A stretch of DNA of 53,031 nt, from positions 1 through 53,031 of the forward strand of contig JAFXHU010000035.1 of the NCBI GenBank assembly GCA_017533565.1. Direction: 5' to 3'. This stretch comes from Clostridia bacterium (GTDB lineage Bacteria; Bacillota; Clostridia; Oscillospirales; CAG-272). The translations under genes were made by a program, and so were the position numbers. The stretch's first letter is position 1, and the number at the start of each line of letters is the position of its first letter. Shown in pieces: positions 1 to 53,031 of this stretch. The notes below the pieces were generated by a model. That model did no database searches. It had not been told where the DNA came from and saw only the letters and a list, made by a program, of their open reading frames with translations.

Positions 1-324
1 CAACGCGCTCTGCGCGGCAAATGCGAACCAATCGTTTTCGCCCCAAGGGGCAAAACGACTTGATTTGAAGCCACAAGTTCCGCTGACAAAGGAAAGAAAC
101 GCGACCCCCGTATGGGAGTCGCACCAAGGCGAGAGTAAAAAGCGAGGAACCGTGGGTATTCGCTATGCGAATATTTGCACGCTTGCCGCTTATGTGCGAG
201 CACAACGCGCTCTGCGCGGCAAATGCGAACCAATCGTTTTCGCCCCAAGGGGCAAAACGACTTGATTTGAAGCCACAAGTTCCGCTGACAAAGGAAAGAA
301 ACGCGACCCCCGTATGGGAGTCGC
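1..324. repeat. Direct repeat, 122 bp x2 (period 202 bp)
   Basis: Positions 1-122 recur without visible change at 203-324. The window begins inside the first copy, so a longer tandem array may continue upstream. The 80 bp between the copies (123-202) are unrelated and hold a small hairpin (ATTCGC/GCGAAT). The right copy ends inside the terminator hairpin of the neighbouring tRNA, so the left copy carries only the left arm and 5 nt of the right arm. Short reading frames over this stretch are translations of the repeat and of the tRNA and are not taken as genes. Confidence 0.9.
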
Positions 325-332
325 GTTTCTTT
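295..332 (-). terminator. Intrinsic terminator of the tRNA
   Basis: A 13-bp perfect stem (295-307 with 320-332) closes over a C-rich/G-rich inner stem. On the minus strand it begins right at the CCA end of the tRNA and is followed by a pyrimidine-rich TTTCTTTCC stretch. Confidence 0.7.
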
Positions 333-405
333 GGCAGCGGAACCTGGATTCGAACCAAGAACAACGGAGTCAGAGGCCGGTATGTTACCCTTACACCATT
401 CCGCC
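332..405 (-). tRNA. tRNA-Gln (anticodon CTG)
   Basis: Read on the minus strand this 74-nt segment folds as a cloverleaf: acceptor GGCGGAA with TTCCGCT, D arm GTGT with ACAT, anticodon loop CTCTGAC giving CTG, T arm CTTGG/TTCGAAT/CCAGG, discriminator G and an encoded CCA. It closely resembles clostridial tRNA-Gln. Odd points are a G1:U72 wobble and an anticodon stem CCGGC against TCCGT, where only the three middle pairs form and both outer pairs are C-U mismatches (positions 27:43 and 31:39). It may be a weakly active isoacceptor or a decaying copy; the intact T arm, CCA and terminator argue for expression. Confidence 0.8.
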
Positions 406-602
406 ATTGCCTTTGCGCTCGTATATTTTAGCACAACGGTATTTATTTGTCAAGTGTTTTTTGAAAGTTTTTTGTATTGTGTAAAAAAAGATGTCTTTGG
501 GACGGTTTTTGCTCCGATATGCGGCGAACATTTCTCCTCGTTACCAAAATGCCCGCCTTTTGCGGTGCTTTTGACGATTTTTGACCAAATTTTATATAGG
601 TG

Positions 603-631
603 TTGACAAGCAACAGGAAATGTTGTATTAT
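603..631 (+). promoter_or_regulatory. Sigma-A promoter for lipoprotein/SGNH pair
   Basis: TTGACA (603-608), a 17-nt spacer and TATTAT (626-631), about 50 nt before the start codon at 681. Confidence 0.8.
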
Positions 632-680
632 TTAAGCAGTACAAGAATTAATACAGAAATTGAATGCTTGTGAGGTAATA

Positions 681-1121
681 ATGAAAAGGCTTTTATTAAA
701 ATCCGTGACAGTTTTGATTGTTATTGCTCTTTCGCTCTCGGCCCTTGTCGGCTGTGCAAATAAGGTAAGCGGAAAGGAGGCGCGCGCCACCTTTGATGCC
801 TTTCTGGCGGCGGTGGTAGCCGAGGATTATGACACAGCGAAAGCCTACCTACATCCGTGGATAGACGATTTGGATTTGGCAAAGGAATTTACCGATTTGC
901 GCGAGGAGCAGGGAATCGACCTTCGCGGCGGCATATCCGAAAATCTGAAGCAGGTGGGTATCGGGGCATCGCTTTACAACAGCGATTATGACGGCGGCGG
1001 ACACCAAATGACCTTTCACACTCAAACGGTGGCGGGCGGAACACCGATTAAAATAATCTGTACGGTTATACGAAATAAAGACGGCTACGGAATTTATCAA
1101 TTCATAGTTAACGGTAGATAG
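681..1121 (+). CDS. Small lipoprotein, NTF2-like
   Basis: A 146-residue protein. The start is set at ATG 681, four bases after GAGGT, because the residues upstream of it would break the signal sequence. Residues 1-24 are a type II signal peptide with lipobox LVGC, lipidated Cys25. The mature part (FDAFLAAVVAEDYDTAKAYL and onward) looks like the DUF4878/NTF2-like fold of small secreted proteins whose ligand is usually unknown. It ends 3 bp before the SGNH hydrolase, so the two are co-transcribed and may work at the same site outside the membrane. No enzymatic motif is visible. Confidence 0.8.
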   Translation: MKRLLLKSVTVLIVIALSLSALVGCANKVSGKEARATFDAFLAAVVAEDYDTAKAYLHPWIDDLDLAKEFTDLREEQGIDLRGGISENLKQVGIGASLYNSDYDGGGHQMTFHTQTVAGGTPIKIICTVIRNKDGYGIYQFIVNGR

Positions 1122-1124
1122 TAT

Positions 1125-1853
1125 ATGAAAATCAGAGAAAAATTATTCGGCGGTAAACAGGTGCTTTTAAACGACGGGCCGATTACGATTGTCGCCTTCG
1201 GTGACAGCGTGACCCACGGTGCGCTCGGCGCGGGAGTTATAAACTACGAAACCGTATATTGGAATTTGCTCAAAAAAAGACTTAACGCGAAAAACAGCTA
1301 TATGCCCGTTAACGTAATCAATGCGGGTATCGGCGGCATAACCGCCGAAGACTCTATTGGAAGAATGGAGCGTCACGTTTTCGCGCACAATCCCGACCTC
1401 GTTATCGTTGCGTTTGGACTTAACGACGTGAACAGGTCGCTTGAAAGCTATCTTAACGCATTGCGGACAATTTTCACCGCCTGCACCTCGCGCGGTATCG
1501 ATACGGTTTTTATGACGCCAAATATGCTTAATACCTACGTCGCGGAGGGTACGGAAAAGCAGTATCTTGAATATGCCGCCGTAACCGCGGGCTATCAAAA
1601 CGGCGGAAGAATGGACGAATATATGACGGCGGCGGTAAGGCTTGCTACCGAGTGCGGTGTTTACGTTGCCGACGTCTATAAAAAGTGGCGCGAGCTTTCG
1701 AAAACCACCGACACAACGCTTCTTCTCGATAACTTTATCAACCACCCGAAGGCGGAAATGCACGAGCTTTTTGCCGACGAGCTTTACAACGTCATTTTCC
1801 CCGAGGACGCACCCCGTGTCGAGAAAAACGAAAGCACAATGTACCAAAAGTAA
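1125..1853 (+). CDS. SGNH/GDSL hydrolase
   Basis: A 242-residue serine hydrolase of the GDSL esterase family. Block I is GDSVT with nucleophile Ser28, block II is NAGIGG around residue 66, block III is GLND with oxyanion-hole Asn100, and the C-terminal His207 lies in INHP. Such enzymes remove acyl or acetyl groups from carbohydrates, lipids or cell-wall glycans; the substrate cannot be told here. There is no signal peptide, so it is probably cytoplasmic. The start is 3 bp after the lipoprotein stop, implying translational coupling. The D-x-x-H block is slightly atypical (DNFINH). A strong terminator follows. Confidence 0.88.
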   Translation: MKIREKLFGGKQVLLNDGPITIVAFGDSVTHGALGAGVINYETVYWNLLKKRLNAKNSYMPVNVINAGIGGITAEDSIGRMERHVFAHNPDLVIVAFGLNDVNRSLESYLNALRTIFTACTSRGIDTVFMTPNMLNTYVAEGTEKQYLEYAAVTAGYQNGGRMDEYMTAAVRLATECGVYVADVYKKWRELSKTTDTTLLLDNFINHPKAEMHELFADELYNVIFPEDAPRVEKNESTMYQK

Positions 1854-1866
1854 ATAAAAGTTTACA

Positions 1867-1895
1867 CCCCCGCCGTTTTGGCGGGGGCGCTTTTT
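1867..1895. terminator. Intrinsic terminator, probably bidirectional
   Basis: CCCCCGCC (1867-1874) pairs with GGCGGGGG (1880-1887), followed by a T run at 1891-1895. On the minus strand the hairpin is followed by a T-rich stretch too, so it can serve both the SGNH gene and the convergent regulator gene. Confidence 0.9.
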
Positions 1896-1913
1896 ATGCT
1901 TTGATATAAGGAG

Positions 1914-2588
1914 CTATAAGATATAAGGCTTTAAAATCTCAAAGTGCTCCTTGCGGCAAAAGATTACGCCCTCCTTTACGAGCTTTCCAATCTCAACCGA
2001 AAGGCCCGAGCGGTCCACCTCCAGATAATCGGCAAGCTCCACGCGGTTAAATGGGATATCAAATGCGTTTGACCCCTTTTCCTTTGCCGTCAGGGCAAGA
2101 TAGGTGAGAAGTCTTTCGCGCGTCGTCCTTTTTGCCGTTACCTCTATTTTCTTATGCTTTGAAATGCTGCTCTCGGCAAGACTCTTCATTAAATTATATA
2201 TAAGGCGGTGATGAAATCCGCATCCGTTGTGACAGGTGTGAAGTATGTGCGAGCAGTCGATAAACATAACCACACACGGCTCGACCGCCACAACCGAAAC
2301 GGGAAGCTCCCGCATCTCGGTGCAGGCGTATTCCACACAAATAAGCTCTCCCGCCGCCGATTCCGAAAGTATGCTTCGGTTGCCCATATAGTCAACGCGG
2401 ACGGTTTGCGCCCTTCCCGAAAGCAAAATCACCACGTCGCGAGGTGGCATACCCTCCGACATTATTTCCTCTTTTTTGTCAAAGCCAAGCCTTCGCGCCC
2501 CAAGACAGTTAAGCATTTTTTCAAGGTCGGCGGTATTTATTTCGGTAAAAAGAGGGCAAACTGATAAAGAATTTGAAAAATTTTTCAA
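1914..2588 (-). CDS. Crp/Fnr-family transcription regulator, Cys-rich
   Basis: About 224 residues with an N-terminal cyclic-nucleotide-binding-type beta barrel (about 10-120), a dimerisation helix and a C-terminal winged helix (FNRVELADYLEVDRSGLSVE, about 170-200). I place the start at TTG 2588, six bases behind AAGGAG (2595-2600). The in-frame ATG at 2618 would lie only a few bases from the predicted transcription start and has no Shine-Dalgarno. Nine cysteines are present, several clustered (105, 112, 119, 123), which suggests a redox, Fe-S or haem sensor rather than a cAMP receptor. It is divergent from the flavodiiron gene, so it very likely controls the oxygen-defence operon. The ligand is unknown. 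Confidence 0.85.
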   Translation of the reverse strand: MKNFSNSLSVCPLFTEINTADLEKMLNCLGARRLGFDKKEEIMSEGMPPRDVVILLSGRAQTVRVDYMGNRSILSESAAGELICVEYACTEMRELPVSVVAVEPCVVMFIDCSHILHTCHNGCGFHHRLIYNLMKSLAESSISKHKKIEVTAKRTTRERLLTYLALTAKEKGSNAFDIPFNRVELADYLEVDRSGLSVEIGKLVKEGVIFCRKEHFEILKPYIL

Positions 2589-2601
2589 AATTTTCTCCTT
2601 T

Positions 2602-2660
2602 TGTTGAAACTTCAACATATTTTCTATCCGAATTATACTATAATAAGCACAGAAAAGCAA
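2602..2660. promoter_or_regulatory. Divergent promoters with 16-bp palindromic operator
   Basis: The perfect palindrome TGTTGAAACTTCAACA lies at 2602-2617. For the plus strand a TATAAT box lies at 2639-2644; a start site about 7 nt downstream puts the palindrome centre near -41.5, the class II activator position of Crp/Fnr proteins, and no good -35 box is present. On the minus strand TTGCTT (2655-2660), a 17-nt spacer and TATAAT (2632-2637) form a promoter whose transcript would run through the palindrome directly after the start site, fitting autorepression. Confidence 0.7.
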
Positions 2661-2682
2661 GAGCAAAACAAAGGATTTTGAA

Positions 2683-3828
2683 ATGGAAATTTCTAATGAA
2701 ATAAAATATATCGGTGTGTTTGACAGAGAAATCGACCTCTTTGAAGGACAGTACACCGTAAAGGACGGAGTATCCTATAACTCCTATATAATAAAGGATA
2801 GAAAAATCGCGGTAATGGATACCGTTGACAAAAGCTTCGTCGGCGAATGGCTTGCAAGGCTCGACACCGAGCTTGACGGCAGACAACCCGACTATCTTAT
2901 AGTACATCATATGGAGCCGGACCACTCGTCGGGAATTAAAAGCTTTCTTGACAAATACCCCGAGGCAACGGTAATAGCCTCGCAGGCGGCGTTCAGAATG
3001 ATGCGCGGCTTCTTCGGCACGGAGTTTGAGGGCAGAAGAAGAATTGTTACGGAGGGTGACACCCTCTCGCTCGGCGAGCATACGCTGACCTTTATCACCG
3101 CGCCGATGGTGCATTGGCCCGAGGTTATAATGACCTTTGATGCAAGGGACGGAGTGCTTTTCTCGGCGGATGGATTTGGAAAATTCGGCGGATTTGAAAT
3201 CGGTCGGGAGTGGGTAGATGAGGCGAGAAGATATTACATCGGCATCGTCGGTAAATACGGAAAGCAGGTGCAGGCGGTTCTTAAAAAGGCGGCGGCACTC
3301 GATATAAAGAAAATCTGTCCGCTTCACGGACCCGTGCTTTCGGAAAATCTTGAGTTTTACATTGACCTTTACGACAAATGGTCGTCCTACACCCCCGAGC
3401 AAAGCGGTGTAACCGTTGCGTATGCGTCGATTTACGGAAATACGAAGGCGGCGGCGCTTTACCTTTCGGAAAGGCTGAAGGAGCGCGGAGTGGCGGTAAG
3501 CCTTTACGACCTTTCAAGATGTGAAAAGTACGCACCGATTGCCGATGCGTTTAGATTTGACAGACTCGTTCTCGCGGCGGCAACCTATAATATGGGGGTG
3601 TTTCCTCCAATGCGCGAGTTCGTAACAGAGCTTTCCGAGCGCGGATATAAAAACCGCAGGGTGGCGCTTATCGAAAACGGAAGCTGGGCACCTGCGGCGG
3701 CAAAGGTGATGCGTCAGATACTTGGCGAGGAGGTTGAATACCTTGACCGAGTTGTGAAAATCACATCCGCACCGACGGAGGCGAATTACCGCGAGCTTGA
3801 CGGGCTTGTAAACGACCTTTTAGCTTGA
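2683..3828 (+). CDS. fprA: Flavodiiron protein (A-type flavoprotein)
   Basis: A 381-residue cytoplasmic enzyme that reduces O2 (or NO) to water (or N2O). The N-terminal metallo-beta-lactamase-like domain (about 1-245) carries the diiron ligands: HMEPDH near residue 77, VHWPE near 145, DGFGKFG near 162 and the His of PLHG near 223. The C-terminal flavodoxin domain starts at YASIYGNTKAA (about 252) for FMN. Length is typical for class A enzymes, which take electrons from rubredoxin, encoded in the same operon. It is the first gene after a putative Crp/Fnr operator. The start ATG lies about 30 nt after the predicted transcription start. Confidence 0.95.
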   Translation: MEISNEIKYIGVFDREIDLFEGQYTVKDGVSYNSYIIKDRKIAVMDTVDKSFVGEWLARLDTELDGRQPDYLIVHHMEPDHSSGIKSFLDKYPEATVIASQAAFRMMRGFFGTEFEGRRRIVTEGDTLSLGEHTLTFITAPMVHWPEVIMTFDARDGVLFSADGFGKFGGFEIGREWVDEARRYYIGIVGKYGKQVQAVLKKAAALDIKKICPLHGPVLSENLEFYIDLYDKWSSYTPEQSGVTVAYASIYGNTKAAALYLSERLKERGVAVSLYDLSRCEKYAPIADAFRFDRLVLAAATYNMGVFPPMREFVTELSERGYKNRRVALIENGSWAPAAAKVMRQILGEEVEYLDRVVKITSAPTEANYRELDGLVNDLLA

Positions 3829-3884
3829 TAAATAATAAAAAATATAATAAAACAAACAATTTATACCATAAAGGAGTAATTAAA

Positions 3885-4259
3885 ATGGCAAAATTTTATA
3901 TCTGTGAAAAGTGCGGAAACATTATTGAAAAGCACGAAAATTCGGGCGTGACCGTTGTCTGCTGCGGACAGAAAATGTCGGAGCTTGTGCCCGGGACTGT
4001 GGAGGCAAGCCGCGAAAAGCACATCCCCGTTGCAGAGGTGAAGGACGGGGTTGTAACCGTGACCGTAGGCTCTGTCTTGCATCCGATGACAGAGGAGCAT
4101 CTCATCTCTTGGGTTTATCTTGAAACCGACCGCGGCTCGCAGAAAAAGACCCTGAAGGCGGGCGACACCCCTGTTGTAACCTTTGCGCTTTCCGACGAAA
4201 AGCCGCTGGCTGTATACGCTTGGTGCAATCTTCACGGTCTTTGGAAGGTAGAGCTTTAA
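3885..4259 (+). CDS. dfx: Superoxide reductase (desulfoferrodoxin, 2Fe-SOR)
   Basis: 124 residues from ATG 3885, chosen because AAGGAG lies at 3871-3876; the in-frame upstream extension lacks one. The N-terminal rubredoxin-like centre I has Cys7, Cys10, Cys26 and Cys27. The catalytic centre II has EKHIP (Glu44, His46), LHP (His66), EEH (His72) and CNLH (Cys114, His117), all the ligands expected of an active enzyme. It reduces superoxide to peroxide without making O2. It lies 56 bp behind the flavodiiron gene and ahead of ferritin and rubredoxin, so the four genes form one oxygen-defence operon in which rubredoxin is the likely electron donor. Confidence 0.96.
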   Translation: MAKFYICEKCGNIIEKHENSGVTVVCCGQKMSELVPGTVEASREKHIPVAEVKDGVVTVTVGSVLHPMTEEHLISWVYLETDRGSQKKTLKAGDTPVVTFALSDEKPLAVYAWCNLHGLWKVEL

Positions 4260-4337
4260 TACATAAACAAATTATAAAACGCGAATAATCCCCAGCTCGA
4301 GGGGAAAAATTAAATTAAAGTATGAAAGGGAAACAAA

Positions 4338-4847
4338 ATGGATAAAAGAGTACACGAGCTTTTAAATCAGCAGATTAACAAGGAATTTTACTCCGCATAC
4401 CTTTACCTTGATTTCTCAAATTATTTCAAGGCGGCGGGGCTTGACGGCTTTGCAAATTGGTATATGATACAGGCACAGGAGGAGCGCGACCACGCAATGC
4501 TTTTCTATCAGTATCTTCAAAACGAGAATATGCCTGTAACGCTCGAAGCAATTGAAAAGCCCGACAAGGAATTTAAGGCGCATATCGAGGTATTCGAGGC
4601 AGGACTTGAGCATGAAAAATACGTAACCTCGCTTATTAACGAGATTTACGCGGCGGCATACGCTGTACACGATTTCCGCACGATGCAGTTCCTTGACTGG
4701 TTTGTAAAGGAGCAGGGCGAGGAGGAAACCAACGCCAACGACCTCATCACCAAAATGGAGCTTTTCGGCGGCGACCCGAGAAGTCTTTACCTCCTTAACC
4801 AGGAGCTTGCGGCAAGGGTTTACAGCGCACCCTCGCTCGTGCTTTGA
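4338..4847 (+). CDS. ftnA: Non-haem ferritin
   Basis: A 169-residue bacterial ferritin of the FtnA type: a four-helix bundle with ferroxidase ligands visible in NKEFYSAYLY (Glu17), QEERDHAM (Glu49, Glu50, His53) and EKYV/KEQGEEE. It oxidises and stores iron as a 24-mer, limiting Fenton chemistry when oxygen enters the cell. AAAGGGAAAC precedes the ATG. The 78-bp gap upstream contains only a weak CCCC/GGGG hairpin and no clear promoter, so expression with the upstream genes is likely. Confidence 0.95.
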   Translation: MDKRVHELLNQQINKEFYSAYLYLDFSNYFKAAGLDGFANWYMIQAQEERDHAMLFYQYLQNENMPVTLEAIEKPDKEFKAHIEVFEAGLEHEKYVTSLINEIYAAAYAVHDFRTMQFLDWFVKEQGEEETNANDLITKMELFGGDPRSLYLLNQELAARVYSAPSLVL

Positions 4848-4926
4848 TAATTGCGGTTAAATAATTGCCAAATATATACGGCAAACGAAAAAGACGAAAA
4901 GTCTATAATCAGAAAGGAAAAATAAA

Positions 4927-5085
4927 ATGAAAAAATACGTATGTGACGTTTGCGGCTGGGAATATGACGAGGAGCTTGGCGCACCCGAGCACGGTATTGC
5001 TCCCGGTACGAAATTTGAGGACCTTCCCGAGGATTTTGAGTGCCCCCTTTGCGGAGTAAGCAAAACAATGTTCTCCGAGGCTTGA
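4927..5085 (+). CDS. Rubredoxin
   Basis: A 52-residue one-iron electron carrier. Two CxxCG knuckles (Cys6/Cys9 and Cys39/Cys42) bind the Fe(S-Cys)4 centre, and the typical W-x-Y-D and the proline-rich [13 protein letters not shown] segment are present. AAAGGA lies about 9 nt before the ATG. It closes the flavodiiron/superoxide reductase/ferritin operon and is the probable electron donor for the first two. A NADH:rubredoxin reductase is not encoded in the window, so electrons must come from elsewhere. Confidence 0.95.
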
Positions 5086-5099
5086 TTTTGAGTAAAATA

Positions 5100-5126
5100 G
5101 GTGCCCGCCCTCGTTTGGCGGGCACC
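5100..5126 (+). terminator. Terminator of the oxygen-defence operon
   Basis: GGTGCCCGCC (5100-5109) pairs perfectly with GGCGGGCACC (5117-5126). The following T run is poor (CGTGTT), so efficiency is uncertain. Confidence 0.65.
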
Positions 5127-5145
5127 CGTGTTAAATTAAGACGCT

Positions 5146-5165
5146 TTTTGATTATTTAATCAAAA
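5146..5165. promoter_or_regulatory. 20-bp palindrome upstream of ZIP transporter
   Basis: TTTTGATTATTTAATCAAAA is a perfect 9-2-9 inverted repeat about 100 bp before the ZIP gene. It contains TTGAT-N6-ATCAA, reminiscent of Fnr-type half sites, and a possible -35 box (TTGATT) overlaps it. It may be a metal- or redox-responsive operator. It is not followed by a T run, so it is less likely a terminator. Confidence 0.45.
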
Positions 5166-5261
5166 GCAAAATAAAAGTAAACAAAAGATTACATTTTCAT
5201 TATATGGCATTAGAAAATAGTCAAAGGGAATTTGGCATAAAGCTTTGAGAAAGGAGGTTGT

Positions 5262-6014
5262 ATGCAGATAGTATTGCTTACCGCACTCGGTGTAGGAGGT
5301 GCTACGGTTATAGGTGCATTGATAGGCTTTGCCTTTAAGCGTATATCGCATACCTTTTCGGATATAGTTTTATCCTTTGCGGCGGGGGTTATGCTTGCCG
5401 CGGCTGTTGTCGGATTGGTTATACCGTCGCTTGAAAATTCGGACGGCAGGTGGGGGATACTCGTCACCGTGCTTGGCATTTTTGTCGGAGCTGTTTGCCT
5501 TAACCTTGTGGACAGGCTTGTGCCGCATCTTCACGGAATGCTCGGCACCGATACCGAAAGGCATAATAACAAAAGCCTTAACCGTGTGCTTCTTTTTGTA
5601 ACCGCAATTGCGATACATAATCTTCCCGAGGGGATTGCCGCAGGTGTCGGCTTTGTATCCGATCCGACGCAGGGGCTTATTATCGCGGGCGGCATAGCAC
5701 TCCAAAACATACCCGAGGGTATGGTTATTATTGCCCCGATGCTTGCCGCGGGTGTAAAGCCGCGCCGCACCTTTTTGATTGCCGCGTTTACAGGGGTTGT
5801 GGAGGTTGTAGGCACGCTTATCGGCTATTTTTCCGCTAAAGCTTCGGAAGCCGTCCTCCCGTTTGCGCTTGCCTTTGCGGGCGGCACAATGCTCTACGTT
5901 ATCTCGGACGAAATGATACCCGAAACGCACGCGCACGGTCATCAAAGGGGTGCAACCTACGCCCTGCTTGTCGGCTTTTGCGTGATGCTTGCAACCGATT
6001 TTCTTCTTGGATAG
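5262..6014 (+). CDS. zupT: ZIP-family divalent metal transporter
   Basis: 250 residues with eight predicted membrane helices. The metal-binding helices IV and V are clear: HNLPEGIAAG (about 119) and QNIPEG (about 149), followed by EVVG. The loop after helix III is short and holds a few histidines (PHLHG, ERHNN), a mild version of the usual His-rich loop. ZIP proteins bring Zn2+, Mn2+ or Fe2+ into the cytoplasm. The ribosome binding site AAAGGAGG is strong. Its place behind the iron-dependent oxygen-defence operon fits iron or manganese uptake, but the substrate is an inference. Confidence 0.9.
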   Translation: MQIVLLTALGVGGATVIGALIGFAFKRISHTFSDIVLSFAAGVMLAAAVVGLVIPSLENSDGRWGILVTVLGIFVGAVCLNLVDRLVPHLHGMLGTDTERHNNKSLNRVLLFVTAIAIHNLPEGIAAGVGFVSDPTQGLIIAGGIALQNIPEGMVIIAPMLAAGVKPRRTFLIAAFTGVVEVVGTLIGYFSAKASEAVLPFALAFAGGTMLYVISDEMIPETHAHGHQRGATYALLVGFCVMLATDFLLG

Positions 6015-6063
6015 GGAATATATTTTTTGGTTTGGCAAAATGCCATTTTTATAAATAACGGCA

Positions 6064-6102
6064 GGGGCGTGTCGATTTTTTGACACGCCCCTTTTTCTTT
6101 TT
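6064..6102. terminator. Intrinsic terminator between convergent genes
   Basis: GGGGCGTGTC (6064-6073) pairs with GACACGCCCC (6082-6091), then TTTTTCTTTTT. It ends the ZIP gene on the plus strand. Confidence 0.92.
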
Positions 6103-6152
6103 GCTTATTTTCTATGTAAATAAATATTTACATTAACTCTTTTGTTCCTGCT

Positions 6153-7361
6153 TTAAATTAAATCAAGCTCGTCGATGTGTATCCTTACGCCGCGGCTTCT
6201 CAATACCTCTTGAATTTTCTCTACGCTTGCGTTTTCAAAGTTGTCGCTTAAGGAGGCGGCAACTCCCGCAGCCTCTCCCGTAACCGCACAAACGGGAATA
6301 ACTCTCGTTACGTCCCACATAGGCTCGGTTGAGCTTATACATCTGCCCGCGGTGATGAGGTTTTTGACCCTTTTTCCGTATAGCGCGGACAGCGGAAGCT
6401 CGTAAATCGGACCGCGTCTTTTCCAGTTTGAAAACGTGCCCACCGAGTCGTCAAAGTGCCTTCTGTCGTCCGAGGTATCAATAGCCATTCTGCCCTCAAT
6501 CCGTCGCGTCATACGCACTTGCGGAATAGTGCCGAAGGTTACGGGCACGAGGTCGGGCGTCTTATCCCTGTGCGCGAGGACGTTGCGCTTTATTGCCGTG
6601 TGCGAAAGCTGTACCATTTCGGAAAGCTCCGCAGTATCAAGTCCGCCAAAGCGTCGGTTTACGAGCATCGGCGTTTCCTGCCCGGGTGCGCGCTCCTCCT
6701 CGGGCACGTCGCAAAAGCCGCACATATTAAGCTTGTATTCCCCGCCTCCGTAGCCGTAATACCAGGCGGCAAGGACGTTGCCCTGCTTAAATAAAACGGT
6801 ATCCTCTCCAGAAAGCTTGCAAACGTCGGCATCTCCCGTTGCGTCAATTACGCTCTTTACCGAGATTGCCTCTCTGCCGCCCTTGCCCTCGATAATCACC
6901 TCGGTGATTTTGTCTGCGCTTTTGTTTACCGCGACGACGGGCGCACCGTAAAGTATTTTTACGCCGAGTGAGAGCAGAAGCTGCTCCGCCGAGATTGCAA
7001 AAAGCTGTGGATTGAACTGTACCTCAAACCGTGCGTGCTTACGCTCCTCGTGGCTTCCGCCCTCAAGCCAAGCGCGAGGGTATCTGTCCTCCGCACCAAG
7101 CTCAATCGAAAGCCTGAAAAGCTCCTCGGCAAGTCCAAACGTAACCTGATTTCCCATACCGTCGCAAAGCGCAAGATAAATTGTAACGATACCCGCGCTT
7201 GCAAGTCCTCCGAGCATAAATCCGCGCTCAAGCAATATTACCCGCGCGCCGTTTCTTGCCGCCGCGGCAGCCGCCGCAATTCCCGCAACTCCGCCGCCTG
7301 CAACGCAAACGTCGCGCTCGTATTTTATCGGAGTTGCAAGTCTTTCGCTTATTACCTTCAT
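6153..7361 (-). CDS. FAD-dependent oxidoreductase (FAD_oxidored family)
   Basis: 402 residues. The start is ATG 7361, six bases after GGAG; upstream in-frame ATGs lack this. An N-terminal Rossmann motif GGGVAGIAAAAAAARNG (about 22-38) ends in the acidic LLERG that binds the FAD ribose; a second nucleotide-site patch is SVIDATGDADV near 175, and GRCISSTEPMWDVTRV near 345 closes the FAD site. The family includes putative dehydrogenases of sugars or other small molecules in Firmicutes; the substrate is unknown. No signal peptide. It is divergent from the radical SAM gene with back-to-back promoters. Confidence 0.85.
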   Translation of the reverse strand: MKVISERLATPIKYERDVCVAGGGVAGIAAAAAAARNGARVILLERGFMLGGLASAGIVTIYLALCDGMGNQVTFGLAEELFRLSIELGAEDRYPRAWLEGGSHEERKHARFEVQFNPQLFAISAEQLLLSLGVKILYGAPVVAVNKSADKITEVIIEGKGGREAISVKSVIDATGDADVCKLSGEDTVLFKQGNVLAAWYYGYGGGEYKLNMCGFCDVPEEERAPGQETPMLVNRRFGGLDTAELSEMVQLSHTAIKRNVLAHRDKTPDLVPVTFGTIPQVRMTRRIEGRMAIDTSDDRRHFDDSVGTFSNWKRRGPIYELPLSALYGKRVKNLITAGRCISSTEPMWDVTRVIPVCAVTGEAAGVAASLSDNFENASVEKIQEVLRSRGVRIHIDELDLI

Positions 7362-7390
7362 ATACATCTCCATAATGCTTTTATGGCTTA

Positions 7391-7460
7391 ATTTTATAAC
7401 AATCAAAGGCTTTTGTCAACACTAAATACGATTGACAGCGAAAGAAATATGTGGTAAAAT
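7391..7460. promoter_or_regulatory. Back-to-back divergent promoters
   Basis: Minus strand: TTGACA (7414-7419), 17 nt, TAAAAT (7391-7396) for the FAD oxidoreductase. Plus strand: TTGACA (7432-7437), 17 nt, TAAAAT (7455-7460) for the radical SAM gene. The two -35 boxes are only 12 bp apart, so the promoters may compete for polymerase. Confidence 0.85.
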
Positions 7461-7523
7461 AGCTTTGTTGAAGTGGCGGAGAATAAGCACCGCCGTAAAA
7501 TCCGACAGGGGGGAGGGGAAGCT

Positions 7524-8420
7524 ATGCGCTATAACAATCTTTCGGGCTATTTGCGAAAAAAATACGGTACTCGTCTTTCAAAGATTTGTATTGACGGCGG
7601 CTTTACCTGCCCAAACCGTGACGGAAGGTGCGGCTTCGGTGGCTGCAGCTTTTGTGCGGAGCGTGGAGCAGGCGAGCATATCAACCAAAGCGGTAGCATA
7701 AGAGAGCAGGTAAGTGCGGCGCTCACCACAGCACCGACGGACGGAAAATTTATCGCATATTTTCAAAATTTCACGAATACCTACGCCCCCGTGTCAATTT
7801 TGCGCGAAAGATACGATGCCGCTTTGATAGACGAAAGGATTAAAATTCTCGCGGTCGGCACGCGCCCCGACTGTATCGACGAGGAGGTTGCACAGCTTCT
7901 TGCCTCCTATCTTGACAGGCTTGACGTTTGGGTGGAGCTTGGCTTTCAAACCGCATCCGACGCTACCGCAATACGGATAAACCGCGGATATCTTAAGGCA
8001 CAGTTTTTTCGCGCCGCCGAAATTTTACACCGATACGGCATTCCCTTTGTCGTTCATATAATGCTCGGGCTGCCCTGCGAGGTGGAGGCGGATGCCATTG
8101 CAACCGTCGCCGCCGTTAACTCGGTGCGCCCGTTTGGCGTAAAGCTTCATTCAACCTACGTTATGCGCGGCACGCGGCTTGAGGAGGAGTATCTGCGCGG
8201 CGAGTACACCCCGATTGCGAGGGAGGACTACGTCCGCCTTTGTGCGGAGTGTATAGCGCGCCTTCGTCCGGATATAATTCTTCACAGAATAACGGGCGAC
8301 TGTCCGCGGGATTTGCTGGTTGCTCCGCTTTGGAATACCGACAAAAACGGCGTTATCGCCGATATAAATAAATATATGAAGGAAAACCGTCTTTGCCAGG
8401 GGTCGCGCTTTTCCGAATAA
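7524..8420 (+). CDS. yhcC: TIGR01212-family radical SAM protein (YhcC-like)
   Basis: 298 residues from ATG 7524, preceded by GGGGGGAGGGG. The upstream in-frame ATG at 7473 is less likely because it lacks such a site. The 4Fe-4S cluster ligands are in TCPNRDGRCGFGGCSFC (Cys29, Cys41, Cys44), the hallmark of the TIGR01212 group, followed by radical SAM features (QNFTNTYAP, VGTRPDC, WVELGFQ, VHIMLGLP). Proteins of this group are widespread and conserved, but their reaction is not firmly established; some relatives act in RNA modification. A strong terminator follows, so the gene stands alone. Confidence 0.9.
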   Translation: MRYNNLSGYLRKKYGTRLSKICIDGGFTCPNRDGRCGFGGCSFCAERGAGEHINQSGSIREQVSAALTTAPTDGKFIAYFQNFTNTYAPVSILRERYDAALIDERIKILAVGTRPDCIDEEVAQLLASYLDRLDVWVELGFQTASDATAIRINRGYLKAQFFRAAEILHRYGIPFVVHIMLGLPCEVEADAIATVAAVNSVRPFGVKLHSTYVMRGTRLEEEYLRGEYTPIAREDYVRLCAECIARLRPDIILHRITGDCPRDLLVAPLWNTDKNGVIADINKYMKENRLCQGSRFSE

Positions 8421-8454
8421 TATCGAAGCCGCTGTCACGGATTTTTGCACGCTG

Positions 8455-8492
8455 AAAAGGAGTACGTTTTTTCGTACTCCTTTTGCTTTTTT
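8455..8492 (+). terminator. Intrinsic terminator of radical SAM gene
   Basis: AAAAGGAGTACG (8455-8466) pairs perfectly with CGTACTCCTTTT (8473-8484) over a T6 loop; T6 tract at 8487-8492. Confidence 0.93.
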
Positions 8493-8575
8493 GTATTGAA
8501 TTTTTCTTTGCGGTCAAGGTTCGCACACGTCCACGCCCTTGCAATATGTAAATAAAGCGTTACATTATGCGAAGC

Positions 8576-10189
8576 TTACGCCTCTTTCTTGTGAGGTATG
8601 CCCTTGTTGTCGCAATACCTTGCGGCGGCGGAGTCGTCGGAGCAGATTACCTCAATATGCGAGCAGCCGTTGAAAAGACCCCAGCCAAGCTCCTTTACGC
8701 TGTCGGGAATGGTAATTCTCTTAAGCTGTGTGCAGCCGCGGAAGGCGGTATCGTCAATCTTCTCCACGCTGTCGGGGACGACGATTTCCTCCAAACCCTC
8801 GCACATATAAAACGCGCCCTCGCCGATTTCGTAAACGCTGTCGGGAATTTCGATTTTACGAAGGCTCTTACAGCCGCAAAACGCCCAATCGCTTACCGTT
8901 ACGACGCTGTCGGGAATTTTGTACTCGGTGCTTTCAATACGCGGGGGATATGCGATAAGAATGGACTTGTTCTTGTTAAAGAGAATGTTATTTTCGGTTT
9001 TGAAGAAGCGGTTTTTCTTGTCAACCTCTACGGTTGAAAGAGAGGTACAGCCGCGAAGCGGTCCCGCCCCCATCGTGGTTACGGATGCGGGAATGTAAAT
9101 GCTTTCAAGAGAGGTACAGTCCTTGAATGCCGCCTTTCCGATTTTGAGAAGTCCGTCGGGGAGGGTGATTTTTTCAAGACCCGTACAGCCGTTAAATACC
9201 ATATCGTCAATCTTGTTAACCTTTTTCGGCACGTTGATTTCGGTTATGGAAACGCAGTCGGCAAAGCAGGATTCTCCGAGGATTGTAAGCTGCTCGGGAA
9301 GGTTGATGCTTGCAAGAGATTTACAGCTGTTGAAAACGCCGCCGTAAATTTCGGTCATTTCGGGGCGAAGGCTTACGCTGACGAGAGAGGCACAGTTTTC
9401 AAACGCACGCTCTCCGATTTCGACGTCCTTGTTATCCACCTTGAGAGTGGTGAGGCTTATACAGTCGCGGAATGCCGACTCTCCGACGAGGGTAACGTTT
9501 GCGGGAAGCTCTATTTCGGTAAGGCTCTTACAGCCGCGGAATGCCTCGCGGCGAATGGTTGTAAGCTCCGTGCCGAGATGCACCTCCACAAGCTTTTCGC
9601 AGTTTTTGAACGCACTCTCTCCGATTTCCTTTACGCCCGTAGGGATTGCGATAACGTCGCTTCCGTCCTTACATTGAACGAGGGCTTCGCCAACTACGTC
9701 AAGGCTGTGCATCGTTTCGACGGGAATGGAGGGAATGAGTCGCTGCACAGCTCTGTCAACCCCCTCGCCGATGCCGATATTGACGTGCTGGAGGTTGGTT
9801 AAAATCATATCGAGCGCGGGCGGAATTTGTACCTCCTTTTCGTTCACGTAAACGGGAAGGATTTTTTTCTTGTTTGCAAACGCGGTAATAATTTCCATAC
9901 CGCAGTATCTGCTCTTCATAGAGTTGTTGGAAACGAAAAGCAAAACCGCGCGACAGCCCTCGATTTTCGAGCGAAGCTCCTCGCGAAAATCCTCTCCCGT
10001 TTCCATAGTATCGTCGTACCAAATGCGGAACTTTTCACGCTCCAGCTTTTTCAAAAACGGATAAACCTCGTCCGTATCCGCGTGCGAGTAGCTGACGAAA
10101 AGATACGGCTCGTCCCCCTCGTAGGATATAAGGTCACCGAGTCTTTTGCCCGTGTACACGTTTGTCATTACGTTATCAAAATCGCTCAT
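8576..10189 (-). CDS. TIR domain protein with BspA-type LRRs
   Basis: 537 residues from ATG 10189 (AAGGAG six bases upstream). Residues about 27-150 form a TIR domain: LFVSYSHADTD at the start of strand A, FRIWYDDTMETGEDF for the BB-loop region, and SNNSMKSRYCGMEI, where Glu99 sits at the place of the catalytic glutamate of TIR NADases. Residues about 190-525 are LRR_5 (BspA-type) repeats with the rhythm I...AF..C..L..I..P..V. There is no signal peptide or membrane helix, so the LRRs are cytoplasmic, unlike those of surface BspA proteins. The gene is third in an operon with a CvpA-like protein and a permease. It could be an NAD-consuming sensor or a scaffold; activity is inferred only from the retained Glu. 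Confidence 0.85.
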   Translation of the reverse strand: MSDFDNVMTNVYTGKRLGDLISYEGDEPYLFVSYSHADTDEVYPFLKKLEREKFRIWYDDTMETGEDFREELRSKIEGCRAVLLFVSNNSMKSRYCGMEIITAFANKKKILPVYVNEKEVQIPPALDMILTNLQHVNIGIGEGVDRAVQRLIPSIPVETMHSLDVVGEALVQCKDGSDVIAIPTGVKEIGESAFKNCEKLVEVHLGTELTTIRREAFRGCKSLTEIELPANVTLVGESAFRDCISLTTLKVDNKDVEIGERAFENCASLVSVSLRPEMTEIYGGVFNSCKSLASINLPEQLTILGESCFADCVSITEINVPKKVNKIDDMVFNGCTGLEKITLPDGLLKIGKAAFKDCTSLESIYIPASVTTMGAGPLRGCTSLSTVEVDKKNRFFKTENNILFNKNKSILIAYPPRIESTEYKIPDSVVTVSDWAFCGCKSLRKIEIPDSVYEIGEGAFYMCEGLEEIVVPDSVEKIDDTAFRGCTQLKRITIPDSVKELGWGLFNGCSHIEVICSDDSAAARYCDNKGIPHKKEA

Positions 10190-10259
10190 ACTGTTCTCCT
10201 TGAAGCTTATTCGTTTTCTTATTGCGGCTTGCCGTTTGGGGTTACGGGGCGTGCCGAAT

Positions 10260-11561
10260 TTAAAGCACAAGCCAAAGCACGCCGAGTGCGGTGAGTATCG
10301 TGGGCACCGCCACCGTCAGACCTATTTTCAAAAAGTCAAGATATCCGAATTTCAAATTGTGGGATTTGAGGATTGACGACCACATAATTCCCGCCAGCGC
10401 ACCGATAGGCGTTAAAAACGCACCGATGTTGGAGCCGATAACCGTTGCAAAAACCGCCGAAACGGTAAGCCCCTCCGAAAGACTTTCGATAATGGAGCAG
10501 AAAAGCACGCTCATCGGAATATTGTTTATGATGTTTGCGGCAAGGAAGGAGGTTAAGCCGTACTTCCAAACCGAAAGGCTTTCGCCGAGAAGCTCTGCAA
10601 TCGCGGCGGTTACACCGTTTTCGGAAAGTCCGATAACCATAATAAACATTCCAAGCACGAAGGGGATAAGCTGCCAGGGCGCTCTTTTAAGGCAGGCAAA
10701 AAGCTCGGCGGGGCGTTTTTTTCTCGCGAGAGAGAAGGCGAGGGTAAAAACGAAAAGGCTTATTGCCGCAACCATCGATACGAGCCACATTTCAAGACCG
10801 ATGTAAGAGCCGACGGCGAGTGCAAGCGTGCATACGCCGAGGTGGACGAGTCCGACCGCGAGCTGCGGCTTATCCTTTATAGAGGTTTCCTCCGGCTCTC
10901 CCGAAATCGGCTCGGACAGCTTCTTTCTGTAAAGCAGGAAAAGGCAAAGGAAGGCAACCGTACCCGCCGCAAGGGTGGGAAGGAGCATAACACTCGTGTA
11001 TTCAAGGAAGTTGATTCCGTATGCGGAGGAAAGGTAGATATTCGTCGGATTGCCGATAACCAGCATCATCGACCAGGTATTTGCCGCAACGAATTCGGCG
11101 GCTAGGTAGGGCATCGGGCTTATTTTCGCATTCTTTGCAAAGTAGCAAATAAACGGAGTAAAGGAGAGAATGATTACGTCGTTTGACGTAAACACCGTAA
11201 GCACCGAAACCGTAAGATAAAGGTACAAAAACAGCTTAAGCTGGCTTGTTTTCGCCTTCTTCAGGGTTACGTTTGCGAGGTGGCTGAAAAATCCAAGCTC
11301 GTCGAGGAATATCGAAAGAATAGTCATCGAGATAAACAGGACGAGAATTTTTATCGGATTTATCGCATCGTTCGATACGAGAGCCTCGCCGACGCGAAGC
11401 ACGTCAGCCTGCCCCGTGAGGAGCAGCACAGCCGCGCCGAGAAGCGCAACCAGCCAATAGGTATCGAGCTTGATTTTACCAAGCCTTACCGTGGGGAAAA
11501 ACAGCACCCCGAATATCATGGTAAGGCAGGTGATTGAGCATATAATTATCGAGGGTATCAT
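10260..11561 (-). CDS. Ion-transporter-superfamily permease (ArsB/NhaD-like)
   Basis: 433 residues with about 11 predicted membrane helices. The two half-repeats hold the polar re-entrant motifs of the ion transporter superfamily: FTSNDVIILSFTPF near 128 and VIGNPTNIYLSSAYG near 175 in the first half, ANIINNIPMSVLF near 345 and IGSNIGAFLTPIGA near 375 in the second. This pattern is shared by ArsB, CitMHS and NhaD-type carriers, so the substrate (anion, citrate or Na+/H+) cannot be decided. Its ATG overlaps the stop of the upstream CvpA-like gene by 4 bp (ATGA), showing translational coupling; a 70-bp gap leads to the TIR-LRR gene. Confidence 0.85.
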   Translation of the reverse strand: MIPSIIICSITCLTMIFGVLFFPTVRLGKIKLDTYWLVALLGAAVLLLTGQADVLRVGEALVSNDAINPIKILVLFISMTILSIFLDELGFFSHLANVTLKKAKTSQLKLFLYLYLTVSVLTVFTSNDVIILSFTPFICYFAKNAKISPMPYLAAEFVAANTWSMMLVIGNPTNIYLSSAYGINFLEYTSVMLLPTLAAGTVAFLCLFLLYRKKLSEPISGEPEETSIKDKPQLAVGLVHLGVCTLALAVGSYIGLEMWLVSMVAAISLFVFTLAFSLARKKRPAELFACLKRAPWQLIPFVLGMFIMVIGLSENGVTAAIAELLGESLSVWKYGLTSFLAANIINNIPMSVLFCSIIESLSEGLTVSAVFATVIGSNIGAFLTPIGALAGIMWSSILKSHNLKFGYLDFLKIGLTVAVPTILTALGVLWLVL

Positions 11562-13174
11562 TGTTCTTCGGTTGACTCCGTGCCGCTGCTTGAATTGTCT
11601 GTATTTTCACCGTTTGCCTGCATAAACTCCACGTAGGAGGAATAGTAGGAAAGGATTGCGTCGTTAACCATTTCGTCGGTAATTTCGGTATGCTCCGAAT
11701 AATTTTCGGCAACGTAGTCGGTCATTCCCGCAACGATATCGTCCTCAAGAAGGATTCCGTTGCTCTCGAGTGCTGCGGAAAGCTGTGTATTAACCTCCGC
11801 CTTGTATTCCTCCTCGGTGTCAAAGTCACTGCGGTTAAGCGCAAGCACGCCGTTTACGTCGTCCTTAAGTCCCTCGTAAAGCTGTATTGTGTCTTCGTCG
11901 AGCCCGAGCTGGTCCGCCATTATGGAAACCGAAAGCTTTGTAAACAGGGTAACGAGGGGGGCGGTTCTTTCGTTTTGCTGAAGCGTGTCGATAAGGTTAT
12001 CTACGATAAGCTCGTCTTCAATCCTTTCGGTAAGCTTGCTCTTCATACCCTCCGTATTGTTTTCGGATATGTAAATAAGAAGCTCGTTATCCGCCAATAT
12101 GAAATAAACGTGAAGCATCGTATCGAGGTCTGCTCCGACGTTGCTCTCGTCACTCGTTTCAAATATTGCGAACGCTTCCGTGAAGAGCGCGTCGTAGGGA
12201 GCCTCGAGTCCAAAGGCGGAAATGTTGTTTGCAAGTGCCTTGCTCGACCCGCGAAGCACGCCCGCAAGCACGCGCGCGGTGTAATCGTCCTCGCCCATAC
12301 CGTCAACTATACGCTCTATTGCCGCCTCCTGCTCGGGGGTGGGGCGTTGCCAATTCATTCCCTTAAGCTCGGCTACGTCAATTGCAACTCCCGCCGCAAG
12401 GGAAACGTGCTCGGTCATAGCGTAGGTGGTTTCGCCAATCTTCGTTTTTGAAAGCTCGGCGTATATTTTTTCTCCGCCGTATCCGTTTACAAGGGTAACG
12501 AGCGGGTTTGCGATAGGCTCGTCAAGATACTGTGCGTAAAAGCTCTCTACGCTTGCCCTCTTTTCGTCGGAAAAATCCTCGCGCGCAAGCAAATCCGCCT
12601 TCACGCTTCCCGAAAGGGTAAGCATACCCGAAATGGGGATAAGAACGATAACGGCAATGAGCGCGCCCTGTACGATTCCGACAAGTCCGCCCGTCAGGGT
12701 GGAAAGTGCGCCCTTGTGGCTGTTGGTTTTTTTAAGAAGCGCGCCGATAAGCCAATCCACAAGCAAAAGCAATGCGCGGCAAACGCCAAAGGCAGCAAGG
12801 AAGAGAAGGGGAGATATTACGAGTGCGGTAACTCCGCCGATAATCAGCTCCGCAGTTTCGATGTCGAAGGCGGCAATTATCTCGCGCGTGGAGGGCGCAA
12901 CTGCGGTTTCGTATTCGGGATATACGGAGATTATCGCCTCCTCGAGCGTCTTTCCCGCAAACGCCGTGTCAAATGCACCGACGAGCGAAGCCGCCGCAAA
13001 GTATGCGATAACTCCCGCGGCTACAACGGTGCAAAGCCTTATTACCGTTTTCGTAAAGCCTCTGCGAAGTCCGGTAAAAAATCCGATTAGCGCAAAAAGC
13101 GCCGTGAAAGCGTAAATTCCAAGAGAAATCCAGCCGCCGATGCTCGACGGGGGAATTGTTATATTAAAATTCAT
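11558..13174 (-). CDS. CvpA-like membrane protein with long C-terminal domain
   Basis: 538 residues. Four membrane helices (about 12-34, 42-64, 110-145, 158-187) with GFFTGLRRGFTKTV after the first helix and a TGGLVGIVQGALIAV last helix match the CvpA/colicin-V-production family, whose members are normally about 160-200 residues. The remaining 350 residues are acidic, helical and end in a Ser/Thr/Glu/Asn-rich tail; they resemble nothing I can name and are probably outside the cell. GGGAGG lies before the ATG and a good promoter sits upstream. First gene of the operon with the permease and the TIR-LRR protein. CvpA proteins are linked to membrane and secretion stress, but the function is poorly known. 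Confidence 0.75.
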   Translation of the reverse strand: MNFNITIPPSSIGGWISLGIYAFTALFALIGFFTGLRRGFTKTVIRLCTVVAAGVIAYFAAASLVGAFDTAFAGKTLEEAIISVYPEYETAVAPSTREIIAAFDIETAELIIGGVTALVISPLLFLAAFGVCRALLLLVDWLIGALLKKTNSHKGALSTLTGGLVGIVQGALIAVIVLIPISGMLTLSGSVKADLLAREDFSDEKRASVESFYAQYLDEPIANPLVTLVNGYGGEKIYAELSKTKIGETTYAMTEHVSLAAGVAIDVAELKGMNWQRPTPEQEAAIERIVDGMGEDDYTARVLAGVLRGSSKALANNISAFGLEAPYDALFTEAFAIFETSDESNVGADLDTMLHVYFILADNELLIYISENNTEGMKSKLTERIEDELIVDNLIDTLQQNERTAPLVTLFTKLSVSIMADQLGLDEDTIQLYEGLKDDVNGVLALNRSDFDTEEEYKAEVNTQLSAALESNGILLEDDIVAGMTDYVAENYSEHTEITDEMVNDAILSYYSSYVEFMQANGENTDNSSSGTESTEEQ

Positions 13175-13215
13175 ACTGACCTCCCAATATTCGCTATTTA
13201 TACCTATTCATTATA

Positions 13216-13244
13216 ATTTTACTACATTCCCCCGCAAAAGTCAA
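13216..13244 (-). promoter_or_regulatory. Promoter of the CvpA/permease/TIR-LRR operon
   Basis: Minus strand TTGACT (13239-13244), 17-nt spacer, TAAAAT (13216-13221); about 40 nt before the start codon. Confidence 0.8.
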
Positions 13245-13328
13245 TATTTATAAAATAAAAGGCACGGGCAAATTTTCGCGCGATACGCTTAAATGTCAAA
13301 ATAGTGAGATAAAAAGATAAAAGAAGTC

Positions 13329-13357
13329 TTGAAAAAGTAAAATTGAGAGTGTATAAT
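13329..13357 (+). promoter_or_regulatory. Promoter of TIM-barrel isomerase gene
   Basis: TTGAAA (13329-13334), 17-nt spacer, TATAAT (13352-13357), 40 nt before the ATG. Confidence 0.8.
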
Positions 13358-13397
13358 AATTTCGTAAGAAAAATAAAAAACGGGAGGCTTTACCCTT

Positions 13398-14366
13398 ATG
13401 AAAATCGGAATTTTTACCAATCTTTACAGAGAGCTGCCACTCGCGGAGGCATTGAAGCTTTATTCGGAGCTTGGCATTACCGACGTTGAAATCGGCGCGG
13501 GCGGAAACCCCGGAAACGAGCATTGCGACTCCAAAAGGCTTCTTTCGGACGAAAATGCGTTTAACGAGTGGGTCGCAACCGTCAAAAAATACCATATGAA
13601 TATTACCGCCCTTTCGGTTCACGGAAATCCCGTAAGCCCCGACAAGGAGGAGGCAAGACGCGACCACGAGGACTTCGTAAACGCCGTTTTGCTTGCCGAA
13701 AGGCTTGGAGTGAGGACCGTGGTAACCTTCTCGGGCTGTCCCGCGGGAACTCCCGACGGAACCGTTCCCAACTGGGTAACCTGCTCCTGGCCGACGGTTT
13801 ACAGCGATATACTTAACTACCAGTGGAACGACGTGCTTATCCCGTATTGGAGGGAGGCGTGCGCCTTTGCGGAGCAGCACGGAGTGCGGGTTGCTCTTGA
13901 AATGCACCCCGGCTTTTGCGTTTACAACGCCGAAACGCTCCTTCGCCTTCGTGCCGCGGTGGGAGATAATCTCGGCGCAAACCTCGACCCCTCGCACCTT
14001 ATTTGGCAGGGCTGTGACCCCGTAAGCGTTGTTCGCGCTCTCGGCGATGCGATTTTCCACTTCCACGCAAAGGATACCGAAATCTTTGCGGAAAATATGG
14101 CGAAATACGGCGCGCTTGAAACGAAGGGCTACGACGAAGCACCCGCGCGCTCCTGGATGTTCCGCACCGTAGGCTACGGTCACGGAGAGGAGTATTGGAG
14201 AAGAATAATCTCCGCGCTTCGCCTCGTCGGATATAACGGCACCGTTTCCATAGAGCACGAGGACGTTCTTATGTCGAAGTACGAGGGACTCTCCCGCGCG
14301 GTTGCCGTGCTTAAAAGCGCGGTTATAGAGGAGGATGCACCGGGTTCATTCGCGTGGATGGCGTAG
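13398..14366 (+). CDS. Sugar phosphate isomerase/epimerase (AP endonuclease 2-like TIM barrel)
   Basis: 322 residues of the xylose-isomerase-like TIM-barrel family. Metal ligands are spread as expected: Glu in VALEMHPG (about 164), Asp in ANLDPSHL (about 197), His in FHFHAKDTE (about 223) and Glu in VSIEHEDV (about 279). The N-terminus KIGIFTNLYRELPLAEAL and GITDVEIGAGG form the first strands. Such enzymes isomerise or epimerise sugars, inositols or keto-sugars, often next to oxidoreductases; here there is no catabolic neighbour, so the substrate is unknown. GGGAGG lies 10 nt before the ATG. The gene is alone, between its own promoter and terminator. Confidence 0.88.
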   Translation: MKIGIFTNLYRELPLAEALKLYSELGITDVEIGAGGNPGNEHCDSKRLLSDENAFNEWVATVKKYHMNITALSVHGNPVSPDKEEARRDHEDFVNAVLLAERLGVRTVVTFSGCPAGTPDGTVPNWVTCSWPTVYSDILNYQWNDVLIPYWREACAFAEQHGVRVALEMHPGFCVYNAETLLRLRAAVGDNLGANLDPSHLIWQGCDPVSVVRALGDAIFHFHAKDTEIFAENMAKYGALETKGYDEAPARSWMFRTVGYGHGEEYWRRIISALRLVGYNGTVSIEHEDVLMSKYEGLSRAVAVLKSAVIEEDAPGSFAWMA

Positions 14367-14423
14367 CCCTTGCCCCTCTAACCGTTTTCCGAGCTTTATA
14401 AAAAGCGCGGGTCTTACAATATT

Positions 14424-14466
14424 AAATCGGCAGGTTGGTGATGCGACCCGCCGATTTTATTTTTGT
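14424..14466 (+). terminator. Intrinsic terminator of isomerase gene
   Basis: AAATCGGC (14424-14431) pairs with GCCGATTT (14450-14457), with GGT/ACC continuing inside; followed by TTTTATTTTTG. Confidence 0.88.
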
Positions 14467-14467
14467 T

Positions 14468-14544
14468 GAAAATAAACAAAAGAGGGCGAATGCAACAGCA
14501 CCGCCCACAAGATTGATTTTAGCATAAAATGCGCGGGGTGTCAA
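14468..14544 (-). other. Orphan promoter plus terminator (possible short RNA)
   Basis: On the minus strand TTGACA (14539-14544), 17 nt and TAAAAT (14516-14521) form a near-perfect promoter. The expected start (about 14509) is followed at once by a hairpin (14484-14506: CGCCC... with GGGCG, inner GCA/TGC) and a T-rich stretch (14468-14483). No gene lies downstream on this strand. The unit would give an RNA of about 40 nt, or it is a remnant. Confidence 0.45.
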
Positions 14545-14634
14545 TAGCTTTGACAAAAAAAGAGCTTTTTTGCCCAATAAATTAACCAATTGTTAACAAG
14601 TCACAAAAAAACGTGTAGAAAATCCAAAAAACTG

Positions 14635-14663
14635 TTTACAATGACCGTAAAATGTGCTACAAT
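14635..14663 (+). promoter_or_regulatory. hpf promoter
   Basis: TTTACA (14635-14640), 17-nt spacer, TACAAT (14658-14663). The leader to the start codon is about 110 nt. Confidence 0.8.
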
Positions 14664-14669
14664 ATAAGT

Positions 14670-14776
14670 GCGAGAGGGAGATGAACATCCACGTAAGTGA
14701 GGAGAGTTCTCTCTTGCGGTGGACTTCCATTCTCGAAATCCACAGGAAGGACCCCACGGATTGGGGTAGGTGAACG
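14670..14776 (+). promoter_or_regulatory. Structured hpf mRNA leader with alternative pairings
   Basis: TCCAC (14688-14692) can pair with GTGGA (14719-14723), enclosing a GTTC-capped stem (14701-14714). The same GTGGA can instead pair with TCCAC at 14739-14743, extended by CTTCC/GGAAG (14724-14728 with 14745-14749). A third perfect hairpin, ACCCCA (14751-14756) with TGGGGT (14762-14767), abuts the Shine-Dalgarno AGGTG. A hairpin motif upstream of raiA/hpf genes has been described; whether this is that class or a new leader is open. Confidence 0.6.
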
Positions 14777-14778
14777 TT

Positions 14779-15303
14779 ATGAGGATCACTATTTTTGGCA
14801 AGCAGATGACCGTCAGAGAGTCGCTTAAGGAGGCGGTTGAGAAAAAGCTCGCAAGGTTTGACAAGTTCTTCGGCGAGGATACCGAGGCATTTGTAACCTG
14901 CCGTGTAAGAAAGGGAGCCAAAATCATCGAGATTACCGTAAATTACGGTGGCACTACCTTTAGAAGCGAGGAAGAAAGTGACACCTTCATAACCGCGCTT
15001 GACAGAGCAATAGAGAGTCTTGAAAGACAAATCAGAAAGAATAAAACAAGACTTGAAAAAACGGTAAAACGCGGTGCATTCACTATTGCCGAGGAGGAGA
15101 ATGACGAATACGTCGAGGAAGGGGAATTTGAAATAAGGGTAAAGACATTCCCGTTTAAGCCTATGAGTCCGGAGGAGGCAATACTTCAAATGAACCTCCT
15201 GGGACACAGCTTCTACGCATTTACCGACGACAAAACGAATGATGTTTGCGTAGTGTATAAGAGAAAAGCGGGAAGCTACGGTCTTATCGTTCCCGAAAGA
15301 TAA
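14779..15303 (+). CDS. hpf: Ribosome hibernation promoting factor, long form
   Basis: 174 residues from ATG 14779 (TAGGTG six bases upstream; an in-frame GTG at 14770 overlaps that site and is unlikely). Residues 1-97 are the HPF/RaiA ribosome-binding domain (beta-alpha-beta-beta-beta-alpha, MRITIFGKQM to the RQIRKNKTRLEK helix), a short acidic linker follows, and 117-174 (FEIRVKTFPFKPMSPEEAI to the end) is the C-terminal dimerisation domain. Long HPF joins two 70S ribosomes into inactive 100S dimers in stationary phase. Its long structured leader suggests control at the RNA level. Downstream lies a large structured RNA region, not the usual secA. Confidence 0.95.
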   Translation: MRITIFGKQMTVRESLKEAVEKKLARFDKFFGEDTEAFVTCRVRKGAKIIEITVNYGGTTFRSEEESDTFITALDRAIESLERQIRKNKTRLEKTVKRGAFTIAEEENDEYVEEGEFEIRVKTFPFKPMSPEEAILQMNLLGHSFYAFTDDKTNDVCVVYKRKAGSYGLIVPER

Positions 15304-15329
15304 CCCGACGCACCACCGAAAGCAAATGA

Positions 15330-15930
15330 AAAATCGGGGATGAAGCTCCGAGGAAAGAGAGGAAGGTCCAATGGCACACTTGTAAAAAGTGGCAAGCGCT
15401 CGTGCAAAATTAAACAGTCACGGGTCGGACCGAATCCGTCATATAGGATAAAATATTACGGTTTGCTTGCCACGGTAAAAAATGAATAGGTAGCGCGGAC
15501 GGATTTTTCAAGGGTTAATATATTCACCCCGACGCGCAAGAGCAAACGACGAATTTATAAAAGGGTATAAGCCAATGTACTAACGTACTGACAATTTTTT
15601 CGTTGGCAAGGGCAGGATGCCCCCGCAAGTCACGGTAGGGTACCGTGGAATGATATAGGAGAAACGCCAATGCACTGATTTTTGCAGGCGTAAAAAGCAA
15701 ACATTACCACAAAACAACGAAAGAAATTATGACAGACCGAAAATGAATTGAGAGCCACCGCGGAAAGTGGTATAATATCCGAGCAGCGCAAGTACCGCCG
15801 AACAGAGAATGTGTCGCCGAGAAAGCTTGCGAGGGTCAAAGAGGATAGGCAAAGGCTGTGTCTGCCGCGATACACGGCGTGTTTAAAAGGGTATTGACCA
15901 ATGTACTAAATAGAGGGACCCGTGTTAAAT
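15330..15930 (+). ncRNA. Large structured non-coding RNA, class unassigned
   Basis: About 600 nt behind hpf with no plausible reading frame and many perfect hairpins in a row: CGGGG/CTCCG (15335-15350), GGGCA/TGCCC (15610-15622), CACGGTA/TACCGTG (about 15631-15648), ACGCC/GGCGT with inner TGCA/TGCA (about 15664-15691), CGCAAG/CTTGCG (about 15787-15832), and long-range pairs AATCCGTC (15433-15440) with GACGGATT (15498-15505), GCGCG (15493-15497) with CGCGC (15533-15537), GCCAATG with CGTTGGC (15571-15606) and a possible closing helix CACGGGTC (15419-15426) with GACCCGTG (15917-15924). Some patches resemble RNase P RNA (AGAGGAAGGTCC at 15358-15369, GGAGAAACGCCAAT at 15658-15671), but size and order do not fit well; large ornate RNAs such as ROOL are another option. 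No own promoter is obvious, so it may be processed from the hpf transcript. Confidence 0.55.
15558..15909 (+). repeat. 26-nt repeat pair inside the structured RNA
   Basis: TAAAAGGGTAT-NNN-CCAATGTACTAA occurs at 15558-15583 and 15884-15909, 326 nt apart, 23 of 26 positions identical. Placed near the middle and near the 3' end of the RNA region, the copies may form equivalent substructures or mark a duplication. Confidence 0.8.
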
Positions 15931-16064
15931 TTTAGAGAATTTATCATTTCCCAAAAAGTAAACGAAACCTTACAATTGAATATTTAAATTTATTTTAAAA
16001 GTCTTTATTAAGATTTAATCCGCGGTGTCGGATAACACCGAAAAAATTAAACTGTATACAGTAT

Positions 16065-16094
16065 GCCTCCCCGAAAAACGGGGAGGCTTTTTTT
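16065..16094 (+). terminator. Strong intrinsic terminator
   Basis: GCCTCCCCG (16065-16073) pairs with CGGGGAGGC (16079-16087) over A5, then T7. It is the first convincing stop for transcripts from hpf and the RNA region. Another hairpin, CGGTGT/ACACCG (16023-16040), and a palindrome ACTGTATACAGT (16051-16062) lie just before it. Confidence 0.9.
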
Positions 16095-16342
16095 CGGCAA
16101 GGCGGACGGTAAATGCAAAACGGCGTGCTGTTTTTTCGGCAAGGCGGCAAAAATGGGCGTTTAAGGAAGGGTGGCTTTTAAAAAAGACCGAAAAGGCGGG
16201 GGCAAGTGTGCCGCGACCCTTTGGCGTGGCTGTGGTAAAAACGAAACGGCGTGCCGCGCCTTTTTTTTGCGACGAAAAAAACTCCGCCTTTTGCTCAAAG
16301 GATACGCATTTTACCCAAAGCATCCTCATTTTCACCCACCTC
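16095..16342. other. Gene-free stretch with small repeats
   Basis: No credible gene. The motif TTTTTTCGGCAAGGCGG occurs at about 16089 and 16131, and AAACGGCGTGC at about 16117 and 16245. A weak GGCG/CGCC hairpin followed by T8 (16248-16268) could be a second terminator. It looks like decayed terminator-type sequence. Confidence 0.5.
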
Positions 16343-16371
16343 TTGATTTATTCATAAATATATGGTATAAT
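16343..16371 (+). promoter_or_regulatory. Promoter of Cys-rich surface protein gene
   Basis: TTGATT (16343-16348), 17-nt spacer, TATAAT (16366-16371), 53 nt before the start. Confidence 0.8.
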
Positions 16372-16423
16372 AGGTAAAAAGCTTGATTTGATTTAAGACA
16401 AACCTATGAAACGAGGATTGAAT

Positions 16424-17446
16424 ATGAAAAGAAATTTATTTATTTTCGCGCTTATCCTTGGGCTTATGCTTTCGCTTTTCACGATTACGAGCCTTGCGGC
16501 AGAGGAGGGGGAGGACAGCTCCGACGTAACCGACTGCTGTGAGCATACCGTCATTTCGCCCGTTGAAGAAATTCCCGCGGAGTGTAATTCGGTCGGCACT
16601 GTGGCGCATTTTGCCTGTGACGAGTGTAAGGAAACCTTTACCGACGAACTCGGACTTAACCCCGTGACCGCCGCCGAGCTTGAAATCCCCGCGCTTTCGC
16701 ACTCCTACACGGCTAAAAGCGAAACGGAGGATTACGTAAAGGATGCGGGTGACTGTAGCCGAAAAATCGTGTATTGGTACGCCTGCGAGCATTGTGGCGG
16801 CAGTGCGGGAGCCGATGCCGATGCTTCGGATAAGTTTTACGAGAGCGAAACCGTAGGACATACCTTCTCCGATAAATGGACCACGCTTGACGGCGAGCAT
16901 TGGCGCGGCTGTACGCAAATCGGCTGCCAGGCAAAGACCGATGCGGGAGAGCATACCTTTGAGGCCGAAGCCTTTTCGCATAAGGAAAAGGACGGTCACG
17001 CCCACGTTTGCACCGTTTGCGGCTATTACGGAGAGCTTCTTCCCCATAATACGGAGAGCAAGGAGCCTACCGAAACCGACCCTGTTTGCTGTGCGGATTG
17101 CGGGTATATCGTTACTCCCGCCCTTAATCACAAGGATAATCACGAGCCGAAGGAGGAATGGACCTTCGACGAAAACGCCCATTGGCACGAATGCGAGGGC
17201 TGCGAGGGTCAACAGCTTGATTACCGTATCCATATCGATAAGGATAAGGACGGATTTTGCGACTCCTGTACCTATCCTGTTACCCCCGACCCCACCCCTG
17301 ACCCGATAGAGGATAAGCTTCTCGAGCTTACCGAAAAGCTCACGAAGCAGCAGGTGATTTACGTAATAATCGGTGCGGTATCGGTTGTAATTCTCGCGAT
17401 TATCATCCAAATCGTAAGCATCTCCCGTAAGAGGAGAAAGTGGTAA
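16424..17446 (+). CDS. Cys-rich membrane-anchored extracellular protein
   Basis: 340 residues from ATG 16424 (AGGA eight bases upstream; the in-frame ATG at 16406 lacks a site and would weaken the signal peptide). Signal peptide 1-26 (cleavage after SLAA), about 280 extracellular residues, then a single C-terminal helix (about 311-334) and the positive tail SRKRRKW as stop-transfer. The outer part has repeated Cys pairs, several of CxxC type (CDEC, CEHC, CTVC, CADC, CEGC, CDSC), spaced by His- and Trp-rich segments (GHTF, DGEHWRGC, NAHWHEC), as in the Cys-rich repeat modules of clostridial surface proteins. They may bind zinc or form disulphides. Function unknown. Transcribed alone. Confidence 0.8.
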   Translation: MKRNLFIFALILGLMLSLFTITSLAAEEGEDSSDVTDCCEHTVISPVEEIPAECNSVGTVAHFACDECKETFTDELGLNPVTAAELEIPALSHSYTAKSETEDYVKDAGDCSRKIVYWYACEHCGGSAGADADASDKFYESETVGHTFSDKWTTLDGEHWRGCTQIGCQAKTDAGEHTFEAEAFSHKEKDGHAHVCTVCGYYGELLPHNTESKEPTETDPVCCADCGYIVTPALNHKDNHEPKEEWTFDENAHWHECEGCEGQQLDYRIHIDKDKDGFCDSCTYPVTPDPTPDPIEDKLLELTEKLTKQQVIYVIIGAVSVVILAIIIQIVSISRKRRKW

Positions 17447-17480
17447 TATTCTTTAAGCTATTGCCCGCCTTTAACCTACA

Positions 17481-17507
17481 AAATCCCCACCCCGTGTGGG
17501 GATTTTT
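17481..17507 (+). terminator. Intrinsic terminator
   Basis: AAATCCCCAC (17481-17490) pairs with GTGGGGATTT (17496-17505), followed by TT. Confidence 0.88.
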
Positions 17508-17548
17508 GCATTTTACGGCTTTTTTTGAGCGAAAGGCGAGGGCGACTA

Positions 17549-17577
17549 TTGAAAAAGCAAAAGCTATATGATATAAT
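17549..17577 (+). promoter_or_regulatory. Promoter of Sel1/MORN gene
   Basis: TTGAAA (17549-17554), 17-nt spacer, TATAAT (17572-17577). Confidence 0.8.
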
Positions 17578-17617
17578 TGATATGGTAGCATTATCGAATA
17601 AAACTCGGGAGGGCGTT

Positions 17618-19741
17618 ATGGGACTTTTTGATTTTGGAAAGAAAAACAAGTATTTTAAGCTTGGCGAGGAAGCATATAGCGCGGGCGACTATGAAAGGAG
17701 CGCGGAATATTACCGCCTTGCTATGGAGTGCGGTCACCGTACGGCGCAAAGATTTCTCGCGTTTCATTATCGCTTCGGACTCGGTGTAGCGGAGGATGTG
17801 GCTACGGCATATAAGCTTTACGACGACCTTTTTAAGAAAACGGGAGAGGACGTCCTGCTTTCCCATATAATCGAAATGTATTATATGGATGAGCTTGACG
17901 GCATTTTGGAGCTTACCGACGAGGAGTGCTTTGATTACGCATATCGCGGCGCACACGCGGGAGGCGAGCGCGCATACCCCGTGCTTGCTTATTACTATCG
18001 CGACGGTATCGGCTGTGAGCCTAACTGCTATCTCGGTGCGCGTTGGACCTACGAGGGATACCGCCGTAATTTCGTGGATTCCACGTTTGAGCTTGGAAAA
18101 ATGTTTGATGACGGTGACGGATATTTTCCGTCCGTGCCCGCCTATGCAAAGTACTTTTTGCTTCGTACAAAGGAGCTTTGCGATGAAAAGGGATTTGAAT
18201 ATTTTGACGGACTTGAGGAGCTTCTTGCCGATGAAAAATATGCGAAAATCGAGGCGGTAAAGCCCGAGCATGAGTATTTCAGTCTTTACTACGGCTTTGA
18301 CCAGCCGATTCGCAATTACGAGGGAAGGGTGTCGCCCGATACGGCTATACGCATTGCAAAAGCGCATACTATCGGAGAGGACGAGGACGGCAACACGGTG
18401 GAGATTGACCCGCGGGTGGCAACCGAAAACTATACCAAAGCCGCCGACCACTATTACTACGTTGCGGAATATACCTACGCACTGTTTTGCTATCCCGTCG
18501 GAAACGAAAATCCCGTTGTTGACGAAAACGGGGAGCTTGTCCACCTCGGTGACAGCAAAAATCTTTACGTAAATTATATGACGAAAGCCGCAAATAAGGG
18601 CGACCTTGACGCAATGATGGAGCTTGTTACCGCCTCGCTTGACAAGGAAGGTCCGTTTGCGGGCGAAAAATGGGCGCAAAGATATATCCCTCTTATCACC
18701 TCGCTTCACGGAGTCGATTATTACGAGCTTCACGGGGCGGAGGAAAGGGAGCAGAGGGAAAAGGACGCCATAACCGCCACCGCCGCAAAAATCCTCCCCG
18801 AAAGAGAGGTACATGAAATAACCGCAACCAGCGAGTTTACGGGAATTATGAAGGGCGACCAAAGGGTAAAGGGTACGCTTGTTGACTTCGTTGACGGTTG
18901 GACCTACGAGGGAGAATTTAAGGATAATCTTATGACGGGAAGCGGAAGGCTTACCTATTCGGACGGTGACGTTGACGAGGGATACTTCGAGGAGGGAAGA
19001 CTGCACGGTGTCGGTATCCGCCGCTCAAAGAAGCATACCACATGGGGCGATTTCAGAGAAGGAAAGCGCTCGGGCTTCTGTATTATTAAGCAGGAGGACG
19101 GAGAGCTTGTTGCCGGAATTTACAAGGACAGTAAACCAAATGGACTTTTGTTCTTCCGCCACAGTGACGGAAGCGAGGAGTTCGGTATCTTCAATTCGGA
19201 TTTCGAAAACACCTCGGTGGAGGCAATAAAGCGCAGGCTGGGCGGTGATATTCCCACCTCGGATTTAGCCGACGGTGCAATTTACTACGGACAGAGCGAC
19301 GGGGAAACTATGACGATTCACGGCTGGGGCTGGTGCTTTGACAAGCGTTCAAACTACCGTTTCATCGGAAAGAGTAATCATAGCTCAATGGTGGATGGCA
19401 TTATGTGCTACGAGCTTCCGCACAGCAGCGGTGTTCAGTACGTGCTTATAGACTCGAAGGATTGGCGCAAAGGCGAACCTAACGGACACGGCACGGTAAT
19501 ATGCTTCGCCGAAAACGAAACACGCGGCTTTGTTTACAGCGGAAATATGGTTGACGGGGAATATTCGGGCGAGGGTATGCTTCGTGCATTCGACGGCACA
19601 ACGCTAAAGGCGGTATTCGAGCATAACGAAATCGTAAGCGTAATTCGCGGTACAAAGCCGGATTGCAGCGAGATGGACGAAAAGGAGCGCAATATGGCTG
19701 CAATATTCACCAACATAGTTGCGGTCAACTATAATCAATAA
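17618..19741 (+). CDS. Sel1-like/TPR and MORN repeat protein
   Basis: 707 residues from ATG 17618 (GGGAGG upstream; the longer reading frame would include the promoter). The N-terminal 180 residues are Sel1-type helical repeats (EEAYSAGDYERSAEYYRLAMECGH, AQRFLAFHYRFGLGVAEDVATAYKLY). Around 415-525 are MORN repeats (WTYEGEFKDNLMTGSGRLTYSDG, EGRLHGVGI, REGKRSGF), and a second MORN-like set lies at about 610-680 (GEPNGHGTVI, VDGEYSGEGML). No signal peptide or membrane helix: cytoplasmic. Both repeat types mediate protein-protein or lipid contacts. The combination is uncommon and I cannot give a pathway. The gene stands alone between promoter and terminator. Confidence 0.82.
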   Translation: MGLFDFGKKNKYFKLGEEAYSAGDYERSAEYYRLAMECGHRTAQRFLAFHYRFGLGVAEDVATAYKLYDDLFKKTGEDVLLSHIIEMYYMDELDGILELTDEECFDYAYRGAHAGGERAYPVLAYYYRDGIGCEPNCYLGARWTYEGYRRNFVDSTFELGKMFDDGDGYFPSVPAYAKYFLLRTKELCDEKGFEYFDGLEELLADEKYAKIEAVKPEHEYFSLYYGFDQPIRNYEGRVSPDTAIRIAKAHTIGEDEDGNTVEIDPRVATENYTKAADHYYYVAEYTYALFCYPVGNENPVVDENGELVHLGDSKNLYVNYMTKAANKGDLDAMMELVTASLDKEGPFAGEKWAQRYIPLITSLHGVDYYELHGAEEREQREKDAITATAAKILPEREVHEITATSEFTGIMKGDQRVKGTLVDFVDGWTYEGEFKDNLMTGSGRLTYSDGDVDEGYFEEGRLHGVGIRRSKKHTTWGDFREGKRSGFCIIKQEDGELVAGIYKDSKPNGLLFFRHSDGSEEFGIFNSDFENTSVEAIKRRLGGDIPTSDLADGAIYYGQSDGETMTIHGWGWCFDKRSNYRFIGKSNHSSMVDGIMCYELPHSSGVQYVLIDSKDWRKGEPNGHGTVICFAENETRGFVYSGNMVDGEYSGEGMLRAFDGTTLKAVFEHNEIVSVIRGTKPDCSEMDEKERNMAAIFTNIVAVNYNQ

Positions 19742-19776
19742 GTTTTAAGATTAAAAAGGGTGCTTTAACCCACCGA

Positions 19777-19808
19777 CGGCGGCTGCATTTGCGGCCGCCG
19801 CTTTTATA
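19777..19808 (+). terminator. Intrinsic terminator
   Basis: CGGCGGCTGC (19777-19786) pairs with GCGGCCGCCG (19791-19800) over ATTT, then CTTTTATATTT. Confidence 0.9.
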
Positions 19809-19889
19809 TTTAGCCGCCACGCGCTTGCCGCTGCGTAGCTTTTGTCGCTTTTAAGCCTTGCGAATTTAAAGATAAGCATTTGAAAATGC

Positions 19890-19939
19890 AAAGCGTCAAG
19901 ACGTGCCTTTGAATTTTTAAAGCGTCAAGACGTGTCTTT
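19890..19939. repeat. Two 21-bp direct repeats with internal palindrome
   Basis: AAAGCGTCAAGACGTGCCTTT at 19890-19910 and the same with one C-to-T change at 19919-19939. Each contains the inverted repeat CGTC-AA-GACG. They sit about 70 bp before the -35 box of the TetR operon promoter and may be operator sites, or small terminators. Confidence 0.7.
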
Positions 19940-20010
19940 AAAAAAGAAAAAGCGCAATTCGTATAATCGGGGGTAAGAAACAAACAATAACCGAAAAATC
20001 AAAAAGGGTA

Positions 20011-20064
20011 TTGACAAGCACAGTGCCGTGTGTTATAATACAATCGATATATAACAAGTGTTAT
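20011..20064 (+). promoter_or_regulatory. Promoter and TetR-type operator
   Basis: TTGACA (20011-20016), 17-nt spacer, TATAAT (20034-20039): a full-consensus promoter. Downstream, ATAACAAGTGTTAT (20051-20064) is a perfect 6-2-6 palindrome just after the expected start site and before the ribosome binding site; the half site GTGTTAT recurs over the -10 box (20030-20036). This fits autorepression by the TetR protein. Confidence 0.75.
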
Positions 20065-20078
20065 TTAAAGGAGTAAAT

Positions 20079-20645
20079 ATGCCGCCAAAGGTAAAAATTA
20101 CGAAGGAAAATATAGTAAACGCCGCACTTGATATAGTCAGAAAGGATGGGGCAGCCGCACTTAACGCGCGAAGCCTTGCGGCGGCAATCGGCTGCTCTAC
20201 ACAGCCTCTGTTTTCAAATTTCTCGTCGATGGAGGAGCTTGACGCGGAGGTAATAAAGACGGCATACGAGCTTTATATCGGCTTTATCAACGCGGAGATA
20301 GAAAGAGGGGAGTACCCGATTTACAAGGCTTACGGCAGGGCGTATATTCGCTTTGCAAGCGAAGAAAGGGAGCTTTTCAAGCTTTTGTTTATGCGCGACA
20401 GACGCGGTGAGGACATCTCCCCGACCCCGGATTTTGATGCCTCGGTTAAAATGATAATGGAGGCAAACGGATTTGAAAGGGAGCGTGCGGAGCTTTTCCA
20501 CCTTGAAATGTGGAGCGTGGCGCACGGCATTGCAACGATGCTTGCGACCTCGTTTTTATCGCTTGACGAGTGGGTAATTTCGCGTATGCTTTCCGACGCT
20601 TACAGCGGCATACGCAGGGTACATCTTGAAGAGGTAGATAAATGA
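20079..20645 (+). CDS. TetR/AcrR-family transcription regulator
   Basis: 188 residues from ATG 20079, behind AAAGGAG. Residues about 9-55 form the TetR helix-turn-helix (TKENIVNAALDIVRKDG, then ARSLAAAIGCSTQPLFSNFSS). The rest is the ligand-binding half, with a WSVAHGIATM segment near 150 typical of the WHG-type C-terminal domain. Its TGA overlaps the ATG of the ABC ATPase gene by 4 bp, so it belongs to the exporter operon and most likely represses it until a drug or toxic compound binds. The palindrome just downstream of its own promoter is the likely operator. Confidence 0.9.
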   Translation: MPPKVKITKENIVNAALDIVRKDGAAALNARSLAAAIGCSTQPLFSNFSSMEELDAEVIKTAYELYIGFINAEIERGEYPIYKAYGRAYIRFASEERELFKLLFMRDRRGEDISPTPDFDASVKMIMEANGFERERAELFHLEMWSVAHGIATMLATSFLSLDEWVISRMLSDAYSGIRRVHLEEVDK

Positions 20646-21370
20646 ACGCAATTGAAATCAGAGGCTTAACTAAAAAATACGGCACGCTCGTTGCGGTTGA
20701 TTCGCTTTCGCTTACGGTGGGAGAGGGGGAGCTTTTCTCGCTTCTCGGAGTCAACGGCGCGGGCAAAACGACAACGGTAAAAATGCTTTCCTGCCTTACC
20801 GCACCGACGGAGGGGGACGCTCTTTTGCTTGGGAAAAGCATTCGCGAAAGCACAACGGAGGTAAAGTCGATAATTGCCGTTTCGCCACAGGAAACCGCCG
20901 TAGCCGCGGGTCTTTCGGTAAGGGAAAACCTCGAGCTTATTTGCGGAGTGCATGGCTTTGACAGGGAAAAGCGGGAGCGAAAAATCGGTGAGCTTTGCGA
21001 GCTTCTCGGGCTTTCGGAGGTTATAAACCGCCGCGCGGGAAGGCTTTCGGGCGGCTGGCAAAGGCGGGTCAGCATCGCAATGGCACTCGTAAGCGAGCCG
21101 AAAATACTTTTCCTTGACGAGCCGACGCTCGGACTTGACGTTATTGCGCGAAGCGAGCTTTGGGACATAATCCGCGCCCTGAAGGGCAACGTGACGGTAA
21201 TTTTAACCACGCACTATATGGAGGAGGCGGAGGCACTTTCTGACCGCGTGGGAATTATGAAGGACGGAAGACTTCTTGCCTGCGATACACCCGACGGAAT
21301 AAAGGCGCTTTGCGGGACGGATAATTTTGAGCAAGCCTTTATCCGCGTAGTAAAGGGGGTGGCGAAATGA
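20642..21370 (+). CDS. ABC exporter ATP-binding protein
   Basis: 242 residues. Walker A GVNGAGKT (36-43), Q-loop SPQET (81-85), signature LSGGW (135-139), Walker B ILFLDE (155-160), D-loop GLD and switch His in TTHYMEEAE. It belongs to the DRA/CcmA-type family that powers ABC-2 exporters for drugs or lipids. It overlaps the regulator upstream and the permease downstream by 4 bp each, so the three proteins are made together. The substrate is unknown; the TetR partner suggests a toxic compound. Confidence 0.93.
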   Translation: MNAIEIRGLTKKYGTLVAVDSLSLTVGEGELFSLLGVNGAGKTTTVKMLSCLTAPTEGDALLLGKSIRESTTEVKSIIAVSPQETAVAAGLSVRENLELICGVHGFDREKRERKIGELCELLGLSEVINRRAGRLSGGWQRRVSIAMALVSEPKILFLDEPTLGLDVIARSELWDIIRALKGNVTVILTTHYMEEAEALSDRVGIMKDGRLLACDTPDGIKALCGTDNFEQAFIRVVKGVAK

Positions 21371-22098
21371 GAATGCTTACGCTTGCGAAAAGAAATACGA
21401 AGGAAATTCTTCGCGACCCGATAAATCTTGGCTTTGGGCTTGGATTTCCGCTTGTTTTGATACTGCTTTTAAGCGCAATTCAGGCAAGCATACCCGTAAG
21501 CCTTTTTGAAATAGAAAGACTTGCACCCGGTATTGCCGTTTTCGGGCTTTCCTTCGTAACGCTGTTTTCCGCTACCCTAATTTCAAAGGACAGGGGAAGC
21601 TCGCTTTTGCAAAGGCTTTATACCACTCCGCTTACCCCCGCCGACTTTATTCTCGGCTATACGCTTCCGATTTTGCCGCTTTCGCTTGCGCAAGGCTTGA
21701 TTTGCTATCTCGTTGCAATTCTTCTCGGACTTTCGCCGTCGGTTAATATCCTTATCGCGCTTGCGTTTATAATTCCGATTTCCTTGCTTTACATCGCGCT
21801 CGGTCTGCTTTGCGGAAGCGTCCTTAACGATAAGCAGGTGGGCGGAATTTGCGGTGCGCTTCTTACCAACCTTTCGGCTTGGCTTTCGGGCATTTGGTTT
21901 GATTTGGAGCTTGTCGGCGGTGTATTTGAGAAAATCGCAAATATCCTCCCCTTCCTCCACGCGGTGGAGCTTGAGCGCGCGGCGTTGGCGGGTAATTTTG
22001 CCGAAATAACGGGGCATCTTTTATGGGTGCTTGGCTATGCGGCGGCAACGCTTTTCCTTGCAATTCTACTATTCCTTCGCCAAATGAAAAGGCAGTAG
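21367..22098 (+). CDS. ABC-2 type permease
   Basis: 243 residues with six predicted membrane helices: about 22-42, 55-75, 98-122, 130-158, 165-185 and 215-237. The cytoplasmic stretch SKDRGSSLLQRLYTTPLTPADFI before the third helix is the coupling-loop motif of ABC2_membrane exporters. It forms the membrane part with the preceding ATPase, presumably as a homodimer. Confidence 0.9.
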   Translation: MRMLTLAKRNTKEILRDPINLGFGLGFPLVLILLLSAIQASIPVSLFEIERLAPGIAVFGLSFVTLFSATLISKDRGSSLLQRLYTTPLTPADFILGYTLPILPLSLAQGLICYLVAILLGLSPSVNILIALAFIIPISLLYIALGLLCGSVLNDKQVGGICGALLTNLSAWLSGIWFDLELVGGVFEKIANILPFLHAVELERAALAGNFAEITGHLLWVLGYAAATLFLAILLFLRQMKRQ

Positions 22099-22193
22099 GA
22101 TTTGATATATTAAAGGCGTGCGACCGATGCGGATATATCAACGCTTTTGGGAGAATACCGTCTTTTAACAAAGCTATCGGAGAATATAAAACA

Positions 22194-22219
22194 CCCGCCG
22201 CGGCATTTGCCGCGGCGGG
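22194..22219. terminator. Bidirectional terminator between convergent operons
   Basis: CCCGCCGCGGC (22194-22204) pairs perfectly with GCCGCGGCGGG (22209-22219) over ATTT. T-rich sequence follows on both strands (CTTCTTTC on plus, TGTTTTATATT on minus). Confidence 0.9.
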
Positions 22220-22241
22220 CTTCTTTCATTAAGTCTTACTC

Positions 22242-25200
22242 TTATGCTGCGGGGGTCTCCTCTTCTGCCTCGAGAAGCTCGTTGCAAAGCGTTAAGTAGT
22301 AGGTGTAAAGCGACTCGTATGCCTCGAATGCCGCCTTGTTGTCACCCTCAAGAGAGCCGTAAAGGCTTTCCAAGGAGCTGATTGTAGTTCTGATGTATTC
22401 AAGGCTGTCCTCGATATACGCCTCGTCACTGTAGTACAGGCTGTACTGATAGATAATGTAAGCGTATTCAAGGTCGATAAGTCCGAATATGACGTTTTGT
22501 ACCGCGTCGTTATATTCAGTATAAACAAACTCGTCGATTGCACCGTAGTAGCTGCTGTAGGAGCCGCCCTCCATAAGAAGGTGGTTGAGCTTTGCATCGG
22601 CGGAGAGCTTGCTGTACGCATTCATAATTGCGATAACCGTTTCGGCGTCAACAACGAATTCTATATCCTCGTAGAACAGGCTGTTGTAATACGGAACAAG
22701 GAGGTCGTACGCCAAATCAAAGAATTCCGCATAGCCAAACTCGTTATAGATGCTTATATCGCCAACCGCCGCGACAACGTACATTACGAAGTTGCTGCGA
22801 TATACGTCAACCATATAATCGTAGGTGTAGGCGTAGGTAACGGTTTCCTCCTCGCTTACCTGATACTCTATGACGTAAAGACGCTGGTGATAGAATGCCT
22901 TGATAATCTCCTCGTTACCGCTGTTGAGTATCGAGCTGGAAAGGCTTCTTGCTCTTTCATACGCGCTGAAGAAGATGTTGTAGAAGTAATAGCCCTCCTC
23001 GTCCATAAGCGCGTTGTCAATAGCGTATGACGCATCGTTCATAGCGACGATTGCGTCGTTAAGCTCGTCAAATACCTTCTGCCAGTCGCCAAGCTCTACC
23101 TCAACCTCGCCGTTTTCAAATACCGAAAGGACGCCTTCGCAGTTTGTCTTAAGGTCATCAAAGTAGCCAAGGAAGAGCTGTCTTTCCTCCTCGGATGCGA
23201 TTGCCGCAAAGCTGTCGCTGAAGGTCTGCATAGCATTCTTGTACTCCGCAATCCAGTCGTTCTTCTCGGTCCAGCCCTGCATATCAAATCTGCGGGAGTA
23301 GATTTCGTTAGCAAGCATAAGGGCGGAGTATGCCGCCTTTGCATTCTCGTCGGTAAGCTTGCTTGAGAAATATTCGTTAAGGTATCTGTTAAATCTAGCA
23401 ACGTATTCCGCGTTAGCATCTGCACCGTCAAAGGCGAACATAGGAGCTGCGGACATATAATAGGGCATAAGAGAGGAGAGGAACATATTCTGCTGCGTTT
23501 CGGTAAGAGAAAGGAACTGTGCAAGCATTTCTTCAACCGCCGCACCGAATTCGGGATTTGTTACGTATCCCTCCGCGTCGTCAATCTCAACCTTTACAGC
23601 AGCCATATATGCGTCCATAAGCGAATTGTATGCCTCAACGTCGAGAAGCGCGTGAGCAAGCTGCATTACGCCGCCAACGTAAATATCGTCGATAAGGTCG
23701 CTGAAGGTAACCGCGGATTCGTATCCGTCAAACACCGCGTTAACGGGAAGGCTGTAATAGAATACCGCGAGCATTTTTGCCTCCTCGGAGCTTTCCTCGG
23801 TAACTCCCGTAAACTCTACAACGTACTTAATAAGGCTGTAATAGTTGTAGAAGAATTCGGTTGTATCGTATTCGTAGCCGTATCCGATATAATCAAGCTG
23901 GGTAAGGACGGTGTTGATAAAGCTAACGAGATAATCAAAGCCCGTGGGGAGGCTTACGTATGCCATAACGTAAATTGCCTCTGCATCCTGTAAATTGTAG
24001 TAGTGGGTGTAAAGCGCATCGAAGGGCTTTATCCGGTCGTAATTTTCAAGCCAGGATGCCGCCTGCGCGTAAATCCAATAGTTTGTGGTGGAGATGTATT
24101 CGCCGTCCCTGATAAAGGCGTATAACGTTTCAACTCCGTCCTTGTAGGTTTCGGGGTCAAGCGTTGCCCAATCCGCGGGAATGAGAGGAAGGTAATTGTC
24201 GTAGAAGTCAAGCATATGCTCGAACATCGGAATCATTAGCGAGAACATTTCTCCGCCGACAACGGGAGTAAGTATGTACTTTTCCGCTTCCTCCGTCAAA
24301 GACTCGATGGAGGCGATTGCCATAAGCCTGTCGTACATTGTGTAGATGGGGCGGTCGGTTATCAAAAGACCCTCAAGCGCTGCCGCAACCGCCTCCCTGC
24401 TTTCACAGGTGAAGTAAATGTCCGCGCCGTAGAAATAGTCGTACTGATATTCAAACGCACCCGTGAAGCTCATAACGTCCTCCGCCCAAGCGTTGTAGCC
24501 GTAGATAAGTGCGGCACGCGCTACGGTCAAAAGGTCGGAATCCTTGATGAGAAGGGAGTCCGCCTTCGAGAGGTCGGCGTAAAGCTCCATAAGCGTGAGC
24601 GCAAGCTCTCCAAGCTCCTCGCTTACCTCGGGGATATTGTTATCCTCGAAATCAAGCTCGGCAAATTTGGAGATGTTGTCGTTAAACATCGACACGCTCG
24701 TGTAGGTTATTTTAATATTGAAGGAATAGGACCCGTCACCGAAAAGCACGGTGATTGTTTGGTCCTTCGTGGGATTTTCCGAATTAACAACCGAAAGGTC
24801 AAAGCCCTCTACGGTTACGCCCTCGTCGGTAAGCTTAACGTCCCTTGTGATTTTGCCGCCGTTACCCGAAAGGGTGAGGTAGCCGCCGTCAAGCGCGAGA
24901 GCCTCCTCGTGGCTGTTGTAGGATTTTTTGTTCGGTGCGCGAAGCGTTACGCTTTCAATATCGTAAATATTAACGGTAAACTTCGCCTCGTAGGAATATT
25001 CTCCGCTTACGTACTTTGCGGTTGCGAGAAGTCCGTTGCCTACGCAGGAGGAATCAAAGTCCTCTACCGTAACCTCGCTGTTGTTGAGAAGAACGGTGTA
25101 GGTTGTGCCGTCGTTTCTCGTGATACGAAGGCGACCCTTTGATTTGTTGAACTCGTCACCTACGAGATAGTCGGATACGTAGTCAACGACCTGCATTCTT

Positions 25201-25514
25201 TCAACGACCGTAACGGTAAGCTTGGTAGAGCCGCCGTTGTAGGAAACCGTGATTTCCTGCTCGCCGAGCTTGTTTTTGTCAAAGCCCGATACCGAAACGC
25301 CGTCGGCGTTCATTGCGATTTCCTCGGTCTTCTTTCCCGTTTTTACGAGAAGAGTACCCTTGGATAAGTCAAGCTCCTCGCCCAATACGTGTACGAGCTG
25401 GGGCTGTGCATCCTCTTTAACCGAGATTTCGGAGTCGGACTTACAGGAAACCGATACCGCCAAAACCGTTGCGATTAGGAGGACAAGCAATATGATTTTA
25501 CCTAACTTTTTCAT
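22242..25514 (-). CDS. Large lipoprotein with N-terminal Big_3 Ig-like domains
   Basis: 1090 residues. Signal peptide with lipobox VSVSC, lipidated Cys24. Residues about 37-275 are three Ig-like domains of the bacterial group 3 type (LGEELDLSKGTLLVKTGKK, then GFDKNKLGEQEITVSYNGG; the pattern returns twice). The remaining 800 residues are Tyr/Ala/Glu-rich and mainly helical, with no motif I recognise. GAGGTATAT precedes the ATG. It is the last gene of the MoxR/VWA operon, 43 bp after the LRR lipoprotein, and ends at a strong terminator. It is presumably displayed on the outer face of the membrane as a ligand binder or adhesin; that is an inference. Confidence 0.82.
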   Translation of the reverse strand: MKKLGKIILLVLLIATVLAVSVSCKSDSEISVKEDAQPQLVHVLGEELDLSKGTLLVKTGKKTEEIAMNADGVSVSGFDKNKLGEQEITVSYNGGSTKLTVTVVERMQVVDYVSDYLVGDEFNKSKGRLRITRNDGTTYTVLLNNSEVTVEDFDSSCVGNGLLATAKYVSGEYSYEAKFTVNIYDIESVTLRAPNKKSYNSHEEALALDGGYLTLSGNGGKITRDVKLTDEGVTVEGFDLSVVNSENPTKDQTITVLFGDGSYSFNIKITYTSVSMFNDNISKFAELDFEDNNIPEVSEELGELALTLMELYADLSKADSLLIKDSDLLTVARAALIYGYNAWAEDVMSFTGAFEYQYDYFYGADIYFTCESREAVAAALEGLLITDRPIYTMYDRLMAIASIESLTEEAEKYILTPVVGGEMFSLMIPMFEHMLDFYDNYLPLIPADWATLDPETYKDGVETLYAFIRDGEYISTTNYWIYAQAASWLENYDRIKPFDALYTHYYNLQDAEAIYVMAYVSLPTGFDYLVSFINTVLTQLDYIGYGYEYDTTEFFYNYYSLIKYVVEFTGVTEESSEEAKMLAVFYYSLPVNAVFDGYESAVTFSDLIDDIYVGGVMQLAHALLDVEAYNSLMDAYMAAVKVEIDDAEGYVTNPEFGAAVEEMLAQFLSLTETQQNMFLSSLMPYYMSAAPMFAFDGADANAEYVARFNRYLNEYFSSKLTDENAKAAYSALMLANEIYSRRFDMQGWTEKNDWIAEYKNAMQTFSDSFAAIASEEERQLFLGYFDDLKTNCEGVLSVFENGEVEVELGDWQKVFDELNDAIVAMNDASYAIDNALMDEEGYYFYNIFFSAYERARSLSSSILNSGNEEIIKAFYHQRLYVIEYQVSEEETVTYAYTYDYMVDVYRSNFVMYVVAAVGDISIYNEFGYAEFFDLAYDLLVPYYNSLFYEDIEFVVDAETVIAIMNAYSKLSADAKLNHLLMEGGSYSSYYGAIDEFVYTEYNDAVQNVIFGLIDLEYAYIIYQYSLYYSDEAYIEDSLEYIRTTISSLESLYGSLEGDNKAAFEAYESLYTYYLTLCNELLEAEEETPAA

Positions 25515-25557
25515 ATATACCTCTTGTTTTATAAAATACCTTTAAATTGTATACGTG

Positions 25558-28359
25558 TTAATTTGTCTCGCCAAGCTCTTCGTATTCGGGGATTTTCTCA
25601 TATATGGCGAAATATGTAGCTCCGTTTTCCGCACCGTAAATGCTTTCTGCAGTGTACTGTGCCTCGGTGGAGCCGCTTTTGCTTGACCAACCGACGAAGG
25701 TATAGCCCTTCAAAATAGGAGCAGATAACGTATTGCTGCTGTTTTTGTTTGTAATTGCGCCGGGCTTCTTTTCAAAGCCGACAACGTAGTCCTTGCTTTG
25801 TGAAAGGGTACAGCCCCATACCACGGGACGGTAGGAGGAATTCCAATATTTTTCAAAGCCGTCGGGTGCGGAGTCGTACTCGGTATAAACCGTAAGAGAG
25901 GTACAGCCGTAAAAGGCGTGCTTGTCAATGTCGGTTACGCTTTCCGGAATTACTATGCTCGTAAGGGAGGACCAGCCTCTGAATGCCTGCTTTCCTATCA
26001 CCTTAAGCGTGGTGGGGAGAATAAGCTCCTTAACCCCGCTAATTCCGTAGAAGGCGTATTTCTCTATCTCGTAAGCTCCGCCGAGGCTAACCTCCGTGAC
26101 CGCCCCGCATTTATAGAAGGCGTACTCGCCAACCGTCTTAAGGCTTTCGGGAAGGTGGATTTGCTTAAGCCTTTCGCACTTGTAAAAGGCTCGCGAGCCG
26201 ATTTCTTCAATTGCCGTGCCAAAGCTTACCGCTTCAAGCGACTCGCACTGATAGAAGGCTCTTTCGCCAATCAGCTCCACTTCGTTTCCGAGCCGAACTT
26301 CGCGAAGGGATACGAAGCCGTGAAAGGCATGCTCCTCTATAACCCTGACGCCGTCACCGATAATTAAAATATCTATTCCCTTGTAGGAGGATTCGGTGCT
26401 TCCGTCGCTGAGCGATGCTACAAGCTTCTCTCCGCAGCCGTAAAAGGCGTATGCTCCGATATATTCAACGCTCGACGGAATGATAAGGGTATCGTTAGCC
26501 GTATCAACCTCATCGTCGTAATATACGCTTGCACACTTGTAGAAGGCGGAGCGCCCGATGTGCTTTAGCATAGGGGGAAGATTAAACAGCTTAAGGCTGT
26601 CGCAATGGTAGAAGGTATAATCCTCTATAATCTCAAGAGTTTCGGGAAGCACGACCGTCGTAAGCTTTACGCACTGGTAAAACGCGGAGCGCCCGATAGT
26701 CTTTACGGAGGAGGGAATTGTGATGGAATAAAGCTGCTTGCATTTGTAGAAGGCGTAGTTGGATATGCCAACCGTGCCGTCGTTGATACTAACGTCGCTT
26801 CTTACGTTTTCGTTGAAGTCAACTACCCACTTGTCGGCGTAAACAACGCCCGTATAGCAGTTGTTGTAAATTGCCGTCCCCCTGAAAGCGTAGGAGCCGA
26901 TGCTCTTTACCGTATCGGGAATTACTATTTTTTCAAGAGAGCTGCAATCGCGAAAGGCGTAGCTTTCTATTACCTCGAGGCTGCTTTCCACAAGAGTGCC
27001 AAGCTCGTAATCGCAGGAGCCGAGAATAATGCTCGAAAGGCTCTCGCAATAGTCGAATGCCTGCTTTCCTATAACCTCGACGCCCGAGCCGATGACAACG
27101 TAGCTGATTTTAGAGCCTGCAAAGGCGCACGCGCCGATACGCTTTACGCTGTTTGGTAAATCCACGCTCGTAACAGTGCTGTTGGCGGAAAGCGCGTAAT
27201 TTGCGATTCCCACCGTGCCGTCCGCCACCGATACGTAGGTAACGGTGGTATCCTTAAGACCGAGGAACCATTTGCCGACGTAAACCTCGTTTGTTTCGGA
27301 GCTCGACCAAATGGGCGTATCCTCGAAGGCGGAAAGTCCGATTTCCTCGATTGCATCACCGATGGTAACGCTTTGAAGGGCGGAGCATTTATAAAACGCT
27401 TTCTCGCCTATAATTTTGAGCGCGTCGCCGAGGATTACCGACTCGATAAGCGGCAAGCCCGCAAAGGCGCAATCCGAAAGCTCGGTAAGACCGTCACCGA
27501 CCGAAAGCTCGGTTACGCTCTCGCAGTTTGAGAATGCGTATTCTCCGATTGTCTTGACGCTGCTCGGAATATTTATTTCGGTAAGAGAGGCACAGTCGGT
27601 AAAGGCTCTGTCACCGATTACCCCGACGCTCTCGCCGATTGTAAGGCTGCTGATTTTTGCACAGTAGGCAAAGGCGCTTGCGGGGATTTCGGTTACTCCG
27701 CTCGGAATAACGACGTCACAGGAAAGCGCGCGACAGCCCGAGAAGGCGTTCTCGCCCAAAGAGGTAAGTCCCTCGGGAATGTTGACCGAGGTAAGGTAGG
27801 AGCAGTTGGAGAAGGCGTACTCGCCTATCGTCCTTATACTGTCGGGAAGCGTTACCGTGTCGATATCGCTTTTGTTGAAAAATGCCTTTTTGCCGATTGC
27901 GGTGACGGGCTTTCCTCTGTATCTTTCGGGGATAACGATATTACCCGTTGCGATACCCTTGCCCGAAACCTCGTATTCCGTACCGCCGTTTATGAGTGTG
28001 AACACCATACCCGGCTCGGCTTCTCTTACGAACTCCTTGGAGGCAGACCATTTGGAGTCCCTGCTAACGCCGTCCTTGCCGTTAGCCATTACGGTTATCG
28101 TATATTTTCCTACGCCAAGCGAGGAAAGAGAGTAGGAGTTTTTGCTTGAGATTACCTCCTTTACCTCTCCGTTTTCGTTTTCTATGCTGATTGTATACAT
28201 ACGTGCGCCCTTTACCGTCTTCCAGGAAAGGACGAGGGTTGCCTCGTCGATTTCGACGTTTTCGGGCTTTGGCAATGCCTTTGCTTGGTTACACGAGCAT
28301 ACCGCCAGCAAGCAACAAATTATTAAGCTGAATAATATTAGTAAACGAAATACTTTCAT
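25558..28359 (-). CDS. BspA-type LRR lipoprotein
   Basis: 933 residues; AAAGGAG lies six bases before the ATG. Signal peptide with a likely lipobox ending at Cys23 (VCSC). Residues about 30-110 form a fibronectin III-like domain (VLSWKTVKGARMYTISIENE), about 130-840 are LRR_5 repeats (I..YAF..C..L..V.IP..V), and about 860-920 carry an InlB/Listeria-Bacteroides repeat (ILKGYTFVGWSSKSG). Such proteins bind host or microbial surface molecules in oral and gut bacteria. Sixth gene of the operon led by MoxR-type genes. A perfect hairpin separates it from the VWA gene upstream. Confidence 0.88.
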   Translation of the reverse strand: MKVFRLLILFSLIICCLLAVCSCNQAKALPKPENVEIDEATLVLSWKTVKGARMYTISIENENGEVKEVISSKNSYSLSSLGVGKYTITVMANGKDGVSRDSKWSASKEFVREAEPGMVFTLINGGTEYEVSGKGIATGNIVIPERYRGKPVTAIGKKAFFNKSDIDTVTLPDSIRTIGEYAFSNCSYLTSVNIPEGLTSLGENAFSGCRALSCDVVIPSGVTEIPASAFAYCAKISSLTIGESVGVIGDRAFTDCASLTEINIPSSVKTIGEYAFSNCESVTELSVGDGLTELSDCAFAGLPLIESVILGDALKIIGEKAFYKCSALQSVTIGDAIEEIGLSAFEDTPIWSSSETNEVYVGKWFLGLKDTTVTYVSVADGTVGIANYALSANSTVTSVDLPNSVKRIGACAFAGSKISYVVIGSGVEVIGKQAFDYCESLSSIILGSCDYELGTLVESSLEVIESYAFRDCSSLEKIVIPDTVKSIGSYAFRGTAIYNNCYTGVVYADKWVVDFNENVRSDVSINDGTVGISNYAFYKCKQLYSITIPSSVKTIGRSAFYQCVKLTTVVLPETLEIIEDYTFYHCDSLKLFNLPPMLKHIGRSAFYKCASVYYDDEVDTANDTLIIPSSVEYIGAYAFYGCGEKLVASLSDGSTESSYKGIDILIIGDGVRVIEEHAFHGFVSLREVRLGNEVELIGERAFYQCESLEAVSFGTAIEEIGSRAFYKCERLKQIHLPESLKTVGEYAFYKCGAVTEVSLGGAYEIEKYAFYGISGVKELILPTTLKVIGKQAFRGWSSLTSIVIPESVTDIDKHAFYGCTSLTVYTEYDSAPDGFEKYWNSSYRPVVWGCTLSQSKDYVVGFEKKPGAITNKNSSNTLSAPILKGYTFVGWSSKSGSTEAQYTAESIYGAENGATYFAIYEKIPEYEELGETN

Positions 28360-28381
28360 TCGTCGCTCCTTTCAAGTATTT

Positions 28382-28405
28382 CCTTGCCGCAAAAATGCGG
28401 CAAGG
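28382..28405 (-). other. Intercistronic hairpin
   Basis: CCTTGCCGCA (28382-28391) pairs perfectly with TGCGGCAAGG (28396-28405). It lies between the double-VWA gene and the LRR lipoprotein gene and is not followed by T residues on the minus strand, so it may be a stabilising or processing element rather than a terminator. Confidence 0.7.
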
Positions 28406-28417
28406 CTCGTGCAAAGG

Positions 28418-31153
28418 CTATGCCTTTCTTTTTGCATCGTCTGCTTTTTTCATTTTATGCTCTTTGATAAGCTCGTGGGGCCACTTGAATTTAAACTTGC
28501 GAACCGCAACGTCGATAAGGACCGCTACGATAGCAATAATAAGCAGTACGACACGCGGGTCGTATTCCATTTTCACCGTTTTATCAAAGCCGTTAAACGC
28601 TTCTGCTGCGTCCTCAAGCTCCGCGCCCTTTCCGTCGCTTGCTATGGCGGCAAGAAGCTCCGCGCCGAGGGGTGTTCTGTCGTTCGCAAGGCTGTATTCC
28701 TCGGAGTAGGAGAAGGTGTGGTGAATTGAGAATTCCGAAATAAGAGCCTCGTATTCGTCGTATCTTTTGATTATTATTTCGTAAAGTCCCGCGTCCTTTA
28801 TCTCGAATACAAAGCGTCTGTTGCCCTCCGCCACGGTCACGGGAATACCCTTTTCCATAAGGTCAACGAGAGAATCGGAAAGCGGCTTAACCTCCACCTC
28901 TACTCTGTTGTCCTCGGGCACGCCGTAAACGGTGATTTGGTTGGTGTAGTTATCGCTTTTTAAAATGTATTCTATTCCGTCCGCCCGAATATCGTGGGTG
29001 GGGAACAGGCCGTCAACTATGTTGAGGATTATCGCCTGTCCGATAATATCGTCAAGGAATGCCCTCGACCACTCTCCGTTAAGGTCGGACATAAAGCTTC
29101 CGACGTTACCCTCGCCGTATTGCCACTGTGCGTATATGGGAACGTACTCGCCCATAAGGGGGACAACCGCACCCTCCTTTTTGACCGTGCCGTAATAGCC
29201 CGAAAGCTTTGGAAGTGCCGAATTGTCGATGCCCGAAACGACGGGCGTTTTATCCTTTATGGTAAGGTTGAATTCCTTGCCGTAGGCAATCTCCGCGATA
29301 GCCTCAAGCGCAAGGTCATTCTGCATTATCTCGGGAATCTTCTTATAATCGGTAACGTTGTGGTGCGCGCCTCCGCCCTTTTCGGCGGTTTCATCCATAG
29401 CGGAAATGTCGCTGTCGCTCATAGAGCCGACGGTAATTATCGACATCGTTATGTTGTTTTCGGCTAAATTTGCCTCTATATAAGCTCCGTAGGTTTCAAG
29501 CCTGTCGGACGGCTTACCGTCCGTAACCATAATGATATGCTTCTTTTCTACGTTTTCAATAACCTGGAGGGCTTTTCCCGCGCTTATAATAGCGTCGGTA
29601 AACACCGTGTCACCCATATCCTGGCTTTTTCTCAAATTGTCGATAGTATCGCGGATTTGCTCCTTTTGGGAAACGGGAATAATCTTTTGCTGCTCGCTCG
29701 CCGATGCCTGGAAGGTCATAATTCCGCAGAAATCCCTCGGGCTGAGTGAGTCAAGGCACGCCTCCGCACCGTCAAGCGCAAGGTCGTATTTGGTTTCTCC
29801 GCCAACCTCCTCCGCCATAGAGCCGGAAGCATCGACGACAATCATTACCGCAACGGGTGGAGTAAAGTCGATTGCACTTACGGGAAGCATCTGCTTATAG
29901 TAGGTGGAGCTTTCAAGGTCCACTCTGTTATACGCGTGCGGAATAGGCTTTGAAACGGTGCCGTCGTTATATCCGCCGACCGTGAAAAGTCCGCCGCCAA
30001 GGTCGTAAACGAACCTGTTGAGAAGCTCCTCAAAGCCCGCGGGCATATCGCTGTACGCGATGTTCACGAGAATAACCTGCTCGTATTTTGCAAGCTCCTC
30101 GATATCTCTCGGGATTTGGCTGAAATCGTTCTGAATGCTGAGCGTCGTAACGTTGTAGCTGTCACCGAATACCGCCTGCATCTCCGCGGATTCGCCCGCG
30201 TATTTTTCGATAAGAAGAATATTGTTAAATTCCTGTATGTTTACAAAGGTATGGTAGGCGTTGTTTTGCACCACCGTATCCGTTTTGCTCTCTATTTTAA
30301 AGTCAAGCTCGTGAAGTCCGCGCTCGTCAAGCGAGATTTCAAGAGGGATATGCATCTCGTTGCTCGTAAGGGTAATCTCCGCCTCGCCAACCGCTTTGCC
30401 GTTATCGGTAAAGGAAAGGGTAACGGGAATTTCGCTCTTGATATCAACGTTTGTTTTGATGTACATATCAATCTGGAAGGGAAGACCGAGGACGAAATGC
30501 TGCTCGGGAATGGATACCGAAAGAATTTGAACGTCGTTTTCGTTGTCCGCGGGGTAGTGGACGGTATCAACCTTAATTCCGTGGTGCGAGGAGATTGACT
30601 TTATAACCGACAACGCCTCTCCGTCGGTTTCAACACCGTCGGAAATCAGGACGATTTTTCCGCTTTCGGGGTGGTTAAACAGCCCCTTCGCATATTCGAG
30701 CGCCCCCGCAATGTTGGAGGCGGAGGTGTCGGGGTCCTCGGATTCCGCGTAAGCGGTGATAAGCCTCTCCGTGTCGTCGGAAAGCTCCGCCACGTATTTT
30801 TGGTCATAGCCAAACTTTACAATTCCGACGTTGTATTCGCCGTCCGCAACGTTGACTACGGATTCAACGAAGCTGTCCTTTTCCTGTCTTTCGGTTTCAC
30901 CGCTTTCGGATACGTCAACGAGGAGGATTACCTCGTTTTTAACGTTGGGCGTTTCGTAAACGAAGCCGATGCCCGCCAAAAGGTTGACCGCAATAGTAGA
31001 GGCAACGAGGAACATAACGAGCGAAACGATACGGTTTCTCGTGCGGCGGTATTTTTTTGGAGTTACGAAATGCGGAATAAAGGCAAGCAGTAATATCGGA
31101 ATTAACAGCAACAGGAGCCAAGGGTGGCTGTATTCAATTTTAAAATGAGTCAT
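28418..31153 (-). CDS. Membrane protein with two VWA domains
   Basis: 911 residues. Two N-terminal helices (about 11-30 and 43-66), then a VWA domain with MIDAS DVSES (80-84), a beta-rich stretch, a GATase1-like segment (about 310-430), a second VWA domain with DASGS (441-445) and KHIIMVTDG, and a C-terminal helix (about 866-886) with a basic tail. The bulk is outside the membrane. This layout is seen in large BatB/YegL-like partners of MoxR systems. It begins 17 bp after the BatA-like gene. Two intact metal-dependent adhesion sites suggest binding of two protein partners, perhaps the lipoproteins encoded next. Function inferred. Confidence 0.85.
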   Translation of the reverse strand: MTHFKIEYSHPWLLLLLIPILLLAFIPHFVTPKKYRRTRNRIVSLVMFLVASTIAVNLLAGIGFVYETPNVKNEVILLVDVSESGETERQEKDSFVESVVNVADGEYNVGIVKFGYDQKYVAELSDDTERLITAYAESEDPDTSASNIAGALEYAKGLFNHPESGKIVLISDGVETDGEALSVIKSISSHHGIKVDTVHYPADNENDVQILSVSIPEQHFVLGLPFQIDMYIKTNVDIKSEIPVTLSFTDNGKAVGEAEITLTSNEMHIPLEISLDERGLHELDFKIESKTDTVVQNNAYHTFVNIQEFNNILLIEKYAGESAEMQAVFGDSYNVTTLSIQNDFSQIPRDIEELAKYEQVILVNIAYSDMPAGFEELLNRFVYDLGGGLFTVGGYNDGTVSKPIPHAYNRVDLESSTYYKQMLPVSAIDFTPPVAVMIVVDASGSMAEEVGGETKYDLALDGAEACLDSLSPRDFCGIMTFQASASEQQKIIPVSQKEQIRDTIDNLRKSQDMGDTVFTDAIISAGKALQVIENVEKKHIIMVTDGKPSDRLETYGAYIEANLAENNITMSIITVGSMSDSDISAMDETAEKGGGAHHNVTDYKKIPEIMQNDLALEAIAEIAYGKEFNLTIKDKTPVVSGIDNSALPKLSGYYGTVKKEGAVVPLMGEYVPIYAQWQYGEGNVGSFMSDLNGEWSRAFLDDIIGQAIILNIVDGLFPTHDIRADGIEYILKSDNYTNQITVYGVPEDNRVEVEVKPLSDSLVDLMEKGIPVTVAEGNRRFVFEIKDAGLYEIIIKRYDEYEALISEFSIHHTFSYSEEYSLANDRTPLGAELLAAIASDGKGAELEDAAEAFNGFDKTVKMEYDPRVVLLIIAIVAVLIDVAVRKFKFKWPHELIKEHKMKKADDAKRKA

Positions 31154-31170
31154 CTATATCCTTGCTCCTG

Positions 31171-33063
31171 TCATAGTTTCTTTCTTGTTTCAATTACCCG
31201 TTCAACGAGCATAAGAGCCACGAGTGCTATGGCAAACCACAGTATGAGGTCGCGGAAATCAATTCCGTTTTGCCTTTCATAGCTTAAAATCGGAAGCTCC
31301 TCTATTTCCTTTGTTATATCGCTTTCCTCGGTGGGAATGTGAACGTGAAAGTTCTCGATAATAAGCTCGTCGCCCTGCATAGGACGTTGAGTTACCGTGT
31401 ATGTTCCGGGGGTTGTAACGAGCAGAGAGCCGCTTTGACCCTCAAGCTCCATATTTACGCCGCCTCCCGAAACGGTGACGTTTGTTCCTCTGCCTGTAAT
31501 TTCAACCGTATCGCCGATTTCAAACGAATTGCTCTCGAGCGTTTGCGGGATAAAGTAATTAAAGAGGTTATACATCATAAACGAGAAGTCGGGTATAGCG
31601 ATAAGGTTGGAGTAGTGAACGTCAAACGCCCAAACCACAATCTTTTCGCCGCCGTCCTCCTTTGCGAGGATTACGGGCTTTCCGTTATAGTAGGCAAGCT
31701 CCTCGTATCCCGTTGCAGAAAGGATTTCCTTGTATCTTGCGATCGTAATGCGGCTGGAGTCAACGTATTGCATAAGCTCGTGTGCCACACCCGAGGCGAG
31801 CGAGGAGTTAGCGGTTACGTCCACGTCCTCTCCCACAACGATATCCGACCCCTTCGGTCCGCTTTCGGGGTTAACCAAAAGCACGATACCGTCGGTGGGA
31901 ATGCTTTCGGGCATCTTATGCTCAAAGATATAAAGGTCAAAGCCCTCGGTAGCCGCCTCCTCGTTTTTATCAAGCTGCTTAAATTCTATATCCCACTTAT
32001 CTCTCATATTTTGGCGAATGGTACGGATTACGCCGCCGAAAAAGAGGTTTGGCTTTGAGGATGCGTATTGAATTTTAATCGTGGAGCGCTTTCCTCCGTA
32101 AAGGAAGAACAGGTTATCTTCGGTAAACGAATCGCTAACCGAATCGTTAAATGAAACGTAAACCTCCAAATAGTCGTAGGAGAAAAGAGGTGCGGAGCCA
32201 AAATCGTCGGGCGTGAAAAGTATTCGCTTTTCCTGCTCGGTGGGGTCAAAATAGTCCGCCCTTTGCAGGGATACGGTTTGCTCCTTTCCGTTAGCTCCGT
32301 GAACGATAAGGTTGGCTGTAACAGCCTTCGTTTCTCCGTAGCAGCCGACGTCAACGGCAATTTCGTAGTAGTTGCTGTCGTTGAGTTTAGCCGTAACGTT
32401 CAAAACCGCGGCATTCCAGTCATCCTCGTGGGAAACGTCGATAACGTTAACCTTGTTTTTGTTGAGGTACTTGGTTGCGGTTATAAGATAAACGCTCGCA
32501 TCGTTATTGCGGTCGAGAATATCCGAGGCAATGTCAATTGCTCCGTTAATGTCGGCGGTGCCGTGCGTGCATTCAAGCTCATCAAGCGCAGCGTAAAGCA
32601 TCTCCGCCTCGCTGCTATCCACCTGCTTTAAAAGGTATTCTGCATACGAGTCGGCGAAAATTACGGAAACAAGGCTTTCGTTTGAGAATGCCTCCTTTGC
32701 AAGCTCCTCCGCCTTCTCGATTGCTCTTTGAAATCTCGTTTCGTTGTCGTAGGAAACGAGCATGCTTGCCGAGCCGTCGATGATAATAACCTTTTCATTC
32801 GGGTCGGAGGACTCCGTAGCTGCGAGGACGGGCTGTGCAAGCAAAAGACCGCAAATCGTGAGTATCAAAAGCTGGCAGATGAACTGAATTATATTCTGAA
32901 GCCTGTTAACGGGCATCTTTCTTTTTTTGTATTTCAAGCTAAGTCGCCAGACGTACGTGCTGGAAACCGTCTTGTTTTGATAATTAGGCTTGATAATGTA
33001 GATTACGATAAGCGCAACTACACCTATAAGCCCCAATAAGCCTATTGGAACAAGCCATATCAT
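31171..33063 (-). CDS. BatA-like VWA membrane protein
   Basis: 630 residues. The N-terminal helix (1-24), a conserved cytoplasmic loop (SSTYVWRLSLKYKKRKMP) and a second helix (about 57-80) match the BatA/Aerotolerance N-terminal domain. A VWA domain follows with MIDAS DGSAS (96-100), then a long beta-rich extracytoplasmic region and a last helix (about 602-622) before a basic end. The start overlaps the DUF58 stop by 4 bp. In MoxR operons such proteins sit at the membrane and work with the ATPase in folding or metal loading of partners. The substrate is not known. Confidence 0.87.
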   Translation of the reverse strand: MIWLVPIGLLGLIGVVALIVIYIIKPNYQNKTVSSTYVWRLSLKYKKRKMPVNRLQNIIQFICQLLILTICGLLLAQPVLAATESSDPNEKVIIIDGSASMLVSYDNETRFQRAIEKAEELAKEAFSNESLVSVIFADSYAEYLLKQVDSSEAEMLYAALDELECTHGTADINGAIDIASDILDRNNDASVYLITATKYLNKNKVNVIDVSHEDDWNAAVLNVTAKLNDSNYYEIAVDVGCYGETKAVTANLIVHGANGKEQTVSLQRADYFDPTEQEKRILFTPDDFGSAPLFSYDYLEVYVSFNDSVSDSFTEDNLFFLYGGKRSTIKIQYASSKPNLFFGGVIRTIRQNMRDKWDIEFKQLDKNEEAATEGFDLYIFEHKMPESIPTDGIVLLVNPESGPKGSDIVVGEDVDVTANSSLASGVAHELMQYVDSSRITIARYKEILSATGYEELAYYNGKPVILAKEDGGEKIVVWAFDVHYSNLIAIPDFSFMMYNLFNYFIPQTLESNSFEIGDTVEITGRGTNVTVSGGGVNMELEGQSGSLLVTTPGTYTVTQRPMQGDELIIENFHVHIPTEESDITKEIEELPILSYERQNGIDFRDLILWFAIALVALMLVERVIETRKKL

Positions 33064-33959
33064 GCCATAATACCCACCTTTAAAAGTTCCTTGAACAGCG
33101 TTTTTTCAATCGGCTGGTCGGTGCAAACGGTAACGAAGCCCGCCTCTCTTGAGTTAGCGAAGCTCTTAAGATCGTTAAATATCTCCTGCAGCGCAGTTTC
33201 GTATGCGATTTGCGCGCTTCTGTCGATATTCATTCTCATATTTCTCGGGTCAAGCTCGTCGCCCGCCTCGGAGTCCAAAAGATTTACTCTACCGGAGTAA
33301 AGCGGCTCTCTTTCCTCGGGGGTTATGACCTGAACGAGAAGCACCTGCCTTTCCTTGTAGCACAAATAATCTACGGCGCTTTTCCAATCGCTGTCCGTGA
33401 AAAAGTCGGAAATAATTACCGTAAGACCGTCGTTGTTTCCCTGATTAGGTGCGTTGATGATTGCCGAGCGAAGGTCGCACTCTCCCTCGAATTCAAGCTC
33501 GCCAAGCGAGCTTATCGCGTTGAAGAAGGCTCTCTTTCCCACGAGCGTGCCGAAGGGGTCCTCGGATTTTTCGCCCTTTATGAGCTTAAAGGATACCTTG
33601 TCCATATTATGTACGGAAAGATAGCCGAGTGCCGCCGCAACCGCAACCGCGTATTCCGCCTTCTGGGGCGAGTTTTTGCCCATAGAGGCGGAGCAGTCAA
33701 GGAAAATTTGTGTATGCATCTGTCTTTCGTCGGTAAAAAGCTTCAAGAAATATTTCTCAAAGCGGCTATACAAATTCCAGTCTATTCGTCTTATATCGTC
33801 ACCGAGCATATACTCGCGGTAATCGGCAAATTCAACCGTCTGTCCGTACGTGCGAACAAGATGCTTTCCGCCGAAGAAGCCCGCGAGGTTTGCTCGCAGC
33901 TCCAACGACAGTGTTTCTAAACGACTGAAAAATTCATCGTTTAAGTAAGTGCCCTTCAT
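33060..33959 (-). CDS. DUF58 domain protein
   Basis: 299 residues, cytoplasmic. The DUF58 core is clear: FADYREYMLGDDIRRIDWNL (44-63) with FEKYFLKLF after it, followed by a VWA-like fold with DCSASM (88-93) and VIISDFF near 180. DUF58 proteins accompany MoxR ATPases almost everywhere and are thought to be their adaptor. Starts 4 bp after the MoxR stop and overlaps BatA by 4 bp. Confidence 0.93.
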   Translation of the reverse strand: MKGTYLNDEFFSRLETLSLELRANLAGFFGGKHLVRTYGQTVEFADYREYMLGDDIRRIDWNLYSRFEKYFLKLFTDERQMHTQIFLDCSASMGKNSPQKAEYAVAVAAALGYLSVHNMDKVSFKLIKGEKSEDPFGTLVGKRAFFNAISSLGELEFEGECDLRSAIINAPNQGNNDGLTVIISDFFTDSDWKSAVDYLCYKERQVLLVQVITPEEREPLYSGRVNLLDSEAGDELDPRNMRMNIDRSAQIAYETALQEIFNDLKSFANSREAGFVTVCTDQPIEKTLFKELLKVGIMA

Positions 33960-33963
33960 TTAC

Positions 33964-35031
33964 TTATTTTCTCCCGAATTTTTTCTTCTTTTCCTCTGCT
34001 GCGGGTGCGCTTTCTTCCTCGTTTACCGTAGGCTCGTTTGCAAGCTTGCCCTTGTGGGTAAGCTCGTCGATAATCATTTTAACAATCTCGTCGGGCGAAA
34101 CCTTCTCTGCGATAGCCTCGAAGGTAAGCTTCATTCTGTGACGGAGAACGGGGTATGCAAGCTCGTTTACGTCGTTGTAGGATACGTTGTATCTGCCGTT
34201 CATAAGAGCCTTTACCTTTGCCGCGGAGATAAGCGCCTGACCTGCTCTCGGAGATGCGCCAAGACGAACGTACTTCTTTGCCGCCTCGCTTGCACACTCG
34301 CTGTCGGGGTGGGTAGCCAAGCAAAGCATCATTGCGTATCTCATAACGTCCTCCGCAACGGGAATTTGGTTTGCGGTTGCTCTCATTTCAAGAAGGTCCT
34401 TGCCGTTACAAGCCGCGTCCGCAACCTCCGCCATCGTTTTCTGCGTCATATTAACGATGTCCATAAGCTCGTTAAGAGAGGGGTTCTTTACAATAATTTT
34501 GAACATAAAGCGGTCCATCTGTGCCTCGGGAAGGGGATACGTACCGTCCTGCTCGACGGGGTTCTGGGTTGCAAGCACGAAGAACGGCTCCTCAAGCCTT
34601 CTCGATACGCCCATTACGGTAACGGTATGCTCCTGCATCGCCTCGAGCAATGCCGACTGTGTCTTGGGGGTAGCACGGTTAATCTCGTCCGCGAGAATAA
34701 TGTTGGAGAATACGGGACCGGGCTGGAACTGGAAGGATGAGTTTCCGTTTTCGTCCTTTACGATGATGTTTGTACCCGTAACGTCCGCGGGCATAAGGTC
34801 GGGGGTAAACTGAATTCTGGAGAAGGGAAGGTCGAAAACTCTTCCGAGAGAGCGTACAAGACGGGTCTTTCCAACTCCGGGAACACCCTCGAGAAGGACG
34901 TTACCGCCCGCAATCATCGCGATAACCGCGCCCTCGATTACCTCCTTTTGACCAATTACGTCTCTTTCAATCTGTGCAAAGATATTCTTGCATTGCTCGC
35001 TGAATTTCTGAATGTGTGCCTCTGTAACCAT
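33964..35031 (-). CDS. moxR: MoxR-family AAA+ ATPase
   Basis: 355 residues from ATG 35031 (AAAGGTG six bases upstream; an in-frame GTG three codons earlier overlaps that site). Walker A GVPGVGKT (49-56), Walker B IILADEINRA (111-120), sensor 1 FVLATQNPVE, and the AAA_3/lid segment with SPRAGQAL (arginine finger region). A 25-residue Lys/Glu-rich tail (EESAPAAEEKKKKFGRK) extends the C-terminus. MoxR ATPases act as chaperones that activate or load metals into partner proteins with VWA domains, of which three are encoded just downstream. Confidence 0.95.
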   Translation of the reverse strand: MVTEAHIQKFSEQCKNIFAQIERDVIGQKEVIEGAVIAMIAGGNVLLEGVPGVGKTRLVRSLGRVFDLPFSRIQFTPDLMPADVTGTNIIVKDENGNSSFQFQPGPVFSNIILADEINRATPKTQSALLEAMQEHTVTVMGVSRRLEEPFFVLATQNPVEQDGTYPLPEAQMDRFMFKIIVKNPSLNELMDIVNMTQKTMAEVADAACNGKDLLEMRATANQIPVAEDVMRYAMMLCLATHPDSECASEAAKKYVRLGASPRAGQALISAAKVKALMNGRYNVSYNDVNELAYPVLRHRMKLTFEAIAEKVSPDEIVKMIIDELTHKGKLANEPTVNEEESAPAAEEKKKKFGRK

Positions 35032-35141
35032 TTTTGTCACCTTTCTGTCATTTGGAAAATATTTATTTTTATTTTTTTAATCCTTGCTTGCATTGAGAAA
35101 AGCCGTCGGCTCTTCTCGTTTATGCCGCGAAGCCGCGGCGG

Positions 35142-36278
35142 TTAAATACTGTCGTAATAAAGCTCGAAAAATTCGCGGTATTCGGGGGGGATTTCTCCGT
35201 ATTCCTCAAAAATCTGCTGCGAGTATTCGTAATAATAGTCAAGGGTGTCCTTGTAGTAGGTTTTGCCGTCGTAAATCATATTCGTTTCCTCCCATTTACC
35301 GCCGGCACCGTTGCCCTCCTGGTTATTATTACCTTCGCCCTCGCCTCTGTCGTCGCTGTCCTGGTTTCCGTCGTTTTCACCCTCGGAGTTGTCCTGCTCT
35401 CCCTTTTCGCCCTCCTCGCCGGTTTCTCCCTTGGAGGACTCGGAGCCGCTTTCGGACGGCTCATCCTCCGCGCTGTCGCCCTCGTCGCCCTCGCGCGAGG
35501 GTCCCTCGGAGCTGTCGCCCGCTTCGCCGTAATCGCCCTCCTCGATTTCCTCAAAGATTGCGATAAATTCCATAGGCTCGGTTATGCCTTTGTCGTGTCT
35601 TGACGGGTCGGTGGAGTCGTCGTCCCAGCCAATGAATATCCAGCCGTCGTCTGCCACCGCAACGACGGGGTCGGCGTCGCCGCCGGGAGCAACGAGCTGC
35701 TCCTCCTCACCGCCCGTGATATATCCGCCCTCCTCTACTACGTAGGAAACGGGAATATAATCCTCGTACGGGTCGTCGGGGTTTATAAGGGTGCTTCCGT
35801 CGGGAATAATACCGCCGTCGGCAAGCGCCACAACCGTCGTCATTGACGAGCCGAGCAGAGCTGCACAAACCGCAACCGCGATAAGAGCCGCGGAAATCCG
35901 AAGTTTAAGCCTTCTGTCCTTAACCCTTTCGTAATGTATTTTTGCATTCTCGCGCTGCAGCGAGGCAATGTAGGAGTCGTCGTTTTCGTATTCGAGCATA
36001 GTAATCATTCGCTCGTCAAGTCCAAAGCGGTCAACTCTCCTTGCGGTTTCCTTTATATCGGGCTTGAAATGCAGGAAGTAAGCCAAAGCACCGCTCACGA
36101 GCGCAACTGACGCAAATACGCAAATGGCAATCCAAAAGCTTCCAAAGCCAAAGAGCCACTCCGAGGCGGCGAAAAGGAAATTCGCTGCAAATCCCGCAAC
36201 AAGACCGAGCAGGGCGGATTTTAACGCCGCCTCAAAGCACAGCCTTGAATAATGCCTTTTAAGTTCGTTTTTAATCAT
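35142..36278 (-). CDS. Acidic three-helix membrane protein of the MoxR operon
   Basis: 378 residues. Membrane helices at about 18-40, 47-69 and 127-152, with a charged cytoplasmic loop (residues 71-126). Outside, residues 175-247 look like an InlB-type repeat (VSYVVEEGGYI, WIFIGW, EFIAIFEE), 248-328 are a Glu/Gly/Asp/Ser/Asn-rich linker, and the end (KWEETNMIYDGKTYYKDTL onward) is ordered and Tyr-rich. It occupies the place that DUF4175-like or other membrane proteins take in MoxR operons. GGAG precedes the ATG by 8 bases. First gene of the operon, 110 bp before MoxR. No enzyme motif seen. Confidence 0.75.
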   Translation of the reverse strand: MIKNELKRHYSRLCFEAALKSALLGLVAGFAANFLFAASEWLFGFGSFWIAICVFASVALVSGALAYFLHFKPDIKETARRVDRFGLDERMITMLEYENDDSYIASLQRENAKIHYERVKDRRLKLRISAALIAVAVCAALLGSSMTTVVALADGGIIPDGSTLINPDDPYEDYIPVSYVVEEGGYITGGEEEQLVAPGGDADPVVAVADDGWIFIGWDDDSTDPSRHDKGITEPMEFIAIFEEIEEGDYGEAGDSSEGPSREGDEGDSAEDEPSESGSESSKGETGEEGEKGEQDNSEGENDGNQDSDDRGEGEGNNNQEGNGAGGKWEETNMIYDGKTYYKDTLDYYYEYSQQIFEEYGEIPPEYREFFELYYDSI

Positions 36279-36373
36279 TTAATTTCTCCTGTGCTTGGTT
36301 GATTCTATATAAATGAAAGAGGAATTGAAAAATCATTTCCCCTTTGATTTACACAGAATTTTCTGTATAAATC

Positions 36374-36458
36374 GCCTCGGCTAACCCGAGGCCGCCCCGT
36401 GGGGCGACCCCGGAAAAACCGTGGGCTTTTAATTGCGGTGAAAATTTTCACCCGCAAT
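36374..36458 (-). terminator. Cluster of three hairpins after the giant gene
   Basis: On the minus strand the first, directly behind the stop codon, is a near-perfect palindrome at 36432-36458 (ATTGCG/CGCAAT arms, one bulged base). CGCCCC/GGGGCG (36393-36406) and GCCTCGG/CCGAGGC (36374-36392) follow. T tracts are poor, so this may be a terminator region or an RNA-stability element. Confidence 0.55.
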
Positions 36459-36461
36459 CGA

Positions 36462-39400
36462 TTATTTGGGGGAGGTTGTCGAAAGGTTAACGTTGAACGA
36501 ACCGGTTTCTATCGAAGCGTAGTCGTAAATATTAACTACGATGTAGTAAGTACCTGCCTCGAAGCTCTGCTGAATTCCGAAGTTGTTCCATTCGCTGTAA
36601 TCCCAATATCCGTCAAAGCCGTAGCCGATTTGGCTCATATTCTCGTCGTAAAGCAAAGCGTAGGTGTCAAGACCCAAATCGCTCGTGCTCCAGAGATAAT
36701 AGGTGCCCGCCTCGGTTATGGTAAACTTGAGATAAATTCTTTCGCCTTTCGTGTCAACGGTAACGGTTGTGGGAGTATCCTGATTAAGCTCGAATGCGTG
36801 TGCTGCATCCGTACCTCCAAGAAGCTCCTCCTCGGTCATCCACCTTGCGTAAAGAGTAGTCTTTTCTGCATTATAGTAAGAGCCGGAAACAGCCGAGCCG
36901 CTGAACTCGGGGTTGTTATACCAGCCCGCGAAGAACAGGTCGCTCTGATTTTCAAGAACGGGAAGGGTAATAGCATACTTGGACGTCATGCTCTCAACGG
37001 GGCCGCCAAGCTCGGTTACGAAGCTGTAGGTTACGTCCTCGCCCGACCAACCGAAGATGGTCTGGCAGCTATCGTTGTTCCAGTAGGAGTCCCAAGTAGA
37101 GGGAAGCGCGCTATCCTTGAAGAGAAGGAGGGGCGTTCCGCACTGCGAGAATGCGTTGCTCATACAGTAAATGATACCCGTGGGGATAACGATGCTGTCG
37201 AAATTACCCGCCTGGTAGAATGCGTTCTGGTAGATTGCCGCAATTCCCTCGGGAAGAACGAGGTTGGTTTCGCTTCCCGTATAGCCGAGAAGGAAGTTAC
37301 CGGTAATGTTGTCAACGTTCCAGGATACGTAAACGTCCTCAAGGTAAATGGTTACGTAGCCGTTCTCGTCAACCGAAAGTCTTCTTTCGCCGCTGGTGGG
37401 AGTGAAGATGTTCTTTGCGTAGTAGCCCGCAAGACCCCACTGCTTAATGTCGCTTTCGGACATAGAGGACTTGTTGTAAACCTCAAGAAGCTTCGTACAC
37501 TCGTAGAAGGAGTAGGTTCCCATAGAGGTAAGGTTGGAGGGAAGCTCTACGTACATAAGGTTCTTACAAGCGTTGAACGCATCGTCACCGATAGTGGTAA
37601 GCCTTTCGGGAAGAACGAGCGTGGTAAGACCCGTACAGCCGTAGAATGCGGAGTCACCGATAACAAGGGGTGCCGTTCCGCCCTCCTCGAAGATGATTTC
37701 CTTAAGCTCGGTCATACCCTTGAATGCGGCAGAGCCGATTTCGGTAAGCTCCTTCGGGAAGGTGATGCTGGTTGCGCTGAAGCTCGGAGGACAAGCAACG
37801 AGAGTCGTCATATCCTTCGTATAAATGATGCCGCCGACAACGGTAAGCGTCTTGTGCGTTTCGGGAACGATAAACTCTTGTACACCCGAATTAAGGAAGC
37901 AGTTCGCACCGATAGAGGTTACGTAGTCGGGAAGAGCAATCGAGGTAAGCGCGGTACAGCCCTCGAACATATTCTGCGAAAGCTCGGTAGCCTTCGTGTT
38001 GAGTACTACGTTAGAAAGCGCGGTACAGTTCTTAAAGATGCTGTGACCAAGCTTTGTTACGGTTACGGGAACGGTAAAGCTCGTAAGGCCCGTGCAGTAC
38101 ATAAACGCCTCATCGCCAAGCTGGATTACCGATGCGGGAACCTCGAACTCTGTAAGCGCGGTACAGTTGTAGAATGCCTTGCTACCGATGAGAGTGCATA
38201 CGCTGCCGCTTGCAAACTCTACCTTCGTAAGGCTCATACAGTTCTCGAATGCGCCGTAGCTGTAATAGTTGTTGGGGTTACGGCTTTCAATCTCTCTTAC
38301 GCTTGCGGGAATCTTAATCTCGGTAAGACCCGTGTTCATAAACGTACCCATAGGAATTACGGTAAGCTTGCAGTCGCTTGCAAACTCAACCTTGGTAAGC
38401 TTGGAGCAAAGGCGGAAATTGCTTCTGCCCATAGTTTCAAGGCCGGAGCCGAAGTAAACGTACTCGAGCGACTGAAGGTTTTCAAAGTTGCATTCGCCAA
38501 GAGTCTTAAGACCGTTGCCGAAGTAAACTCTCTTGATACCCGCGTTGATAGCGGACGAGGATGCGAAGTTGTAGCTGCCCATAGTAACAAGACTGTCGGG
38601 GAAGGTTACCTCGGTAAGGCTCGCGGTATTGATAAATACGTAGTTGCCGATGGTGGTAAGCTTCGAATTCTCGCCAAAGGAGATGCTGTTAAGGTCGGTG
38701 TTATTTTCGAACACGTAGTCACCGAGAGCAACGAGTCTTTCGGGAAGCTCAATCTTTTCAAAGTGGGTGTGTCCGAATGCGTAATCACCGATTGCAAGAG
38801 CGCTTTCGCCGCCCTCTGCGAAGGTTACGTTAAGCTTTCCGCAATACTGGAATACGTTCTTGCCGATAACCTCAACCGTGTTAGGAATCTCTATGGAGAG
38901 AAGCGCGGTTGCGGAGTTGAAGGCGTTGTCGCGAATTTCAATAAGACCCTCGGGAAGAATAACGGTTTCAAGCATTGCGTTGTTAAGGAATGCCTTCTCC
39001 GCGATAATCTTCGTGCCGGGAAGGACGGTGTAGGTCGTTCCCTCGCGATTTGCGGGATAGTAGATAAGGGTGGACTTGTCACCGCTGTAGATAACGCCGC
39101 CGTCGGAGTAAACAACCGAAACGCCGTCAGCCACGATGGTTTGAAGCGCGGTACAGCCCTCTATCATACCAAAGCTGAAATCTGCAAGGTTCTTCGGGAG
39201 AGTGATGGAGGTCATCGACGTACAGCCCGCGAATGCGGCGTTGCCGATAACGACGTTAGCCTCGCCTGCCTCGAACTTGATTTCGGTAATCTTGGTACAA
39301 TCCTTGAATGCTTCTGCGTTAACCTTGGTTACCGTTGCGGGAATGGTGATAACACCCTCAACGCCCGCGGGGCAGAAGATAAGCTCGGTAAAGTCGGCAT

Positions 39401-42400
39401 TGTAGATAACGCCTTCCTTGACCGCGTAGTAATCGCCGCCGCTTACGATGTCGATGCCTGTAGGGTTGGGCATAGCGTTGAATACGCCCTTTCCGTTTGC
39501 AAGGCCCGAGATAACCTCACCCGTATAGGAGGTGTAGGGAGCAAGTCTTGCGGGAAGCTCGATGGTGGTAAACAAAGCCTTGTGGAATGCGTTGTTACCG
39601 ATGGTAAGGTCGCCGCTTCCGCCCTCTGCAAAGGTAATGCCGCCGGGAACACCGATCAAGGTGCAGTAGCTGGTGCTGTTCTCTCTACCGAATGCGTAAG
39701 CACCGATAGCGAGTCTGTCGTAGCTGCGTCCGAACTCGTCGTTTACAACGGGAGCCTGGTTGCATACGCTTGCGGGGATTTCAATGCTGTGAAGGTGAGA
39801 ATTGTAGAATGCGTACTCGCCGATAGTCTGAAGACGGCTGTTCTCACCGAAGGTTACCGTAAGCGCAGAGTAGCTGTAGTAAGAGCAGTATCCGCTACAG
39901 GTGTTGTAGAAGGTATGGCTACCCATATCTACAAGACGGGAGGGGAAGCTTACGTTGTTGATGCTCGTACAAGCGTCGAATACGTGACCGCTTACAAGCT
40001 CGGTTCTCGGATTACCGTAGTTGAAATCGTAGTAGATGGAGGCTGCACCGAGAACGAGATCCTCATCTCCGCCCTCCTCAAAGATAACGGTGGAAAGATA
40101 AGTACAGCTCTTGAATGCATACGCACCGATGGAGGTTACCGACTTCGGAATAGTGATTGTCGTGAAGTTGGAGCCAAGAGAGGAGAATGCGTAAGCACCG
40201 ATAGTCTTAAGCTGGCTACCCTCCGCAAAAATGACGTTGCGGATGTAGTAATTGCTCTTGAACGCACCGTCGCCGATTGTGGTTACGGATGCGGGAATGT
40301 TGAAGTCGAACGGGCTGTAGCTAACCGACCACTGATAGAATGCGTGGTTACCGATTACCTCAAGACCCTCGTTGAGAATGGGGAAGAGTCTGCCGTTGTA
40401 GAAGCAGAAATCGCCAAGCACCTTAACGCTTCCGGGAATGTTAATGGTAGCGTAGCTGGAGGTGCTGTAATCGTAGGAGGAGGAGGTTGCGTAGAACGCG
40501 TAAGCCTCGATGTCCTCAAGACCCTCGTTAAGGGTAATGCCTGCGGCAGTATAGAAATATGCGTTGTAGAAGCAGTATTCGCCAAGGCTCTTGGTGTGAG
40601 AGGGAAGAGCGATAGAGGGAATATAGCTGCTCTCGAATGCACGGTTGCCGATAACGAGTCTTGCCTCGGTATTAGGCTCGCCGTAGAATACGAACTGTGC
40701 GTCGTTTCCGGACATTCTGAAGCTCTTGAACGCCTCGTCACCGATTACCTCAAGGGTGGTGGGAAGCTCAAGCTTCGTAAGACCGGTAACGCCTGCAAAG
40801 ATACCGCTGTTGATAACCTTAACGGTTGCGGGAACGGTATATTCGCCGGTTTTGCCCATCGGGAAGAATACTATCTCGGTTTCCGCCTTGTCGTAAAGAA
40901 CGCCTTCCTTTGCGGTGAAGTATTCGCTGGTTTCGGGAATGGTTACCTCGGAGAGGTTCGAGCAGCCAACGAAAATACCGGGCATTTCGGAAATGTTTGC
41001 GGGAAGGTCAACTCTTGTGATACCGGTACAGCCGTAGAATGCGCCCTCACCGAATGCGAGAACCGCACCGTTGGATGCGAAGCTTACGGTAGTAATACCG
41101 GTACAGCCGCGGAATGCTTCCTTGCCGATAGAGGTCATAGAAGCGGGAACCTCAAAGCCCGTAAGTGCGGTACAGTTGTAGAACGCACCCTCGGAAAGAG
41201 CAACAAGACGGCTGCCCGCTTCGAGTTCGATGGTGTTAAGGCGTACGCAATCTCTGAATGCGTACTTACCAACGGTAACGCCCGTGCCAAGGTTTGCACC
41301 CTTGAAGGTAACGCTCGTAAGGTTCTGGGAAAGTCCGAAGAACGCACACTCGCCAACGTAGGTAAGGGTGTTGGGAAGGGTTACGGAGGTGATTTGGTTT
41401 GCGCCGATGAATGCGCCGGGAGCGATAATCTGTACTCCGGTGGGAACGGTTACGTCGCCTGCCTTAACGCTCGGGCAGTAAAGGAGGGTCTTTCCGTCCG
41501 CGGAATAGAGAATGCCGTCAACCGACTTGTAATTCTTGTTTGCGGCAACGACGTTAATCTCGGTAAGAGAGGTGCAGCCGTCGAATGCGTTATTAGCGGA
41601 AGCGACGGTAACGGTCGTGCCGGAAATGCTGTATTTGGTAAGGTTGATTTCTGCAAGACGCGCGGGAAGAACGATTCTTTCAAGCTTTGCACAGCCTGCG
41701 AACGCTCTTGCGTCAATCGTGAGAGCAGCCTCGCCTGCCTCGAATACTACGGAGGTAAGGTTGGTGCATCCCTCGAACGCGCTCTTGTTAATTCTCGTAA
41801 CGCTTGCGGGGATAACTACTCTCGTAATCTTGGAGTTCTTGAATGCCTCTACGCCAAGCTCAACGATGCCGTCGGGAATGGTGTAGGAGCCGGTCTTTGC
41901 AACGGGAACCATAGCAACTGCCGCGGGGGAATTGCCGTTTTCGCCGTTGAAGAAGAGGACGCCGTCCTCGGACCAGTAGCGTACGGTTGCGCCCTCAACG
42001 CCGTAAACGTTGATTGCCTCAAGTCCCGTACATCCCTCAAACGGGTCAACCGCGGAGATGTTCTCGATTGTTGCGGGAAGGTTTACAACCTTAAGGTTGG
42101 TGCAGTCCTTGAACGCGCTGCCCGCTACCATAAGCACGGGAAGCCCCTTGAAGCTTTCGGGAACGGTGATTTCGTCAACGACGGCAATTCTGTCGCCTGC
42201 GGAAACCATATATCCGTCCTTGCCATTTACCTTCGTAAGAGTGAAGGAGAGGGTCGGGTCAACCCAGAAGGCGTAAAGACGCTTGCCCTCAAGCTCGGTC
42301 CACTCGGTAAGCGAGTAGCCCTTTGCATCGGTGTACTGCGTACCCATTCCGTTGGGTGCCTCGTACCAGCCTGCAAACGCGGAGGTTACGCTGTCGGGAG

Positions 42401-44777
42401 TGGGAACAACGAGCTGGTAATCCTGCTCGTAAAGAACCTCGTCCTCGGTCTTGTCGGCAGAGCCGCCAACGCCGTAGCTGTATTCAATCTGAATTTTGTT
42501 GGGGGAGTAATGTGCGTAAAGAACGATTGCGCCGTTCTCCGCAAATACCGTGTCGGTGTATGCAAGAGCGTTGCTTGCAGGACCGCCGGGTGCGTTGTAC
42601 CACTGTACAAAGCTGTATCCCGTCTTGGTGGGAGAGGGAAGATTTACCTCGTCGCCGATTGCCTTATACTGTACCTCTACGCTCGAGCCGCCACGGGTGT
42701 CAAGGGTGATTGCATAAGCAAATACCTCAACGGTAGCCCAGTCGGATACGTGGTTGCCCGAAACGAAGCGAACCTTTACAAGGTTAACGCCCGACTTCGT
42801 AAGAGTAACGTAAGCGGAGCTTGCGCCGTTTTCAACGGTAACAACCTCGCCGCCGTTTACCTGAAGCTCGTAGCGGTCTGCACCGATAACGGGTGCCCAG
42901 CTAACTGCTCCGTTTGCATAGGAAAGCTTTTCGTCAAGCTCAAAGTAGTATGCGGTAACCTCCTCGGTCCAAGCGGAAGCCTCGGTGCCGAGAGCGCGCA
43001 CGCTGATAGCGTATTCCGTACCCTCAACGTAGTCGAGAATTGCGGAAAGGTCGAAGCTGTTGCCCTCTGCCGTGTAGGTCTTGCCGCCAACCTTAACCTC
43101 GTAGCCGGTAGCACCCTCTACGGTGCTCCAGGAGAGAAGCTCGCCGTTAAGCGCGATGCCCGACGGAGTTGCGAGTGCGGTCTTTGCACACTCGATGGTA
43201 GCCGCATCGGGGGAAGCGAAGCCCTTCGTTACGGGGTAAACCTTTACGGTTACCTTTCCGTCAACGGGAGCGCATTCCTTAAGGCTTACGGAGGTGCTTG
43301 CTCCGTTGTTTACAAAGCCGTGGTTGTGAGCGGAGCTGCCGCAGCTTACCTGTACCATATAGTAAGCGGCGTCCGTAACGGGATTCCATGTTACGGTCTG
43401 ATTGTCTGCATCGTAGGTAAGACCCTCAACCGCGCCGAGGAGCATCTTATGTACGAATACCTCGGAGGTGGAGGAGGCGTAGCCGTCGGCTACTGCGGTA
43501 ACGGTAAAGCTGATACCTTCCTTCGGCATTACGCAGTTTGCGAAGCTGAAGGCGGTGCTTGTGCCGTTATCTACGAGCGCGTGATTGTGGTCGGGATTGC
43601 CGCAAGCAACGGATACGTAGTATCTTTCTGCGTTGGGAACGGCGTTGAATACGAGAGTTCCGTTATATACGGTGAAAAGAGAAACTCTCGCGAGTGCCTT
43701 GTTGGTATAATAGCGCGTGGTCTGTGCGTTGTTCTCCTCGGAAAGAGCGAGGGCGGTAACTACGATTTTGTACTCGCCTGCCGCATAGCTTGCGAAGGGA
43801 ACGTTAACGGTGGTTGCGCTTACGTCGGCGTTGAGGACTTCAGCACCGCTTGCGTCGATAACCTTGACGTTATAGCTTCTTGCGCCTGCAACGTCTGCCC
43901 AGCTTACCGAGCCTGCCTCAACGTTTACGACGGGTGCGGAAAGCTTATTTCCGCTTGCGTTCTCCTGCCAGAGAGCATAGAGAGTCGTGTTCGCGTCGAG
44001 AACCATACCGTCCTTGTACTGATAGGAGAGCCTGTCGCCGTCCTTATCCATACTGATCCACCAGCCGTGGAAGGTGTAGCCATCTCTGTCGAGAGTGGGA
44101 AGATCGTAAACCTTTCCGCCCTTCGTTTCAAGAGAGCCAAGCTCCGACGCTCCGTCGTAGTTAGCGTCGAGAGTTACGGTATATTCGCTACCGTTTTCGG
44201 ACTTTGCCGCCCACTGTGCATAAAGGGTGGTGTCAGCCGTAATGGGCTGAGTACCGAATGCAAAGGGAGTCTTGAATGCGCTGTCCGAATACCAGCCGAC
44301 GAAAATGAAGTCGTCCTTCACGGGGTCGGCGGGCTTTGCCAACGTTTTACCGTTGACTACCGTTTGGTCTGCGACCTCGCTACCGTCGTCGGTTTCAAAC
44401 TTAACGGTGTAGTTCACCTTTTTAAGGAAACGCATAGTAGCGTTGTCAAGAGTGAGTGTAATGACTTCGTTCTCAAGCGTTGCAGTCGCATCGGCTTTGC
44501 CCTCTGCGCTGAAATCAAGAGTCAGCTTGCCATCCGATCCGAGTGTGTATGCACCGGAACTGCTCTGACCTTTTACGATCAGTGCGAATGTATCGCCAAC
44601 ATTAAGGGTTAACGTATATTCGTCGTTTCCGGAGTCATAGTAATACACACCTGCCTCGGGCCACTCTGTCTTAACAGGGTCGTCGGTCTTGTTCCTCTTA
44701 CATCCTACCGCAAGGAAGCTTACAAGCGTAAGCACCAAAACGAGAAGGAGTAAAAGCACTTTTCTTTTTGTGGTCAT
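36462..44777 (-). CDS. Giant BspA-type LRR lipoprotein
   Basis: 2771 residues; AAGGAGG precedes the ATG. Signal peptide with lipobox LAVGC, lipidated Cys26. Order: two InlB/Flg_new repeats (about 123-270: FIFVGWYSD, YTFHGWW), fibronectin III-like modules with NHNH-type Cys segments (about 275-680), two more InlB-type repeats (about 690-840), a very long LRR_5 solenoid (about 850-2560, with repeated GAF..C..L..I.LP), another InlB-type repeat (about 2585-2650: LFFAGWYNNPEF) and a C-terminal PPC-like beta domain (about 2655-2771: GTYYLWSTSDL, GTYYIVVNIYD). It is probably an adhesin or surface receptor. Transcribed apart from its neighbours. It avoids TTA, CTA and TCA codons over about 2,700 codons. 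Confidence 0.9.
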   Translation of the reverse strand: MTTKRKVLLLLLVLVLTLVSFLAVGCKRNKTDDPVKTEWPEAGVYYYDSGNDEYTLTLNVGDTFALIVKGQSSSGAYTLGSDGKLTLDFSAEGKADATATLENEVITLTLDNATMRFLKKVNYTVKFETDDGSEVADQTVVNGKTLAKPADPVKDDFIFVGWYSDSAFKTPFAFGTQPITADTTLYAQWAAKSENGSEYTVTLDANYDGASELGSLETKGGKVYDLPTLDRDGYTFHGWWISMDKDGDRLSYQYKDGMVLDANTTLYALWQENASGNKLSAPVVNVEAGSVSWADVAGARSYNVKVIDASGAEVLNADVSATTVNVPFASYAAGEYKIVVTALALSEENNAQTTRYYTNKALARVSLFTVYNGTLVFNAVPNAERYYVSVACGNPDHNHALVDNGTSTAFSFANCVMPKEGISFTVTAVADGYASSTSEVFVHKMLLGAVEGLTYDADNQTVTWNPVTDAAYYMVQVSCGSSAHNHGFVNNGASTSVSLKECAPVDGKVTVKVYPVTKGFASPDAATIECAKTALATPSGIALNGELLSWSTVEGATGYEVKVGGKTYTAEGNSFDLSAILDYVEGTEYAISVRALGTEASAWTEEVTAYYFELDEKLSYANGAVSWAPVIGADRYELQVNGGEVVTVENGASSAYVTLTKSGVNLVKVRFVSGNHVSDWATVEVFAYAITLDTRGGSSVEVQYKAIGDEVNLPSPTKTGYSFVQWYNAPGGPASNALAYTDTVFAENGAIVLYAHYSPNKIQIEYSYGVGGSADKTEDEVLYEQDYQLVVPTPDSVTSAFAGWYEAPNGMGTQYTDAKGYSLTEWTELEGKRLYAFWVDPTLSFTLTKVNGKDGYMVSAGDRIAVVDEITVPESFKGLPVLMVAGSAFKDCTNLKVVNLPATIENISAVDPFEGCTGLEAINVYGVEGATVRYWSEDGVLFFNGENGNSPAAVAMVPVAKTGSYTIPDGIVELGVEAFKNSKITRVVIPASVTRINKSAFEGCTNLTSVVFEAGEAALTIDARAFAGCAKLERIVLPARLAEINLTKYSISGTTVTVASANNAFDGCTSLTEINVVAANKNYKSVDGILYSADGKTLLYCPSVKAGDVTVPTGVQIIAPGAFIGANQITSVTLPNTLTYVGECAFFGLSQNLTSVTFKGANLGTGVTVGKYAFRDCVRLNTIELEAGSRLVALSEGAFYNCTALTGFEVPASMTSIGKEAFRGCTGITTVSFASNGAVLAFGEGAFYGCTGITRVDLPANISEMPGIFVGCSNLSEVTIPETSEYFTAKEGVLYDKAETEIVFFPMGKTGEYTVPATVKVINSGIFAGVTGLTKLELPTTLEVIGDEAFKSFRMSGNDAQFVFYGEPNTEARLVIGNRAFESSYIPSIALPSHTKSLGEYCFYNAYFYTAAGITLNEGLEDIEAYAFYATSSSYDYSTSSYATINIPGSVKVLGDFCFYNGRLFPILNEGLEVIGNHAFYQWSVSYSPFDFNIPASVTTIGDGAFKSNYYIRNVIFAEGSQLKTIGAYAFSSLGSNFTTITIPKSVTSIGAYAFKSCTYLSTVIFEEGGDEDLVLGAASIYYDFNYGNPRTELVSGHVFDACTSINNVSFPSRLVDMGSHTFYNTCSGYCSYYSYSALTVTFGENSRLQTIGEYAFYNSHLHSIEIPASVCNQAPVVNDEFGRSYDRLAIGAYAFGRENSTSYCTLIGVPGGITFAEGGSGDLTIGNNAFHKALFTTIELPARLAPYTSYTGEVISGLANGKGVFNAMPNPTGIDIVSGGDYYAVKEGVIYNADFTELIFCPAGVEGVITIPATVTKVNAEAFKDCTKITEIKFEAGEANVVIGNAAFAGCTSMTSITLPKNLADFSFGMIEGCTALQTIVADGVSVVYSDGGVIYSGDKSTLIYYPANREGTTYTVLPGTKIIAEKAFLNNAMLETVILPEGLIEIRDNAFNSATALLSIEIPNTVEVIGKNVFQYCGKLNVTFAEGGESALAIGDYAFGHTHFEKIELPERLVALGDYVFENNTDLNSISFGENSKLTTIGNYVFINTASLTEVTFPDSLVTMGSYNFASSSAINAGIKRVYFGNGLKTLGECNFENLQSLEYVYFGSGLETMGRSNFRLCSKLTKVEFASDCKLTVIPMGTFMNTGLTEIKIPASVREIESRNPNNYYSYGAFENCMSLTKVEFASGSVCTLIGSKAFYNCTALTEFEVPASVIQLGDEAFMYCTGLTSFTVPVTVTKLGHSIFKNCTALSNVVLNTKATELSQNMFEGCTALTSIALPDYVTSIGANCFLNSGVQEFIVPETHKTLTVVGGIIYTKDMTTLVACPPSFSATSITFPKELTEIGSAAFKGMTELKEIIFEEGGTAPLVIGDSAFYGCTGLTTLVLPERLTTIGDDAFNACKNLMYVELPSNLTSMGTYSFYECTKLLEVYNKSSMSESDIKQWGLAGYYAKNIFTPTSGERRLSVDENGYVTIYLEDVYVSWNVDNITGNFLLGYTGSETNLVLPEGIAAIYQNAFYQAGNFDSIVIPTGIIYCMSNAFSQCGTPLLLFKDSALPSTWDSYWNNDSCQTIFGWSGEDVTYSFVTELGGPVESMTSKYAITLPVLENQSDLFFAGWYNNPEFSGSAVSGSYYNAEKTTLYARWMTEEELLGGTDAAHAFELNQDTPTTVTVDTKGERIYLKFTITEAGTYYLWSTSDLGLDTYALLYDENMSQIGYGFDGYWDYSEWNNFGIQQSFEAGTYYIVVNIYDYASIETGSFNVNLSTTSPK

Positions 44778-45012
44778 ACTAACCTCCTTATTTTACGCCG
44801 CGATTAACGGCAGATTAACAAAAAATAAGATTTTGCGGAAGCACGCTGCTGCAACAATATATAGACCGCGTTTTAAAGCCGTGCCGTATTGCTCGAAAAG
44901 CTGTATCAAAGCATCGATTATAACGTCTTGCGAAGGGTCTGATAAAAGCGTCGGTATAAAAACGTCTTCCGTCCGATTATGGGGGCGATGCTCCCGTGGG
45001 GGTATCGTCAAA
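44778..45012 (-). promoter_or_regulatory. Intergenic region upstream of the giant gene
   Basis: The region holds a hairpin with CGAT/ATCG and CCC/GGG arms (about 44987-45008) just after the Opp operon, a possible terminator, and a possible minus-strand promoter TTATCA, 17 nt, TATAAT (about 44917-44945). A 72-codon open frame spans it but uses codons unlike its neighbours and has no ribosome binding site. Confidence 0.4.
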
Positions 45013-45270
45013 TTATCTTAAAAGCAGGTACAAAAGGAGTGCGGCAGCCGTGAAGGAGCCAACGAAGATAAGCAATATCGGGCCGTAAACGGCAAATGCC
45101 GCCCGTATCATAGCCCGCCTCTCCTTTCCCGTAACGGCGGGAAAGCTTTTGCGCCTTTTTTCTTCCTCCTCCTTTTGCTCGGGGGTTTTCCCCTCAAGCG
45201 CAGCCATAGAGTATATGGTCTGCCCCTTGTCCTCGTAGTAAATTACCTTTGGCTTCTTTTGCTTTTTCAT
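45013..45270 (-). CDS. Small basic membrane protein of the Opp operon
   Basis: 85 residues from ATG 45270; the ATG overlaps the OppF stop by one base (TGATG), so it is translationally coupled. The first 60 residues are charged (KKQKKPKVIYYEDKGQTIY, PEQKEEEEKRRKS) and cytoplasmic; the end is one hydrophobic hairpin or helix (about 56-84, YGPILLIFVGSFTAAALLLYLLL). No family recognised. It may be a small accessory subunit of the importer. Confidence 0.7.
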   Translation of the reverse strand: MKKQKKPKVIYYEDKGQTIYSMAALEGKTPEQKEEEEKRRKSFPAVTGKERRAMIRAAFAVYGPILLIFVGSFTAAALLLYLLLR

Positions 45271-46310
45271 CAGCCAAGCACTTCCTCGTTCATAAGATGG
45301 CAGGCAACGTAGTGACCCTCGCTCACCTCGGTCATTTCGGGTGCAAGCTCGCGGCATTTGTCGGTGCAGTACTTACATCTCGTGTGGAATTTACAGCCCT
45401 TTGGCGGATTTGCGGGGCTGGGAAGCTCGCCCTCAAGAGCGACTGGCTCCGACTTTTTGTGGGGATTTGCTACGGGAACTGCGGAGAACAGCGCCTGCGT
45501 GTAGGGATGCTTTGCATTCTTGCAAATATCCTGCGTAGTGCCCATTTCCACGATGTTTCCGAGATACATAACCGCAATCTCGTCGGATATGTACTTAACA
45601 ACCGAAAGGTCGTGGGAAATAAAGAGATAGGACATTCCCTCCTCACGCTGGAGCTTTTTCAAAAGGTTGATAATCTGCGCCTGAATCGAAACGTCAAGCG
45701 CGGATACAGGCTCGTCGCAAACGACAAGCTTTGGCTTTACCACAAGCGCTCTTGCGATACAAATTCTCTGTCTTTGTCCGCCCGAAAACTCGTGGGGATA
45801 GCGGTCGTAATAATGGTCCTGAAGTCCGCATCTTCTCATTACCGTACGGACGTACTCTCTCACCTCGTCCGCGGGGACGATGTTATGCACCTTTACCGCC
45901 TCGGAAAGGATTTCTCCGACGGTCATTCTCGGCGGAAGGGAGGAGTAGGGGTCCTGGAATATAAGCTGAAGCTCTGTTCTTAAGGGGGTGAGCTGCTTTT
46001 TCGATACGGTTGCAAGGTCAACGTCGTACGGATTTCCGTCCTTACCGACCGTGTGGTAGATGGCAGAGCCGTCGGTGAAATCGTAAAGGCGGAGAATAGT
46101 TCTTCCGAGCGTCGTCTTTCCGCAGCCCGACTCGCCAACTATACCGAGGGTCTTGCCTCTTTCAAGCTTAAAGGAAACGCCGTCAACCGCCTTCAGCGAG
46201 CGAAGAACCTTTCCCATAAGATTTTTTTGAATGGGGAAATGCTGCTTGAGGCCGTTAACCTCAAGTATATAATCCTTTTCGGCGGCGGAGGTAATATTCT
46301 TTTCTTCCAT
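45270..46310 (-). CDS. oppF: Oligopeptide ABC importer ATPase OppF
   Basis: 346 residues from ATG 46310, 2 bp after the OppD stop; AAGGAGG lies upstream (a TTG at 46316 is a less likely start). Walker A GESGCGKT (59-66), Q-loop [11 protein letters not shown], signature FSGGQRQR, Walker [13 protein letters not shown], His-switch SHDLSVV. The C-terminal oligo_HPY region has [15 protein letters not shown] and HYVACHL, the Cys pattern that in DppD/OppD-type ATPases can hold an Fe-S cluster. It energises peptide import with OppD. Compared with most OppF it has a normal length. Confidence 0.94.
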
Positions 46311-46312
46311 AA

Positions 46313-47488
46313 TCAATTATCCTCCTTTTCATCGTCGTAAAGGTGACAGAATACGCTGTGCGTTTCGCTGAGCTTGATTTCCCTCGGGTACTCGCCCTCG
46401 CACTTGCCGCAGCGCTTTCCGCATCTGCCCTTGAACAAACATTCGTTGGGAATGTTGATGGGGTTGGGAACGTTACCGGGAATGCTGTAAAGCTCCTCCT
46501 CCGCGTCGGATGCAAGCGAAGGCTTTGCCTTCTGAATACCGACGGTGTAGGGGTGCTTCGGGTCGTCGAATATCTCGTAAACCGTACCCTTTTCAACAAT
46601 CTTGCCCGCGTACATTACCACGACGTAATCAGCCATTTCGGCAACGACGCCGAGGTCGTGTGTGATAAGAAGAATGGATGCGCCGCAATCCTTTTGCACC
46701 CTTTGCAGGAGCTTGAGAATTTGGCTCTGAATTGTAACGTCGAGCGCGGTGGTCGGCTCGTCTGCGATAATAAGCTTCGGATTTCCCGTAAGCGCAATCG
46801 CAATCATTACTCTTTGACGCATACCTCCCGAAAGCTGGTGGGGGTAGTAATCAACGATGGTTTCGGGCATCGGAATACCGACGAGGGAAAGCATATCTAT
46901 TGCCTTCTGCCTTGCCTCCTCCTTCGTTGCCTCGGGATTGTTGAGGTAGAACACCTCCTCAATCTGGTATCCGACGGTAAATACGGGGTTAAGGCTCGTC
47001 ATCGGCTCCTGGAATATCATAGAGATATCCTTGCCTCTTATGCGGCACATATCGAGTGTGGGCATCTTCGTTACGTCGTAGCAAATCTTTTCTCCCGCCT
47101 CGTTAAAGCCAAGCTCGTCGGAGTTAAAGCGGATTTCGCCGCCGATAACCTGACCCTGCGGAGCCTGAACGAGCTGCATAATCGAAAGGCTCGTAACGCT
47201 CTTTCCGCAGCCCGACTCGCCAACGAGTCCGACTACCGAATTCTTCGGCACGTCGAAGGAAATCTTGTTGACCGAGCGAACTACGCCGTTGTCGGTGAAA
47301 AAGCAGGTTTCGAGATTGTCAATCTCGATAACGTTGTCGTTGGATTTCATAACCGTGGTAAACTGCTCAAGAGTTTTCTTTTCTCTCTTGATTTTTTCAA
47401 GACGCTTCATCTCTGCAAGATTGCTCTTGATAATCGCACGGCTCTCTTTAAGAGTTAATACGTTTGGATTCTTCGGTTTTCTCGTCAT
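46313..47488 (-). CDS. oppD: Oligopeptide ABC importer ATPase OppD
   Basis: 391 residues; AGAGGTG precedes the ATG. A 50-residue charged, probably coiled N-terminal extension comes before the usual start. Walker A GESGCGKS (90-97), Q-loop QEPMTSLNPVF, signature LSGGMRQR, Walker B LIIADEPTTALD, switch THDLGVVAE. The C-terminus has ECLFKGRCGKRCGKC and HSVFCHLY, again the possible Fe-S Cys set. Works with OppF on the OppBC channel. Starts 6 bp after OppC. Confidence 0.94.
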   Translation of the reverse strand: MTRKPKNPNVLTLKESRAIIKSNLAEMKRLEKIKREKKTLEQFTTVMKSNDNVIEIDNLETCFFTDNGVVRSVNKISFDVPKNSVVGLVGESGCGKSVTSLSIMQLVQAPQGQVIGGEIRFNSDELGFNEAGEKICYDVTKMPTLDMCRIRGKDISMIFQEPMTSLNPVFTVGYQIEEVFYLNNPEATKEEARQKAIDMLSLVGIPMPETIVDYYPHQLSGGMRQRVMIAIALTGNPKLIIADEPTTALDVTIQSQILKLLQRVQKDCGASILLITHDLGVVAEMADYVVVMYAGKIVEKGTVYEIFDDPKHPYTVGIQKAKPSLASDAEEELYSIPGNVPNPINIPNECLFKGRCGKRCGKCEGEYPREIKLSETHSVFCHLYDDEKEDN

Positions 47489-47494
47489 CTGCTA

Positions 47495-48568
47495 TCACCT
47501 CTTTGATTTGGGGTCCATAGCATCGCGCAGACCGTCACCGACAAAGTTGAAGGCAAGCACTGCCGCAACGATGAGAAGACCTGCGGGAACCCAAAGATTT
47601 GGATAAGACGCCATAGTTATGGGGTCGGTGGAGGAGGATATCATCGTTCCCCACGCGGCGTAGGGAAGCGGAATACCGAGTCCGAGATAGCTGAGCGTGG
47701 ATTCGTAAAGAATGATACCGCCAAGACCGAGGGTCATCGACACGATAAGCTGGGGCATAATGTTGGGTACGAGATGCTTGAAGATTCTTCTCCAAATCGG
47801 AATACCCATAACCTCGCAGGCAACGATAAACTCCTGCTCGCGAAGGTAAAGAATCTGTCCTCTTACCATACGTGCCGTACCGCTCCAGCCGAAAATGGTC
47901 ATAATCGCCATCAAATAGTATATTCGTAAGCTCGATTCAACCTCCCAGGAGTCGATAACAACCGACGCGATAAGGAGAATGGGGAGCGTGGGAATACAGT
48001 TAAGAATATCTACAAGACGCATTATAAGCTGGTCAACCCTGCCACCGAAGTAGCCCGAGATACCGCCCATAATGATGCCGAGTATCGTTTCAAGAATAAC
48101 TACGACAAAGCCGAGCGTAAGCGAAACTCTTCCTCCGTACATAAGTCGGATGAAGATATCCATACCCTTTTCGTCGGTACCGAGGGGGTGCGAGGTCGTG
48201 GACGGAGCGTAGGAGTTAATTCCAACCTCCTCCTCTACGAACTGAACGATTTCGTATTTGTTGCCCTCCTTGTCGGTGGTTTCGACACCCTCAAGGGTAA
48301 TGGTTGCTCTTTTAACCGTGGTGGTGTAGTCGGTTGCCGTTTCGCTCCATTCGTATCCGAAAAGATGAAGCACGGGCGGACCCGCAAAGGAGAATACGAA
48401 CAAAGCCACGAGCATTATAACTCCGACCATAGAAAGACGGGAACGGAAAAATCTTCGCATTACCATCATAGCGGGGGACATTTCCTTGTAATAAACCTTG
48501 CTTTCCCCCACCTGCTCGGTGCTTTCGGATACTTCGGCGGCTTCTTTTTTGTTTTCAAGTTCTTCCAT
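47495..48568 (-). CDS. oppC: Oligopeptide ABC importer permease OppC
   Basis: 357 residues: a cytoplasmic N-terminus, a first helix (about 47-66), an extracytoplasmic stretch (about 70-135, longer than usual, ending in HPLGTDEKGMDIFIRL) and five more helices. The EAA coupling loop is CEVMGIPIWRRIFKHLVPN (about 255-275). The motif HPLGTD and SYLGLGIPLPYAAWG are typical OppC/DppC signatures. Pairs with OppB. Confidence 0.94.
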   Translation of the reverse strand: MEELENKKEAAEVSESTEQVGESKVYYKEMSPAMMVMRRFFRSRLSMVGVIMLVALFVFSFAGPPVLHLFGYEWSETATDYTTTVKRATITLEGVETTDKEGNKYEIVQFVEEEVGINSYAPSTTSHPLGTDEKGMDIFIRLMYGGRVSLTLGFVVVILETILGIIMGGISGYFGGRVDQLIMRLVDILNCIPTLPILLIASVVIDSWEVESSLRIYYLMAIMTIFGWSGTARMVRGQILYLREQEFIVACEVMGIPIWRRIFKHLVPNIMPQLIVSMTLGLGGIILYESTLSYLGLGIPLPYAAWGTMISSSTDPITMASYPNLWVPAGLLIVAAVLAFNFVGDGLRDAMDPKSKR

Positions 48569-48592
48569 AAAAGTCTTTACCTCCGTATCCTG

Positions 48593-49924
48593 TTATTTGG
48601 ACAGCTTGACTCTGGGGTCAACGACTGCGTACATAAGGTCCGATAAAAGCGTTCCGATAACCGTCAAAACGGCGAGGAACATATTGTATCCCATTATGAA
48701 GGGAACGTCACCCTGCTGCAATGCCTTGTAGGCAAGGCGTCCGATACCGTCGATTGCGAAAACCTCCTCGGTAATCATCGCTCCGCCGAAAAGCGAAGGA
48801 AGAATACCTGCAAGAAGGGTCATAAGGGGTATCATTGTGTTACGGAATGCGTGAACGTAGATAACCTTCTTCTCCGAAAGACCCTTGGAGCGTGCGGTAC
48901 GGATGTAGTCGGAATTAAGAACCTCAAGCATATTCGTTCTCGTATAACGCATAAGTCCGCCGATTGAAAGTACTATAAGCACTATCATAGGAAGGACGAG
49001 ATGGTGAAGAATATCGAGAATGTTCGCAAGGCCAGTATAGGATGCACCGCCCGTTACAAGACCGAAGGCGGGAAACCAGCCAAGCCAGCTTGAGAATATT
49101 TTGATAAGCAGCGCCGCAAAGAAGAAGGAGGGCAGCGAAATACCTATCATAGTAATGATTGTTACCGAGTAGTCGGCAATTGAATACTGATGTGTCGCGC
49201 TCGTAATACCGAGAGGGATTGAAATTGCGAACTGGAATATCAAAGCAACGAGTGAAATGATGAAGGAAATCCACATATGCTCCGAAATAACCTTCGCAAC
49301 GGGCTGCTGGTAAAGGAAAGAGTCGCCGAGGTCACCCTTCAGCATATTTCCAAGCCAGGAAAAATATCCCGATAAAACCGCGCCAACCTTGTCAAAGAAG
49401 CCCGCAACGCTGTATTCTGCGTCCGCGCCAAAGAGTCGGGTGGAATTATTTTCGGTTACCGTCATCGTAATACCGCTTGCATCCGCGCTGAATATTCCCG
49501 AAAGCATCGTGACGGAAAGCTCCGCACTCTTGTCGAGAATGCGGAATTCTCCGTTTTCCTTCAGCTCAAGGTACAGATTATCTCTGTCACCCGCGTAGCT
49601 TCCTGCGTAAAAGTCTGCATACGAGATGAGCTTGTTCTCAAGGTCCTCCTTGCTTTGGCTTTTTATATCCCTTGAGAAAGTAACGTCGGAATAGCCTTCA
49701 TCCTTGAGGACGATATCTAGATATGCGTCGGGCATATAAAGACCGTATTTTTTCTTGAACTCGTCAAGCTGCTCGTGCGTAATCGTTCCCTGCTGAATTT
49801 GTGCCGAAAACTTCGTTTCGAGGTAGTCGGTGGGCATAAGCCTTACGAGGAAATAAATAATGATAGACACGCCAAGCAGAATAATAACGGAAAGACCGAG
49901 TCTTTTCAGTACATATTTGAACAT
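48593..49924 (-). CDS. oppB: Oligopeptide ABC importer permease OppB with insertion
   Basis: 443 residues, about 130 more than usual. After the first helix (LSVIILLGVSIIIYFLVRLMPTD) and the YGL segment, an insertion of roughly 100 residues (about 75-180, charged and beta-rich, e.g. LYLELKENGEFRILD) lies outside the membrane before the conserved WLGNMLKGDLGDSF. Then five helices follow with the EAA loop ARSKGLSEKKVIYVHAFRN. It forms the channel with OppC. The insertion probably contacts the substrate-binding lipoprotein. Starts 21 bp after OppA. Confidence 0.92.
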   Translation of the reverse strand: MFKYVLKRLGLSVIILLGVSIIIYFLVRLMPTDYLETKFSAQIQQGTITHEQLDEFKKKYGLYMPDAYLDIVLKDEGYSDVTFSRDIKSQSKEDLENKLISYADFYAGSYAGDRDNLYLELKENGEFRILDKSAELSVTMLSGIFSADASGITMTVTENNSTRLFGADAEYSVAGFFDKVGAVLSGYFSWLGNMLKGDLGDSFLYQQPVAKVISEHMWISFIISLVALIFQFAISIPLGITSATHQYSIADYSVTIITMIGISLPSFFFAALLIKIFSSWLGWFPAFGLVTGGASYTGLANILDILHHLVLPMIVLIVLSIGGLMRYTRTNMLEVLNSDYIRTARSKGLSEKKVIYVHAFRNTMIPLMTLLAGILPSLFGGAMITEEVFAIDGIGRLAYKALQQGDVPFIMGYNMFLAVLTVIGTLLSDLMYAVVDPRVKLSK

Positions 49925-49945
49925 TTATCTTTCCTCTGTCCGAAA

Positions 49946-52498
49946 TTATTTCGTTTCGTTAAGGCTCAACTCCCAAAGTCTGCTGATAGGTCCGTTAAAC
50001 GAGGTAAGCTCTGCGCTGGGGGTCATAGTCGAAACGTCGATGATGTTGGTGTTGTATGCGTAAAGGTCGCTTCTCTGATAGGTGGGAAGCTCAACGGCAA
50101 GCTCCATAACGAGGTCAAGGCACTCTGCATAAAGTGCGGTTCTTACGTCGGTGTTAAGGGTTTCTCTTGCCTGGTCGATTTTGTCGGAAAGGTCCTTTAC
50201 GATGCCAAGCTCATAGCTGTACTTGTCGCCCGCGTTAGTCTTAATTGCGCGGTAGCCCCAGTTTGCGGTAGAGCCTGCGGTGGAGTCGATGTGATACGTC
50301 TGATACATATCGGGGTCAACGCCCGAGCCCCAAGCTGCCGCCCAAACGGTAAGGTCGCCGTCGTTAAGCTTCTTAAGTGCGTTGATATCCGTTTTTACGG
50401 TAATGTCAAAGCCGTGCTGGTTAAGAATTTCGGCAGCAGCCTTGAGCGACTGGTATGCGGGGTGGTCGGTGGTGTCGCCCGCAATGGTAAAGGTATATTT
50501 AAGAACGTCGTTGCCCTTTGCGTAAACGTCCTTGGAGTTAAGCTTGTAGCCTGCTTCCTTTACAAGCCTCTCGCTCGTTTCGCCGGTGGCGTCAAAGGGG
50601 TAGTACTGACCCTGGGAGTCGGTTTCCTTGGGATAAGCCCAGGAGGCTCTCGTCATAGGGCGGTAGATTGCCTCGGAGTATCCGACGTAATACTCAACCG
50701 CGTACGCGGTGTTGATGGCGTGCATAATCGCCTTTCTTACCGCGATATTCGGTACCTTTTCGGCGTTAATTCCGATATAACCGTAGCCGTTGGTCTGAAG
50801 CGCAACGCTTGCAAAGCCTTCGCTTCTCTTCGCTGCGATGCTGTCGATATTTTCCTGCTTACAGGAAGGCTCTACGAAATGAACGTCACCGCTGTAAAGA
50901 GCCTCGAGCATAAGGTTGGTGGATACAACCTGATAGTTTACGAATTTGATTGTGACGGGGAACATAAAATGCTCGTTGCGCTGGAAATACACAACGTTGT
51001 TCTTCCAAAATTCGCCCGCGTCGGTGTTGTTGGGGTTTTCGCTTGAGGTGGTAGCTCTGTACGGGCCTGCACCGACGGGAATACCGATTTTGTCGGGATT
51101 CTTGATAACCTTATCCTGGAATTCGATGTTACCGAAATCAACTCCGAAATGATCGGTATAGTTGAAAAGTCCGATTTGCTCTTCGTTGGAGTAGTAGTAC
51201 ATGGGAGCAACGGTAAATGCAAAGTTCCAAATTGCCTTGGGGTCAACCTTTTCGATTGTGATTTCAAGGACCTCGTGACCGCCGTCGGTAACCGCGCCGT
51301 TTGCATCAAGCGCGGGGGTAGCGTACTCAACGCCGTTTACGGTAACCGACTCGGTGCGGTTTGCATACTTGATACCCGAAATGTTGGTTACCTTGGTATC
51401 GAGAGAGTCGAAGTGCTTCTGCTTCTCAAGGAAGGAGAAGTAGGTAAGAAGGTCATTTGCGGTTCTCCACATGGTGATAACCTCGTCAACCTTGTTGGGG
51501 AAGTAGCTTGAATGGATTGCGTTGATTGCATACTCCTCGGTCCAGTCCTTGCTTCCCTCGCCAAGCTCGTATTCGAACTTGTACTCGTCCTTGTTCCACC
51601 AGATAAGGCCCTCTGCAAGGAGGAATGCCTCGGTATCGGTGGTAAGGGTTACCTTGTTACCGTTTTTGTCGGTGTGAACCTCGTCCTCGGCAGTGCCGCG
51701 GGCATTATTGTAGTCCTCCTTAAGCTCCTTAAGGAAGTAGGAGTCTGCGAGCTTGTAGTCGTCAACGATGGTGAGATAGGACTCATCGTACTGCGAGTAC
51801 TCGTTCATCAATTCGGTAAGCTCCGCAATCATCTGGTCGTTGGTAAGGCTCTGGGTGTTCGTGCCGTTCTTATACTTTTCCTTGACTACGTCGATACATT
51901 CGTAAAGCCTCTGAATACGGTTGGAGGCAAGGGCGTCGAAGTTCTCGTTGAACTTTTCCTGCTCCTTTTCGTTCTCGGTCTGGGTACGGTACTCCTGAAG
52001 TCCGACGATTTCGGTCGAATAAATCGTGGAGCTGCCGTAGTATGCGGGGTCAAGATATACGTAGAGGTTGAAAAGCACGTCTCTCATAGTAAGGGGAGAG
52101 CCGTTAGAGAACTTAAGGTTGTTCTTAAGAACGAAGCGGTAACGGGTATATGCAACCGTTGCTCCGTTGGGAATTTCGTCAACAACGCTTCCGTCGTCGA
52201 GAATATACTGTGCCTCGTAGTCGAGAGCTACGCAAGGCTCGTCGTTTCCGTATGCAACCTTTCCGTCCTTATCGGAGGAAAGCATACCGATTTGTGTCAT
52301 TCCTACTATCGTGCCGTCGGTGGCAGAGGATGAGTAGAAGGGGTTGAATACGCCATCAAGCTCCGAGGTGGCAAGCACAAGCCTTGTCGTTTCGTTGTCG
52401 ATTTTGGATTTCCTTTTGCAAGCAAAAAGCGAGGTAAGGACTCCGAAAAGAAGGCTTAATGTCAGTAGGAGCGAAATGAGCTTTCTCATGTTCTTCAT
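49946..52498 (-). CDS. oppA: Oligopeptide-binding lipoprotein OppA-like
   Basis: 850 residues, much longer than the usual 540-600. Signal peptide with lipobox SLFAC, lipidated Cys27. The start is ATG 52498 with AGGAG about 12 bases upstream. The SBP_bac_5 fold is seen in TRYRFVLKNNLKFSNGSPLT (about 118-137) and the C-terminal half (YGYIGINAEKVPNIAVRKAIMHAIN, VWAAAWGSGVDPDMYQTYH). Between them an inserted, mostly helical region (about 165-370) of about 200 residues is present. It binds peptides outside the cell and hands them to OppBC. First importer gene, 34 bp after the GLUG-type gene. Confidence 0.92.
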   Translation of the reverse strand: MKNMRKLISLLLTLSLLFGVLTSLFACKRKSKIDNETTRLVLATSELDGVFNPFYSSSATDGTIVGMTQIGMLSSDKDGKVAYGNDEPCVALDYEAQYILDDGSVVDEIPNGATVAYTRYRFVLKNNLKFSNGSPLTMRDVLFNLYVYLDPAYYGSSTIYSTEIVGLQEYRTQTENEKEQEKFNENFDALASNRIQRLYECIDVVKEKYKNGTNTQSLTNDQMIAELTELMNEYSQYDESYLTIVDDYKLADSYFLKELKEDYNNARGTAEDEVHTDKNGNKVTLTTDTEAFLLAEGLIWWNKDEYKFEYELGEGSKDWTEEYAINAIHSSYFPNKVDEVITMWRTANDLLTYFSFLEKQKHFDSLDTKVTNISGIKYANRTESVTVNGVEYATPALDANGAVTDGGHEVLEITIEKVDPKAIWNFAFTVAPMYYYSNEEQIGLFNYTDHFGVDFGNIEFQDKVIKNPDKIGIPVGAGPYRATTSSENPNNTDAGEFWKNNVVYFQRNEHFMFPVTIKFVNYQVVSTNLMLEALYSGDVHFVEPSCKQENIDSIAAKRSEGFASVALQTNGYGYIGINAEKVPNIAVRKAIMHAINTAYAVEYYVGYSEAIYRPMTRASWAYPKETDSQGQYYPFDATGETSERLVKEAGYKLNSKDVYAKGNDVLKYTFTIAGDTTDHPAYQSLKAAAEILNQHGFDITVKTDINALKKLNDGDLTVWAAAWGSGVDPDMYQTYHIDSTAGSTANWGYRAIKTNAGDKYSYELGIVKDLSDKIDQARETLNTDVRTALYAECLDLVMELAVELPTYQRSDLYAYNTNIIDVSTMTPSAELTSFNGPISRLWELSLNETK

Positions 52499-52532
52499 TT
52501 TCTTCTTTTTCTCCTAATCTATTTCTTAATTT

Positions 52533-53031
52533 TTAATTATCGTTTTCATCTGCCGCCGTATAGTTAACCGTAATGCTTGCGGCAAAGCCGTTAACACCGC
52601 CGAGCAACGCCTCGTCCTCCGGCTCGGTGTAATAGAATACCTTTTCAAGGCAGGAAAGCTCGCCCGAATAATTCGTCGTGAGCGCTCCGCTAATCGAAAC
52701 GTCGGTAACGGTTACACCGCTTCCGAGGCTCAATGCGAGTGCCGCCGCCTTTACGTTAAGGTTGGGTATTTCGGTATTAACGTTAAGCACGTATTCCACT
52801 TCTTCAAAGGAAACGCTTCTTATTGCCGCGCCCTCCGAAAGCTCCTTGAAAATTGCGAGCGTGGGATTAAAGGTCGTGCCCTTGCTTTCTACGGTAAGGT
52901 TGGATATCTTGTATCCGTTACCGAAATACTCACCGTAGAACTCGGGAAGAGCCATGAAGTATCTGCCGTCAAAGTCGATATCGGCAGTCTGGATATAGGT
53001 AGCGTAAGGATTGTTTCTTATCATCTGGAAG
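52533..53031 (-). CDS. GLUG-type surface protein, C-terminal part (cut by window end)
   Basis: The reading frame is open up to the window edge, so the N-terminus lies outside. The visible 166 residues begin with FQMIRNNPYATYIQTADIDF and GEYFGNGYKISNLTV, the start of a GLUG-motif domain as in bacterial surface proteins with a right-handed beta fold, and end in the short tail TAADENDN. It is upstream of and close to oppA, so it is probably part of the same operon. It may be a surface lipoprotein or a second binding protein; the missing part would decide. Confidence 0.65.
   Translation of the reverse strand, partial: FQMIRNNPYATYIQTADIDFDGRYFMALPEFYGEYFGNGYKISNLTVESKGTTFNPTLAIFKELSEGAAIRSVSFEEVEYVLNVNTEIPNLNVKAAALALSLGSGVTVTDVSISGALTTNYSGELSCLEKVFYYTEPEDEALLGGVNGFAASITVNYTAADENDN

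Follow-up and report, generated by a model that had tools for sequence, protein, structure and literature searches.

Gene content of the locus

Eight genes lie in a row on the minus strand of the window (the whole stretch of 53,031 nucleotides that was analysed). The earlier note had described seven minus-strand ORFs at 22242-36278, coding for P7, MoxR, DUF58, a BatA-VWA protein, a double-VWA protein, an LRR lipoprotein, and a 1090-aa lipoprotein. All seven are confirmed, as is their tight spacing, with a 4-bp overlap between P4 and P5 and a 4-bp gap between P5 and P6. The set was one gene short, however, because P8 had been overlooked. The features are as follows, in the direction of transcription:

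36462..44777, minus strand: P8, giant BspA-type LRR lipoprotein of 2771 aa, with LRR_5, Flg_new, and a lipobox; directly upstream of P7
36302..36331, minus strand: promoter-like site before P7 (consensus match only)
35142..36278, minus strand: P7, membrane protein with three predicted TM helices, a conserved cytosolic loop, and an acidic outer part (Pfam and topology)
33964..35040, minus strand: P6, MoxR AAA+ ATPase (Pfam AAA_3)
33060..33959, minus strand: P5, DUF58 protein with DxSxS (Pfam)
31171..33063, minus strand: P4, BatA N-terminus and VWA, three predicted TM helices, VWA predicted outside (Pfam and topology)
28418..31153, minus strand: P3, double-VWA membrane protein with a GATase1-like stretch, a basic cytosolic loop, and an RKFKFKW tail (Pfam and topology)
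28382..28405, minus strand: hairpin between P3 and P2 (z -2.8), followed by AAAUAC
25558..28359, minus strand: P2, fn3-like, BspA-LRR, and Flg_new-like lipoprotein of 933 aa; constant neighbor of P3
22242..25514, minus strand: P1, lipoprotein of 1090 aa with N-terminal Big_3; exchangeable third slot
22193..22220, minus strand: terminator-like hairpin after P1, 12 pairs, 11 of them GC

Lacking a T-run after it, the P3-P2 hairpin does not count as an intrinsic terminator by that pattern. No minus-strand terminator was called between 28360 and 28417, in agreement with the earlier statement that only a hairpin separates the VWA and LRR genes. The hairpin after P1 likely marks the end of the transcription unit, to judge from its sequence. 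Across the stretch there are 32 promoter-like sites (13.7 in shuffles) and 30 terminator-like sites (19.3 in shuffles), single sites of either kind being weak evidence. An oligopeptide transporter upstream of P8 was considered as a member of the block and rejected; the equivalent place is taken by an OppF-like gene in G023 (L018), whereas G029 (L021) has none there.

P6 scores 207.6 bits against the Pfam AAA_3 model (cut-off 27), which places it among the MoxR AAA+ ATPases, and Walker A and B patterns are present in 94/94 members of the MoxR family. It also exceeds the bpMoxR cut-off (40.8 versus 27 bits), with the AAA_3 score being far higher, and its nearest solved chain is 2r44. As the relative in L018 begins MVTE, translation of MoxR may start at the ATG at 35031 instead of the GTG at 35040. 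By tblastn, MoxR is present in G011:C32, G016, and G001. P5 matches DUF58 (PF01882) with 114.7 bits (cut-off 23.4), and its residues D88, S90, and S92 are kept in 67/67 type A, 15/15 type B, and 21/21 type C sequences (types A and B are described below).

From hydropathy and charge only, P7, P4, and P3 are predicted to be membrane proteins whose conserved basic loops or tails lie inside and whose large VWA/MIDAS or acidic parts lie outside. P4, which adjoins MoxR/DUF58, combines a BatA match of 30.0 bits (cut-off 25.9) with VWA_2 (45.4 bits). P3 has two VWA stretches by Pfam, the second with a MIDAS motif in 91/91 type A proteins, and a GATase1-like stretch just under its cut-off (26.7 versus 27 bits). 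The InlB-B-like repeat of P7 (22.7 bits) falls below a cut-off of 23.6. In 42 of the 94 MoxR proteins the topology scan picks up a single weakly hydrophobic segment as well, a signal that we take to be false.

LRR_5 arrays (493.5 bits in P2, 699 bits in P8) together with lipobox signals place both proteins among the BspA-LRR surface lipoproteins by sequence, and a loose lipobox pattern recurs in 80/85 P2 proteins. The earlier description of P1 as an Ig-like lipoprotein holds for residues 44-103, which match Big_3 with 43.1 bits, but the remainder has no further Pfam match at E <= 0.05. Positions 194-269 of the P1 family profile weakly resemble the N-terminal part of the LRR proteins 4fdw/4fd0 (E 0.007-0.009). 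The label "adhesin" for these lipoproteins derives solely from LRR and Ig-like features and the lipobox. The source genome is rich in BspA-LRR stretches (91 matches). That genome, which is 77% complete, encodes LspA, and no Omp85 was found in it.

Pairing of VWA and lipoprotein genes in relatives

Gene order was compared in the best 80 of 241 related loci (L038-L117). These loci share contigs with the G set (L041, for example, is G023:C17), so genus counts and 80-locus counts are not independent. The earlier note had named conserved co-occurrence of the VWA and lipoprotein genes in relatives as support for its proposal. In the comparison, an LRR lipoprotein gene comes after P3 in 80/80 loci, in L038 only after an extra P3-like ORF. 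P3 and P2 overlap in 31/80 loci, 22 of which have the exact 4-nt stop/start overlap. None of 141 control genes has an LRR neighbor of this kind, and a held-out profile of the P2 N-terminal domain recognizes 40/40 slot genes versus 2/27 other LRR ORFs. The first gene outside the block belongs to 55 families in 67 cases, and the P3-LRR pairing is therefore not general synteny. P2 looks like a near-obligate partner of the putative machine. Upstream of P7, an LRR gene is found in 48 of the 53 loci with a visible upstream gene; three of the other five have ORF fragments at a contig edge.

The third slot is exchangeable, not universal. P1 directly follows P2 in 35/80 loci, and a lipoprotein family of ~1450-1785 aa takes this place in other loci. 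Nine loci in 7/69 genus genomes, one of them truncated at the end of its contig, encode P1-like proteins, in 9/9 cases beside a type A P3; the short P1 of L059 was omitted from alignment A5.

In the P3 tree (84 of 125 P3 rows, type A thinned), type A forms one clade with an SH-aLRT of 100. In its sister clade, type B, the corresponding slot next to the machine is filled by another lipoprotein family at 16/16 counted loci, a count that excludes L031/L032 (type B, G011:C14). The other machine form has an LRR neighbor in 0/23. Comparative genomics thus yields a definite partner, with one lipoprotein family per machine clade (type A 80/80, type B 16/16 counted); the exception is a lone P3-like gene lacking P4 and LRR (L205, G074:C136), which stands outside the type A families and the tree. 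Seven hhalign pairs among the P1, P2, ~1700-aa, and type B lipoproteins match over 25-47 columns with probabilities of 19-89, in five of the seven at the N-terminus or signal peptide, and the best (probability 89) aligns 47 N-terminal columns between P1 and the ~1700-aa family. Given such short matches, we treat these lipoproteins as unrelated.

P2 co-diverges with P3 and P4. Pairwise distances across 50 loci correlate between P2 and P4 (r 0.77) and between P2 and P3 (r 0.67), with partial correlations on DUF58 of 0.62 and 0.46, respectively. The MoxR partials are 0.11 with P2 and 0.05 with P3. These correlations share species history, and the narrow range of MoxR (mean identity 0.79) depresses its values. 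Among 14 loci of 7 multi-copy genomes (the two copies of G074 excluded, and L084 dropped for lack of a full P2), P2 and P3 share their nearest locus in 10, and the nearest P2 is an own-genome copy in 0.

These observations bear on one alternative, that ordinary surface lipoproteins are co-expressed with an envelope MoxR/VWA system that never touches them. The abundance of BspA-LRR matches in the source genome and the exchangeability of P1 would fit such a shared operon. This would, however, leave unaccounted for the 80/80 adjacency with a P2-specific N-terminal domain, the tracking of its own P3 by P2 in multi-copy genomes, and the separate lipoprotein family held in the same slot by the sister clade, and we regard mere co-expression as unlikely. 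A dedicated link between machine and lipoproteins is, on the genomic evidence, very probable.

The lone P3-like gene of L205, the limited occurrence of P1, and copies without MoxR or DUF58 count against the machine reading proposed below. MoxR and DUF58 are both absent from 5/80 loci and from the own-genome copy on C26, and L043 and L050 have MoxR with no DUF58 before P4. A close MoxR is encoded elsewhere in three of the six engine-less genomes; the other three, whose assemblies may be incomplete, have none above the Pfam cut-off. MoxR-less copies might borrow MoxR in trans.

Relation to known MoxR/VWA systems

Among the closest parallels is the Bat operon of Bacteroides and spirochaetes (MoxR-DUF58-BatA-BatB), which likewise unites MoxR, DUF58, and a BatA-type VWA. 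The topology predicted here is also that of Borrelia BB0173, which spans the membrane with three helices and exposes its VWA to the periplasm (PMC5700661), and the P3 profile weakly matches the solved BatB 3ibs (E 0.0007). In contrast to Bat, there are two VWAs in P3 along with a GATase1-like stretch, and large LRR/Ig-like lipoproteins are constant members. NorQ/NorD, CbbQ/CbbO, RavA/ViaA, and Midasin also pair an AAA+ ring with a VWA partner, whereas in the present locus an outward orientation is predicted for two VWA proteins, and the VWA-like partner in the cytosol would be DUF58. Maturation in the manner of Bat, Nor, or Cox, by metal loading or the maturation of redox/respiratory complexes with the lipoproteins being incidental, would be in keeping with the BatA N-terminus of P4 and with NorQD, a MoxR/VWA pair required for metal insertion (PMC13036017). 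However, the constant neighbors are lipoproteins, and Pfam finds no metalloenzyme, BatC/BatD/BatE, or TPR match in the eight proteins. Metal loading was dropped as the main reading for want of a metalloenzyme neighbor, and maturation of this type is very improbable.

Recognition folds, to which LRR and fn3 domains belong, suit a receptor or signaling module in which the lipoproteins would bind an outside ligand, P3, P4, and P7 would signal inward, and MoxR/DUF58 would serve as thresholding or response parts with no outward motor. The outer parts diverge fast (mean identity 0.28 for P1, 0.36 for P7, and 0.39 for P2, versus 0.79 for MoxR). There are also precedents in proposals that MoxR-vWA pairs act as thresholding chaperones in conflict systems (PMC7159879) and that PFNA senses host signals in bifidobacteria (PMC8430577). 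Against signaling, the eight proteins contain no kinase, effector, or DNA-binding domain by Pfam, and copies without MoxR and DUF58 would have no response part; we consider it fairly unlikely.

The two precedents also differ from the present locus in composition. Ternary MoxR-vWA conflict systems share a MoxR/VWA core with further components, and P6 passes the bpMoxR cut-off, but it is nearer AAA_3, and the eight proteins have no Pfam match to a beta-propeller, VMAP, iSTAND, or effector, nor one to FtsH. The PFNA cluster (pkb2-fn3-aaa-atp-duf58-tgm) encodes a large secreted fn3 protein next to MoxR and DUF58, and its authors suggest that MoxR may aid FN3 folding; its five core genes, as listed there, do not include a BatA/double-VWA membrane pair (PMC8430577). 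Here, by comparison, Pfam finds no kinase or transglutaminase match among the eight proteins, and LRR lipoproteins take the role of the surface proteins, with a single fn3-like domain in P2.

P2 and P8 resemble BspA-type LRR surface proteins in their LRR_5 arrays, Flg_new-type repeats, and lipobox, but a fixed MoxR/VWA partnership of such proteins is not reported among the literature matches listed. Within the same matches, no title or abstract ties MoxR/VWA genes to BspA/LRR lipoproteins, no paper listed for combinations of MoxR, BspA, and leucine-rich contains MoxR (although those combining all three rank first), and ATP-powered control of surface lipoproteins of this kind is not described.

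A possible membrane-spanning machine

MoxR/VWA machines are widespread, and to our knowledge few of their clients are known. Our preferred reading of the locus is a membrane-spanning MoxR/VWA machine with outward MIDAS domains that is dedicated to surface lipoproteins, a proposal for which we judge the chances to be evenly balanced. MoxR (P6) and DUF58 (P5) are taken as its cytosolic engine. ATP cycling by the MoxR ring would pull or twist the cytosolic parts of P7, P4, and P3, while the outer MIDAS sites would grip P2. For NorQ, rotation of the NorD VWA and stretching of a linker have been proposed (PMC13036017). P2 could then act as both adaptor and subunit, through which P8 and P1 (or its ~1700-aa substitute), the further lipoproteins of the block, would be folded, built into a complex at the cell surface, or moved to another position in it. 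Such ATP-driven mechanical action on the lipoproteins is quite possible, with the balance just against it, and the assembly or gating of adhesins proposed in the earlier note would be the machine's putative task.

One MoxR/DUF58 engine might serve several membrane/lipoprotein sets per cell. In its broadest form, the machine would be a transmembrane energy transducer for cells without an outer membrane, in which an AAA+ ring and outward VWA/MIDAS domains assemble, extend, or release giant LRR/Ig-like lipoproteins and several orthogonal sets share one ATPase engine; this generalization is doubtful.

The linkage hints at a way in which such Clostridia could put very large surface lipoproteins to use, and it provides a poorly understood family of chaperone-like machines with a probable partner that is concrete and testable. 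Two hosts in the scan, Pumilibacter intestinalis (L069) and Anaerocaecibacter muris (L092), are named-strain records, not MAGs, which makes the client question directly testable.

Extent of the block

The window corresponds to contig C30; the assembly to which it belongs spans 1.71 Mb and is 77% complete. ORF calls and Pfam domains bore out the seven minus-strand genes described in the earlier note, which had, however, overlooked an eighth member of the block, P8. In order of transcription, with domains by Pfam, the block comprises:

P8, 36462-44777, minus strand, 2771-aa BspA-LRR lipoprotein, directly upstream of P7
P7, 35142-36278, minus strand, predicted membrane protein
P6, 33964-35040, minus strand, MoxR
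P5, 33060-33959, minus strand, DUF58
P4, 31171-33063, minus strand, BatA-VWA
P3, 28418-31153, minus strand, double VWA
P2, 25558-28359, minus strand, LRR lipoprotein
P1, 22242-25514, minus strand, Big_3 lipoprotein
Hairpin, 22220-22193, minus strand, terminator-like, 3' of P1

As had been noted earlier, the gap between P3 and P2 carries a hairpin only: it is stable (28382-28405, z -2.8) and lacks a U-run, and no minus-strand terminator is called there. A search of the whole window with Rfam at gathering scores returned a single match, a tRNA, and no other RNA family.

Upstream, P8 is adjoined by an oligopeptide-type ABC transporter (two ATPases, two permeases and SBP; 45270-52498, minus strand); an OppF-like gene occupies that position in genome G023 (L018) and not in G029 (L021). 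Convergent with the operon lie a TetR-type regulator, an ABC ATPase and an ABC-2 permease (20058-22098, plus strand), and G029 has genes with much the same starts past the downstream end of its block (L022:11281-12737). The window further encodes a 738-aa MORN-repeat protein (17525-19741, plus strand; Sel1 match sub-threshold) and a 564-aa TIR-LRR fusion (8576-10270, minus strand; TIR_2, 1e-20; BspA-type LRR array, 1.5e-83) with a possible role in defence.

Linkage of the double-VWA gene to a lipoprotein gene

The earlier note had tied the MoxR/VWA block to the lipoprotein genes, and gene order across relatives was set beforehand as the test. An alignment of five P3 proteins of the window's type (type A; query A1) was scanned against genome_contigs and the best 80 of 241 relatives were kept, almost all of them MAGs but including two named strains; their record titles read Clostridia, narrower groups or uncultured bacterium. 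In 80/80 of these, an LRR gene comes next after P3 on the same strand, at a median gap of 10 bp (range -118 to 144), which upholds the tie. With P2 starts re-chosen close to the lipobox, the P2 start overlaps the P3 stop by exactly 4 nt in 22/80 and to any extent in 31/80. As a control, a same-strand LRR gene came next after none of 141 genes outside the block at the same loci. Within the genus, type A P3 (over 700 bits) is present at 11 loci in 8 of 69 genomes, followed by an LRR gene in 10/11. The eleventh (G074:C136, L205) is a counter-example, a P3-like gene standing alone with neither P4 nor an LRR gene. This 818-aa ORF and an additional 545-aa P3-like ORF between P3 and the LRR gene in L038 both have a lipobox-like start and are perhaps secreted VWA relatives; in L065, P3 is broken into two ORFs.

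The gene in this slot belongs to a specific family rather than being any LRR protein, because an N-terminal P2 profile built from one half of the loci recovered 40/40 slot genes of the held-out half versus 2/27 other LRR ORFs. By profile comparison this N-terminal domain is fn3-like: it scores 23.3 bits against Pfam fn3 (cut-off 25), close to its scores against other Ig-like families, and the strongest of its profile hits to fn3-type domains of solved structure has E 8e-5.

Co-inheritance was assessed on 50 loci with six full genes each. Pairwise distances of P2 correlate with those of P4 (r 0.77), P7 (0.70) and P3 (0.67), and after removal of the DUF58 distance these values are 0.62, 0.52 and 0.46. 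For MoxR the partial correlations are close to nil (0.11 with P2, 0.05 with P3), which is due in part to its narrow variation (mean identity 0.79). In seven multi-copy genomes (14 loci), P2 and P3 share their nearest locus in 10, and the nearest relative of P2 is the own-genome copy in 0/14. Across 67 loci, the first gene outside the block represents 55 families, the largest with 5 members, a count that includes contig-edge fragments and possibly a few unrecognised block members. A dedicated linkage of the machine to the lipoproteins is thus well supported.

P3-like proteins occur in 61/392 class-level genomes (E <= 1e-40) and 8/394 order-level genomes (E <= 1e-50; completeness 80% or more, the window's own genome not counted). 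Gene context, together with a quick tree built from 84 P3 proteins, defines three types. Type A (45 rows) and type B (16 rows) each form one clade with SH-aLRT 100, and type C comprises 23 rows on one side of a branch with support 92. In type B, the gene after P3 encodes a lipoprotein of 470-675 aa from a single family in 16/16 counted loci; therefore, each of two clades pairs the machine with a lipoprotein of its own in this slot. No LRR gene follows P3 in type C (0/23), in which two genes, mostly of ~300 aa, precede P7 on its 5' side in 15/23 loci, an ABC ATPase and ABC-2 permease in both loci tested (L190, L192). Loci L189-L203 are clostridial MoxR-DUF58-VWA-VWA operons without LRR neighbours. 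Because presence in the window's genus is patchy and its members fall on several clade A branches, we infer that the block may have been transferred laterally.

Variation in the flanking genes and the presumed MoxR/DUF58 engine

An LRR gene lies immediately 5' of P7, the position of P8, in 48/53 loci with a visible upstream gene; three of the other five show contig-edge fragments, and two (L064, L097) are real exceptions. The position after P2 varies among the best 80 of 241: P1 in 35, a different protein of more than 1000 aa in 19, a further LRR gene in 1, a small or opposite-strand gene in 19 and the contig end in 6. The ~1450-1785-aa proteins (n=21) form one homologous family, which shares a locus with P1 in 0/80. 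Strong-scoring P1-like proteins occur at nine loci in 7 of 69 same-genus genomes (that of G066 cut by the contig end), each of the nine sharing its contig with a type A P3 about 3 kb away; 11 more of these genomes give weak matches only, mostly to the N-terminal, Ig-like part. One locus in G029 (L022:6631-10080) has an additional 1149-aa lipoprotein after P1, with 11 Flg_new stretches.

MoxR and DUF58, the presumed engine, are both present in 58 of the best 80 loci (10 undetermined). DUF58 stands without MoxR in five, where the contig is cut upstream; MoxR directly precedes P4 in two (L043, L050), where MoxR is itself cut by the contig edge; and both are missing in five, with P7 abutting P4. 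A second block copy in the window's own genome (G000:C26, L020) also lacks both. Since three of six engine-less genomes have a close MoxR elsewhere, one engine could possibly be shared between block copies; the other three have no MoxR elsewhere above the Pfam cut-off.

Predicted topology and a possible mechanism

By hydropathy, P3 and P4 are each predicted to have a pair of TM segments at the N-terminus and one at the C-terminus (three in 115/130 and 116/123, respectively). Because the inner loops are strongly basic and the large loops acidic, the VWA domains should lie outside, a topology shown experimentally for Borrelia BB0173 (PMC5700661). The window's P3 has an additional predicted segment at 422-440, which probably represents a strand within its second VWA. 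P7 has three predicted TM segments in 89/97, with its acidic tail predicted outside, and DUF58 has none in 97/103. A weak hydrophobic stretch in 42/94 MoxR proteins, which in the window's own MoxR coincides with the Walker A region, was taken as a false TM call. The MIDAS residues D441/S443/S445/T516/D545 of P3 are kept in 91/91 type A proteins and D80 in 90/91. An RKFKFKW-type tail is present in 91/91 type A, 0/16 type B and 0/23 type C proteins, a constancy due in part to selection, since the motif was also a scan pattern for finding loci. Conservation of the lipoprotein Cys reaches 90% or more in both P2 and P1. LspA is present and Omp85 was not detected in the window's genome, consistent with a cell without an outer membrane.

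For NorQD, PMC13036017 proposes that an AAA+ ring rotates the VWA domain, stretching a linker. By analogy, MoxR with DUF58 would act on the cytosolic parts of P7, P4 and P3, and the outer VWAs would handle P2 and, via P2, also P8 and P1. Assembly or remodelling of the lipoproteins by the MoxR/VWA machine is plausible. As a precedent, the bifidobacterial PFNA cluster (PMC8430577), where MoxR and DUF58 accompany a surface protein, comes closest; it lowers the novelty of the finding yet agrees with a machine acting on lipoproteins.
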